A stretch of 64,000 nucleotides of DNA from Lytechinus variegatus (Eukaryota > Echinodermata > Echinoidea > Temnopleuroida > Toxopneustidae): NCBI RefSeq assembly GCF_018143015.1, contig NC_054753.1:28103462-28167461 (forward strand), written 5' to 3'. The notes beneath the pieces were generated by a model. The model saw only the letters and a list, made by a program, of their open reading frames with translations, was not told the DNA's origin and ran no database searches. Made by a program: the position numbers and the translations under genes. Positions 1-64,000 of the stretch are shown here, one piece after another. Position 1 is the first letter of the stretch. Each line of letters opens with the position of its first letter.

Positions 1-332
1 GGACCAATCAGTGTGCTTCTTTCATATTTGCAATCCATCGCAAACCTTTGTGTTACGGAGCCCAGATATCCATACCAGTCAGTGGCGTTCACAGTTCTTC
101 AATGTATTAAACCGCTTCAAGCTCTCGGCCACACCCAAATCTAAATTTATTCTTGACGGTATCCCCCATCAAATCTACGTACTTGAAGAAGACGAAAAAA
201 AAAATCATTCCAATACTTAGATTATAGATGAACAAAACTAATTTCTTCATTCAGTGAAAAGTTTTAAGGCAGAGCAGACGGACAACTTCTCAGCATCGTT
301 GTTCAATTTTGGCGGGAATTTCTTTCAGCATT
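1..332 (+). promoter_or_regulatory. Proximal promoter and 5' UTR of the H2A variant gene
   Basis: This stretch leads into the histone ATG at 333. A CCAAT box lies at 4-8 (context GGACCAATCAG). A strong E2F-like match, TTTTGGCGGGAA, lies at 307-318, only 15 bases before the ATG. Both motif types are common at S-phase and histone-related promoters. The transcription start is not visible, so the E2F-like site could lie in the 5' UTR or at the start site. A 69-codon open frame at 11-220 is not recognisable and is not called. Confidence 0.45.
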
Positions 333-2555
333 ATGAGTGGACGCGGGAAAGGCAAGCCAAAGTCTACCAAGTCAGTCACCCGCAGCTCCCGGGCTGGTCT
401 GCAGTTCCCTGTCGGTAGAATTCATCGGTTCCTCAGAAAAGGTGAGATAAACGAGAATTATATGTATTTATTCCATACGTACATCATGGAAACAATTGCA
501 TCAAGAGATTCAAAATGAAATGTTGAAAGTGCGGAGGTCAGGAACTGTGCAAAAAAAGCTCATTCCAAGGTGTTAATTTGAAGAAAGAAAATTGATGGAA
601 ACCCTTTAAATATGAAACTGGAAAAAGTGATTACTCTATGATTCCAAATATTTGCACGAAATGTGACATTGAAGGTATTCTGTCGGTTTCATATTTGGAT
701 ATTTTTTGGTAAAAATGTAAGAAGGTTGTGGAATATGAGTTGAAAACTAGATTGTCAGACGGTATGGAAGAGAAGAAAGAAGAGGGACGGGGGGGGGGGG
801 GAGAAGGAAGGATGGAGATGAGTGATGGAGGGAGAGGGTGGATACAGGGAAAAGCGGGGGACAAGTAAAATAGTGAACATTTAAAGGGGAATGAAACCTT
901 TGCAACAAAGAGGCTTGTGTAGAAACAGAAAAACCAAAGAATAAGAATCAAGAAAGTTTGAGAAAAATCAGACAAATAACGAGAAAGTTATGAGCATTTG
1001 AATATGGCAATCACTAATGCTATGGAGATCCTCCCATTGGCAATGCGACAAGGATTTGTGATGTCACTGATGAACATCTTTCCCTTTGGTGGACTATAAA
1101 ATACCCTCAAAATGTCTCTTTACTTTTTCTTATGATGATACAAACTCTTTATCCAAGATGTATTCTTAAAAAATATGTATTACATGCCCTCATGCAGAAA
1201 GAACACATGGTCTATGGATAGATGTGATAAAAGAGGCAATTCAAGTGAAATATATACTAAAGTAATATGGGGAGAGTTGTTCACAAGTGACATCACACAT
1301 CTTGGTCGCATTGCCAATTTGCTATCTCCATAGCATTAGTGATCGCAATATTCAAATGCTCATAACTTTCTCATTTGTCCAATTTTCTCAAACTTTTGTT
1401 GATCTGTTTCTTTGATTTTTCTGTTTTCACACAAGCTATCTTGTTCCAATGGTTTTATTCTCCTTTAATTGGTATCTTCGCGTAACTCGTATTTATTCGT
1501 AGAACGCCAACGCAAGTTCATTTCAGTGTTCATAGCTCTATCTCAGATGGGCCGTAGAATTAGACTATTTTATAATTTTTCTATACAAAAATGTGCCTTT
1601 ATAGAAAATGATTCACAACCGTACGAGACACTGAATCGCTCTGATTAGATTTGCATTATCATGGTCAACTTGCTTTCATCGATCTAACTTTTCTTTCAGG
1701 CCAGTATGCTCATAGGATTGGTGGGGGAGCGGCTGTATACCTAGCTGCTATACTCGAGTACCTCTCAGCAGAAATTTTGGAGCTTGCCGGGAATGCAGCC
1801 CGGGACAATAAGAAATCTCGAATAGTCCCGAGACATCTCCAGTTGGCAATCAGGAATGATGAAGAACTCAACAAACTCTTGAATAATGTCACTATCGCAT
1901 CGGTATGTATCCTAATGACGTCACATTTTTTTTAAAGAGTTGCGAATTTCAAGAATAATTCCTAATATGGAAAATTCAGTGATGTCATGATTTGTAATTT
2001 GAACTGTAAACGTACCACCCCTTTAAAAACGAGGCAAGCATACTAATTGGTCAAAATGATGACATCTGTACACTACCATGACTACGAGGCGTACTTAATC
2101 TCGCAGGATGATGTATGCCATCAGTGGTGTAAAGTGAGGGGGGGGGTGACCATGCATACAGAAAATCGCAATGAGATGGAATTTTTTAACGTTTTTCCTA
2201 CACTCTTATTGAAAAGAAAAATCAAGGGATACGTGTGTGTGTGGGGGGGGGGGGGGGGGGGTGAAGCCCCAACGTCCGCTTCCGAAGCCCCTGCTCTTGA
2301 TATTTGTATTAAGCTGTAAAGCATCGTATTTAAACGTAAGATATCTTTTCCATTTACCATGTTTACTTGCTATGGTGTTTTGCGAAAAAATTAAAAGCAG
2401 TTTCAAAATGCAGTGCTTATTTATGGATTGTTGAACTAATTTCCGTTTTTTATTTTCCTCTCTAGGGTGGAGTGATGCCCAACATTCAGGCGGTACTCCT
2501 TCCGAAGAAGAGCGGGAAAGCAGCGAAGCAGAGTGGACCGAGTATGGAGTACTAG
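333..2555 (+). CDS. Histone H2A variant, H2A.X-like, three exons
   Basis: Core histone that pairs with H2B in the nucleosome. Exons are 333-441, 1700-1902 and 2466-2555. All junctions are GT-AG and the phases fit, giving 402 coding bases and 133 residues. The ATG opens MSGRGKGK, the usual H2A start. The core is conserved: [31 protein letters not shown], and the NDEEL acidic-patch stretch. Departures from canonical H2A are GGGAAVYL for [16 protein letters not shown] for LGKVTIAQ, and a C-terminus ending PSMEY. H2A.X proteins end SQ(E/D)-hydrophobic, so this is an H2A.X-type tail without the Gln. Introns, and no visible histone 3' stem-loop (a short GGC...GCC hairpin), point to a polyadenylated, replication-independent variant. 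A foldback element sits in intron 1. Whether it is expressed in germ line, embryo or elsewhere cannot be told from sequence. Confidence 0.93.
881..1468. mobile_element. TTAA-type foldback MITE in H2A intron 1
   Basis: The ends are inverted repeats. The left end reads TTAAAGGGGAATGAAACC and the right end reads as its near-complement ending CTCCTTTAA. The inverted similarity runs deep into the element, so it is close to one long imperfect palindrome. A second copy of the same family lies at 58924-59510. TTAA at the ends suggests a piggyBac or Kolobok-type non-autonomous element. It encodes nothing visible. Confidence 0.75.
2243..2261 (+). repeat. 19-base G run in H2A intron 2
   Basis: An uninterrupted run of 19 G follows a short (GT)n stretch. 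It has quadruplex potential and is also a likely site of assembly or length error. Similar G or C runs occur elsewhere in the window. Confidence 0.8.
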
Positions 2556-2724
2556 CTGCATTGACCACCGTCACACTTCCGGCATCCCCTCGGCACTGCT
2601 CGGCATGACACGCTCGGAATATTTCGGTATACTTCGTCAACCTGTTGGCACGCTATTGTAGGCGGCACTTTTCACCCATCGGCACATCAATGCGGAGTCA
2701 TTTTCATCTTCTCGGCCTCTCTGG

Positions 2725-3200
2725 ATGTTTGCCCTCATCCGTTTAGAAATTCTCCGGCCTTCCTCTGCAACCCTTCGTCACTTTTTCGCTAGCCCTCGTT
2801 TTCATTGTCACATTTCCGTCACCATGCTAGGTATTCGTCATCCTGGCGATAACTTTCATTTTCTTAGTACCTCGTGACGTCTGCCTTCATCCGGTTAGAA
2901 ACACATCTTTCTTTCGTCATCATCTCATCACAGTTTTGCTAGCCCTCGATGTCTTTCGTCATCTTTTCGGCACCATCTTCGGCATTCGTCATCCGCCCGA
3001 GATTCTTCGTCATCCTCTCGTTAATTTTCGAAAACTTGTGTTTTCTCTACACGTCTGTCATCATCCGGTTAGAAACCATCGTTCTTTCGTCATCTCTTTA
3101 ATCTTTCGCTATCCCCCGTCTTTCCTCATCTTTTCGGCAACATCTTCAGCATTCGCCATCTTCTCGATAGTTTTCGTCTTCTCGATATCTCTTGACCATG
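2725..3200 (+). repeat. Degenerate three-copy tandem repeat downstream of H2A
   Basis: Three units of about 150-175 bases each begin near a TCATCCGGTTAGAAA-like motif (about 2736, 2888 and 3061). Each goes on with TTCGTCATC, GCTAGCCCTCG and TCTCGGCA-like submotifs. The stretch is pyrimidine- and CpG-rich, unlike the AT-rich surroundings, and starts 170 bases after the stop codon. It may be part of a long 3' UTR. The open frame across it is a by-product of the repeat. Confidence 0.6.
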
Positions 3201-3299
3201 TTCACACCTTTCGTTGCTAATCCCTCGTCATATTTTCAGTAGCGTTTCGGCACTATATTCACTTTGGGCACTCTCGTCTTCTCGGCATCCTTTCGACAC

Positions 3300-4889
3300 A
3301 GTCAGGGGACTACTTTGCCACCACCTCGAAACGGAAGCCTTAAAGGACCGAGTAGCATTTTGTTTACTCGAATAGGGAGACTTTGAATTTGTTGGGTAAC
3401 CTGTGATATCCCAACAATTCAACTTCATCGCGAAACGTTAAGGTTTCTACCTTTCCAGGATTATTGTCTCGACAGGCTCGAAACAAAAATACGAGAAAAG
3501 ACATGGTCATTGCTCATGATATATCGGCCCTGTATTACGTGATTGATCTTACGTAAAATATACATTTGAGATTAATCACAGCGTTGCAAATGATCGGATT
3601 CGATCACAACTCTCGTGATAATGGGTTCAGAATCTCTTTGGTGGGAGCGAGTGTTAGATTATCATAAATTATTGCGCTTTGACTAAGACAGCCAGCCCTG
3701 TCATAGTTTCGAAATACTGAAACTGTGTGCATGATTTTAAATAAGGATGAATACTTTGCCAAACATTCTACCATCTCTGATTGAAATACTGTAACAGTAT
3801 AAGAATTTGTAAATTGCCTTTTCAGAGAATTCTTGCATTCATTCGATTCGTTTTCGGATGTTTGTATTAGTAATATGTTCAAATCTCCAAACGCAGTTGT
3901 CGACAAAATGGCTTTGATCTGTTTAATGTGTTTAAAGTAAGTCGAGAAAATTATATTCATATTGCATTTTTAACGATTATTGGTTTACGGGAGTGAATGT
4001 TTTAAACACATACTTAAGACCTTTAGACGTCATATATTTAAAAATATCAGCTTTCTTCTAGATATCACTCCCATTTTCTGTAGATAATTAATATAATTCA
4101 TGGTAGGTAGTGATAGTAATTGTTTCTTGTTCTCAGTTGCATGTGGGACTGTTGTGTAAATGATTTTTTTTTTTGTTTGCGTTACGTATGTCACATCTGT
4201 TAAATAAAGTTTTATCAATAAATTTTCTGGATCGAATCTCGTCATTATTCCGTAATTGAATCATTGGTAGTAGCATGTACTATGATCATGGATACAATTA
4301 CTCGTAATTATATTAAACATGCGTCGAATGTTGCTGTTTGATTGATTGGCGAAAAACCGAATCACGTGATAAATTTTAGATTTTAGCAATCAAACACAAT
4401 GTGATTTTCTTTTTTGCGCGCACCTCAAAAATAAGTGAAAGAAACTTGAGAACTCAATTTGCCTTCATTTGATGACATTTTTTGTCATTTTTTTTTCTGG
4501 AAACTAAACGCTTTTCAGTTTTTAGTGGACATCTTTTGCTTGTCCAATATATGTAGGACAAAATGCAACCCATTTATCAGTTTGGTTGTCAGTTTTTTTA
4601 GACTTATATGCTCCATGTGTGCAGCTTTTTCTGAATGTGGAATATAAAACAAATAATCACCTTTTGGTTTCATTTGAGACAAGTTATCACTTCTATCGGC
4701 TATAATCGAGACATTATACTTAATGCATGATACAATCTTCGCTTCAGGAAAAGTAAACTATATCAAATTCGCCGTGTCCTTATGTCGATGTCAACCGTAT
4801 TTGCTTTGTCATGATTATTAGTATTTTTTCCTCATTTTTGTTTCTTCCGTTTGCCCCTTCTTGGCAACGATACTCTTGGCAAATATTCC
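3300..4889. other. No gene seen; probable end of the H2A transcript
   Basis: AT-rich sequence without recognisable coding exons on either strand. An AATAAA at 4203-4208, followed by a second AATAAA-like string about 13 bases on, is the first clear polyadenylation signal that I see downstream of the H2A stop. If it is used, the 3' UTR would be about 1.65 kb. Confidence 0.4.
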
Positions 4890-5265
4890 CTGAAATGAAC
4901 CCCTAAACAAGTACAGGAATGTTTTATTGCTACGGGTCCTTCGGCCGTCGGCTTACCTTATTTGGTTTAGTACGACCCCAACTTCTACACCTCGCGCAAA
5001 ATGGACTCTAAACACGAAGTGTTGGGGCAAAAAGGACATCCTTTATACAACATTTTAATTTTGTTTTATCCCCGCAAATTCGACCTTAAACACGTAATTT
5101 TCCTCGTGAAATAAATACCTTTTTTCATTATTTTTGTGTTTTTGACACCCTTATCGCGTTGCGTACGTAACGTGCCCTATCGTGAAAAAGACATCCTTTT
5201 TACGTGTTTTTTGGTCACGCATGGTATCCACTCGTCAATGTAAGTGGCCCCCCGCCCCCTTCACT
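4890..5265 (+). repeat. Dispersed repeat ending in a GGTATCCACTCGTCAATG block
   Basis: A CpG-containing block whose right part (TTTTTGACACCC, then CACGCATGGTATCCACTCG) recurs in the same orientation at about 49190-49460 and inverted at about 56140-56290. It has no coding capacity. The family is unknown to me. Confidence 0.6.
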
Positions 5266-6883
5266 TTCTCTCTCCCACTCTCGCTCTCTCTCTTTTTTTT
5301 TGGGTGGGGGGGGGGTCGCCACAGAGCATATGCATTACATGTATTTTGTAACTTAAAACGTGTGACAAAGCTTTTTATAGTTTCAATATTGATTTTATTT
5401 ATAGATACCGGAACTTTTCAAAATTGGCATGGGAGAAGAGAATGGAGTTATCCATCTTAATTGTACATGGTGTAATTTCATGATTATATTTGTAAGGTAG
5501 GTAACCAACAAAATTAAAAGGTATAGCTTACAATTTTAGGACTAAATGAATATATATTTTGAACATATAAGACTTTATAATGTATAAAATGAAGTAGACA
5601 ACAATCCATTAAAAAGTGTTGGCCCAAAAGAACGCCGAAGCAACCTTTACTTTTCCTTACCGACATGAGTAAGATGAGGGCGCTCTTTAACATTTTGTTG
5701 AGTTCTGGACCTCCAAACGGATGAGATGGCAGACCGCAAACATTTATTTTCCAAATTTAAAAACGGAAATGGAATTTATGACGCAAGACAGTCCATTAAC
5801 GGGGATGTGAAATCGCAAGAGACGTAAAGAAAATGTTATTGTCCAAAACCTTCAGTGATAGTATTCTAATTTTCTCTTTTTATTAGAAAATGATCTGACG
5901 CCAGGGTAGACTTCGTATAGTCTGGGACAAGCCAATGGACCATTACCGGTATTATGATTTTCATTTTTCAACAAGTTTAAAAGGGAGAAAAGGTATTTTC
6001 AATTAAGAAAGAAAGGGAAGGGGATTAAAGAGTGTCATAGTTTCAGGCACAGTTCCTACAACCACTTTTAAACCCCATTGTTAGGAAATCTTGCCCCACC
6101 CCCTCATATCAAAGTACTCTGGTGCTGCCCCCCTGTTCTGGATGGTGACATGTATTGTTGCTTCACAAGAACTTAATGTCATAAATATACAATGGAATTC
6201 TACATGGTCAGACAAGTATAAAATATAGTGCATAATATTCTATTGAAAAAAAACCTTTGTGAAAAACCCTAATAGGTGGTGGGGGCATGTACATACATAA
6301 AATACACCTACCCACAATGTTATATTCCCTACTTTTTCACTAGAAGGGGGCAGCCGCCCCCCCCCCCCCGTGGCGCCACCCTTGCTTGTATAGGACTTTT
6401 TGTCATTACAAAGCAAAAATAAAAAAAAAATCATTGGATATATTCTTCCAATTCATGGACATTATGCCCTATTGCAAGTTTTGCAACACTGTATACAAAC
6501 TGTCTCTCAACTCCTCATAAAGATTGTTTTTCTCATCTCCCTTGGGTGATCTTTATAAAAAGGTTTGAATAATTGAATTTACCTCCCTATATATTTTTCT
6601 TTTCCCCATTCAAGTTACGTTTACTCTCTTTCACAATAGGAACATGAATTTAAAACTCAAAGAAACTACAGCTAATGAAAACAATTCTTTTATCCAAAGA
6701 ACTTTAATTAAATATCTTTTTTTTTAACAAAGGTGACTGCAGAAACTGCCAGCATGAATTTACCGAAAAATAGCCAAACATACAGAATTATAGACTTATT
6801 GATCAATACAGAATTTAGCAATTTAATGACAACTCTGTCAGTATATGCCTAAAAAGAAATTGGCATTGACATTGTTTTTTAAA
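5266..6883. other. No gene seen
   Basis: AT-rich, with a pyrimidine tract and G run at about 5263-5315 and a G/C-rich repeat scrap at about 6345-6385 (C run followed by GTGGCGCCACCC). No exon, RNA gene or intact element is recognisable. Confidence 0.4.
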
Positions 6884-7409
6884 TAAACCCCTCAAAAAAG
6901 TTCTGCAACTCAAGTTTGAGTACTAATAAATTTCTTAGTGTGCCATCATCATATGTAAAAGTGATATCTTTAGAAAGCATGATTATTCTTCTTTACAATC
7001 ATGTGTCATTTGTAATGCTAGTGTTATCATGAAATACACAGACATGATAAAACGCAGCAATGTTAGAAATGAAATGTTGCAAAATGCGTAGTTTCCGATA
7101 GCGAATTTCCAATTGTTTGGAGGATGGACCGAGTGCATTCACTGTCACCTGCATGGTGGAAATTCTATAGAAATGGAGACTCTTGTTAGAAATCAATGCA
7201 TTTTGCAACATTTCACTTCTGACTTTTCTCAATGTTCAGGGTGACTGCATATTCCATGATTACATAATCACAGCAAATGGCATGTCATTGTAAAGAGGAA
7301 TAGAGGAAATTCAGCTTTCCAATGATACCAGTTTCATCTTTTATACTTCATTAACCAAAAATATATCATCCCCCAAATCTGAGTTGCAAAACTTTATTTG
7401 AGGGGTTTA
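6884..7409. mobile_element. MITE with AAACCCCTC termini
   Basis: Terminal inverted repeats of about 29 bases: the left end reads TAAACCCCTCAAAAAAGTTC and the right end reads as its near-complement ending TTTGAGGGGTTTA. A second inverted pair inside (GAAATGTTGCAAAATGC against GCATTTTGCAACATTTC) makes a hairpin core. TA at both ends fits a Tc1/mariner-type TA target, but the superfamily is inference. Confidence 0.65.
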
Positions 7410-8759
7410 TATTTAAGTACATTGATACAAATTGAATATGATTACAATGCATGATTCACTTAAAGAAATAGTATTAAAAACTTCATGAAAGACTCGAGCG
7501 GTATCAACTTGGAATGGCTGAAAAATATATAAATATGTAGTCAAATTTAAGTGATGAAAGTCAAAATATGAAACAGAAAAGGTAAAAAAATTAGTTTCAA
7601 AGTGATATTTCTCACAGGCAAAACTAAAAATAAATAAAGATACTGAAAATGTACACATGCCAAACAATTTTGACTCCAAGCTTTAATAAAATCCATAAAA
7701 ATACATACCTCATTTCGCTGCACAAAATGCAAATCTAGCGAAGATTGAATGTGAATAAAGCAGAGGTTTTGCACTGAAAAGGGGATGATTCTGCTCAACC
7801 TGCTAAAAAGGGAATTTCTTTTCCATAGAGGGGAAATGAGGTAAAATGATGAAATTAGAAAACCAAGTACCGTGAAAGGAGTTCAAACTTGACTTATTTG
7901 AAATTCATTACGTGATTCAGAAAGGACGAGCTATGCTCATAAAAAAGTATCCTAACAAAGCTTTTACGGTTATTTCAATTTTTCTGAAAATAAAATCATT
8001 TTGTTTGTTATTGCTTTAATATATATTTGATTATTAATTCTAATAAACCTATCTCTCATGCAGGCTCTAATGATCATCTACATTATTTCAATAATCTCTC
8101 CATCGCTAAATACACACTTGTACTTTGTATCTGCTGAGTTAAATCTTTGCTTTTTAGAATTAAGTAGCAAAAGAGCTATTTGGCAGCACTGCTATACATA
8201 TTTCGTATAAAAGATCTATATATATATTATGCCATTATTATCATCAAGATTGAAATATATGATGCAAAACATTTGGGAGGCCTACAAAAGCTGCATACAT
8301 GTACACAAATGATAACCCCATTTCCGAGTACATTTAGGAAATTCATCAAATTTCAAGGCACTTTTTTTCTTTAAAAAAACCCACTAGGGTAGCCGACTCG
8401 ACAAGCTATCCATTTTTTTTGTTGCTTTTCCCTAAATTCCTATACTATTGTAATGTTAAAAACTAAAATTTGTATATATACCATGTACATGTAGAAGTGT
8501 GACCATTACCTTCTTTGGCATGTAAATTTGTGGGTTTTTTTTACATGGAATAATTAAATAAATGGACCGAAAGTGACCTGAAAAACAGGTACAGTTACAA
8601 CTAGGTAGTCAAAGGCTGACCATATGCCTATATAACCATTTAAAGTTTACAAAAACAACACGACTGATGGAAATATATATCAAATGATCATTTTCCATGG
8701 ATGCATAATCCATTACCAAGATAAATTCACTAACAATTACGGTTGTCCAATATTTTATA
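7410..8759. other. No gene seen
   Basis: AT-rich intergenic DNA. The open frames here are short and of low complexity. Nothing is recognisable until the LINE fragment that follows. Confidence 0.35.
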
Positions 8760-9475
8760 GAAAGCTTCATTATTAATATTACCGGCTTAAACCATTCATG
8801 TTTTATGTTTTCATATTGCATGAATGAGTTGCCTAAAACATTTGGTTATTTTACAACGAACCAAAGTATAAACAAATATAACACAAGAATATCTGATGAA
8901 CTATATATTCCTTTTTACCGGCATAATTTCTCAAGAACAGACATAAGTTATAGTGGACCACTCATATATGGAAAAATTTGCCCCCTGAAATGAAACAATG
9001 TCCTTCTTTAAACTTGTTCAAAAGAAAATGTAAATCTTACTTGTTAAATAATTGTACTACTCATTGAATAAGCTTATCAGTTATATGTTTTTGTCTTTGC
9101 TTTTACTTTATTTTTTGTTTTTAAATTAGTCTTCTTTTGTTCTATACCAGTCTTCTGATTTGGTTTGATTTTGATCTTTGTTTTCAATCTCAAAAGTTGA
9201 TTGGAAGATATTGTTGTTTTTTTTACTATCAGTAATGAATGTAAAAAGGGAGTAGCCTAGATAGGCCAATGGCTTTTTGTTACTCCTTCACATCCCATTC
9301 ATTACTTTTTTCTTGTTGTTTGTTGTTTAAATTGCACAACTGTCATTGTTGTTTTAAACTATTGGATTAATTCACTATTGTATTGTACCCTGCTTTTTTT
9401 GAAGAGATATGTGAAATAAATGAATTTCTAAGAGATGTGAAATAAATGAATTTGAAAATTTTAACTAAGTGTAAA
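8760..9475 (+). mobile_element. 5'-truncated LINE, 3' end only
   Basis: A decayed open frame carries the C-terminal signature that many non-LTR reverse transcriptases share: NELPKTFGYF, then NKYNTRISDELYIPFYR, then SYSGPLIYGK, and a trailing basic FKRK-like stretch in another frame. The 3' tail is a short repeat of GAAATAAATGAATTT, as expected where a LINE ended. The reverse transcriptase core is missing. It is related to the copy at 61372-63520, which carries the same C-terminal pattern. Confidence 0.65.
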
Positions 9476-9857
9476 TGCCAAATCTCAGAGGCAATGAATA
9501 CATGTTAATTATGTAATGTTCACAAATCATCAGATCATGGAAATAATTCTGGAGTTATTCTTTACAAATTTGTAAGTTTATAAGTTAGACTATAACATTC
9601 AAATTTCGAACATTTCCTTATCTCTCTCGATTTGAACTTTGTATATATATAAATATATATATGCATTGATTTGTTGTTTCCGTTATGACCAATAAAACTC
9701 CTGCCAGGCAGTGTTAATTATTATGATTTATAAAAGATATGAGCATATATCTATAAATATATCTTCATAAATTTGTGCAATATTACATGATGAGTGGTAT
9801 TTCATAAGGCTATTCGTAGGTTATGCATACAGGTAACTTTGTGCACGACTGGTGACC

Positions 9858-10095
9858 TGAGCCTGTCTTACAAAGATTTAAAATTGGTCCCATCAACCTC
9901 AACTGCATGGAAATCCATCGATGCCGTAATTTATTCCACAGGAAACTTGCCCCACGTCCTTTGTAAAGAAAGAGAAGCACACTGATTTTCAAGAAAAGGA
10001 TGAGTGCATGCATACACAGGATACCTACAAAATATTTTGAACAAATATACATTTTAGATGTTGATGTTACCGCCGGCTTTGTAAGACGGGGCCCT
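9858..10095. mobile_element. MITE, GTCTTACAAAG family, copy 1
   Basis: The left end GCCTGTCTTACAAAG is matched by the inverted right end CTTTGTAAGACGGGGCCC. It belongs with the better-preserved element at 10672-10939. No coding capacity. Confidence 0.5.
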
Positions 10096-10671
10096 GTTCT
10101 TGGATGCCATATCAGATTCTCAACCATTTTTCCTTCTGTCAGCTTATTTACAAGTTAAAATAAAAGCTAATTTCATTTATTGAAATTCTATTTGTTAACA
10201 AGCATCTGAAAGAAAAGTTCAAAATTTGTCCAAATTTGATTAAGGCTTTTGGAAATTTACTCCCTAAACAGGAAGATATGGATCTCATTTACAACAAACA
10301 AACAGTCATGTGATCAGTTGTGGGCAAATTACATGTACTTATATCTCTATGAAAAGTAACCAAGATTCAATAAATATTTATTGCAATTATACAGAAACAG
10401 TGGATTATCTTGTACTGTATACATCAAGCAATGTCCTTATTCAAATAATAAATAATTCAATTTCCAGGCCATCCTATCTACAGTTCTTCACTGTTGTTTG
10501 TTAGAAAAAAATCACAAGTCTTTGATTGTCATCTAAAAAAGAAGTTCACAACACAGAATCACAATTTTTCATAAAAATGTGTAACTGATGTACACAAGTC
10601 TTCATAAAAACATTTTACACTTAAGGCAGTGAATTATGTACTATATAAAATGAAATATTCAACCGATACAT

Positions 10672-10939
10672 CAGGGCCCCGTCTTACAAAGAGTTGCGAT
10701 TGATCCGATCAATCACAACTATGGAAAGCCAGCAACATCAGCATAAATAATGCATGTTTGTTTAAAATATAATATTTTCTATGTTGTATTCACGCATTCA
10801 TTGTTTTCTTGAAAATTCGCTGTCCTCTTAGTTTACAAGACATTGTGCAAATTTCCTGTCTAAAATTATGACGTTGTTGGCTTCCAATTGAGTTATGATT
10901 GATTGGATCAACCACAACTCCTTTTACGATGGGGTCCTG
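10672..10939. mobile_element. MITE, GTCTTACAAAG family, copy 2
   Basis: The left end CAGGGCCCCGTCTTACAAAG continues into GTTGCGATTGATCCGATCAA. The right end repeats this inverted (TTGATTGGATCAACCACAAC, then GGGGTCCTG). The arms are about 50 bases long. Related to 9858-10095. Confidence 0.65.
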
Positions 10940-11951
10940 ATTTGGAACTTGTTCCACCACCAATACATTTTTAAAATAAGATATTACAATGTTACCAAAT
11001 ATACAAACTATTTCAAGCCCATGTAAGTACATTATGTGTCACTCAAAGATTAAGGAGAATAAAAAGTGAACCTGCTTGCTCAAAGAAAAAATATTTTCCA
11101 AGTACAAAATTCATTTTTAAAAGGCCAGCCAAAGTTGGAAGAATAAAGGAAACTGTTTTATAAACAACAGAAAACATAAGCAAGCTGACATCTCTCACAC
11201 TGATTAAGCTCAACACCTCTTCTTAGGTAAAAAAAAAAGAGTCAAATCACACTCTTGATAGCTCAACACCCAGGGAACACCTATTATGTTTTGTGTCGTG
11301 CTGACCTAAAACTCGACCCAACACCAAGCTTGATATCCCTCATTGTAGAATAAAACAGCTGACATGAAAACAAAACTCAAATCGTATGCTCAGAGTACGT
11401 TTACAATAGCAAGGAAGAACGTATAGAATTGTACAATTCATTGGAATTTGAGAATTATTGCTTATTATGAAGTGTGATCATTCTAAGTTTTTTCTTGTAC
11501 ACCCTGTAGAATACAAGATTTCAAAAATGGATGACACGTTCACCGACAGCCTACTTTACATATGAATAAATTTATGTAAATGTAATAGGATTATTTCAGT
11601 TTATCAGTTTTGCCCAGGGTGATAAAAAGGAGTATGGCATTAGATTAAGCATTGGTTTATCATTTTTATTTTTCTTTCTCCAAATAAATACACATTTCTA
11701 CCACGTAAAATTAGCGTAAAAAAAACCTTACTAATCAAAGAAAAAATACAAAGAAATAAGTGTTCTTTTGTTTATCATGACGTGACAATTCCCAATGCTC
11801 ATCAAATTTTTGAAGAGGTACTTTGTATATTAACCGTTTCTACTCTAAGGGTCGATACCTTTCGTTGCCGAGATCAAAATTTTTGACAAGGTGAACTTCC
11901 CTAAAGGGCTTTATATGGGCTTGTTGCCCCTAATGAAAACTTGGTCTAGTA
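10940..11951. other. 3' flank of XXYLT1, no other gene seen
   Basis: This lies downstream of the minus-strand XXYLT1 stop. A minus-strand AATAAA (TTTATT at 11665-11670) is a plausible polyadenylation signal, about 285 bases past the stop. The rest is AT-rich and unremarkable. Confidence 0.4.
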
Positions 11952-14126
11952 TCAGAAAGGTATTGGCGTATTGCAGTTACCATGGTAAATATTTATTTTT
12001 TCCTTGCAAAGATAGTACTGGTCCCAGATATTTGCATAGCCCTTATCTTTCCACCATGAGCAAAGCTGTTTATTCCAAGAGCAAGGAAGATTGTAAAACA
12101 GATCTTCCTTTTCCATGGAGATTAATGTGTAGAAATCTTGATCACCAAGGTGACCTTTAAAATGGAACTTGTCCCGAAGCTCCACCACCTTTTCTGAACG
12201 AAGGTACTCCTCGAAGTGAACGCTCTTCCGTATCCTGTCAAGGTCCAGGAGAAGGACCCCGCTGTTGAATCCTGTGAGACCATCTGGAGGGGGACCCCCG
12301 ACGCGGGTACCCGGATTCTGCGACCGGTAGAGAGAGAAGATATGACGGTACACCGGTTGCTGCTCGTGGACGATGCCCATGATGTTATCGCCACGGAAGC
12401 GGTCAAAGTGGTCGAAGAGTTCCTTGATGTCGCTCATGAACTTGAGGTCGGTGTCAAGCATGATGATCCGATGGACGTACTCCGGCAAGAGGTCCTTGTG
12501 GAGCATGGTGGAGAGGAAGAAGATGGAGTCCTTGTAGTAGGGATGGTTGCCTTGGATCTTCTCCTGCATCATCTCAACCAATGGGGCCAGGTCTTTTGCC
12601 AGAGCGTCAATGTCCATGAAGATGAACTGTAATGGGGTAACAAAGCAAACACAAGAATTCAATTAAAATGACAAAATGCTTAATATATTTAGGGCAAGGC
12701 TAATTTTTTTATATTTTAACTTCTAAGCTTATGCTAAAGAAGGGCACAAAATAAACAAAGGCCAATGAGAAAGGGCTTGACACCAGTCTATGTATCCATG
12801 GCCATGATTCAAGCCCTCAGCAGCTTGGCCGAATTTCCATTCATGAAAAAGTGGATATCTGTTTAGGTTAGCTTTCCAAAAATTCCCTACAATGACAGCG
12901 AAAAATAAACCCCCCAACCTTTATGTGATAAATGAAAATACTGACAAAATTTTTATAAACTGGACAACACATCTGAAGGGGGTGAGCTGTTGGGAGGGGG
13001 AAATAAGGTAAATGAAGCCTTCTAAGGAGACATTCTTTTTTTTTAATAGGAAAATGTTGGTATTGTATAATTATTTATACAAGTACATGTACACAACCCA
13101 GGCCTCTTTTTTCTTGTCTTCGTTCTTCCTCTGCCCCCTTCACTCACTTAAGCTTATAGTTATACTATTTCAGTACTTGAAGTTTGAATGGGGGAAGGGT
13201 TAGGGTTAGAATTTCTGCCTTTTCTTGGGATTCATTTTTTTACAATTTATGCCATTTTACTACCATCCCCGCTTGAAGTCAATGTAGTTCAGTGAAACCG
13301 AGTATAGTATAGACACTAAAGCTTTTTGGTCTAGATCTACCCTTGCTGATGTATGACTAATCACCTGAAATTTAGATTTTGAAATCTGTAGATTTGTGAT
13401 ATCTTGAAGTGCTGTTTCCAGATAGGCTTTACTTGGTCCATCAACCACAAAGAAGAAGAGAAGATCAACTGAAGTCTTCTCAAGAATTGATTTCAAACAA
13501 ACTTCAAATCTCTTTTTGAGATGGGGAAGGCGATCTGTATTTGTTAATGTCTGCAAAACATGGTACTTGAAAACATTGTCGTAGCTCTTTTCAGGTTGTT
13601 CATCATCTGTTTCTCTCAAGATATTTTGCTCTTGTTCATCTTCAATGGCCCCAGTCTCAAAAATGCCATCATTGTCATCATCATCACTGCCTTCATTTTC
13701 ATCAGCGGCAGGATTGATTACGCCTTTTTGTGCTCCGTTTTTTCCTCTGTCTTGGGCAAACAATATTTCCTCATTTTCCTCCACGGTCATTTGTACACCC
13801 TGACGACTCTGAACCATCTCACCTGCTTTGTTGTCAAAGTACCCACTGCTCGAGGCAACACTATAAATGGCGAACGCCAGTGCAACGATAATCAAAACCT
13901 TCGCTGCGGATCCTGACAGGCAGCGAAACACGCCTCTTCTGTTGCCGAAGCTTCGGCTTCTGCGATCCCTCTCTCTCGCTCGTGATGCGCTTGCATAATG
14001 CATGTTTTCTTCTTCACTTGATTTATTCGATGGAGCAGATTGATGATGATCCCTGGTCTGATCCCTTTCGGGAGAACCCTTAGCTCGTCGCATTGGACCA
14101 AACTTTCTAGAATTTATGTCGATCAA
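11952..14126 (-). CDS. XXYLT1: Xyloside xylosyltransferase 1 (GT8), two exons
   Basis: ER enzyme that adds the second, alpha-1,3-linked xylose to the Xyl-Glc glycan on EGF repeats of Notch and similar proteins, using UDP-xylose. The exons on the minus strand are 14126-13365 and 12626-11952, joined CAG|TTC in phase 0, giving 478 residues. A basic cytosolic tail (RERDRRSRSFGNRRG) precedes a single membrane anchor at about 74-94, so it is a type II protein. A long acidic stem (about 115-180) follows, then the catalytic domain. FFFVVDGPS lies at about 224-232 and the metal-binding DXD is LDTDLKF (Asp312, Asp314). GGPPPDGLTGFNSGV, FKGHLGDQDF and IYHGNCNTPIP match the human protein as I remember it (393 residues); the extra length is N-terminal. 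A second in-frame Met (residue 12) is an alternative start. Only one intron is present, fewer than I recall in vertebrates. Confidence 0.92.
12627..13364 (-). other. XXYLT1 intron
   Basis: This is the single intron. On the minus strand its donor is CAG|GTGATT and its acceptor ends CCATTACAG. It holds no recognisable element or RNA gene. Confidence 0.8.
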
Positions 14127-14556
14127 CCAACAAACATGACATAAACAAGATTTATTTGAGTCTTCATAGATAAATCGTCAGAAGCTTGCTCACACACGGA
14201 CCACGCCTACGTAGGACTACACCAATTAATCCGGTACACTACTGTAGGTAAAACAATAATTTTGATAAATTTTTACATGAATGTAACATATGTTTGATTT
14301 AAAGCAATGGATATTGAAATTTGTAAATTATATTTTTCAAATGAATATATGAAAAACAACGTTACTCTCATTCAATAAATTTAATATATGACATTTCATT
14401 TGCCCAGTCTTTGTTACCCCTTCTGTCAAGTCAAATCATCCAATATCTTTCAATGACCAATCAAATTGAACCATGTGCTTCAAGCAATTCACGTAAACAA
14501 ACGCGGTGAAGTCAAACGAAGAGATTCCACCAAAAGTTATTCCCAAGTCGCTGAAT
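14127..14556. promoter_or_regulatory. Divergent promoter of XXYLT1 and MIIP with probable noncoding MIIP exon 1
   Basis: XXYLT1 starts leftward at 14126. On the plus strand a strong donor, CTGAAT|GTAAGT, at 14556/14557 ends a GC-richer stretch (about 14470-14556), which is probably the noncoding first exon of MIIP. A CCAAT box lies at 14457-14461, a common element of head-to-head promoters. The link of this exon to the MIIP coding exons is inferred, because no coding sequence bridges them. Confidence 0.45.
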
Positions 14557-15116
14557 GTAAGTTATTTATCTTCTTTTGCATTAAAAAAGAGAATATTATA
14601 ATTCAAATGTATCTAGGCCTAAATGTCGAAATTCTGATGATGTTGGGGGGAGGGGGAAGTGAATAAGTTATAATTCGATTGTTGCTCTTACTCTACTTAC
14701 GGTACGTCTGGTTTTGTGAATTGTGTTGCCCTTGTTCTATCATCTTTAGCTCAGTCCGATACGTTGTGTATTGTGCTGGTCAGGCTAGGCGCTAGGCGAG
14801 GTTGCGAATAAATACTCTCAAGTCTCTCAACTCTGCGATTAGTGCGAAGTTCGTGCAGGCTCCACTCCACTTTACTACGCTCCACCTACCCGAGTTTTGG
14901 GACGGTAAACTTGATCGGATATTCCGAGTGACAAAGGTGGGATAAAAAATTGGTTTATTGCAAAATTTAAAGAAAAGAATTCTAAAAATAGCTTATTTTC
15001 TTTAATAGTATACTCTTCACCCTTTCTTGGCATATCCTCTCCAGAGCTCTGGACATGCTGGAACTTGAAGTTTTCCTCACTCAGTCACACTCACAGTCAG
15101 ACCGCAGGTCCCTATG

Positions 15117-15304
15117 CAGAGCTACCAAGTCTCACGCATTATGCGTGAGACTCGAGCATTTTGGACTCTTGTTCATCCCCTCAAATCTCTGTCTCACGCA
15201 ACTATCACAGCCTATCCCCATATACATTGTACACAATGTCTGTGATCTCACTCAGATTCACAGAAAATCTGACGCATAGCTGGTCTTTGAACTTGACATC
15301 TCTG
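15117..15304. mobile_element. Small hAT-like element with 6-bp target duplication CCTATG
   Basis: The left end CAGAGCTACCAAG and the right end CTTGACATCTCTG are imperfect inverted repeats. CCTATG flanks it exactly at 15111-15116 and 15305-15310. The interior has a perfect hairpin, GTCTCACGCA and TGCGTGAGAC around a 3-base loop. It is inserted in the left arm of the inverted repeat at 15094. Confidence 0.65.
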
Positions 15305-15310
15305 CCTATG

Positions 15311-16653
15311 CTAATTAACCCAGGGAACTCCCGCCCGCTATGCGGGCAGGAGCCAAGGACCTTACCGTGTAATTGACCATACTCACGTGACTAGCGTAAA
15401 GTATGGTCAAAATAATTCTCCGAATAAATAGTTAAAACAGAAATCAAGCACTTACCACGATTATATTGATGAAGGTTTAACGAGTGGCAGTTTCCTGACA
15501 TCTGGGCACAAACTGGAACCTCAAAAAAACGAAAAGTTCTCTCCTTCTACCCCAGTCTCGATCGGCCATATTGTTACGATTCATAACATTCAGCACATCA
15601 TTAAAATATCACTTGTGTGACCAAAATTACTGATTTCCAAACAGTTGCAATTTGTAACTTACAAATAATTTTTGTATTCACCAGAGCGCTCAAAAACTTG
15701 ATTTTGGGGCATATTTTTGTGTACGCCCTCTATTGGTGGAAAGTAATATGGCAAGAAAATTTTCTTTTTTTGATCTCTAACTTTAATTAAGAAAAAAAAT
15801 CATTTAAAGAATCAAATTTACTTAAGAGCCAAGTTGTATGACAAATAGGTGTAATGGAAACTGTCAGTGTAAAAAAATCAAGCATTTGTCCCAAAGAAAA
15901 AGAGAAAATAAGCCAAACGTTGCCATCCTTATTTTGCCACACATGGAGATATAACTGAGAACAAGGTTATATCATAAACTTGTTCATTGAATGAGTGGCA
16001 TTAAATGCTAAATTACATGTATAACCATGTAATACGGGGACAAAAAAAAGGGGAAAAGAGAAAGGGAGAGAGATAGTGAGAGGAAACCAATATTACAGTA
16101 ATAAAAAGCAAATGAGAAAAGGAAGAGAAAGAAAAAAAGAGATGATGAGATAGGACGAATAATGAAAATAGAGTGACAAGGGAAAATAGTGGGTGGAAAG
16201 AAACAGAAAGGAAATGGAAAGGAGGGGCAGATGAATGCAAAAAATGGAAAAGAACACCAACAGAAGGGGAAAAAAATAGTAGGAAAATATGGACGCAAAG
16301 CTGTTATGTTGGTTGTTCTGCTGAACTACATGTACGATGGCTCCACTCACCAAATACAGAGACCGAAGTTCTAGCGTGATCTGAACAGGGGACTCAATGG
16401 CCATATGTTTATGTACTTAAGTTCGGATAAAACGGGGGAGTGAAGTTGCATGACAGCCGACGTAAGTCACTGTTTTTTCCTTTTTAAGGTTATTTTTCCC
16501 TGTTTTGGTGCATTTCAGGCCAATATGGAATTATATTTATAATCTCTATTTTGGTTCAATTCTTTTTCAATATTTTTATGAAATAAAGACCAAAATCAAT
16601 GTGCCCCGTCGGGGGATTGTGCATTGTAAGTCCCCTAATGGTGGTTGCACCGT
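15311..16653. other. MIIP intron 1, no gene seen
   Basis: Contains a short inverted pair TGACCATACT/AGTATGGTCA at about 15375-15411 and a purine-rich low-complexity tract at about 16030-16290. The long minus-strand open frames there are products of that tract. Confidence 0.4.
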
Positions 16654-16733
16654 AGCGAGCCGTCTGTGTACGAGGAGAAATTAAAAAAGAATAATTTAAA
16701 AATGCTGAAAAACTCCTCGAAACAGACGGCTGC
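16654..16733. repeat. Short hairpin, AGCCGTCTGT family
   Basis: AGCCGTCTGTGTACGAGGAG is matched by the inverted CTCCTCGAAACAGACGGCT, with an AT-rich loop of about 35 bases. Confidence 0.55.
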
Positions 16734-16746
16734 CAGATGTCTAAAG

Positions 16747-16906
16747 TATTTATGGTATAATTGGATGGCTCAGAAAATACCAGAAATATTCTAAGAGTTT
16801 GGGAAAGTATTTCACTGATTCTTTGAATATTTTCCCAAACTCTTAGATTTTAATGTTATGATATTTCTGGTATTTTCTGAGCCATCCAATTAATATAAAT
16901 ATTTAT
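16747..16906. mobile_element. Foldback element with near-perfect arms of about 60 bases
   Basis: The left arm (ATTGGATGGCTCAGAAAATA onward) is repeated inverted in the right arm (TATTTTCTGAGCCATCCAAT). The pairing includes CTAAGAGTTTGGGAAA against its complement, with a short loop near 16815-16830. An RNA from this region would fold into one long stem. Confidence 0.65.
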
Positions 16907-17381
16907 GCTGACTGGCCTGCGACCGATCGCATGCAATGTTTTGGAATAGGCCTAGGCCGTGAATAATACGTGTGAGGAATTTGATACTGGCCCAAAATCA
17001 CCATTATGGACATGGAGTGAAATATATGTAAGGGTGAAGAGTAAGAAATTAAGCTCTTTTCTTTCTCGTCATATTTTTTCTTTAATTTTTACAATAAACC
17101 ATTGAGGCTCAAAACGAAAAGTTTTGCACTATTTGCAAAAGAAAACAGGAAGAAAATTAAGTTTTGAGGCACATTTTCAGGCCAGAAATTTACTTATTTA
17201 ACAAAAGATTAATAAATGACCAATATGAAAGAGTAACATTTATGGTACTCTATCTGATGGTGCAATAATATTTCATTTAACTTGAGGATGAAACAGGTAA
17301 ATTCTTAGAGAAAAAAAATCTCACAAATCACGAGATTCTGCAAGGAGGAGGATTCAGCCACAAGATGATTTGGATGAATCT

Positions 17382-18201
17382 GGGGTGGTATTCTGAGATC
17401 CATTTTATCTCAGATAAAATAAAATATTTTATCTCCGTTAAAATCATTGAGATAAAATACCCTTAAAATATCTCCGAATTGGTATTCTGAGATTCATTTT
17501 ATCTCTGTAAGACACACCTATTTTTTAATCAATATCCAATTAGAAACGCGCTTTTATAGCTCTCTCATATCACTCAACCAATTAAAATCCATTCCGCCAG
17601 GAGGTGTGGCAAAGGGGCCAGATTGCGTCAATTTATTGACTTCAAATACGCTTGCACTATACGCTTGCGCGTCTTTACAGAGATTTCTTTTTAACAAAAA
17701 GGACAATACTCTCATCTTTTTTCGAAGTCTGTATCGCATCTTTTCAAACATCATTTCAAAGACAATATTAGTAAAGAAAAGTCTTATGAAATACTCTCTG
17801 ATTGTACAGGAACAACGTTAAGGTGTTATTCTCAATAAGTATATAATTTTTTTTCATTTTCATGTCACCATTTGGGGTTAATTCACCTAGAAATACTGGT
17901 GAAATCAACGTCGCAGAGATAAAATAGCCTCTACCCTCTTTTAAGTTTATTTTATTTTTTCTTCAAAGTAACATGGGCGCAAGCACATCATCTGCGTTGC
18001 AATGGCCAGATACGCGATGGGTATGTGTACGCAGGTATTGTTCTGTTGCGTATTATTTGTAGTTACGCAAGATAAAATTTATACGCAAGATAAAATCTTA
18101 AATTTTATCTGAGAGATAAAATCTCATCTCAGAATACCAATTTCATTTTAAGAGATAAAATAAAATATTTTAAAGATAAAATGACCTCAGAATACCACCC
18201 C
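17382..18201. mobile_element. MITE with GGGGTGGTATTCTGAG termini
   Basis: The left end GGGGTGGTATTCTGAG is matched by the inverted CTCAGAATACCACCCC at the right end. A second, inner copy of the same end pair (GGTATTCTGAG near 17480, CTCAGAATACCA near 18129) suggests one copy inside another or an internal duplication. Multiple GATAAAAT motifs occur in both halves. About 820 bases, with no coding capacity. Confidence 0.65.
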
Positions 18202-18282
18202 TGGCCTTTTTGCTCATTAGCATAGGGACCTGCGGTCTGACTGTTTTAAAGTTCTGGTGATTCACATGATTTTTACAGACAA

Positions 18283-18590
18283 GCTTCATCACCATCATTG
18301 TCATTATTGTTTGTCTTCATTATCACCTTTATCATCATCATCCTCATCATTTTCATCATCATTTTCTTCATCTTTATCATTTTCATCATCATTATCATTG
18401 TGTGTCTTCATTATCATCTTTATCATGATCTTCTTCATCATCATCACCATTATCCTCATCATCATGTGTCTTTATTATCATCATCCTAATCATTTTCATC
18501 ATCATCTTTGAACATCATCAACATAATCTTTGTCATAGTCTTCGTCTGTCATCATCATCATCATCATCATCTTCATCATCATCATTTCCC
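18283..18590. repeat. (ATC/TCATCA)n-type imperfect microsatellite
   Basis: A run of CAT, CATCAT, TTCATCATC and TTATCATC variants. Open frames through it are artefacts. Confidence 0.85.
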
Positions 18591-18753
18591 TGAGGGTACT
18601 AATGAATGAGAATCCATGCTGACTTGTTGCACAGCTCTTGCGTGTACATGTAGCCATGAATTTTTTGTTTTTGTTAGTTAGAATGCAGTGCTGAATTCAT
18701 CTCATGTCAGAGGCTTTAATACGTTTTGCTTTGGATGGAGCTCTCATTTCAAG

Positions 18754-21700
18754 ATGGATGACCTGACCCAGTTGCGGAAGCAGTACAACAGTCTACATCG
18801 AGAGCTGATTGATAGACAACATGTCCTTAATTCCTACCTCAAAGGCAAGCTTCCAACTCAAAGAGAGTTAGAGGAGCAGAATGAACGCATCAAGTAGGTA
18901 GCCTATTCTTGCTTTCGGAACTCACTTGAACACTCCACTATCAAATTGTAACCATCCCCCACAAATCAATAAAAAAGTCATGAAAACAAGTTTCTCTGTA
19001 AGAAATTTGGTCTTCAAAAATCAAATTGAGGGAATAATCTTGTTAATATCTGAAGTAACATTTCTTGTCCATACTGTTAAAACTTTGGAACTTAGCTAAA
19101 CCAAAACGAGTTTTTTTTTTCTAGAGACCATTCCCCCACGACTTTTAGAAGTTTTGCATTAGGTCGCATAGATGTGTCATGCTTGAGTGTGCCCATAATT
19201 TCATATGTTAAGTTACAAGAACTATATGTATGTTGAGTTAAGAACACTTTATGAATATGATTTACAGGGAAATCAACTTTTTAAAGCAGAATCTTCATTG
19301 CCATGTTTATTTGTTTATTACCCATCTTTCTTGATGTTATCACATGAATATTTCATTTCATATCATTTTGAAATTTGATGTAAAGTATGATCCAACACAA
19401 TTTTTATGTGAATTTATGTGACGCGCGTGTCTGTTTCATTATCCCACGTTAGTTCTCAGAGGCATGCTCTTGCTGGGAACTCCCATTTCACCAGCACTCC
19501 GATAAGACACCCTACAAGATCACCTACAAGGTCAACTAGAAGGTCACCTTCCCACCAAAGAGGCAGCACTTTCCATGAAAGGAGGAGGTCTGATGACCAC
19601 ACACCTGGCAAACGCAAATCTGACATGGATACGCCACGTCATGTCGGAAGAGGGTCCAGCCTGATGCATCATGGGTCTGAATCGAAACGCCAGCGGAGCA
19701 TGGAGAGACGGCTCCCTCGCTCTCACACAAACGGAGCGGGTCCAAGTCCCTATCATTCCTCTAGAAAGCATTCCAATCGACACAGGGGGGATTCAAGATA
19801 CAGGAGTCCTCATAGACCAGCTCAAACAACAAGTGGTAGTATTGATGAGAGAGGACACCGGGGATGTGATGATGAATTTGGGGAGAATGTTGGTGAAGGA
19901 AGTTACGTTGAGCAACTTTTATCTCAAGGAAACGATCGATTGGCTGCTGCAAGGTCAAGAGAGGTCACACCAAACCCAAGGTCTATTCTTCTGACACCAG
20001 GGTGTCGTCCAAAGAAGGTAGAATTATGCTAAAGATCCTCAGAATTATATGTCGAAGCCTCTTAAATACTTTTAAAAAGTTATTCATTTTTATAAATACT
20101 GCTCTGTCAGGCTCTCTGGCTCTATGTTATATTTTGTTTTCTACATTGTCTTTCAAATTCTCACGTGGATACACTGCCTACTTCTATATGGCCATGTGTA
20201 ATTTTTCAATCAATTAACAGCAAAGAAGAATGTTCTAGCTCTAATTTGATACCAAATTTTGAGTTGGAAGTCAAGTTTTCACAAAACTGTTAACGTTTTA
20301 CCCAAAATAGCACAAAACATTGAAAATTCCCATTGACTTTGAACAGGTGGCACCTCTTCCGGCACCACCCCCGGTGCTCAGTCTTTAAAGACGTGCAGCT
20401 CAAGTTCTATTTATCCTAGAGCAATGTGACTTTCTAGATTACTAGCCAATATATGATACCAGACTTGTTGGCATAGCTACTTTGGTTTTGAAAATATTCA
20501 GGAATAACTCAACAAATTGACCAAAATATGTAACAGCACCACCCTTTTTTGGTGGGCGACCTCATGACCCATGGCCATATGTACTTCTCATGTGCCCAGA
20601 CTTCCAAACTGAGTAATCATCAGTAACTTGATTTAATATGACTCAATGTAACTTGACCTGTTTTGCTGAACATGCTCTTTATTGCATTCTTTGATAGATT
20701 GGGAAAAAAGAAATCCAATGTATTTTATATTACCCCTCCTGCTTTCTCTTTTTTAAAAATTGTTTAGACACCTATGAGAGTTAGCTTTCTCAATAGACTG
20801 AACAGAGGCCATCAGAGCTCCCCCATCAGACCCCTTCCTCGTTCCCTCCGCGATGATAGCTTATCACAGGGCGTGTCCCTTCAGGGTGGTCTCCATGACC
20901 GTAGCTATGGCAACACGACCCAACCCTTGCTGGGCTATGATTGGATCGCTGGTATGATGGACAACAACCCTGCCCTTGAAGAGAAGTCCGATGCCTACCT
21001 GGAAGGGATCAAGGAGTTCCGTCAGATGAACAGGGACGAGTGTGTGCATACAACCGTCATGGATGAGTAAGTCACGGGCCCTGGAACATAGACAGTAGCG
21101 ATTGACCCCCGGACGATTTCTATGACTGATTACATTAATTGTTGTGTATGATCGATTGTACAAAATAAGCCTTGTGATCAATCACTAAGCTTTATGTCAT
21201 GGAGCCCAGAATCTAGCGAATATGATGTTTGCTCATGCAATGGATGATTTGAAGTAAAGGTGAGGAGGTTAGGATGTTAAAAATGCTGTTGAATTGAATA
21301 TTATTGAGGCTGAATTCCTTTCAAAGCAGAGAGATCATGAATGCTCTGTATTATGGATTCAGAGGGGAAACATTTTTTCCCATTTTACCTGTTGTAAAGA
21401 GCATGATGATGTCTCTGCTTTGCAAATAGGTGTTTCAAGGGGCTTTCTAATTATAAAAAGTCGTAATAATTGGATGCTGCTATCCCCCATCCCCCCCCCC
21501 TCCGGCCAGGAATAGAGAAATTGCATTCTTCTAGATCTATGCCTGGGTATATCTGTAAAGCACATTAGCAGTGTTATCATATATAATATACCCTATTTAT
21601 TGCACTTTATTTGAATTTCATTCAATCTTTTTTTTATTTCAACAGTGCAGCTGATGGAATGATGAATATATCCCAGGGGTATGAAGATGTTCATGAACCG

Positions 21701-24700
21701 TATCCTGAGGCCATAGAACACAAATGTGAGTGTATATGGTGTCAGTCATTGTGTGGTAAATGAATATAGTAAGCTGTGTGTGCTTGCCCTCTGAATAGGA
21801 TTGAATTGCCATCAACTATAAAGATTTGTTGAGGTAGACTTGATTGTTTTCATTTTTTGTTGGGAAAAAGGGGAAAATACAATGTTTTATATTTTGCTAT
21901 TAATGTTTTCCCCTTTCAGTATTGTCTAGAATATTGAAATTTATTCTTAGAATCCAGTCATTATTTTCAAAATTTGGTGGTTCTCACTCTTACCTTTGAA
22001 ACATGGGTTTAATTCCCAACAATGGCATTTCCACCAACAAGAAATTGATCCTTATCATGTACCCAACCCAGCTGGAGTGAAAGAACAACTGCATTACCGG
22101 TATCCATTCCTTGAATGCACCAAGCATGTTTAGGTGAAGGTAAAGCCTGGGTATAATATATGGCACCACTGAATATGCGACTAGATAACTCGTTGCTTTG
22201 AAAATGTTTTGTTAGTATTACCCGTAATAAAATCATGAATGTGACCTTGCATTTTCTACTTGCAGGTATTCACAACTATGTGCTCAATGATAGACTTTTT
22301 GCTGTGCCGCTGCATGAAAATAATGCTGGAGAGAGCCTGTGTGCTATCTGTGAGCATAGAAGGAGCAGCGAAAAGAAATCTCTGTCTTCACCTTCATATA
22401 TTAGGTAAAACTTTTGCTGCTAAAGTATTTTGTTTAGGGTACCAGCAAAACTGCTGTTTATTTGAAAAGAGAAATATAGAAAGAGAAACAGTTTACGTGA
22501 AAATTACATCTTCCAATATATGTTCGTCAGGCTGTGCTTGACATACATGTATTGTATTTATTACCTCTACACACTTTGCTATTGTATTTTTTTTCATTTT
22601 TTTTCCTCACAGGGAGGGGGTGGGAGGTTGTGGGCCCCCAGCCTGCTGATCGGCCACTGCAAGAGTTGTAGAGTGAATTGAACAAACCGAGGCCTAGTTG
22701 AAATTAGGGGGAGTTTGTGGCGACCATTCTCGTTAGAGTCGACCCATGATCTGTCACATACCATATTCAAGATTGAATTAGAAAATCAACATTCTAACTG
22801 TGGTAAAATGATATTTGGATTTACTGCATAATCGCTTGTCCCTAAAAAGTAGCCCTTACAATGAAAGAATTTGCCCCTAAATTCTGCAATTGCCTCAATG
22901 TTGAGAAAAAGTCCCCCCCCCCAAAAAAAAGACAATTATTTCCTTCCCTGGTTTAACCCTATCTAGGCTGGTAGGGGGGGGACTTGGAGGCCCCCCTCAA
23001 CGAATCGCGCGATATTTTTGCCGCGCAAAATCTTTTGACCACGCCACTCACTGGCTTTTTACTTTCAAGTCTTACGCAACTTTTGAGACCAATTTTGCGT
23101 CACCCGGGTACGTGGTTCCGAAATTACGCAACATTATGTAAGTGCATGTCAGACCAAAAATTGCTCAAAAACGTGATTTCATGTACAAAGTCAATGCAAA
23201 TTGTGTTTTCAACCAAAATTCATAAATGCATGATTACATGTATTTTTAGTTTTGCTGGTCTAAATTTATTCATTTTATGCTTTTTATGATCACAGAAAAG
23301 TCCCCAACAAATTTCATTGAAAAAACAATGAAAAACAACAGGTCAAAAAACAGAGAAATACATAAGAAATTCCTAAAAACAATATAATACATAAGAAAAT
23401 GATTTGATATCGCAATTTTTTTCATGTACACTTGCTAAGAACACCACAAAGAGTTTCTCTACCAAAAATTAGTGCATTGCGTGCATGCCAGTATTTTGTA
23501 TTAATTTTGTCTCTGCTTGATTATGTATATTTGTAATTTGTATGTTTGCATGTAAACAAAATGAATTTCCATTAAGTTGGACAATAAAACATTATATATT
23601 ATTTGGAGCTTTATTTAGGGAGTTAGAGGAAAAAGTATGATTTCGCATATTAATTACGCATAAATTAGCATCATAACTTAATAGCAATTCGCATGAAAAA
23701 AATTACTATACAATCTTGTAGATTATGTCCCAGGCAACCCGCGTGCCGACGGCTGAGATCTTAAGGGGGGGCCTAGAAGGCCCCCCCCCCCGGCCATATG
23801 AACTCCCAAAATACCGTGGCCTAGATAGGGTTAATAAATTAAAGCTCATGAAGGTATACAAGGTTGACTGTATTTCAAATTACTTTATGTTCTCTGACTC
23901 GTATAATGATATTGATTTATTTTCAGGGTCAGTATTCCAAGATCCACTCTCCAATCACCGTACCGTGTTCGTCCTCATCGAAGGCAGAGCTTTGATCCTA
24001 CTGACTCTATGGGTTTGTCTCAAGTAAGTTGAGTGAAAAAAAGATGTATATTGTCTCTCAGGAATGGGTATTATCTTGTTTTTCCTTATGGATGACAAAT
24101 CATGATAGTACTTATGATATAGATCTAGTAAGTCTTAGGAACTTGTGTTGATTCAAAATCACTCTATAGATGGACAAAGGTTCATTTGAAAGTACTCTCT
24201 AAAAAAAAACGGCGGTTAGACAATTTCAAAGGAAACAACATTGCACTTTTTGATGTTGATACCACATTGAGGCATAGGCAGGGGGGACGGGGGGACATGT
24301 CCCCCCCTAAATTTGAGTTGGGGGGGACGGTCCCCCCCTAAATTTTGTTTTGATGACCTTTTTTTTTTTTTTGCTTGTCCAATTTTTTCCTGCGTCCCCC
24401 CCTAAATTCACGTGGCCCGCCCTTAAACGTGTGTTGTCCCCCCCTGAAATTTAGGGTGATGACCTTTTTTTTTTTTCTTGTTAAAAAATTTGTGGTTAGC
24501 AGCTCAAAATTTAAATGATGATGACCTTTTTTTTTTTGCTTGTCAAAAATTTTTTGGTTCCTAATTCATAAAATTTCAGGTGGACACCCTCTAAATTTTC
24601 TGGCTTCCGCCGCCAATGCATTGAGGTACACATGTGAGCAAATTATCTTTCTTGCTATTAAAGTGTTCAAAACTTTGAGAGGCACTAGATAATCAGGGGA

Positions 24701-27700
24701 CCGTTTCATCAATATTTTCATCCGACAAGTTGTCAGATCTGACATCTTTCCTTGATTCTGATTGGCTGAGAGGCACTGTTCCTATGGTAACTGTCGGATA
24801 AACTGGTACTTGTCGGATAAAATGTCTGACAAGTCCTTTCATGAAACGCCCCCTAGATGTTGATGAATATGAAGACTTGAATAGTTTTGAAATGGATCTA
24901 AGAACACTTGTTTATTAGGACAATCTGATTCTCTTAAAGTTAGATTGAGTATGTAAAGATATAAAGAGGTGTTTTGGCTTAATAGATAAGTCTCTGGAGT
25001 TTGAACCACAAGGTCCAGGGTTCAAATCCCACCACAGCACGTGCGTCCTTTGGCAAGGCGTTTATCTGCATTTGCCACTCTCCACCCTGGTGTAGTGAAT
25101 GGATATTCTTGAATACTAGCTCTCGATCAGGGTAGCCGTGCTAAAGCCGGGGTAATAGTATGTAGCGCTTTGATAGCACTAAATGAATGTTCCATATTAT
25201 TATTATTAACCAAAACATATAAGGTTATAACTACGAGACACATAAGGCAATGAAAAAAATAGAACCTTTTACGTCATTTCATTTAACTCTATATGATCTA
25301 ATTGTTCATATAAAGGTGAAAGAAAGTAGTTGTAGCAATAGATTATTTCATAACAAAGTCTTAAAGGGGAATCCAGCCTTGGCCATAAAATGTTGTGTTG
25401 GGAAGGAGAAAAATAAATTAAACAGAATGGTGAAAGTTTGAAAGAAATCAGACAAGCAATAAGAAAGTTATAGCTGTTTTAAAATTGAGATCACTAATAC
25501 TATGTAGATTTCAAATTGGCAACTGGGAAAGTAAATTATGACAAGGGGCAAGGACAACTTTCCCATAGGCCATGTACTTTATTATCAGGGATTTGTGGTT
25601 TTCTCCTAAGTACCCATTCCCCTGGGGCAGTAATCTAAATATAACCCAGGTAGTATATTGTTTTATGTCCTCAGAAAAGAAAAATATAATTTAAAATAAA
25701 ACTTTAAAGAAAAATTACATTTTAGCCATAATATGTATTGGAGTACATGGAAGAGTAGTCCTTGCCGTACATCACTATGACATCCCATATGTGGCCAATT
25801 TGAAGTCTCCATGGGTGTAGTGATTACCAATATTTACAACTTTTAAAAATTCATAACTTTCTTTTGGTTTGTCCAATATTGTTCAAACTTTCACCGATCA
25901 ACTTGTCTGATTTTTCTTTTCCTTATAAAAACAAATTTTATTTGGGTTGGATTCCCCTTTAAAGGTTAATGGTAACTATATTATCATTGATCTACATCTG
26001 TTATATTACTGTAAACTTATCTTTCTGAAATCATGAAATCTTAGCTAAAATCCTGATAATTCTTATGATCACTAACACAGAAACGCATATGTGAGACAGT
26101 GTATTAATATTGTTTCGAAAAATACCTGACATTTGATGGAATTCTACTTATTTGCTCATCATCCAGCAATTACACTTTTTCTTTCAGAGCCATTTGGCAC
26201 AGAAAGAAATATTGTTTTTTATACATACAAACACTTAGGTGGTCATTTTATTGGATTCTGTTTGAAGTCATTTTGTTACCGCAACTGGTATATATCTTTA
26301 CTTGGCTCACCTCTTCCGCATTAATAAACTGTCTATTCTCTCACTTTCTGTACCATTGTATTAATTCATATTATCTCTGGTGTTGCAGCACTGTTTAGCT
26401 GGTTGGCAGAACTCCCGTCCATCCATGATGCCTCCTGCATCTACTATTGATCTGAAAGCATCCCTGGACAAAACTATGGTGGCTGCAAACACTCTGGTAA
26501 GTATCAAATTTTGTACCAGTTTAATTCCATAACAGAGTGCCAAGTTTTGACAATTTGGTGTCTCATTTACATTGGAACTTTGAGCCATAGGCCATCCTGA
26601 GTTCGTAGTCATTGTAAATGCAGTGTTATGTCCCATCCTGCATGCATGGAAAGAAAACATGGCCTACTGTTCGATATTTAATGGCCAACTGAAATGTTCC
26701 AATGACCACAATAGCTCGAAATTCTTTGTTATTGGACACCTTAAATATCACAAATTGATCCCTAAGAACAAACAGCAACCAACTTGACATGTGGCAGACC
26801 TTTGGATTCTCCCTCTTTTAGCAGAAGATATCAGTTTTCTCTCTTGTTTTGCAATTCTGATTTTTGCTTTTACCCTTATTTATATATATAAACCCCCTCT
26901 GTTACATCAGAGCCTTGAGAGACAAAGCTTTACAATCAGTTGATTTGAATAAATCTCAACTTCAGACTAATTTGAAGACTCATATTGTTACGGCACCTTT
27001 ACAAAAGTCCAACCTTGCTGATTTATACAACTACCCAATCCAAATGTCTTTCCATCACTAATACTCTATGTCCATCATGGACAAAAGCAAATTCATAGAG
27101 CGCCTCATTTTTGTCTCACCTGCATAGCAGTGTGAGACCATAGGCGCCGCTTATCCAATGACGGCGTCAACATCAAATCTTAACCTAAGGTTAAGTTTTT
27201 GAAATGACATCATAACTTAGAAAGTGTAAGGACCTAGTTCATGAAACTTGGCCATAAGGTTAATCAACTATTACTAAACATAGTATTAGGAGTTTCATGT
27301 CACATGACCAAGGTCAAAGGTCAGTTAGGGTCAATGAACTTAGACCATGTTGGGGGAATCAACATCAAAAGCTGAGGTTAAGTTTTTGAAATGTCATCAT
27401 AACTTAGAAAATGTATATGGACCTAGTTCATTAATCTTGGACATAAGGTTAATCAACTATGTAAGTAGACTTACATAGTTTTGCCATTTAAATCTTCTGA
27501 TTTTTTAAAATTTTACAAAAACTGGTTTTCGAATCTCAAAAAATTACTTACATGTACATGGTTTTGCCAGATCACGGCCGTATGCTTCTTAGCGAATGGA
27601 TACGATGGAAAGATATCAAATCTGACATCTTGTCAGATGACAAATGCATATGAAACACTCTCCTGTTCGTAGTGATATCCGAGCCCTATTTGCAAGCTGG

Positions 27701-30700
27701 AAAATGAGGCAGCATAGCTAAGAAGCAATGTAGCCCTTTTCGGATAGGAACATGTGATCTGATCATGTGGGGTTGGAGTCCCATCTAACAAAAATCTGAT
27801 GCTGTAGTGTTTTCAGATTCAGATATTTTTATTGTCCAATTGCAATCAAGTACAAATGGAAATTCAATTTGTTCACACAAAATAATTTAGAATATTACAT
27901 GATACACACAGAAGATTACACGATACATATAATAAACATTATACAAATTAACAAGCAAAGATAAGAGAAAGTAAGATAAAGGCAGTGGGGTAACATAATT
28001 TCAAGTATGGCTATTAAATGCACGAATTGACACTGGAACAAAAGAATTTACGATGCGTGAGGTTCTGCCGGGAAGGGATCTCAAACGTTTGCCTGACCTC
28101 ATCTAATTATAATATTTATGAAGGGCATGTTTCTCATTGGTAAGGATCTCTTTGGCTTTTTCAAGGACTCTACAGTACCTTCATTGTGTCAGCTTCCCTC
28201 ACATTTGTATTCAGTGAAGGTGTGAATGCAGTTGGAAAAATGCATTCTGTCCATCAGAAGGGACACTAATGTTATATTGCTCCTGCCAGATCCCATAAAA
28301 AAAAACCTTTAGGAGGTTGAGTTAGTCTTCAAGTTAGATTGACATAGTAATCAATAGTATGATTGTGGGCATTAACAGAAAGACAGACAAATGGAAAAAT
28401 TGATTCTTACCAGTTTTTTTCAACATTTTCAATATACAATTTCTGTGTGATATATTTTGTACATGTCAGCAAATAACAAAGAATATGATGTATGATGTAT
28501 ATAACACAGGAAACAGAATTTACACTAAAGGAAGTTCAAAACCCCTGGGCCCATATTCTGAAGTCAGGTTTAACTTAAACCATTGTCTAACTTTAAGATT
28601 ATGGGAAGCCAAAATTGTCAAAATTTTGTTTACATTGAATGATTCACATGCTTACTGTGCTCTTTACTAATTCTTTAATGGTGAAGACAACTGTCATACT
28701 TATCACACCCAGGCAGTTAATAATGTTTTGGGAGTCAAATGACCTGATATATTGAACCTCTACTGTTAGAGATTTATGTAACAACTGGCTTTTCATCGTT
28801 GAACCACAACTTAAAACCAAAGTTTAAATTAAACCTGACTCCAGAATACGGGCCCTACGGTAGACTTTATTTTCAACTGTTCTGTGTATGAGATTGAATT
28901 TAAATCAGCACCATAATTTGAAGGTCAAGTCTACCTCAGAAAAATGACAATTCATTTCACATGACAATGACGAGAAAATAAAAATATTTAATATTTCGTA
29001 TGATAAAATAAAAAAGAAATAGTGAAGAAACAAAAACTTGATTTGAATAAAAAGAAAATTTAACAAGCAAAGCACTGAAAATTTCATCAAAATCGGATGT
29101 AAAATAAGAAAGTTATGGCATTTTAAAGTTTCGCTTCATTTCACAAAACTGTTAAATGCACATCTTAGTCTGTATGCAAATGAGGAACTAATGACATAAC
29201 TCACTATTTCTTTTGTGTTTTGTTATGAAATATGATATATTTTTATTTTCTCGTCATTGTCATGTGAAATGAAGTTTCATTCCTCCCTGAACACATGGAA
29301 TTCCATTATTTTAACACTTTGTGCTTCAGGCAAGGAGGTCCTAATCGTCAAATTCGTAAAATTGAAATATTGTATGATTCAAACAATAAAAAACAAAAGA
29401 AATAGTGAGTGAGTGACATCATCAACTCTCTCATTTGGATGTAACTGGCTCGTTCATATAACTATTTTGTTAAAAATAAACGAAAGTTTCAAATGTCATA
29501 ACTTTCTTATTTTACATCCGATTTTGATGAAATTTTCAGCATTGTGTTTGTCTGATTTTTCTCTATTGATTCAAATTAACATTTTTCTGAGGTGGATTTG
29601 ACCATTAAAAAACAAAAGCAATGTCAGCAACTGGCATGTAGACAACATTTATTTCTTAATGATAAATCAAAGAATGTGTACAGATCATTATAGGCCTTCA
29701 AATATTTTTTCCCCTTCACCAAGATCTTTATTAATGTTCACAACCAAGTATGTACATATGTAATGGCAAGGTGAAGAAATTTAGAGCATAAGGGACAGGG
29801 TCAACTATCACAAGCATCGATATTCATTAACATGTACATGTATGGTTATAATTAATACAGATACAACTATATACGAGATTTAAATAATATAACACTAATG
29901 TACACAAGTATACATGTTATCAATAACTATGAAGAATTGCGACATTGCGTTCACATGAGGGCACCGTTGCATGAATCTTATTGTACAATGCCTACTTAGC
30001 TTGTTGCATGCGAGCAAATGGAGGACTGAATGTCAAACATTTTCGTACTGTTGCACATACCCAACGTACCATCCAAAATGTACCGTTGCACGGCTTTAGG
30101 AGGTGACGTCACAATACGATTCAATTCATTGCGCTTAGTAAAAAATGAAGGTGAAATATGCGTACAGCTGCCCTGCTGGCTAAATGGATGATGCTGCCCA
30201 AGGTCATATGCACTTGTGGGATTTGCCGTTCGCTTTCAATATTTTTGTTCCATTTTCATAGATTTCTGCAGGGAAAAACTCTTTGTTTCTTTCACATTTT
30301 TGCTAAATTCTCGGGGCGTTGTACAACACAAATAACAAATATTCTTATACGGGCAATTGTGCAAGATTTCGCTTGAGGTGAAAGAAAGTTGCTCTATTCA
30401 GCAAGCGTTCACACTCATGCGCATTCGCTATTTGTACTATTATAGTAACTTTGCCATCCATTGGTATTTCATGTAATCCTTGATTCTGATTGGCTGTTGA
30501 GCATCATTACCATGGTAATAGTAAGTATTTTTATGCAACAGGGCCCGGGTAGTGAACTAAATTCTTAATAGTTGTTGATAAGGTGTATACTTGTATTTAC
30601 ATCAGTGTTATGTCTTATCTTTATCATGTGCAACATAGCATAAGAATTTACATGAGAACCAGGCCCAAGACCCTATTGGGTTGGCTGATAAAATAAATAT

Positions 30701-33700
30701 ACTTAAATAGTAACATACAGTGATGATATATGCAATAATACATTATCTGCAGTGAATATATATACATATAGCGATGAAAGCACAAATAGCAATGTTGTGA
30801 ACGGCTTCCAAGAAAAACTGCAGAGGTTTGCAGTGATGCGACTTCCATGCTACAACCCCAATGTTGATAGTACATGTACATGTAAGAATAAAAAACATTG
30901 CTGCTAGCATCTTTACAATTTGAATTACTCATTAGTACTCTGTACATTAAAAAGAACTTGCATTTCCTGCGATTCTTGCACAGCAAATAATTGTTCATTA
31001 TTGAACTGGTGCAAAAGAACAATTACATACTAGTCTGCAGGCACAGACCCTAATTGAAACTTTGATCAACAAGTGTGCCTCCACGCAAAGACTAGCACAT
31101 ACAAAATTTGCTGTTCCAATACACGAGGCATGAGTAGGCTGATATCCACAAACAGGCTTGCATGAAAAACAACCACATTGAATTTTAGTCTGAAACAACT
31201 ATTTCATTGTTTTCCATTTTCAATTTATACTTTTCAAGTCAAATGCTTATTTCATTTGTCCCAGACACACCTCAATGCATTGGTTGAAGGAGTTTTCTAG
31301 GCTCCTTAGACCAGATATTTTGGCACTATTTGTGGCTCTTTCAATCTCTAAATGGGTCCTAAGAACGACCGAGTTGACTTTGGATACGCTTTGATCAGGG
31401 CCAAGTGGAAATCAAAGTTGTGTCATGCGCGACAGTGGGGGATTTCAAGTTCAGTGTTGACCTTTTGGTGTTGGTGTTGGGTCAATTTTTACGCGATTAT
31501 AACACCAAACATAAAATGAGGATGGTCCCGAAAAGTTACTCACTAGTTGTTGAGATGTCAATAATGTGATCTGGATCAGTCTTACAAAAACTCTGAATAG
31601 GTTTTGGAGCTAGGGGAAGCAATTGAAATTTTAACACTAACACCAACACCGAACATGAAATCACCTAATGGGGTCTGGAAAAGACCCTTATGATCATTCA
31701 GTTACCAGTGATTTAATTCATCAGTGAATATTAAAGTAGGCCAACATTTTGGAGATAACATGTGACAAGTCATGCGATCAAACAGGGATAACACTATTGA
31801 GTTCCTTATTGGACTTCATGCTTTTCTCAAACTGTGCCCAGAATAGTTCTTGACCATCCTCATCATCTGTCCACAGCATGTAAGGCTTGTTCTTACTCAG
31901 GAACAACCTTACTAGGTATGGGAGATCATCATCATCAATATCCTCAAGGAAAAACAGTATGATCTTGTCCAGTCTGCTGTCATTGAGTTCCTCTAGGGCT
32001 ATACGTACCTTGGTAATAAACCAGGCTTCACGTACAGAGTTGTTACTTAGCAAGAGAACAGTCTTGAAGCTTGTCTCAACGGCATAATGGAGAGCGTTTA
32101 TGTAGAACATTCCGAGGTGGAGGTCGTTGTCACCAAAGACCACTCTCTCAAGATGAGGAAACCTTTCCTGTAGAACTGGCTTCATGATGTCATCCACCCA
32201 TTCCTGGTCTTCCTCTTGGAACATCAGATTGAGCTGAAACTCATAGTCCTGGTCCCCAATATCCTGGACCATCTCCTCGTAGCCGCAGATGGCAAGTCTA
32301 AGAAGGAATGCCTTATAGTTGAACCACCATCGCTTCCAGTATGCCAACAAGGAAAGTGCTACAACCAGAATAGCTGTCAGAGACACACTCGTGATAAGAA
32401 GAATGTTGATGCCACAGTATTTATCTGGACTGAATGACAGAATTGGTGATCCTTCCATGTCTTTGATGGAAGATTGTGAGCAAAGTGTATCATTTGAATG
32501 GATGACTTCAACGTTGGTCGAGCGTAGCCACCTCACAAACCAGCGCAAGTCACATGTGCAGCCGAAAGGGTTTCTTGATGCGTCTATTTTGAAATTCTTT
32601 GGAAATGTCCTTCGTTTTATTGTAGTTATTTTGTTTTGTTGAATATAAAGACTTTGCAAATATGGGTTTTTATTGAATAATGTTTCAGGAATGATATCAA
32701 CATGGTTATTGTTTATGTCCAAAATACTAAGCTGAGATTGTATTGGAAATATATCTTCAGAAATTGATGAGATATAATTGTCACTGAGATCCAATGTTTT
32801 AAGAGAAGCCAAACCTTCAAAAACACCAGAAAACAGCACTTTAACAGATGAATGAGAAAGGAACAATATTTCAAGTTTCTTAAGGGGGTTGAAAGTTCCT
32901 GGCGCCAACATATCCAGGTCATTCTCTCTCAAGTCCAGTGTTAACAAAGTTTCAAGACTCGCAAATATGGATCGAGAAGTCAAAGAATCAAATAAATGTC
33001 TGCTCTGTAATTTGTTTTTACATAAAAACAGTCTCATGAGAGATGTTAAATTTGCAAACAGTTTGGTATCAGAAGTCGGGTACTGTATTGCAGATGATAA
33101 ATCCAATATGCGAAGATTTTGCATGTTTTGGAAAGGATTGTCAGATTTGTCCATTATCAAATCTTCCTTTATGAGGTAGAGCTCTTGTAGGTTAGTGAGA
33201 CTGGAGAAGCTAAGAGAATCAATCCCTTTTATATCATTGTTAGACATGTTCAGAATTTTGAGATGAATATATCTTCTTAGAAAATAGGAGTATACATGTT
33301 TAATTTCATTGAAAGAAAGGTCTAGATATTCCAATGAGGGAGGTGTTTGGGGAGCACTAGAAATATATTTTATTTTATTATGAGATAGGTTTAAGTGATT
33401 CAAAGAGCATAGATTAGAAAATGTACTTCCGGTCCAGCTTTCTATCAAATTTGCATTGAGTCTCAATTTTTGTAAGAATTTATTACAGAAGAACATGCCT
33501 TCAGGTAAATATATTAAATTGTTATCAGATAAATCTAATTCAATCAACTGGTCTAGTCCACAAAATGTATAGTTAGATAAAGTAGAAATGTCATTATAGT
33601 CCATTCTGAGGATGTTTAGTTTGTTTAATCCCCAAAACACAAAATCTGGGAAGGAGATCAGGTTATTCCAATTAAGATTCATAAGATGTATTTTGGGAAA

Positions 33701-36700
33701 ATGATGAGGACGGTGAAGAGATTGGTTTAGTGGAATTATTCTTTCTATACGGCAGAATGATAAGCTTAGTTCATTTATCTCATTTATTCCTGAAATGGAA
33801 GAGATGTAAAATTCTTTCATATTCTCATTTTCATTTAGTAATACATGTTGAATGCTTTTTAAAGCCGCAAAAATGTTTGTTGAAAGATTGTTTAAGTCAC
33901 AATGACGTATTTCAAGTGTTATGAGTGAGCAATTCTGAAGAGGTGCAAAGTCCAGAGATTTTATGGAGGATATTTGGAAATTATTAGAAAAATCAAGTGA
34001 TTTCATACTTTCAGACCACGGAAGAGCATCTGTGGGGACCGAACTCAAAAGGTTGAAATTCAGTTTCAAAACTGATAGAAGTTTATTTGAATGAAGTAAA
34101 CCTGCTGGCAGAGACTGGATGTGATTACTCCCCAGGTTTAATTCTGTGAGATTACCCAGAGGCTTAAAGGTACCATCTTCTATCAAAATGATATCATTGT
34201 TGGACAGGTCGAGCTTGATGATGTCTGGGAGATAGATGAATGATTTGTTGTGTAGGGTTTCAATGATGTTTTCAGAGAGATCAAGCACTATTGTGTTATA
34301 TGGAAGACCGTTAGGAACAGAATGAAGGCTAAGATTTTTACAGCTAGCGTTGACACCATGGCTGGTATATGTAACTTGGCACCCATTAGTAGAGACCGAG
34401 CTCCAGTTTAGAGATCCCTTTCTTCCAGATGCATCATACTTGTTGGACATTCCTCCGGATAGAGAGAATAGCACACAGGCAGTTGCCAAACAGATAAGGG
34501 TATACAGACGTGAACTAGCCATTTTGGATTCAAATCTTGTGATCTGTTTAGTACTGGATCAAGGAAATTCTCTTTGAGTCTTCCAATTGATGTGAGTGCA
34601 ATATCTTCTTTGCTTTATTTTTGCAGCAATCAAAACTTTCTGTCAGTTATTACCATTAGTGGACCAGTTTGCTTTGTGATTTAGTGTTGTCTGAAATATG
34701 GTAATAAAGTTTTAAGCATTGGAATTGTAAGCTTGGATCGAGAATGGCCTTTTGCAATGAAAATACAGAGTTTGAAGAACAGCTACGGACAGTGTCTCAA
34801 TCGATAATTATCCTGAATAAGTGCAGATTTCAAGCCACCTTATCATTTCACATTCCCAAGAGGCATCCGCGCAGGAAGTGACCGATCTCAAATTGTTCCG
34901 AATATCCCAGAGAATCGGAAAGTTTCTTGAAGTTGATTCCCTCTGGGGCAATCTGTCTTTTTCTGCAAGTTCTGTTGGCTTGATTCAGTCAGAGAATCAC
35001 AGGATTACGGCTAAAAATGAAATGAACACACCATCATCCACGATAATATAATATTACCTAAATTTAGACTACAATTAATTATTTCTTAAAAATTTTTAGG
35101 ACAAGAAATCATCATTTGCCAATTTTCTTTCAATAAGTTTCTTTTTTCTAACTTCATTCTTTTCCCTCTTACAACAAAATTTTAGGGAAATTTCTTTAGG
35201 TGCATCTAGGCCACAGCTTTAAGAAATAGAGAAGTTTTGCAATAAAATTACCTTGAATTCAATAATGGCTTTAGTAACTTACCAATTCTATAATCCCTTA
35301 CAAAATGGGTTACCACTTAAACGCTTTAATCATTTATGTTTAGATTTATTGAATAAGCTCAATTTCATAGTATCTGAATGTTAGCTTTGTGCTTGTAAAA
35401 TCAGAAAATATTCTATAAACACACATGATATAAAATAATTTCTTGTGAGTGCAAAATTAATGAAATTATTGATAACATGCTCTTTCAAGTTCTAACCAGG
35501 AGTTCTGATTACATGATTGATTTAACGTTTGCAGGATTAATTACATATAAATTATCGTATCAATCAATAATCTTGATCCGTATGTGTAAACAGAAGGTTG
35601 ATTATTTTACTTCGGTCAAAATAATGCTTTCAACATCTTGTAATACAAATTTATCATTTTATCTACATTTTTGTCAGAATCTTGTTTCATAGTTATTTCT
35701 TAAGGTTTAAATATAGAACAAAATGTATACTCACTGTTTTGAAGTAAAAAAAAATTAAATCTGAGCAGGAAACTGGGAACCCGAAGGGCATGAAAGAGAC
35801 CTTAATAGTGTTGTCTGAAGAAATACCTAAATGAAGGCTTTGGTAAATCACCTTTTCTACAACACTTACCAGCAAGATACAGGGTCACTCTCGCACCTAA
35901 CCATCATGATCCAAATCTAAAAATCAACTGCACTGTATGTGCTTGGTACATAAATCTTCATACCTACAATATTAAACCACACCCTTATTTGCACATTATT
36001 CAAATTAATTATCATTATAAACAACCTCTGCTTTCAAACTGGTACCGGAAATAAAAGTGAATAAAATAAATTGTCCAATTTATTCTCACAATCGTCTTTT
36101 AATCAGTAAAGAGAAAGTAATGCAACAACTTAATGGCTCTTTTTATGGTGCATCGCACAGAAAACAAAACTGAGAATTATCAAGGATCTGTCATAACTTA
36201 ATTACAATAAAGCGGACAAATGACCTATCATTTTGAAGCTTAAAGTAGAGTCTCCTCTTGCATCTGAAATAATTGAGATGATTCCTCATTCATGCATGAG
36301 TAAGTGAATTTAATTTGAAGAAAGGCTACTAAAAAGTCACTTGGCAGGCAGTATCTGAGTTTCAAAAAGAAAATCACATTTCTAAAGAGTTAAATATCTG
36401 CTCTTTTCTTTGATACTTCAGTTAGAGGAAATGGCCAAGAAATAACAATTTTTTTTTGTCAATTCGAAATATGGCCTGAATTCCAATAATTTCATAAAAT
36501 GTAGGGATTTTACAGGCTAGCTAGCTGTCAGACTTGCTCAGCACTCTGTATTTTTGATGATCAGTCATGCCTTAAGTCTTTATGAAGAGTGGAGTAGCTT
36601 TGGTCGAAAACTGGTAAAAACATGTTTGTTTCATCGAATAATGGAAATTCAAGCATTGTTTCGAAGGAACAGAACTTTGTTATTTCTCGATAATTTTCTG

Positions 36701-37713
36701 TGATTGTGGTATCTAATTAAAGAGAAGTTTTTTAACTTTTTAGATAAGCATTCGTTTTTTATATTCAGATACCTCCCCCCCTTGACTTTTTGGTAATCTT
36801 TCATCAAATTGATTTTACTTAGGAATCATTTAATTTATACCCGTCATTTCAAGCTGCAATTCACACTTTTTGTCTCACCTGCATGGCAGTGTGGGACTAT
36901 AGGCGCCGCTTTTCCTGTGTGCATTTCAGGTCACATGACCAAGGTCAAAGGTCAATGAACTTTGGCAGAATTCGGGTATTTGTTGAATTACCATCATAAC
37001 TTTGAAAGTTTATGGATCTGATTCATGCAACTTGGACATAAGAGTAACCAGTTATCACTGAAATCTCGTGCAAGATATAGTAGTTTTCAAAGTTAGCGCT
37101 GCCGCTATATTGAATTGTGTGATGCTGGCGAGACCGCCAGAGGCATTCCACTTGTTTCAAGTTTTTTTTCTCAGAAGTTTTTTTTTCTGCTCAAATGTAG
37201 TATGGTGGTTGGCAATGAAAAGTTGTTTGTTGAATTCTTGTTTGAAAGCCATGCCTTGGATCAATTAGTGTTTGGTAGTTTTGTGAAATATTTGGGCGCC
37301 ATCAATGCTTTTCTGTGTACCGAGGCCTTACAACATACAAAAAGCACAAAAATATTAATGTTACCACTGCACACCGAGGTAAAATAAATTCACTGATCAC
37401 CATTTTTAGCAGAATAAAAGGAACAAGATTCAACAAAAGGACAAAATCCTGTACTGCTATTGTTGAACTAAGTTGTACTCATGAGTTTACCCCATATTGC
37501 TTATATTCTCTTTCTGTATCGTTTCAGTTTGATCCATCACTGGATGGGTGCCAAGACATGACAGCAGGGCGCCCTCTTGGCCCATCTCGCCACACGCTGG
37601 AGCTTCTCAATCGTTCGCATGCACTGAGGGTAGACCTCCAACGGCTTGAAAGGGCAGGGCTCTCAATGGCTGAAGCGAATTTCAATGTGTCTAGAAAATA
37701 TCCCCTCTTATGA
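18754..37713 (+). CDS. MIIP: Migration and invasion-inhibitory protein orthologue, eight coding exons
   Basis: The human protein (IIp45) is a mostly cytoplasmic regulator reported to bind IGFBP2 and HDAC6. Coding exons are 18754-18893, 19453-20017, 20768-21066, 21646-21725, 22266-22404, 23927-24023, 26389-26496 and 37528-37713. All junctions are GT-AG and in phase, giving 1614 bases and 537 residues. Family landmarks that I recognise are the N-terminal LTQLRKQYNSLHRELIDRQ helix, TPNPRSIL at about 219, LLGYDWIAG at 289-297 followed by KEFRQMNRDEC, RLFAVPLH followed by CAIC (387-390), and VSIPRSTLQSPYRVRPHRRQ with SFDPTDS. Exon 2 encodes an Arg/Ser/His-rich low-complexity segment (about 48-190) that makes this protein longer than human MIIP (388). 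The ATG at 18754 was chosen by likeness to the human N-terminus; 18688 is an in-frame alternative. The last exon is placed by splice signals and phase and is the least certain. The last intron, 11 kb, contains the antisense TLR gene. Confidence 0.88.
21076..21212. mobile_element. Small palindromic MITE in MIIP intron
   Basis: GGGCCCTGGAACATAGACAG at the left and an inverted counterpart near the right end (TTTATGTCATGGAGCCC), with GATTGA/TCAATC pairing inside. It starts about 10 bases after the donor of coding exon 3. Confidence 0.5.
21990..22180 (+). mobile_element. Degenerate tRNA-derived SINE copy
   Basis: GGGTTTAATTCCCAACAATGGC corresponds position by position to the B-box region of the better copies (GGGTTCGAATCCCAGCCATGG). 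It is followed by the shared body (AAGAAATTGATCC, ATTCCTTGAATGCACCAAGC, AAAGCCTGGG). The 5' part is lost. Confidence 0.5.
22953..23834. mobile_element. piggyBac-like TTAA element with CCCTATCTAGGC ends
   Basis: The left end is TTAACCCTATCTAGGC and the right end is its inverse GCCTAGATAGGGTTAA, about 880 bases apart. Inner C/G-rich blocks (GGCCCCCC) are also inverted. TTAA followed by CCCTA is the classic piggyBac terminus. No transposase frame is seen, so it is non-autonomous. It lies wholly in the MIIP intron before coding exon 6. Confidence 0.75.
24280..24605. repeat. Tandem repeat with poly-T and GGGGGGAC blocks
   Basis: Three degenerate units each start GATGACCTTTTTTTTTTT, followed by (G)CTTGT and an AAATTT-rich tail, at about 24350, 24460 and 24515. 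They are preceded by CCCCCCCTAAATTT blocks. Low-complexity DNA in a MIIP intron. Confidence 0.6.
24695..24854. mobile_element. MITE, GACAAGT/TTTCATGAAACG family, copy 1
   Basis: The left end GGGGACCGTTTCATCAA is matched by the inverted right end TTTCATGAAACGCCCCC. The inner pair is ACAAGTTGTCAGA against TCTGACAAGT. Other copies are at 50160-50471 and 56928-57078. Confidence 0.7.
24966..25208 (+). mobile_element. tRNA-derived SINE
   Basis: The head has an A-box-like TGGCTTAATAGATAAG and a B box GGTTCAAATCC spaced as in a tRNA gene. The body (TGGCAAGGCGTTTATC, CTAAAGCCGGGGTAATA) and an ATTATTATT tail follow. It is not a functional tRNA gene, because no cloverleaf closes and a long non-tRNA body follows. 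Confidence 0.75.
25361..25962. mobile_element. TTAA-type foldback MITE, GGGGAATCC family
   Basis: The left end is TTAAAGGGGAATCCAGCC and the right end is the inverse GGATTCCCCTTTAA. The same subterminal CAGACAAGCAATAAGAAAG motif is found as in the 881 and 58924 elements. Inside the MIIP intron before coding exon 7. Confidence 0.75.
27105..27480 (+). repeat. Dispersed repeat with GTCTCACCTGCATAGCAG start
   Basis: TTTTTGTCTCACCTGCATAG, then AGGCGCCGCTT, then TCACATGACCAAGGTCAAAG. The body is present about twice (TTAAGTTTTTGAAATG at about 27196 and 27381). A related copy is at 36868-37145. The family is not assigned. Confidence 0.6.
28548..28856. mobile_element. MITE with GGGCCCATATTCTGAAGTCA ends
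   Basis: The left end GGGCCCATATTCTGAAGTCA continues into GGTTTAA. The right end is the inverse (TTAAACCTGACTCCAG, then AATACGGGCCC). About 310 bases, with no coding capacity. Confidence 0.65.
28917..29608. mobile_element. TTAA-type MITE, GGTCAAGTCCACC family, copy A
   Basis: Left end AAGGTCAAGTCTACCTCAG, right end CTGAGGTGGATTTGACCATTAA. It is the longest of four copies (others 49547, 56283 and 61985). Long inner arms (AAAATCGGATGTAAAATAAG against its inverse) make it a foldback. Confidence 0.75.
29609..31777. other. MIIP intron and 3' flank of the TLR gene, no exon seen
   Basis: A degenerate inverted-repeat element may span about 29958-30546 (GGGCACCGTTGCATGAA against the inverse of TTATGCAACAGGGCCC). 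The rest is AT-rich, and no plus-strand MIIP exon was found. Confidence 0.4.
31778..34522 (-). CDS. Toll-like receptor, single exon, divergent TIR
   Basis: Type I membrane receptor of the vertebrate-like (single LRRCT) class. It has 914 residues in one uninterrupted frame, which fits the mostly intronless sea urchin TLRs. It begins with a signal peptide (LICLATACVLFSLSGG), then an LRRNT (Cys48, Cys61) and about twenty LRRs (for example LDLSNNDIILIEDGTF). An LRRCT follows at about 651-703 with Cys655, 657, 681 and 703, then a membrane helix at about 705-729 followed by KRWW. The TIR domain is at about 759-905. TIR box 3 is present (ELFWAQF, Phe894-Trp895). Box 1, normally (F/Y)DAFVSY, reads YEFQLNLMF. 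The BB loop, normally RD..PG, reads DNDLHLG with no proline. Ligand unknown; MyD88 coupling is uncertain for the same reason. It lies antisense in the MIIP last intron. No pseudogene signs are seen. Confidence 0.93.
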   Translation of the reverse strand: MASSRLYTLICLATACVLFSLSGGMSNKYDASGRKGSLNWSSVSTNGCQVTYTSHGVNASCKNLSLHSVPNGLPYNTIVLDLSENIIETLHNKSFIYLPDIIKLDLSNNDIILIEDGTFKPLGNLTELNLGSNHIQSLPAGLLHSNKLLSVLKLNFNLLSSVPTDALPWSESMKSLDFSNNFQISSIKSLDFAPLQNCSLITLEIRHCDLNNLSTNIFAALKSIQHVLLNENENMKEFYISSISGINEINELSLSFCRIERIIPLNQSLHRPHHFPKIHLMNLNWNNLISFPDFVFWGLNKLNILRMDYNDISTLSNYTFCGLDQLIELDLSDNNLIYLPEGMFFCNKFLQKLRLNANLIESWTGSTFSNLCSLNHLNLSHNKIKYISSAPQTPPSLEYLDLSFNEIKHVYSYFLRRYIHLKILNMSNNDIKGIDSLSFSSLTNLQELYLIKEDLIMDKSDNPFQNMQNLRILDLSSAIQYPTSDTKLFANLTSLMRLFLCKNKLQSRHLFDSLTSRSIFASLETLLTLDLRENDLDMLAPGTFNPLKKLEILFLSHSSVKVLFSGVFEGLASLKTLDLSDNYISSISEDIFPIQSQLSILDINNNHVDIIPETLFNKNPYLQSLYIQQNKITTIKRRTFPKNFKIDASRNPFGCTCDLRWFVRWLRSTNVEVIHSNDTLCSQSSIKDMEGSPILSFSPDKYCGINILLITSVSLTAILVVALSLLAYWKRWWFNYKAFLLRLAICGYEEMVQDIGDQDYEFQLNLMFQEEDQEWVDDIMKPVLQERFPHLERVVFGDNDLHLGMFYINALHYAVETSFKTVLLLSNNSVREAWFITKVRIALEELNDSRLDKIILFFLEDIDDDDLPYLVRLFLSKNKPYMLWTDDEDGQELFWAQFEKSMKSNKELNSVIPV
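34523..36867. other. Upstream flank of the TLR gene in the MIIP intron, no exon seen
   Basis: AT-rich. The TLR promoter and 5' UTR must lie at the left end of this stretch, but no TATA box or initiator could be fixed. No repeat or exon is recognised. Confidence 0.35.
36868..37145 (+). repeat. Dispersed repeat, second copy of the 27105 family
   Basis: CTTTTTGTCTCACCTGCATG, AGGCGCCGCTTTTCC, GGTCACATGACCAAGG, and an end near GCGAGACCGCCAGAGGCATT. It ends about 380 bases before the last MIIP exon. Confidence 0.6.
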
Positions 37714-37870
37714 TGAGGTCAAAGGTCAATCATATATGTTCTCATTTTTTTCAGAATATATATATATATTATGTTCCTTTCCAAAGTGATAATGAAACAA
37801 AAAACATTCCTTATTTATAAAGAAATAGGTTGAGATGCACTTCCGATTCATTTCTAAATTATATGAGTTT

Positions 37871-37876
37871 AATAAA
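37871..37876 (+). terminator. Candidate MIIP polyadenylation signal
   Basis: The first AATAAA after the MIIP stop (37711-37713), giving a 3' UTR of about 180 bases. Confidence 0.45.
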
Positions 37877-38025
37877 AGACCAGAGTTTAGTTAATATAGA
37901 CTTTGTTATGTTTTATAGCAAAGATGACAACATCACCTCAAACAAAAACAATATAAACATATTTTGATAGTGTCAATCCTTGACATAGCTCTCTGCTAAT
38001 GAATCAATTGTTTCATGATTATAAT

Positions 38026-38271
38026 ATAGGATATTTATATTGCGCACATTTCCAAGGCGCTCCTATATTACCAGGCTAAGCTAGGTGTTCATAGCGCACA
38101 CAGCTTCTTAAGGAATTACTTCCTACCGGTACCCATTTACCTCACCTGGGTCGAGTGCAGCACATCGTGGATCAGTTTCTTGCTGAAGGAAATTACGCCA
38201 TGGCTGGGATTCGAACCCACGACCCTCTGTTTCAAAGTCCGAAGACTAATCCACTGGGCCACAACGCTCCA
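38026..38271 (-). mobile_element. tRNA-derived SINE, minus strand, nearly complete
   Basis: Read on the minus strand, it starts TGGAGCGTTGTGGCCCAGTG with A box TGGCCCAGTGG and a perfect B box GGTTCGAATCC. The body (CCATGGCGTAATTTCCTTC, ACCGGTAGGAAGTAATTCC) and an AATATCCTATATTAT-like tail follow. It is the best-preserved SINE in the window. Confidence 0.8.
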
Positions 38272-38289
38272 CTATTATGTCCAATAAAA

Positions 38290-40924
38290 AGTTGGGAATA
38301 CTGGCATACAAGGGGGGGGGGGCTCAGTTAGTTCAATTATTGATGAATTAAAAAAAAGAAAAGAAGAAAAGAAAAGAAATACAAGAGAAAAGGGTAAAAT
38401 ATAAACATTTTATGGATATTATGTTGAAATCTGTCATACATTATATATTCACTTTGAAAAAAGAGATTTTTTTGCTAGCCAACCTATGACTTCAGTTAAT
38501 TTTCCTTGTACTTCATGTTCTGCCCAGTCAACTTACTTTTCCTCACTTTGCCACTTTTTAAGAAAACCAATATATCATATGCAAAAGACTTTATATAATG
38601 ATACACTGTAGTACACTTACCCTTCATTGACAAGAGCATTCAAGTGACGTATCAGTTAAAATAGGAATTTATTATTTTATTAGTGCCATCTTCTGGGCAA
38701 AATTTCATTTACACTCTTTATCAATGGAGAGAAAGAATAGGCAAGACATGCTGCAATCGTGATTTTTGCAGGAAACAAAAGTTGTGTCACTTGCTCCATT
38801 TTGAAACTGTAGTGAAGGCAATGATGCTGGCTGGAAGAAAATGTGGAATGGCAAATGTGTTTGTGATATTGATTTACCCAACATTGTGATCCATGATGAA
38901 AGGAGTTAAAATCCAATTTTAATTTTCAAAGGTGACTTCCTTGATTTAGTTCTGTCCACTTTATTTGCACTTCAAACCTGTGCTCTAATGATTGAGGAAA
39001 AACTAAGGGGTGTTGCATGAAAGCATTTTCAAATTTCCATAGCAAATTGACAAGGGATATACCAATTGGAAGTAAATGAAAATTGAGTTTACTGTTTTCT
39101 GCAATAAGCAGATAAGCAATCAATCACAAATTTGCAATTACTTGTTGGACCCAATGTGACTTGCAATTGATGGCATGCTTCTTGCAAGGCCCCATCAGTG
39201 TTAAGGATATTAATTTAAACAAAATTCTGATCCATGATTAAAGGAATGTAAATCCGATTCTATTTCTTCAAAAGAGACTTTCTTGATTTAGGGTTCATTT
39301 AATATGCTTTTCAAACTTGTTCTGTAATGATTGAGTGAAAATCCAAGTGTTTGTAATACTGGTTTACATGATATTGTGTTTTCATGACGAAATGAAATGA
39401 CTCCAGTTTTATTTTTCAATAGACTTTCCAGATTGAGGGTTAACTTAATTTTGCATTAACTTATGCTCTAATGATGAAGAAAGAAGTTAAGATCACTTGT
39501 TGCCCAATTTGTATAATTTATGTAGACATGTGTAGAAAAACAATGACAGTATAAATATGATTAGGTATCTTTTAATTCAGACACTTCTTTTATTCCAAAG
39601 TTGTCTCTCTTTGTCATTGGGTGATGAAAATTATTCATGGAGGTGATCTGAGACGTGAATAATAATTAAGTGGCTATTGTGAGATTTGTAGCAATAGTAT
39701 AAAATGTGTAACTTTATCTGCATGCAGAACTACCAAAGGTGTACAAATCATGGTTCAGTGATCACAGAGTGTTAAAAAAAGAAATATTAAATAATTTCTT
39801 GTAAATCAAATTTTGCTGTTAGATTTATTTCTTAATTCAACTAAAAGATGCTGAGCTATCCCTTTTTGACAAGGAGCATTGGTTAACCAATGTTCTACCT
39901 TATGATGGGTAACTATAGCTTTATGGCATTCCGTATCATATAATCAACCTTTTGTACATTTGACGGCCATTTTCCTCCAATTTAACTTCACTTCAGGAAC
40001 TGCTAAATCCAAGGTAAATTTGGGGAGCATTACAAAATTTCATAAGAACTATAAAAAAAAACCCAGACAAATGATTGTATCTTTTGTGTCGAATTTATAT
40101 AAGTCTTGTGTTGATTGATGTGAATATTCATGGATGAGATTAAATTTTTTGTGGAACTGAAATGATATCTGAATCTTTTCTTATCTTGTGCTGATTGATG
40201 TGAATATTCATGGATGAGATTAAATCTTTTGTGAAACTGAAATGATATCTGAATCTTTTCTTATCTTTTTTTTTTCATTTATTTCATGAACATAGAGGAA
40301 GAGAAAGAGAGAGAGAGCACGAAATAAATTAGTGAGAGAGAGAGAGAGGGAGGGAATGACAGAAAGCGGAGGGAGGGGGTACATGTAGAATGAAAAGGGG
40401 AAGAGAAAGAAGGAACCAAGAGAACAAAGATGAAAGCTTGGAGGGAGGAAAGAGGGGATAGATGGGAGGCAAAAGTAATAGGAGGACATATGATGGTAGG
40501 AGGGGGGGGGGGGTGACATGTGAGAGTGATTGGGCAGAGCATTTTTTTCTTCATAGCTTGAGCATGAAAATGAAGGATAAATGAGAGAAGCTGGGGCGGG
40601 GACCTCAGCCTGGATCAAAGGCATGTAAGCTCGAGCATTGGGAAATTATTAAACTCCTTGGTGAGGGAATTGCCCCATATTATTCTCTCTTTTTTTTATA
40701 GAAATGAATGTAATACAATTTTTGAAAGTTCGTATTTTACCAGGCATATCCATGGTCTAACTATGAAAGCAAACAAACTTTGCTTTAAAAAAAGAAGGGG
40801 AAAAATTCGATCGGAAAAAAAGTGAAAATGTAGCCGAAATTGGTGTTTATTTGAGAAAATCTTAACTATTGTGTCTGAAGTAAAACAGACTGAAGATGTC
40901 AAGAGTCGAGTGCGATAGCAGACG
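38290..40924. other. Intergenic region between MIIP and the aldo-keto reductase gene
   Basis: No gene seen. A degenerate inverted-repeat element (GGGGTGTTGCATGAAAGC to GCTTCTTGCAAGGCCCC) spans about 39008-39195 and resembles that at 53888-54110. A purine-rich low-complexity tract lies at 40290-40520. An 80-base tandem duplication is listed separately. Confidence 0.45.
40105..40265 (+). repeat. Two-copy tandem duplication, 80-base unit
   Basis: The unit begins CTTGTG(T/C)TGATTGATGTG and ends GAATCTTTTCTTAT. The two copies differ at only a few bases, so the duplication is recent. Confidence 0.85.
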
Positions 40925-41049
40925 ACAAACTCGCTGCGCGCGTCACGTGAGCTAAGCTCTAAACACGTGACCGGCTTGTTGGAGTTTTTGGTCTGTCTCT
41001 GACTCTGTTGCTGTACCTGCAAACGGCATTTTTACAAAAAAAAATAGTC
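40925..41049 (+). promoter_or_regulatory. Promoter of the aldo-keto reductase gene with paired CACGTG boxes
   Basis: A CpG-rich island in AT-rich DNA just before the ATG. CACGTG occurs at 40944-40949 and 40964-40969, exactly 20 bases apart, in contexts GTCACGTGAG and ACACGTGACC. These are E-boxes of the kind bound by bHLH-leucine-zipper factors. Confidence 0.5.
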
Positions 41050-44000
41050 ATGGCTGTCCAATTTCGATACCTTGGTGGGTCAGGAGTGAAAGTTTCAAAC
41101 ATATGCCTCGGAACAATGACGTTTGGACAAAGTCAGGTGAATAATTTGGAGATATCATTAAGTCGTTGTTGCTATTTTATTTGACCCAGTCCGGAACGCT
41201 GAAATCTGTGTTTGTTGAATGAGTATGATTGGGAGTGTGCTGTCTGTCGCGTCGGCGGTCCTGCAGTCAGACTCAGAACTTGGTCAATAAAGTTACTAGT
41301 ACATTACTATACTAGATTGAGGAAGAGTTCCATGTTGTTGTTTGTTGGGTATAATGGCGACCAGTCATGTTTGAAAAAATGTCTTTATTTAAAGGGGAAG
41401 TTCACCCTGGAGAAAACTTTGTTGTAAAAATAGAAGAAAATATAGTAAAAAATATTGGTGAAGGTTTGAGGAAAATCCGTTAAAGAGTAAGAAAGTTATT
41501 AGAGTTCAAAATTTTGGATTTGTGACGTCATAAACGAGCAGCTGCCCCATGTGTTATGTAATATAAAATGTATGAATTTCAAATTTTGTATGGTTCCTGA
41601 TGACTTAATTTTGTTTTCTTTTCATGATCGGGTGTGAAATGAATTGTCTATTGATATACACTGTACAAACGTTACAGTGGAAACCATTTTCAATTTTCTG
41701 AGAAAATTACATTTCATTGATTTTTTACCATTCGCTATGTAGGAATGCTGCTCACAAATGACGTCACAAATCAAATAATTGAATTTCTAATAACTTTTTA
41801 ATTAGGCCTAGGCCTATTTGATAAATTTTTCTCAAACATTCGGCAATATTTTTTATTATTTTTTCTGCTATTTTTACAATAAACTTTTTGTCTGGGTGAA
41901 CTTCCTTTTTAATCAGAATATAAATGAAAAGACTTTCTACTTAAAAAAAAATAGATAGCTGATAGTGATAGAGACCTCTTTTCTTTTGGTATCATTAACT
42001 AGTACAAATATGCCAAAATGACTATTTTTGTCAGCTGATGGTGTTCATCTATGGCTGAAGGATGGGGGATGCAAGTGGGACATGTCTCCCACCCTCAATT
42101 TTCTTTGTTCTGTCCTCTCCTTTGATTTTCATTGCTTTACTTAACAATTTTTTATTTAAGAATTATTTTTTTTCTGAACAAATTTCGTCTTAGCTCATTT
42201 GTTTAAACGATAGAGATGATGGAAATAGAATTATCAAAGTTCTCCAATGCTGGAGCTCTAGGCAATACCATCGTCAATCATCATTTTGAAGTCCAAAAGA
42301 ACTTACACGCTTGGATGATTTTAACACGCTCAGAAGGAACTTACAGTTCCGTACCCCCCTCTTGTTTATGAAATCACCTCTCGGTAAAATGTATTTTTAT
42401 TTCTCATTGTTTTTTTTTTTTAATTATCATAAATAGGGACTATGTTTTCTTTCTATGCACCTTTCTTTCCACCTCCATTCACTTACACGAATACACAGGA
42501 AGGTGCTGAATATAAAAATTTACTGGTTTCCTTATCTAAACTAGAAAGGAGTTCACTTATCAACCATACTTTCAGCAGAGAAAATCGACTAGCAAAAAAA
42601 AATCTGATTTTATCTAGAAACTAAATATTTTTGTAAGTTCATACAAAAATTAATGTGAAGATGATGAAGTTCAAAGCTTCTGGGAAGACGGTGACTTGAG
42701 AAGGAGAAACAGAGAGAATAAGCGAAAAAGGAAGAAAAGAAGAGTAGAGGGAGGATAAGAAGGAGGGTATGTTTGTGCATTAAAATAATATGTCAAAATA
42801 AAAGAAAAAAAGTGTAAGTTTCTTTTAACATAAAAAATTATATCAAATTTCTTGTCCCTTATTCAAGGATCCAACCAGACCAGGGCAATGTGATGAAGGA
42901 GCAGCTCATAAGATCTTGGACCGATTTGCAGAGCTTGGAGGGAACTTCATCGATACTGCTAATGTCTATGTGATGGGCGTCTCTGAATCTATAGTGGGAA
43001 ACTGGTTGGCAAAGTAAGCACTAGCTCTTTGCACGCTGAATTAATTTTGTGGGAATGATAATGACAATTGTTTCCATGTTATTTTCTTTGATTCAAGATT
43101 TCCATATTGCACCATTGATACTTATTAACATTATATAGAGGTTATCCAAGAACTATTGCCTTTTATTAGCTTATCTAATTTGAAGGTAGGGAAGAAAATT
43201 TGATTATTACGATTTTTGAATTTAATTATTCAAATATGCAAGATTGCAACATCAGCGCACAAAGGGCTGGTATATGGAAGATCTTTGATATCACTTTTGG
43301 CAGAAAAAGGCTTGATTGAATAATATTAATCTATGTGTAGATATCTTTGCATTGGGTTTATTTTTTTTTATTTCCTGTGTCCACTCCTTTATATTGCCAT
43401 TGCTGCACATGAAAACATTAGGGCCCTGTAACAGAACGGTTCGAGAATGACTCTACAATTTATCTGGGCAATTTATTTCACATAATAGCAACCACTGCAA
43501 TAAAGTTTCATACTCATTGATCGGTCGTAAAGATTTGTCTGTACAAGATCCAGAATAATAAAATAGCAACTATTTTTTGTATGGTGGTACAAAATAAGGG
43601 AAATATCTGTGCATCACAATATATTGGGATGTAAACGTAATTGGTTTGTGAAGGAACTGATCTTCGAGTGTTCAGTGTATTTAGATTTTTTTATCTTCAT
43701 ATAAACAGATTTTATGTCTTCTATCTGCAGAGCGAATAAAAAGGAGGCCTACAATATCCACCTAGTTTTAAAGTTAGTGTTCAGTTAATCATAATGTATT
43801 GAATTCTATATCTTGCATTTTCCACTGGGTATTTCTTTAATTGCAATATATATTCTTTTTAAAAAATCATTGAAATGATCTGAAAGGGCTTCACTGCTCT
43901 TTTAACACATTATTTCTTCTAATGTTACAGGAGAAAGAGGGAAGACTTTGTTTTGGCTACCAAAGTCCGCTTTGAAATGGATCCAAACAATCCGAACAGT

Positions 44001-47000
44001 GGAGGGCTGAGCCGTAAGAACATTGTGTGGAGCTTAGAAGAAAGCCTGAAAAGGCTGCGTACTGATTACATTGATCTGTACCAGGTTAGATACATCTTAG
44101 AGATAAATTTCTTGTGCTGTCACTTTCCCACCTCCTATTCCTTATATTCTTCTTCATCTTCTCTTCTTACTGAATACATGAGTACTTTTGCCACTTTCGA
44201 GCTACCTTTTGTGATCTCTTTTTGTTTTTGTTTAGATCATGGTGAAATTTTTATTTGTTTTCTCATATTTTAACTATTTCTTCTTCCTTTTATTCTGTTT
44301 CTTCTCCAATTCTCCATTCTAGTAGTCTACTTTTCTCTTCATGACTTATAAGGAATAGTGTCATGTCCATTGAAACCTGGCCTGCTTCATAGAAGATTTT
44401 TGAAGAATTGTCAATGTAATAAATGATAACGACAATTGTTTTGACTGATCAATCACTGACTTATACCGTTTTCAGTAACTCATGATTTTGTGGTCTGCAC
44501 CAGACTTGCACTAAAATAGTCTGCACCACAAGCGTCCAGTAACTACATAGCACAGCGGCGCTATCACCCATTCAAATTCTCAGGAACATCATGGATGGCA
44601 CTGGTCTGGTGCTGTTAATAGCAGCATCAAATTAGCACCAGTCTGGCGCGGACTATTTTAGCATGCAGCATTCTCAATCTCAAAATTTAATGACTTATCC
44701 CGGAGCTGGTCTTGACTGCCATGTTGCTGAAAGTGGTATTGCTTGCTTACAGATACCAACAAATTGTATAAGTAGGTATGAAATAGGCTCAAGGGTGCTA
44801 TAAAATGCTAATATTTGATTTTATAATGTTTCTTGAAATGACTGCAAGACAATATCCAATCACTGCGATGACAATGTTAATCATTCAGATTCATGCTTGG
44901 GACCCAGCCACGCCCATTGAGGAGACCATGCGTACCCTGGATGACCTAGTGAGGGCCGGTAAGATCCGCTATGTCGGGGCCAGCAACGTGACCGGATGGC
45001 AGATGCAGAAGATCATGGATTTATGTCAGTACAAGGGATTTAACCGATGGATAACACTACAGGTAAAGTGATGTAATGTAGTATTAGTCAAACCGTCTTT
45101 GAGCTCAACCTGTATAAAAGGAGCACCTCTATTGATAGTAGATATATTTCATTTCCCAATTCTCTTTCTCATCTTATACTCAGATGTTCACCCCCCCAAA
45201 AAAAAAATAGAATGAAAGTTTGAATATGACGTTCTCTTCCTTTTTATGCTTGAATAGGTTCAGTACAGACTTCTAAATTGTGGTGGAGAGATAAAGGATG
45301 TCCTATGTGTAAATTTTCAGTCTTTTTAAAATAATCTTTTTAAATAATTTTTCCCTTTTCTCCATCTTCTTGGGCTGCCCCCTCTCTTGTATGTTCTATG
45401 TCCCCTTCCTTCTCTACTCTTCCCCCTCTCTCTCTCCTTCCCCTTTCCACCCTCTTACCTCCCTCTCTGTTTATCTCTCTCCCTCCTTTCCTCCCCTTCT
45501 ATCCCCTCCCCTTCTATCTCCCTCCCTTCTTTCTTTCTTTCTTTCTTTTTTTCTTTCTTTCTCTCTATCCCTGTCTCTCTCTCTCTAGGCACAGTATAGT
45601 CTCTTAAATCGAGAGTTGGAATGGGAGTTGGTAGATTGCTGTAAGAATGAAGCCCTGGGTATTCTTCCATGGAGTCCACTCAAAGGGTAAGTCTGCTTCC
45701 CCAGCAATATCATTACTAAAATGATAAGTGATAAATTGAGGGAAAATCATTCTTTTTTTTATTCAATTATACTTCTACTTTTGCAATATTGGTGTTGATT
45801 ACCATAAATAAAAGTAAAAATCAATTGCACAAGATATTTCGTAGCTTCTCTTATATGGTGGTTTATGATAATACTATCATTTTAATAAAAGGAACAACAG
45901 ATAGCTTGAAGAAAAAAATAAGGGAGAAATGTAACAACTCTGTATGATTTTCTGTATGAATTTCAGCCTGATGATTAGGTGTGCACTTTGAAAATGGTTC
46001 TGCAGTTATTAAAGAAATTCTCAAATACTGTAGTTGGTGATGGCAATCAGGTGAACCTACATTATGAATTAAGTATTTGACTTGACCAAGAAAAAAAAAG
46101 TCACTTAACACTTGAGTATTTCAAATGAGAATAAAGATCCTTTCTACAAACACTCCAGTTGGGACTATTCGGCCCCTTATACAGGTGCCTGATTGGCTAA
46201 AAACGAACATTAGCATTTGTGAAAATGGGTTTGCTCTTTGCACTTGACAATGCAGTGGTTGGCTAACGGGCAAAATGACACGAGACTCCCCACCGGAGGG
46301 AAGTCGGGTGGCGTTCGTTGAGACCAGACGATACATTGCCAAGGAAAGCCATCCCACCTTTTCAGAATTTGTGGGGGAAGAAAGAGTCTGGAATCTACTA
46401 GACAAAATGAAATCAATCGCAAATGATCAAGGTAATAGCAAAACTCTACATGTATATTATGGTTTGCATTCATAGTATCATGCAGGTTGAGAAAATAGAG
46501 ATATTCACAGAATAAGCAGGAAGGAAAGAAAAATGAACAGTGCTGGAAATGATTGGCTCTCAAACTGGAAAAAAAACGAATAGTTTACAAAATTGCCCTT
46601 TTGATTTTTTTGTTCAACACCGCGACAAAATCTTATTGACCATAAACAGAAGCTAAAGAAATATGCCTCTGTTATAGATATCAAGCAATAACATCCTCAG
46701 CTTTAAAATGTTTTTTCCTTGTCCTAAGCTCAAAGCAAATTAAAAATCTGGCTGAGAACAGTTTTAAAGAAATAACAAATTTGCTAAGAAATGAAAGCTT
46801 GAACAATTATAAAATACCAGTATACAATCGATTTGAGCCTTATTAAACAAAATAAAGAAGGATTTCATCTCAGCTTATATCACAATCCTCTTCTTTTTCT
46901 TTCCTGACACTCATTTTTTACTGTAGTTTCATGACAAATCCAAATGATAGCATGAATTTCACCCGCTAAGCAGGCTTACATTTAAAAGCTGTAATAGGAT

Positions 47001-50000
47001 GACAAAATTGATCCCAGTCAAATGACGGGATGTTAAATCGCACATGACCAGGCATTTATTTTGCATATTAATCCTCATGGCTCATCTCTTGTGCATGTTT
47101 GTTTCGAATGTACTTTATGTCGCAATTCTTTTGAATGCCCCTATTGATGTGCATACCAATCGCACTGTTTTCAAAGCTTTGCTGTATATCATCATATCAC
47201 TGCCAAATGCTTCTCAATTGCAAACATTTCAAAAAGGAAAAAAGAAAGATCTATGCCTATGATGCAATATGACAAACCTGGATAGGATAAGTCTTCTGAC
47301 TCCTTCAGCAAGAAACTGATCCACAATTTGCTGCACTCAACCCAGGTGAGGTAAATGGGTACCGGTAGGAAGTAATTCCTTAAGAAGCTGTGTGCGCTAT
47401 GAACGCCTAGCTTAGCCGGGTAATATAGGAGCACCTTGAGCACCTAACAAGGTGGATATGTGCGCAATATAAATATCCTATATTATTATTATTATTTGAA
47501 ACAGAGTGTCGTGGGTTCGAATCCCAGCCATGGCGTAATTTCCTTCAAGAAATTTATCCACATGGTGCTTCACTCTACCCAGGTGAGGTGAATGGGTACC
47601 CGGCAGGATTGATTCCTTGAATGCACGAGCGCTGAGAGGCAGCTCGAGCTAAAGCCGGGGTAATAATAATAACAACGTGCCTCGGAATAGAATAATTCTA
47701 GATAGATGCCGCTATATAAATGCCTGTTATTATTATTATTTGTATAGATCCCCTGTGACATCTATTTTGTGCATTAATCATACATTACATAGAACTCAAC
47801 AGTTTGTCGTATTTAAGAATTATATGATTACTAGAACCTTCAAATCTAAACTGAAGTCTTGTCTTTTCTAACAGTATGAGATATTGGCACTTTGACTCTC
47901 ATCCAAACTCTCTCATTCTTTCTTTTCTTGTGCTCCTTGGAATAGCATTTTTCTAGATTGATGGCACTATATGAATGCCTATTATTATTATTATTATTAG
48001 AACGTCTAGACACCTGAATGGATGAATGAATGAATGTTGGTCACATGAGTCATGTGACCAACATGAGACATGAACAAGGGTCGGCTATTGCAAAGTTGCA
48101 TGTACAAATCATGGAATTGACGTCCGTTGCATGCATGAGGAAGGAGTAAGGGGAATAGATTACAGAACAGATAGCATTTTGACATAGCATTCGGTTAAGA
48201 GGATTCGATTCGGATTTTGCATTTGGGAGCTGAAAGTTAAGAGCCTTAGTTAGTTTTTTCAAATCCTGCTTAATTGGACTTGGTGATTTCCGGGGATGAT
48301 TTTGATCCTTTGCATGTGCAACATGCCTACAGTTACCGGTATATTGGATCAGATTAAAACAAAAAAAAGGTGAGCAAAATGAGTCTGCCTTAAAGTGGTT
48401 GGTTAACATTGGTTTGACTTTTAAAAAATCTGAGCTAGAAGGTCACACTTGTCACCTTTGTCTGTGATATGTTACAAAAATGAAGCCCAGAAAAAATTGC
48501 GTTAAAAAATAATTATTTAGTGCTTCAAAAATTGAAATATAAAGTGACCAGAAACACCATCTTAATGTCATCCCATACACTTATGTGTACTATTTAGGCG
48601 TCTATAAGACGCCTATTTACAAAATCGGGGTTTGCCTTGTAGTTTTAGCTTTTCATTCTCAATAATAGTTGTTTTTCAGGGTTAATTAGTTCTAACACAT
48701 GCACTTGTACACATGTTTCATCTTGGTTTGAGAATTTTTTTTATATCGGCTGCTCACAAAGTTAAACAATACCTTTAAGAATCAAGACTTCCACTAGATC
48801 TAGTTCTACCACTCCTAGGCCTAATGGTAATCTATCTCTGTTATTTGGTTTAGAATATATTGTATGTTGTGTAAGCAAATATTCAGTGTTTTTGTCATTT
48901 AAGTGACAGTTAGAATATTACATGTACATGAATTCGTTATAAGCTCAGACCAATTCAACTTGGATGCTTCTGATGATATTTGTACTTGTTAACTTTTGAA
49001 ATGCAAAGCCCTGTAAATGGTCTCTGCAATAACAAATGTAAAAATGATTCACATGACACAACATTTGCTCATGCAACAATTGAGCACTCTAGTCTTAATA
49101 TCTCAGAGGGCACAGGGTTACAGTTAGGATTGTAATATAATTTTTGATTCAGAATAATGTGAAAATAGAGATTGGGGTTTGTTTAATTTTTTAATGTTAC
49201 GTTTTATCTGGGGAGGGGGGCCGTAAGTAAGGGTAAAGCCAACGTCCGTGACATAACAATTCAGATATCATTGTACTTGTTTAGGGGGTCTCTTGTCAAG
49301 GGTACCATTTTGGTAGCAGTATTTGTTAAGGGTAGGGTTTCACATGCCAATACTTGTTAAGGGGTGCATTGTCAGAACATGGAAAATACTTCTTTAGGGT
49401 GCCTTTCGAAACCCAGTGGTCATGCATGGTATCCACTCGTCAATGGAAGTGACCACCCCCCCCTCCCCCTTGGTTTTATGAAGGTTTTATAATTATGTGC
49501 AAATTTTCCATCAGAGCAATTGTCAGCGGAGCAAATGTCATGGAACTTAAAGGTCAAGTCCACCTCAGAAAAATGTTGATTTGAATCAATAGAGAAAAAT
49601 CAGACAAGCACAATGCTGAAGATTTCATCAAAATCGGATGTAAAATAAGAAAGTTATGACATTTCAAAGTTTCGCTTATTTTTAACAAAATAGTTATATG
49701 AACGAGCCAGTTACATCCAAATGAGAGAGTCGATGATGTCACTCACTCACTATTTCTTTTGTTTTTTATTGTTTGAAATATGAAATATTTTGATTTTCTC
49801 ATCATTGTCATGTGAAATGAAGTTTCATTCCTCCCTGAACACGTGGAATTCCATTATCTTAACATTTTGTGCTTCAGGCAAGGAGGTCCTAATCATCAAA
49901 TTCGTAAAAATTGAAATATTGTATAATTCAAACAATAAAAAACAAAAGAAATAGTGAGTGAATGACATCATCGACTCTCTCATTTGGATGTAGCTGGCTC

Positions 50001-53000
50001 GTTCATATAACTGTTTTTGTGAAATGAAGCGAAATTTTGAAATGTCATAACTTTCTTATTTTACATCCGATTTTGATGAAATTTTCAGTGTTATGCTTGT
50101 TGAATTTTTCTTTTTTTATTCAAATCAAGTTTTTGTTGGGTTGGACTTGTCCTTTAATAACGGGATGTTTTCATCAATATTTTCATCCGACAAGTTGTCA
50201 GATCTGCAGGGATGCCAGTTTTCAGGCCTGAAAAGCCTGAATTCAGGCTCTGGCAATTTATTTTCAGGCCATAGTTTTAGCATTTCTGTGTACAAAATAT
50301 TGTATTCCAGGTGATTTTCAGACCCTCTGATCAATTCCAACTGTCATCCCTAGATCTGACATCTTTCCATGATTTTGATTGGCTGAGAGGCACTGTTCCT
50401 ATGGTAACTGTCGGGTAAAATGGGACTTGTCGGATAAAACGTCTGACAAGTCCTTTCATGAAACGCCCCCCTGTTCTTCCAAAAAAACGAAGCCTAATGT
50501 TGGATTTGGTCATTCTTGCAGACTAAACTTTGCATGTTGTGCACGGTTATAGTGTAAATACATCCCTGGTGTTTCACATAGAGATCATGCCTCAGTGTGC
50601 ACTTTTTATTTGATGCGGAACATCACACAGTAGTGCATACCCATTGAGCATTTTGTGGTCGTTTCGGTGATGTGTTATATACATGCCCATCATGCAACTA
50701 GGGATTTTACTTGTCACAAAGTCACTCGTAATTTTTGTGGAGAACACCGGGAGAAAAATGTGATGCAGAACTTCACAAGTCATGCTCTCCTATTTAGCAT
50801 TATCTGTCCTTTGTGATGCGTCATTTACTGGCTGCAAATATGAATAGAAGAGCGCCTTGTCACAAAGTCGCACTTAAATCTTTGTGAAACACACCCCAGG
50901 ATTTGTTTCACTGAAACTGCTCGGCAAAGTTGTGCATGACTAGAATAATAGAAATCCAAATGAGAATTTCATTCATTCTTTCTTGTTTGTCACATCATGG
51001 AAAGGTAAAAAAGTGCGTAAGTAGATAGCATTCTTGTTGCTAACAATCAAGGTAATGTACATTTATGTTACAATTAAATGTAGGTTATTGTGAATATGGT
51101 CTCACTTTATAAAAAAACTTGGGCTGTCTTATTTTCAGTTGGTCACAAGGTTATGCATAACTTTACAAATAGCTTTAAATCCGGCTCATGCCTTTGCATT
51201 AATAGCTGCTGTTGCTGCATTAGCCAAACTAACAAATTAGTGGGCTAAAGTGCAAAGCATTAGTTTTTGACCTCCTACATGTATATTCTTGCTTCATTGC
51301 ATTTGTTGGGTTTGACTACATTGTCAGCTTCTGGCTTCTGGCAATACGCAGCTGAATAACAGCTGAAAATGCACAAGTTTGAGCCAATCAGCATAAAACA
51401 CCCCTACACTCCCATTAACACACTGGTGACAGTAGCGGTGTCTTCATGTTCACCCATTCATTTATTTATTCATTTTATTTTGCTCTTTTTGTCCTTTCCC
51501 TCCCATGACACCCAGGGGGTGGTTGACGGGTAAGATTAAACGTGATTCGGCCCCAGAGGGCAGCAGAGTTGCTTTCATGGAAGCCAAAGGGGAGGTCAAA
51601 AGTGAGAGCCAGCCAAGCTTCTCGAAGTTTGCTCAAGAAGAGAAAGTTTGGAATCTCTTGGATGTGATGAAGGCGATAGCGGATGAGGCTGGTAGGTGGA
51701 ACCTAAACAGAGTCACAACCATAAAAAGGGGCCCCGATGAGAGATAAGATTATATTTAATTCAAAATTTTAAACTCGACGATGTGGCACGTGCCTGTAAT
51801 CCAAACTGTGTGGGGAAGTTAGAAATTGATGCACAGGTCAGAGGTCCCAGCCCTGGTCATGTTTTTTGGATGGTGATGTTTAAGGTCGGTCCCAGACGTA
51901 AATAATCATATCTGATTGATACAAGTCTGACAAAACTTATTTACACACACACCCTCACACACCAGAAGACCAAGCGGATCAGGGGCTCGTTTCATAAAGG
52001 ACTTGCATCTGCTGCCATTATGGCAACTATCATGGTAACAAGGCTCAGCAGCCAATCAAAATCAAAGTTGCCACGGAAGTTGCCATAATGGCAAAGTTGC
52101 AATAGTTGCAAGTCCTTTATGAAATGGGACCCTCGAGGATAACATTGTGTTAACATCGAAAGATTTTGAATCGGCCAGCTTGAGCATGATTTTTTTGTGT
52201 GTAGGCACACATAGTCCTATTTCCACCTCATGCTGGTAGAATCAAGAGGTGCCTTTATTATGACACACTCTACTGACAGATGTTATTTCTATACTGAAGC
52301 ACGGTTTTTGGGGGGTCCTCAAACAGAGCTGCCAAGTAGTACTGATTTTCCGTATTTAGTACTGAAAATAGAGAAGAATACTGATGGTTTCATGAAAAAT
52401 ACTGATTTCTTAATTTTCAGTTTATGTGTTGTCCTATGATATTCCTGTGAAAATACTAATTTTCCCACCAAAATACTGATCTTCACCCTTGAAAATACTG
52501 AAATGTTCTTGTGCAGGTTGGCAGCTCTGCTCAAACCACACGAATCCACCGGAATCATCTTGAATGACCTTGAAGTTTGAATTCTCTGTATAAACACAAA
52601 GTATGAGGAGAGCAATTCACGCACCCTTTGTGATATTGTGTCTTTTCGTAGAGATCTGATAAAAGACATTTAAAAAGGATGGGAGTCTTGTCCATCTGTT
52701 CTGCGTTGTTCTCAAGAACTGAAACAATTTGACAATTGTTAACTTCAAAAGTTTAAACTTTGCCCATTTTTGCAGAGTGCTCATGGCTTTAACTGTCATT
52801 TTTACCTTAGCTATAGCACAACTTCCTTCTCAGATCATATGCATTTTGAGAAATTAATATTCCTGCCACCCTACCCATTTTGCCACTAATACAGTTTTGA
52901 TTTCTCTCCATTCCATGCATTTGGTAAACCTGCTTATACTTTAGACCATTTCATTGCACATTCATCAAAATTATTAATATCTTTCAGTGACGTTCTATTA

Positions 53001-55644
53001 TTAAATATATTCTATATCAATTTTTTGCTGACCTATATACACAAATGAATGATGTCTGCAAGCTTGTATTGCTACCTATAGTGGACCATGCACTGTACCT
53101 TATGAAATGATTAATGAAGAGTGCTTTTTTTTACCAAGGAACCAAAAAGAAGTAAAGTTGTTTTTGGAAAGTAGCATTCATTGACTTTGGTTTTCCATAA
53201 AAAGTTGAAATGCATTTTGATTCAGAGTCTAATTTTAACTTAAATTCGCTGATTTTTGTTTAAAAAAAGTTTATCTGTTTTGCTCTACACATTTCACTGT
53301 TTAATATTTAGTTTACCAAGAATAAAAATATGAAACTATTTGTTTTGAAAAGTGATACCTTGGTTTCCCAGATAAAGTTGAAAATCATCTTAAGTCTAAT
53401 TTGAACATAAAAGTCATTGAGTTTTTTTTTTTGCAGAGTGAAAAGATGAAATTTGTTTTGATTTACAAGTTTAATCATTCTGGTTTGTAGGTAAGACTGT
53501 CAGCCAAGTGGCCCTCCGATGGCTACTACAGAAAGAAGCTGTTTGCTCCGTGATCATCGGAGTGAAGACATTAGACCAGCTCAACAACAACATGGGTGCT
53601 TCCACAGGATGGGAACTTACCGACCAACAGGTACTTTGTAGAATACAAATTTAGGGTAATATATTGACCTAAAGAGGGGGGGGGACGATGGGGGTATTAT
53701 GTTTGGGGGTGCTGTCAATGTAAAGGGATTGGATGAGAGACCAATGAAGGATTAGGGTGATGTGGCATTGAAGACTAGGGAGGTGTTTCACAAAGGTGAA
53801 AGTGTAACTGAAGAGTTGCACTTAAATTTCCAGTTGCGTACGGACGGTACGGTATAAAAGGCACTAACGCATCAATTATGACTCTAATGGGGTGTTGCAA
53901 GAAATGTGCTATCAATCGCAAGTCTATTTTTGGTCCCTAAATCAATCGTATGTCTTGCAGTTACTTGCAAATTAGTGATTGATTGCTAATCTGCTCCTTG
54001 AAGCAAGAAGTTTCATCTGATTTGCTACAGCTAACATTGATCTATCAGTTGTGAAATTGCAACAGAATATTTGCAATTGATCGCAAATATTTTCTTGCAA
54101 CACCCCCTTAGTCACAGCAAACTATTTGTGGAACACCCCAGACCCTTTAGATATTTGTGTGCTGAAGTAATTCTGCACAGATGATATTGGTAATTGTTAT
54201 CGCCCAAGGAAGGGATATAGGAGGTATTATGTTTCTGGGTTGTCTGTCCATCATGTTTTTGTTCTCACGATTACTCAAGAACCGTTTGAAAAATTGACTT
54301 CTTATGTATGAATATGGGAGTGACCAGGAACTGTTTAGTTAAAGGGGTATGGAGTTCAAAGGTTGAAGGTCACAGAGGTCATTATATACCTTTGATGCCT
54401 TGTTCCCGCGATAACTCAAGAATCATTTTACATATATCATTCTGCCTTCATTTGTCTGTTCATTTCTTCATTTCCCTTCATTGATTGATTGATTCATTCA
54501 TTTATTCAACAATAAATCAGTAAATCTGTTATCTTTCACAGAACACCACTAAGAATACTTCAGATCACAACATTGCAAAGATTTGCGATGAATATGAAAT
54601 ATGATTGGTTCTGGGTTAGAGGTTTGAACAAAATGTGCATGCTACAATGATCTCGATTGGCCAGTACAACTTAGTTATTGATTGAAAGCCTCTGTGCTGT
54701 TAACGTATATCTGAGTGCCCAGTATGAAAAATTTAATTCTTGATCCGATTTCACCTAATATGCTTGTCTTATTGTGACCTGATGACAGATGAAGCGGCTA
54801 AATGAGGCTAGCGCTGTTTCGCATCCATATCCTTACTGCACAATAGCTAAAGTAGGCAAGGACCGTCCCAGGACTGACTGTACACAGTAATGCACACTGA
54901 TGAGTTCTTGCACATGTCGTATACAGGTCTGGATAAGCATAGTCCTCATAAAATATGTAGAATTTAGAATAGAGTCATTGTTTTATTCTAATTCTAGGAT
55001 AATTTCATGGAGATGCTGGGCCATAATGAGGCAAATTCCATCCTAACATCCATTTAATTTGATTAAAGAGTGAATTTTGGGGTGGTGGGGGGAGTGGCAA
55101 CTTTCTCCCACCAAACCTGGAATATCATTCTTTGGTCTAATCAGTCATTCTTTTGTCTTATCATTCATTAATTCATTCACTCATTTATTCATCCATCTAT
55201 CCATCCATCCATTAATTGTCCATCCATCGATCAATATTTCTTCAATAGTTTGTATCATTGGATGAAACAATTGTGCATGTATGCTATGCATTCATTCATC
55301 ATTCATTCATTCACTTATCCATCCATCCATCCATTCATCCATCCATCCTTTAATTGTCCACCCATCAATATTTCTTCAATAATTTGTATCATTGGATGAA
55401 ACAATCAAACAGCACATCTCATTTCCTACAAAGAATACCTGTAAAACATTTCAAATATATCTTCTTCAATACCAAGCTGAGATAAATCCTTCAAGTATTA
55501 ATGTTTTTTTTTTTATTTGTGTGTATTTTTTCCTGTCATCAGATGAAGCGACTGAATGAGGCCAGTGCTGTAGCCCTACCCTACCCATACAGCATGTTAG
55601 CAAGAGTAAGCACAGGTCGTATCAGGAGCGACTTTACACAGTAA
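41050..55644 (+). CDS. Aldo-keto reductase with alternative exons 6 and 8
   Basis: NAD(P)H-dependent TIM-barrel oxidoreductase. The substrate is unknown; the sequence type is YajO/Tas/K-channel-beta-like. Exons are 41050-41136, 42868-43013, 43931-44084, 44889-45062, 45589-45686, then 46256-46431 (6a) or 51516-51691 (6b), 53491-53630, then 54789-54890 (8a) or 55543-55644 (8b). Taking one of each gives 1077 bases and 358 residues; every junction is GT-AG and in phase. The catalytic tetrad is visible: Asp58 and Tyr63 ([12 protein letters not shown]), Lys89 (LATKVRF) and His131 (QIHAWDP). Other family marks are [44 protein letters not shown] and [14 protein letters not shown]. Exons 1-5 and 7 are single, so the two copies of exons 6 and 8 are best read as alternative exons of one gene. 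A decayed second gene is the other reading. Confidence 0.88.
41389..41912. mobile_element. TTAA-type MITE, GGGGAAGTTCACCC family, in AKR intron 1
   Basis: Left end TTAAAGGGGAAGTTCACCC, right end GGGTGAACTTCCTTTTTAA. It has inner inverted GTGACGTCA blocks and a subterminal AGTAAGAAAGTTATTAG motif shared with the other TTAA families. Confidence 0.7.
43014..43930. other. AKR intron 2
   Basis: AT-rich. No element or exon copy recognised. Confidence 0.5.
44085..44888. other. AKR intron 3 with a degenerate inverted repeat
   Basis: About 44465-44745 holds imperfect inverted blocks (TGCACTAAAATAGTCTG against GCGGACTATTTTAGCATGC, and GCACCAGAC against GTCTGG-type strings). Probably an old MITE; the ends are not clear. 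Confidence 0.4.
45258..45329 (+). pseudogene. Decayed second copy of the start of AKR exon 5
   Basis: After an acceptor-like TTGAATAG the frame reads VQYRLLN, then loses similarity and meets a stop without a usable donor. Functional exon 5, about 330 bases on, begins AQYSLLN in the same phase. It is best explained as an old exon duplication that decayed, in line with the intact duplicates of exons 6 and 8. The match is short, so chance is possible. Confidence 0.45.
45406..45586 (+). repeat. 180-base pyrimidine tract ending at the AKR exon 5 acceptor
   Basis: Nearly pure C/T with CTCTCTCT, CCTTTC and TTTCTTTC blocks. It runs straight into the acceptor CTCTCTAG|GCACAG and so doubles as an extreme polypyrimidine tract. 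Open frames here are artefacts. Confidence 0.85.
46256..46431 (+). CDS. AKR alternative exon 6a
   Basis: 176 bases, entering in phase 2 and leaving in phase 1. It encodes [19 protein letters not shown], then [17 protein letters not shown] and [15 protein letters not shown]. By eye about 37 of 59 residues match exon 6b. Both splice sites are good (TGCAG|TGG, CAAG|GTAATA). In this family the segment follows barrel strand 7 and includes loop residues near the cofactor and substrate. Confidence 0.85.
47300..47494 (+). mobile_element. 5'-truncated tRNA-derived SINE
   Basis: Body and tail of the same SINE as 38026-38271 (ACCGGTAGGAAGTAATTCC, then GCGCAATATAAATATCCTAT, ending ATTATTATT). The tRNA head is missing. 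Confidence 0.7.
47495..47747 (+). mobile_element. tRNA-derived SINE, partly truncated head
   Basis: Starts GAAACAGAGTGTCGTGGG with B box GGTTCGAATCC, then the SINE body (CCATGGCGTAATTTCCTTC, GCTAAAGCCGGGGTAATAAT) and a 3' end GATGCCGCTATATAAATGCC with an ATT tail. It joins the preceding copy head to tail. Confidence 0.7.
47750..48000 (+). mobile_element. LINE 3' scrap with the SINE-type tail
   Basis: A frame ending [11 protein letters not shown] resembles the basic C-terminus of LINE proteins. About 60 bases later TTTCTAGATTGATGGCACTA and an (ATT)n tail follow, closely like the 3' end of the SINE just upstream. This suggests that the SINE borrows a LINE 3' end. Confidence 0.45.
49190..49465 (+). 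repeat. Dispersed repeat, second copy of the 4890 family
   Basis: The right end GCATGGTATCCACTCGTCAA matches 5219-5238. The left part has TTGTTAAGGG and TTGTCAAGGG blocks. Confidence 0.5.
49547..50157. mobile_element. TTAA-type MITE, GGTCAAGTCCACC family, copy B
   Basis: Left end TTAAAGGTCAAGTCCACCTC and right end GGACTTGTCCTTTAA, with TTAA on both sides. Shares the inner TTTCATCAAAATCGGATGTA arms with copies at 28917, 56283 and 61985. Confidence 0.75.
50160..50471. mobile_element. MITE, GACAAGT/TTTCATGAAACG family, copy 2, interrupted
   Basis: Same ends as 24695-24854, but split by the hAT-like insertion at 50207-50352. Without the insert it is about 160 bases, like the other copies. Confidence 0.75.
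50207..50352. mobile_element. Small hAT-like element with 6-bp target duplication GATCTG
   Basis: Left end CAGGGATGCCAG, right end CTGTCATCCCTA. GATCTG is present exactly at 50201-50206 and 50353-50358. The uninterrupted sequence is known from the sister MITE copies, so the insertion boundary is certain to a base or two. Confidence 0.75.
51516..51691 (+). CDS. AKR alternative exon 6b
   Basis: Also 176 bases with the same phases as 6a. Encodes [36 protein letters not shown] and [15 protein letters not shown]. Acceptor ACCCAG|GGGG and donor GCTG|GTAGGT. Differences from 6a cluster in the middle ([10 protein letters not shown] against [10 protein letters not shown]). Confidence 0.85.
51982..52134. 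mobile_element. MITE with GGGGCTCGTTTCATAAAG ends
   Basis: The left end continues into GACTTGCA. The right end is the inverse (TGCAAGTCCTTTATGAAATG, then GGACCC). The inner pair is TGCCATTATGGCAAC/GTTGCCATAATGGCA. Confidence 0.7.
52324..52529. mobile_element. Small hAT-like element with 6-bp target duplication CTCAAA
   Basis: Ends CAGAGCTGCCAAG and TTGGCAGCTCTG are perfect inverted repeats over 12 bases. CTCAAA lies at 52318-52323 and 52530-52535. The interior repeats the motif (A)ATACTGAT several times. Confidence 0.75.
53888..54110. mobile_element. MITE with GGGGTGTTGCAAGAAA ends
   Basis: Left end TGGGGTGTTGCAAGAAA, inverted right end TTTTCTTGCAACACCCCC. It lies inside a looser outer pair (GGTGTTTCACAAAGG / TTTGTGGAACACCCC), so one element may sit inside another. 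Confidence 0.6.
54789..54890 (+). CDS. AKR alternative terminal exon 8a
   Basis: 102 bases, phase 0, ending in TAA. Encodes [16 protein letters not shown], then [17 protein letters not shown]. Acceptor GATGACAG. About 21 of 33 residues match 8b. No AATAAA was seen between this exon and 8b, so a transcript using 8a may carry 8b as 3' UTR. Confidence 0.8.
   Translation: MKRLNEASAVSHPYPYCTIAKVGKDRPRTDCTQ
55150..55370. repeat. (CATT/CATC)n microsatellite with a duplicated spacer
   Basis: Runs of ATTCATTCATT and CATCCATCCATC. The spacer TATTTCTTCAATA(G/A)TTTG followed by TATCATTGGATGAAACAA occurs twice, at about 55235 and 55370. Confidence 0.8.
55543..55644 (+). CDS. AKR alternative terminal exon 8b
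   Basis: 102 bases, phase 0, ending in TAA. Encodes [16 protein letters not shown], then [17 protein letters not shown]. Acceptor TCATCAG. The segment after PYPY, which in this family forms the C-terminal tail near the substrate pocket, is where 8a and 8b differ most. AATAAA at 56218-56223 is a possible polyadenylation signal. Confidence 0.85.
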   Translation: MKRLNEASAVALPYPYSMLARVSTGRIRSDFTQ

Positions 55645-55980
55645 AACAGAGAGGTTGTGGAATCAGGAGCCAAGGTCAAGGCATCTCAGGCCAAGGTCAG
55701 AGGTCGAAAGGTTGGACTGTAAAAGCAATACCTACATTAATTGTGTGAAATATTGAGAATCATTGGCATATTGATTCTGGGGTTACATCTATTGCAGATG
55801 CTCAGCAATGATGAAGGCAAATTCTACTCGAATAGTCTAATAATCTCTAATAATCTCCAATAATTTATTTTATTGGAGGGACTTGAACTTGGAATATTTT
55901 CATTGAGCCCTGAAATATTCATTTTCAATTTCTGAGTGGAATTCTAAGCTAAATCGCCATAGAATTTTCTTATGAAAAGA

Positions 55981-56078
55981 GTATGCTAGGACTATCTTGA
56001 AATGACTGGACTTTGGTGCTCAGTGGCGAGTATGCTAGGACTATCTTGGAATGACTGGACTTTGGTGCTCAGTGGTGT
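55981..56078 (+). repeat. Two-copy tandem duplication, 49-base unit
   Basis: The unit starts GTATGCTAGGACTATCTTG and ends GGTGCTCAGTGG. The copies are nearly identical. In the 3' flank or UTR of the AKR gene. Confidence 0.85.
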
Positions 56079-56139
56079 GTGATGAGTTGTTCTCGAATTA
56101 ATCCAAGGCTATCCAAATCCACGGGTAACAGTAAATATG

Positions 56140-56290
56140 TACGCCCTTTTAAGATTTCTCTCATTTATGCTGAAATATAGGGCGCCTCCATTGATGAGTA
56201 AATATCATGCGTGCCCAAATAAAACGTGTGAAAAGGGTCTCCTTTTCAAGATTGGGCATGTTACGTGATACGGGTGTCAAAAACAGTTAT
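56140..56290 (-). repeat. Dispersed repeat, inverted copy of the 4890 family
   Basis: The reverse complement reads TTTTTGACACCCGTATCACG, then CACGCATGATATTTACTCAT, which aligns with 5139-5238. Confidence 0.55.
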
Positions 56291-56822
56291 AAATTTTGAA
56301 AGTTCCATTTATTTCACAAAACTGTTATATGCACATCCTGATCTGTATGCTAATGAGAGAACTGATGACATCATCCACTCTCTATTTGTTTTATAGTTTA
56401 TTGTATGAAATTTGAATTATTCTAACTTTCCCCTCCATGCCATGTGAAAGAAAGTTTTATTCCTTTGTTAACATGTGGAATTACCATTGTTTTACATTTT
56501 ACGGTTCAATCAAGTTGGCCCTTGTTGTCAAATTTGTAAAAAAATGCAATATTGAATTATTTAAACAATAAAAAAAGAAATATTGAGTGATGGACATCAT
56601 CAAGTTTGGCGCGTGAGACAACAGATAACCCCTTACTCCCATCATCAACTTTCTTGTTTGCATGTCACTGGCTTGTTCATATAACTGTTTTGTGAAAAAT
56701 TAGCGAAACCTTAAACTTTCTTTTTTGACATCCGATTTTGATGAAGTTCAGTCCAGCATTATGCTTGTTAGATTTTACTCTATTGATTCAAATCAATATT
56801 TTTCTGGGGTGTACGTGAAAAC
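56283..56822. mobile_element. TTAA-type MITE, GGTCAAGTCCACC family, copy D, left end lost
   Basis: Shares the TTTCACAAAACTGTTATATG, CATGTGAAA and ACATCCGATTTTGATGAA blocks with copies at 28917, 49547 and 61985. The left end is missing and the right end is diverged. Confidence 0.6.
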
Positions 56823-56927
56823 TTTAAATCAGTTAATCCATAGGTTCACTCTTGGGTTTTTCTCTGACGAACTGAGTTTGATTACTCTGCCACACTCTGC
56901 AATGTTTGATGCAGCTCTGGGGACCGT

Positions 56928-57078
56928 TTCATCAACATTTTTGTCTGACAAGATGTCAGATCTGACAACTTTCCTAGATTCTGATTGGCTGAGAGGCACT
57001 GTTACTATAGTAACTGTCGGATAAAATGGGACTTGTCGGATAAAACGTCTGACAAGTCCTTTCATGAAACGCTCCCCT
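56928..57078. mobile_element. MITE, GACAAGT/TTTCATGAAACG family, copy 3
   Basis: GGGGACCGTTTCATCAAC to TTTCATGAAACGCTCCCC, uninterrupted, about 150 bases. Confidence 0.7.
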
Positions 57079-58254
57079 GATTTATCTCTATCAGAATAGA
57101 AAAATACAACCCTGAATGGAAATGCACCAATTGTACAACCTAGGATTTGTGACAATGCATGTCTTCATTAGATTTTGTAGCCTTTAATGATGATAAGACT
57201 AATCATAATAACGATCTTTTAATTATTTCCCTTTAAATTCCTTTTCAGTCTGTTTTACTTTTTTTATGCTTATATGCATATCACGTATGACTTTTTAAAA
57301 AGGTTCTTTTGATGTAAAAAGTTTTTATTCAATTAATGATTATTAGAACTGTATGCTTTATAAGGATGTGATTAATTCAAGACTGAATATCTTCCTCAAG
57401 TACTTAAATGGATTTAATGTAAAAATTGTAAGATTTCCTGGAAACATAGCCTTTACAGTTTTAAAAGAAATTTGTGTTCAGTTAAACATTTAGTCATAAG
57501 ATTAATAATAATAAAAATGAAAGATCTTCTTTCTGACATTGAAAGAGCAGTTTCTTGAGAGCCAATAAAAATCAGATGTTCATTTCATTGAATTACTTGT
57601 GCTTGAGACTACTTACTTTCTTGTCAATATCAATCGACTCTTATTAATTAGTTAACAAGTAATAAGATTAATAATTGATTGTTCAATGGTCAAGTATTAT
57701 GAATAAAGTTAATGCATACTCAAATGTCAAGTATTTAATTTGTTCCGCTAATCAAGTCTGATTACTTGATATGAAAATGCATCCTTTTTATTCTTTCAGC
57801 TTTATGTATTTTTACTTCTATACACTTGACAGAAGGAATAAAATAATATATATTTTGTTATTTTATTTTGTTTGTATATTCCTTGTCATATCAATTTTAA
57901 AACTAGTTTGCTGATACTAACATTTCATTGTAATACATAAGTACTCGAGTGCCAAAATGATGAATGAATTCATGTAGTGATTTAATGTTCAAAGATAAAT
58001 TACAAATAATTGGTTATATAGCAATAAGTATAATAACTTGACAGTTATTTGAAATCAATATTTTCTTAAGAGGTTAAACTTAGTGTGTCTTATTTTTTTG
58101 TAACCATACTATAATAATTTTATGATATCCCATTGCTCCCCCCCCCTGATTGTCTGTCTGTCGGTCTCTCTCTCTTCCATAGCACTGCCATTATTCTTTT
58201 GTAAATCTCCATTTGTGGACATTATTTGTTTTCTCTTTGTAGATTTGGTATTCA
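57079..58254. other. No gene seen
   Basis: Very AT-rich DNA with many short ATTAAT and TTGATT strings and no exon, RNA gene or element that I can recognise. Confidence 0.4.
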
Positions 58255-58503
58255 CACAGCAAAAACTCTGGTGTTGATTTAACACCAGCCCGGACTCTCT
58301 TTATGTCCACACCAGAGAAGTGTTAAACCAACAACAGCTTCATTTCTGTCTAATACCAGATAGGTGTTTAATCAACGCCAATTAGTATTAAAAAAACATT
58401 GGTTTCATTCCAAACTGGTGTTTCAATACTTCTCCGGTGTAGACGTAAATAGATTTTGAGCTGGTCACAGTGGTGTTAAATCAACACCGGAGATTTTGCA
58501 GAG
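58255..58503. mobile_element. MITE built on the GGTGTTGATTTAACACC palindrome
   Basis: The left end (GCAAAAACTCTGGTG then TTGATTTAACACC) is matched by the inverted right end (GGTGTTAAATCAACACCGG then AGATTTTGC). Two diverged copies of the motif lie inside (CAGATAGGTGTTTAATCAAC; AACTGGTGTTTC). Confidence 0.65.
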
Positions 58504-58785
58504 CAAATACAATTGTTGATGATTTTAAATCATTGTGTGTATTATACAATATGCTGAGAAGTCCTGTCTTTCATCAAGACTCAAATTGATGTACATGTGT
58601 AGGAAACCACATCTAAATAAAATTTTCCAATGAAATTAATTTCAATATGTTCTTCATGTTTATCATTTGTTATCACGGCTAACTGGGTACACTCCTTTAA
58701 AACTGACATCATACATGACTAGTTTTCAGGAGCAATGATTGTAACTGCTTGTTTAAGGGATGAGCGTTGGCTGTTCGAAAGAAGA

Positions 58786-58923
58786 TAAGTGGGAGATGAG
58801 AGAGAATGGGAGAGAGAAGGGATGAGGGAGGAAGAGAAAGAAAGAGAGAAATAGTGAGAGTGAGGAAGAAAGGGTAATTGTGAGGGGGTGTGTGTGAGAG
58901 AGAGAGTGTGTGGGTGGGTGTGT
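58786..58923. repeat. Purine-rich GAGA tract with GTGTGT end
   Basis: GAGAGAGAAGG blocks followed by GTGTGTGTGAGAGAGAG. It is the target into which the next element inserted, since similar GTGTGAGAGAGAG sequence resumes at 59520. Confidence 0.75.
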
Positions 58924-59510
58924 TTAAAGGGGAATGAAACCTTTGGAACAAATAGGCTTGTGTAGAAAGAGAAAAATCAAAGAATAAGAATAAAGAAAGT
59001 TTGAGAAAAATCCGACAAATAATGAGAAAGTTATGAGCACTTGAATATTGCAATCACTAATGCTATGGAGATCCTCCCATTGGCAATGCGACAAGGATGT
59101 GTGATGTCACTGATGAACAACTTTCCCTTTGGTGGACTATAAAATACCCTTAAAATGTCTCTTTTTCCTTTATCTTATGATGATACAAACACTTTATCCA
59201 TGATGTATTCTTAAAAAAATATGTCTTACATGCCCTTATGTAGAAAGAACACATGATCTATGGATAGATGTGATAAAAGAGGCAATTCAAGTGAAATATA
59301 TACTAAAGTAATGGGGAGAGTTGTTCACAAGTGACATCACACATCTTTGTCGCATTGCCAATTTGCTATCTCCATAGCTATAGTGATCGCAATATTCAAA
59401 TGCTCATAACTTTCTCATTATTTGTCCGATTTTCCTCAAACTTTCGTTGATCTGTTTCTTTGATTTTTCTGTTTTCACACAAGCTATCTTTTTCCAATGG
59501 TTTCATTCTC
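58924..59510. mobile_element. TTAA-type foldback MITE, second copy of the 881 family
   Basis: TTAAAGGGGAATGAAACC at the left; the right end TTCATTCTCC lacks the last bases. It aligns with 881-1468 almost throughout (for example GATCCTCCCATTGGCAATGC in both). Confidence 0.8.
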
Positions 59511-61371
59511 CAGTGGATGGGTGTGAGAGAGAGAGGAAGAGGGAGATGGAGAGAGAGAAGTTGAAAAAGAGGAATATTGAAAATGCAGAATTAGACAGAA
59601 GATGGATACGAGAAGTATTAAAGCAAAGAAGAAAATGCAATATAGAAAGGGAGTCTTCAGCTTGAAGAGTAAAAAATAGTCCTACACCTTAATATACTAT
59701 TCAGTATTTGTAATCTATCCTGTATACTGACCTGCAGTAGTCATTTTGTGGGGAATCTGATCACTGCGATACTTGCCATAATGCATTTAACTTTTATTCA
59801 CCAGTCCTGGACACGAGGTGTATTTGCATATTTTGTTATTCAATTTGCAGTGACACGTGACCACCCGCGTATAGAAAGTACGTTTGGGTCATTTTTCTTC
59901 GATCACTGGTTTTGATTGAACAAGATCATCCCTTGCGCGCTTCATCTGAGCGTTGTCATCTGCGCCTTCTGTAATGCAGTACTACATGTGCAATGTTTAT
60001 GAGGTTCTACCGCACTGATACCTCTCCATCAATCTTTGAGAAAAATTACCAGGATTTTGGATTTATCTTCTCTTTTTGCCTTTAGCAGTGTACGAAAAGG
60101 CGTCTCGAATTAAGCGTCTCGGTCGGTGGGGCGGCGCCACATGGGGCTTGGGTAGAGCCTTTATTTTTCAAAATAGTGAGAGAGAAAGGAAAGAAGAAAC
60201 ATGAAAGGGGAAAGAAAGATATCAACAAAGTGGTCAGTCTCGTGTAACAACTTAATAATGTTACCCCCGATACTGTATTCGATTGGAAACAAAATATGAC
60301 GTCACTGTTCGGTGGCATTGCCCCATGTCATCACCCTTATGCCATCTTGCCCAAATGTCTGGAAATTCATCATCATGCATGCATGCAAATAGTGGTAGGG
60401 AAAATCTGCCGTGGGCAGTAGATGAATTTGCACCCCTCCAACGTACATCTGACGCCGGGGGGGGGGGGGGAGTCGGGGCGTGAGCAGCTCTGGAATCATA
60501 ATCCTACCAATCATTATGACGCTGGTATCTTTCGTTTTGCATTATAAGTATTTCCCCTTCCTTCTATTCACCTAGCTTTCTTCATTTTAAAGGATTTCTC
60601 CTCCACATTTTACCCCTCTGAACCCCCTAAAGCTGGCTCCGGGGGGGGGGGGGGCACGCGCCCTGTCCCCTTCACCCTTGTAACACCGCCGCATGAAAAA
60701 TCTCAAGCTCTTTAAATTTTGTAATTCATAATATGAAATTGATATTTATTCTTGGCATAGTCCCAGTCAATGTGTCCCTCAGAAATCATTGTCTCCAATT
60801 CATTCAAATGCAGTACATCGTTTGGCGTAATGACTTGTAAATATCATTCAGGATTCTTTAATTTTCATTGAGAAAGATAATGATCGCAGAAAAGAGATCT
60901 GATATCCCAAGTCACGGATGACGATTTTTGAAGAACGTTACGCACACACCTTTTCTAAAATATTATTTCGGACTAAAACAGCTCGAGAGAGTGACATTTT
61001 TACAAATACAAGAGCCATTCTTTTCCAGAATATTTGTTTGTTCGGCAGATTCCCTTTTCCTTTTTCTTTCTTTTATTGCTTTTATGTATTTTCAAAATAG
61101 TTTTGAAGTCACTTGCTACCTTCTTCGTCGTTCTCAATATTTCCAAGTTTTACAAATTAAATAAAGAAAAATCAAAATCATTCGCTGAAAAGGGACCATA
61201 CTAGTTTACTTTCAGAGTTAATACAATTTGTTTTTATGAGTTCGAACATTTCATTTTAGAGCGGTTTTAGATATGATACTTTATAGTGATTTTAGATATG
61301 ATATTTTCAAAAACTTTAGACAAATGTGTGTACACGCATGTATATAATTATATGGACAAGTGCAATATTAT
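59511..61371. other. No gene seen
   Basis: Contains two G runs (about 60457-60471 and 60641-60653) and CpG-rich scraps (GGTGGGGCGGCGCCACATGG at about 60125) that look like repeat ends. No exon or element could be closed. Confidence 0.35.
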
Positions 61372-63520
61372 TACTCCCGAATAATTCGATTTTCGAGCAG
61401 GGCACTCCTCATCTTTTGCCATTTCTGAATTTATTTATAACGTATCAAATGCCTTTGATAATAAAGAAATCATGATTTTATTATTTATAGACCTTAGTAA
61501 GGCATATGATTCTCTTGATCACATTGTTTTGTTGAAAAAATGGAAAAATATGATTTTCGAGGTGTTGTAATGGATTGGTTTAAAAGTTATTTAGATAATC
61601 GAAAGCAATACGTAGTAATAAATCTCAGAAAGAGATTGTATGATTGTATCATGCGGAGTGCCCCAAGGTTCAATTTTAGGGCCATTATTATTTCTTTTAT
61701 ATCTAAATGATATCTGTAACATTTCCAAAACATTAGAAATGATATTATTTGCAGATGACACTAGTGTGTTTTTGTCTCACCAAGACATTACCATGATTAC
61801 AGTTCTTCAAAGTACATTTCATTCTGAATTCAATAAAATTGTCAAATGGTTAGAAAATAGTAAACTTTCACTTGATATAAAGAAAACAAATTTCATGGTA
61901 TTTACAAAGAATCAAATTGATACTACTCAAAAAGTAAAAGACTCATTTATTGATCAGGTCACACAAACAACTTTTCTAGGTGTCTTAAAGGTCAAGTCCA
62001 CCTCAGAAAAATGTTGATTTAAATCAATAGAGAAAAATCAGACAAGCACAATGCTGAAAATTTCATCAAAATCGGATGTAAAATAAGAAAGTTATGACAT
62101 TTCAAAGTTTCGCTTATTTTCAACAAAATAGTTAATATGAACGAGCCATTCAAATGAGAGAGTCGATGACGTCACTCACTATTTCTTTTGTTTTTTATTG
62201 TTTGAATTATACAATATTTCAATATTTACGAATTTGATGATTAGGACCTCATTGCCTGAATCACAAAATGTTAAAATAATGGAATTCCACGTGTTCAGGG
62301 AGGAATGAAACTTCATTTCACATGACAATGATGAGAAAATGAAAATATTTCATATTTCATATAATAAAAGTCAAAAGAAATAGTGAGCGAGTAATGTAAT
62401 TAACTCTCTCATTTGGATGTTACTGGCTCGTTCATATAACTATTTTGTTGAAAATAAGCAAAACTTTAAAATGCCATAACTTTCTTATTTTACATCCGAT
62501 TTTGATGAAATTTTCAGTGTTATGCTTGTTGAATTTTTCTCTTCTTATTCAAATCAAGTTTTTGTTGGGGTGGACTTGTCCTTTAATTGACAATAACCTT
62601 ACATGGAAGGAACACACTGGTGTCATCTGCAACAAAATATCTAAACGTGCTGGTGTATTTTATAGTTTGAAATTTCTATCTAAATAAACCTTTATGACTC
62701 TATAAAACACTTTAATTTTACCACATTTATATTATTGTATTATCATATGGGCATGTTCCAGTATGCAGAATACAAATAGACTTATATTGTTGCAGAAGAA
62801 AATAATAAGAATTGTCACACATAACCAATATCTTGTCCATACCATGCCTCTCGTTCATAGCCTGAAAACTCTGAGAATGCCTGATTTATATATTTATCAT
62901 AGTGCAATTTTTATGTATATATGTTACCCAAAAAGTTCTCTTTTACAATATTTTCAGTTGAATAGAGATATTCATGGATATCAAACCAGGTATGCAGAAA
63001 ATTTTCACATTCCCTTAGTAAGAACATCAGTTTCTCAAAATAATATTTTTTTCAGAGGTCCCAAAATCTGGAATAGTATACCATAAATAGTATCAAAAGG
63101 AAAATGAAATTTTATTTACTTCAAAACTATTAACAGGTGCAATGATTTTACTCAATAATATGTGTGTGTGGTGTATGTGCGGGTGTGTTTGTGTGTGTCT
63201 GTCCATTCTTTTTGTAAATAGGTGTTGATGATTACATATATGCACGTACCTTTTAGATTTTATCTTCGGTTTAAATCGGTTATATACATACTTTGGTTTA
63301 TAATCATGTTTGGAGCTTGGCTTTTATATATTAGGCTTAGCCTTTTTACCACTCATACGTTCATTTCTATCCGAGTAAAGTAATTTTTCATTCTTGTTTT
63401 TCTTTGTACCGTTTTGCTTACTATTAATGTCATAATTACTTCTATTATATATTGTCTATGTTATTATGTCTTTATATAATATTTGTTTTTTAATGAAAGT
63501 ATTAAATAAATAAATTGAAT
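61372..63520 (+). mobile_element. 5'-truncated LINE (Jockey/CR1/L2-like) with reverse transcriptase remnants
   Basis: In order: FRAGHSSSFAISEFIYNVSN, FIDLSKAYDSLDHIVLLKK, CGVPQGSILGPLLFLLYLND, the catalytic FADDTSVFLS, and WLENSKLSLDIKKTNFMVF. After an inserted MITE come IDNNLTWKEHTGVICNKISK and the C-terminal YQTRYAENFHIPLVR with GPKIWNS. At least one frameshift lies in the first part, and the endonuclease domain is absent. The 3' end is AT-rich with a GT repeat and finishes AAATAAATAAATTG. The copy is dead. Confidence 0.85.
61985..62586. mobile_element. TTAA-type MITE, GGTCAAGTCCACC family, copy C, inside the LINE
   Basis: Flanked by TTAA on both sides (61985-61988 and 62583-62586). Left end AAAGGTCAAGTCCACCTCAG, right end GGTGGACTTGTCCTTTAA. 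It interrupts the LINE reverse transcriptase frame between FLGVL and IDNNLTW, so it is younger than the LINE. Confidence 0.85.
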
Positions 63521-64000
63521 TGGATTAATTTTGAGGATAAATGTGATCAAGGGCTCATTAAGTGTTTCATAAAAGAGGGGTGTAAAATTTCACCAGTATC
63601 TTAAAAAAAAATAAAAAGGAAAGTTGGTCTTACTTCATACTGAATATCATAAAGAGGGCTCTTCCAATAAAGGAGCACAATCCACAGATTTTTAGCAAGG
63701 GAGCACGTTCCCACCCCTTCGAATTTCCAAGTATAAACAAGAGGAGAAAAAGGTAATAAAGTGGAAGCGAAAGAAAGAAGAGAGAAGTGGGTCATGTGAT
63801 TCGGTATCAACATTTCATTCGATTGAGAACAATCACCTATATTCGTCTTGCCCATATCAAAATATCCCGCCAGCACTACCCGTAGTCGTATTCCTTGAAC
63901 TTAACTCATCAAGGTCTACCTCTAAATAGTAATCAATTCAATAATGGTATTGATAAACATGGCATGTAAATGGTAACATAAGTTTAAGATACATTCGGGA
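63521..64000. other. No gene seen
   Basis: No exon, RNA gene or repeat element that I can support. A 91-codon minus-strand frame at 63601-63876 resembles nothing known to me. Confidence 0.35.

What the first reader, a model, noticed from the sequence alone, without database searches (positions are those of the whole stretch)
46256..55644. Aldo-keto reductase gene with two versions each of exon 6 and the terminal exon
Exons 6a and 6b are both 176 bases and 8a and 8b both 102 bases. Each pair has the same phases, good splice sites and open frames, yet only about 63% amino acid identity by eye. Exons 1-5 and 7 are single. Long-diverged copies that both stay open suggest that both are used, giving up to four proteins on one catalytic core. 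The variable parts lie in regions that in this family shape the cofactor and substrate pocket, so exon choice could switch substrate range. I do not know of this arrangement being described.
Basis: partly seen in the sequence, partly recalled or inferred. Interest (0 to 1): 0.82.

Follow-up and report, generated by a model that had tools for sequence, protein, structure and literature searches.

The report
Reductase gene with two swappable loops
An animal gene for a carbonyl-reducing enzyme carries two old, well-preserved versions of each of two exons, and these exons hold the cofactor loop and the lid loop, so splicing could in principle make four enzymes on one fixed catalytic core, although no RNA was available to show that it does.

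Summary
An aldo-keto reductase gene (41050-55644, +) has paired exons 6a/6b (176 nt, 36/58 residues identical) and 8a/8b (102 nt, 21/33), with good splice borders and matching phases; all four combinations give an open 358-residue protein. No second exon 1-5 or 7 was found in the 869.6-Mb genome. Taking both or neither exon 6 gives an immediate stop. Codon analysis shows purifying selection: exon 6 omega 0.04-0.06 rejects one dead copy; exon 8 omega 0.18-0.21 does so only weakly. The best match is AKR18 enzyme DepB (49-50%). Against its published structure, exon 6 holds coenzyme loop B and exon 8 the 26-residue swapped loop C. But all 12 published pocket residues lie in single exons, and loop B's NADPH-binding lysine is the same in both copies. 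Most likely: mutually exclusive exon 6 and alternative terminal exon 8, tuning loops rather than the inner pocket. Use and function are inferred; no RNA and no second animal genome were available.

The parts
41050..41136 (+). exon 1 coding part, from ATG (87 nt), single
42868..43013 (+). exon 2 (146 nt), single; holds catalytic Asp58 and Tyr63
43931..44084 (+). exon 3 (154 nt), single; holds catalytic Lys89 and loop A Phe92
44889..45062 (+). exon 4 (174 nt), single; holds catalytic His131, and Ser161, Asn162
45589..45686 (+). exon 5 (98 nt), single; ends just before loop B
46256..46431 (+). exon 6a (176 nt): loop B and the helix after it, version a
51516..51691 (+). exon 6b (176 nt): loop B and the helix after it, version b
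53491..53630 (+). exon 7 (140 nt), single; holds Lys304 and Gln308, equivalents of DepB Arg290 and Gln294
54789..54890 (+). exon 8a (102 nt with stop): end of helix H2 and loop C, version a
55062..55067 (+). ATTAAA poly(A)-signal-like site between 8a and 8b, followed by a G/GU-rich stretch; candidate 3' end for 8a transcripts
   Evidence: consensus match only
55543..55644 (+). exon 8b (102 nt with stop): end of helix H2 and loop C, version b
56218..56223 (+). AATAAA poly(A)-signal-like site downstream of 8b (another at 56567)
   Evidence: consensus match only

Best explanation
This is one AKR18-like aldo-keto reductase gene in which two exons were duplicated in tandem, probably in separate events, and both copies of each were kept. 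Exon 6 is spliced in a mutually exclusive way: no U2/U12 conflict and no short-intron clash is visible, so exclusivity would rest on regulators or RNA structure, backed by the reading frame, because double inclusion or double skipping gives an immediate stop. Exon 8 is chosen as an alternative terminal exon with its own 3' end. The result would be up to four 358-residue enzymes with the same catalytic residues and inner pocket but different loop B (coenzyme belt) and loop C (C-terminal lid, which in DepB swaps into the partner subunit). Exon choice most likely tunes coenzyme handling, outer substrate selectivity and subunit assembly rather than the chemistry. Shown here: anatomy, phases, single copy of the rest, purifying selection, mapping onto loops. 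Inferred: that both copies are spliced into mRNA, exclusivity, 3'-end choice, functional effect.
For: Four open 358-residue products with GT-AG borders; double inclusion or skipping gives a stop within about 12 nt of the new junction. Selection: exon 6 omega 0.044-0.060, rejecting omega=1 (p 4e-13 or less) and 0.5, roughly the value expected if one copy were free (p 2e-7 or less); exon 8 omega 0.18-0.21, rejecting 1 (p 0.001 or less) and only marginally 0.5 (p 0.039 and 0.068). All 8 exon-6 positions that are at least 70% conserved among 80 prokaryotic relatives (counting columns with 60 or more letters) are kept by both copies; of 7 exon-8 positions at 60% or more, both copies keep the same 6 and share the same change at the seventh. 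At 60% the exon-6 picture is looser: 12 positions, 10 kept by 6a, 9 by 6b. Residues 246-251 are present in 6a and 6b and in none of the 80 relatives, so the copies descend from one animal-type exon. Silent changes are more saturated in exon 6 (26/33 unchanged-residue codons) than in exon 8 (9/20) (p=0.017), suggesting two events. DepB loop B (214-245 unmodelled) aligns with residues 223-259, inside exon 6; DepB loop C (26 residues) starts at the equivalent of Ser333 if it ends at residue 343, so it corresponds to 333-358, inside exon 8 (beyond residue 342 placed by length). Differences: 16/38 in 223-260, 6/18 in the following helix, 0/7 at the end of H2, 12/26 in loop C. An ATTAAA with a G/GU-rich stretch lies between 8a and 8b.
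Against: No RNA was available, so neither use nor exclusivity is shown. None of the offered collections holds other animal genomes, so conservation of the arrangement is untested. All 12 published pocket residues and the NADPH-binding Lys226 do not change with exon choice. In loop C proper omega is 0.38 and not separable from 1 (p=0.079), and exon 8 alone excludes one free copy only weakly. Loops B and C also vary widely among the prokaryotic relatives, so divergence there may be weak constraint rather than specialisation. 6a (donor 6.7 bits, 10/17 pyrimidines) and 8a (9/17) have weaker sites than 6b (8.1 bits, 13/17) and 8b (13/17) by a matrix recalled from memory, so a versions might be minor forms; but single exons 4 (acceptor 9/17) and 3 (donor 6.5 bits) score no better.
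Confidence: 0.75

Rival explanations
1. Both copies are used but give enzymes that work the same; the duplication only allows separate control of expression, stability or tissue, and loop differences are drift under weak constraint.
For: Pocket and cofactor residues are constant. Variable residues sit mostly where prokaryotic relatives also vary. Loop C omega 0.38 is not separable from 1.
Against: Loop B as a whole (223-260) has omega 0.064 (p 6.5e-9 against 1) and its most variable part, 241-260, 0.16 (p 0.007), so both loop versions are held by selection, though this does not say for what.
Confidence: 0.2
2. One copy of one pair (most plausibly 8a or 6a, with the weaker splice sites) is a decaying relic that is rarely or never used.
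For: Weaker acceptor and donor of 6a and acceptor of 8a; 8b is nearer the prokaryotic sequences in 44 of 80 and 8a in 13 of 80 comparisons, the rest ties; one free copy is only marginally rejected for exon 8.
Against: Intact frames, stops, phases and borders although silent sites are near saturation in exon 6; exon 6 rejects a free copy at p 2e-7 or less.
Confidence: 0.12
3. Two genes: a tandem gene copy whose exons 1-5 and 7 are missing, lost or collapsed in the assembly.
For: Tandem gene copies are common in detoxification families (general knowledge).
Against: Order 6a-6b-7-8a-8b cannot come from one gene duplication without further events; no other exon 1-5 or 7 found in the genome at E<=1; 61% (exon 6) and 73% (exon 8) nucleotide identity is too low for unmerged haplotypes.
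Confidence: 0.04

Closest known systems
DepB / AKR18 family (PDB 7utf, 8hwn)
   Same: 49-50% identity; all 12 listed pocket residues, the catalytic Asp-Tyr-Lys-His, loop-B Lys and, by length, a 26-residue loop C. Foldseek puts the model of bacterial relative L011 closest to 7utf and 8hwn.
   Different: The DepB-like genes fetched here are uninterrupted bacterial frames with one loop B and one loop C; here a 6-residue stretch (246-251) is added in loop B and both loops have two versions.
coq-2 of helminths, annelids and molluscs (PMC7434440; passages read)
   Same: An enzyme with two mutually exclusive exons of equal length (6a/6e, 134 nt in C. elegans, not a multiple of 3) that remodel the enzyme core and decide which substrate is used.
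   Different: One pair only, internal only, with RNA and mutants; unrelated enzyme.
CYP4F3 (named in a passage of PMC7434440; original papers not read)
   Same: Exon choice switches substrate preference, leukotriene B4 against arachidonic acid.
   Different: Unrelated fold; one switch (that it is one exon pair is recalled).
Ketohexokinase KHK-A/KHK-C (PMC11332825; passages read; that the exons are 3A/3C is recalled)
   Same: Splice forms of one metabolic enzyme with different substrate affinity.
   Different: One switch; unrelated fold.
Human AKR1B15 (PMC4519324; passages read)
   Same: An aldo-keto reductase gene with two splice forms; loops A, B and C are named there as shaping the pocket.
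   Different: Its second form has a longer N-terminus; no duplicated loop exons are mentioned in the passages seen.

Membership tests
Aldo-keto reductase superfamily | Pfam PF00248 over cut-off along the whole barrel | tested here: met
   273 and 269 bits for the 6a8a and 6b8b proteins against a cut-off of 24, residues 17-332
Aldo-keto reductase superfamily | catalytic Asp, Tyr, Lys, His | tested here: met
   D58, Y63, K89, H131, all in single exons; each shared by 80 of 80 prokaryotic relatives
AKR18 | at least about 40% identity to members (rule as applied in PMC9427786) | tested here: met
   50% and 49% to the 8hwn and 7utf rows
AKR18 | separate cluster in a sequence similarity network | not tested
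   no network was built
AKR18 | reduction of 3-keto-deoxynivalenol or similar ketones | not testable with these tools
   needs purified enzyme; 12 of 12 DepB pocket residues are shared, as they are by 9 of 80 prokaryotic relatives
Mutually exclusive tandem exons | adjacent homologous exons of equal length and phase | tested here: met
   6a/6b 176 nt each
Mutually exclusive tandem exons | double inclusion not tolerated | tested here: met
   frame breaks with an immediate stop; a prediction from sequence only
Mutually exclusive tandem exons | transcripts hold exactly one of the pair | not testable with these tools
   no RNA data
Alternative terminal exons | each has its own stop and poly(A) site | tested here: inconclusive
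   stops in both; poly(A)-like signals after each but no 3'-end data

The most novel reading that the evidence does not exclude
A two-slot modular enzyme: independent exon choices swap two of the three specificity loops of a TIM-barrel reductase (loop B and loop C) on a constant core. Because loop C of this family reaches into the partner subunit, mixing 8a and 8b subunits would build hybrid active sites, so one gene could yield more active-site types than proteins.
Probability: 0.2. Interest if true: 0.75.

Novelty: new variant of a known kind. Interest (0 to 1): 0.5.

Why it matters
A clear change of enzyme specificity by one splice event in the catalytic core is called rare in PMC7434440 (passage). 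Here two separate exon duplications landed on the two loops that, in the closest solved relative, form the coenzyme belt and the swapped lid, while every listed pocket residue stayed in single exons. If both are used, it is a natural experiment on how loops B and C set the behaviour of an aldo-keto reductase, and a compact way for an animal to widen its reductase repertoire without adding genes.

Tried and rejected
Two collapsed or tandem genes: rejected on exon order and the absence of other exons found in the genome. Unmerged haplotypes: rejected at 61% and 73% nucleotide identity. Relic exon 7 near 8a: the upstream extension of the 8a match holds five stops, and by arithmetic its identity outside 8a is about one in five. 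Steric or U2/U12 exclusion: the intron between 6a and 6b is 5084 nt and the donors of exons 5, 6a and 6b look U2-type. Trace of the duplications in flanking introns: only words of 10-13 bases are shared beyond simple repeats; ungapped agreement fades after about 3 bases at exon 6, while the 20 bases upstream of 8a and 8b agree at 12 of 20, a possible faint trace. Are such exon copies usual in this genome's aldo-keto reductases? Two other loci (L092, L093) showed none by the same self-comparison; these are 2 loci only, while one search lists 19 exon-level matches outside this gene. Rooting the copies with 80 prokaryotic relatives: b versions are nearer somewhat more often (exon 6: b 34, a 24, ties 22 of 80; exon 8: b 44, a 13, ties 23 of 80), too weak to name the older copy. 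Two relative searches with a single protein found nothing. No Rfam family reached threshold in the window. Docking-selector RNA pairing was not tested; with one species it could not be told from chance. Papers: nothing listed described this arrangement, judged from titles and abstract starts: 13 papers, 11 listed; 15; 2; 29, 12 listed; 4; 0. The library lacks most subscription journals. A Fisher test for residues 241-260 used mistyped counts (14/6 and 8/30); one search gives the right one (13/20 against 9/38, p=0.0039).

Full report
What is there. A plus-strand gene with eight coding exon positions spans 41050-55644. Internal borders are all AG/GT and the phases fit. Positions 6 and 8 exist twice: 6a 46256-46431 and 6b 51516-51691 (176 nt each), 8a 54789-54890 and 8b 55543-55644 (102 nt each with stop). 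Each of the four combinations gives 1077 nt and an open 358-residue protein; 6a/6b share 36/58 residues and 8a/8b 21/33 without the stop.

Is it one gene? tblastn in the window finds single copies of exons 1-5 and 7. In the host genome (869,567,369 bases, 33 contigs) the 6b/8b protein has 10 matches at E<=1, all in this window. The 6a-7-8a part has 6 at E<=10: five here and one at E=7.6 elsewhere. Other aldo-keto reductases exist in the genome (of 23 exon-level matches to the Pfam profile, 4 are this gene and 19 lie elsewhere), but the protein searches did not find them, so none is a near copy. Two of those loci, checked by self-comparison, show no duplicated reductase exons. The order 6a-6b-7-8a-8b needs exon-level duplications. 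An uninterrupted 914-residue LRR-TIR frame in the window agrees with what I recall of sea urchin genomes.

Selection. Differences by codon position are 16, 10, 42 of 58 for exon 6 and 5, 8, 15 of 34 for exon 8. A codon model gives omega 0.044-0.060 for exon 6 and 0.18-0.21 for exon 8 under two frequency settings. If one copy had been free since duplication, omega would tend to about 0.5 or more (inference); this is rejected for exon 6 (p 2e-7 or less) but only marginally for exon 8 (p 0.039 and 0.068). By part: residues 221-240 omega 0.011, loop B variable part 241-260 0.16, helix 261-278 0.065, 326-335 no residue change with silent changes in 5 of 10 codons, loop C 336-358 0.38 (p=0.079 against 1). 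Residue changes are concentrated in 241-260 (13/20 against 9/38 elsewhere in exon 6, p=0.0039). Silent changes among unchanged residues are 26/33 in exon 6 and 9/20 in exon 8 (p=0.017), so the exon 8 pair is probably younger or partly homogenised.

Relatives. Both exon 6 copies keep all 8 positions that are at least 70% conserved there; at 60% there are 12, of which 6a keeps 10 and 6b 9. Both exon 8 copies keep the same 6 of 7 positions at 60% or more and share the same change at the seventh. Residues 246-251 exist in 6a and 6b and in none of the 80 relatives. Thus the copies come from one animal-type exon. A quick tree of the constant region groups the protein with L018 (support 0.61), then L015 (0.70); by branch length L011 and L015 are nearest. 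No other animal sequence was available.

Which enzyme. The nearest solved structures by sequence are DepB proteins 8hwn and 7utf (E 6e-91 and 4.9e-90), with 50% and 49% identity in alignment. An AlphaFold2 model of the bacterial relative L011 (mean pLDDT 94.7) is nearest to the same two entries by Foldseek. The 7 NCBIfam families matched by each of two isoforms were all below their cut-offs. I therefore call the protein AKR18-like on identity; activity is untested.

What the variable exons encode. From PMC9427786 (abstract, passages, and the section on the substrate-binding site): loop B is the beta7-H1 loop, mainly for coenzyme, and could not be modelled without it (214-245 over the four chains); loop C is 26 residues, its helix is swapped between subunits and it reaches into the partner's active site; Lys217, Arg290 and Gln294 set NADPH preference; the pocket is lined by 12 named residues. 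Mapped by alignment, 214-245 is residues 223-259, inside exon 6 (residues 221-278). Loop C corresponds to 333-358, inside exon 8 (326-358): the start aligns, and the part after residue 342 is placed by equal length. The 12 pocket residues are all identical to DepB here and all lie in exons 1-5. Lys217 is Lys226 in exon 6, the same in 6a and 6b; Arg290 is Lys304 and Gln294 is Gln308, both in exon 7. DepB Glu222 is Ser231 in both copies. All 12 pocket residues are shared by 9 of 80 prokaryotic relatives. In the L011 model the exon 6 equivalent starts after the beta7 region and runs through a long loop to the end of helix 247-263; exon 8 starts inside helix 307-317 and holds the C-terminal helix 325-334 (boundaries placed by motif).

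How it probably works. Double inclusion of exon 6 reads into a stop about 10 nt into 6b; skipping both reads into a stop at the start of exon 7. Such transcripts would be expected to be destroyed by nonsense-mediated decay (general knowledge). Nothing seen in the splice sites enforces exclusivity mechanically. For exon 8, an ATTAAA followed by a G/GU-rich stretch lies 172 nt after the 8a stop, and AATAAA sites lie downstream of 8b; these are consensus matches only. Exon 7's donor is the weakest of the gene and 8b's acceptor has more pyrimidines than 8a's by a recalled scheme, which would suit a regulated choice but proves nothing, since the acceptor of single exon 4 is as poor as that of 8a. 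Functionally I expect tuning of coenzyme binding and release, outer substrate selectivity and assembly. A change of the inner pocket or of NADPH preference through the tested residues is not supported.

What is new. Splicing that swaps substrate-related parts of an enzyme is known: coq-2, with CYP4F3 as the other named case, and such cases are called rare there (PMC7434440, passages). Ketohexokinase forms are another case (PMC11332825, passages). AKR1B15 has splice forms that differ at the N-terminus (PMC4519324, passages). I saw no listing of duplicated loop exons in an aldo-keto reductase (titles and abstract starts, open-access library, showing 12 of 29). The combination of two separately duplicated loop exons in one reductase is what sets this apart, if RNA confirms use.

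Noticed in passing
window 31778-34522 (-): Uninterrupted 914-residue frame with many leucine-rich repeats and a C-terminal TIR-like domain: it looks like a Toll-like receptor gene without introns.
   Followed up: partly
window 11952-14126 (-): A frame of a glycosyltransferase family 8 gene at 11952-12662 (PF01501, 30.9 bits); the neighbouring frame 13260-14126 may be the same gene's membrane-anchored N-terminal part but had no Pfam match.
   Followed up: partly
host genome contig C13, 15.75/22.01 Mb and 18.12/24.47 Mb: Aldo-keto reductase exons occur twice with equal or near-equal scores at offsets of about 6.26 and 6.35 Mb, which looks like a large segmental duplication or an unmerged haplotype block.
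   Followed up: no
window 49557-50311 and 56416-57000: Related interspersed repeats, partly as inverted copies, inside the 6a-6b intron and just downstream of the gene.
   Followed up: no
window 45313-45604: Pyrimidine-rich simple repeat ending directly at the exon 5 acceptor.
   Followed up: no
window 55180-55530: Two diverged copies of a CATC-rich stretch with an 82-nt repeat (89% identical) between 8a and 8b.
   Followed up: no
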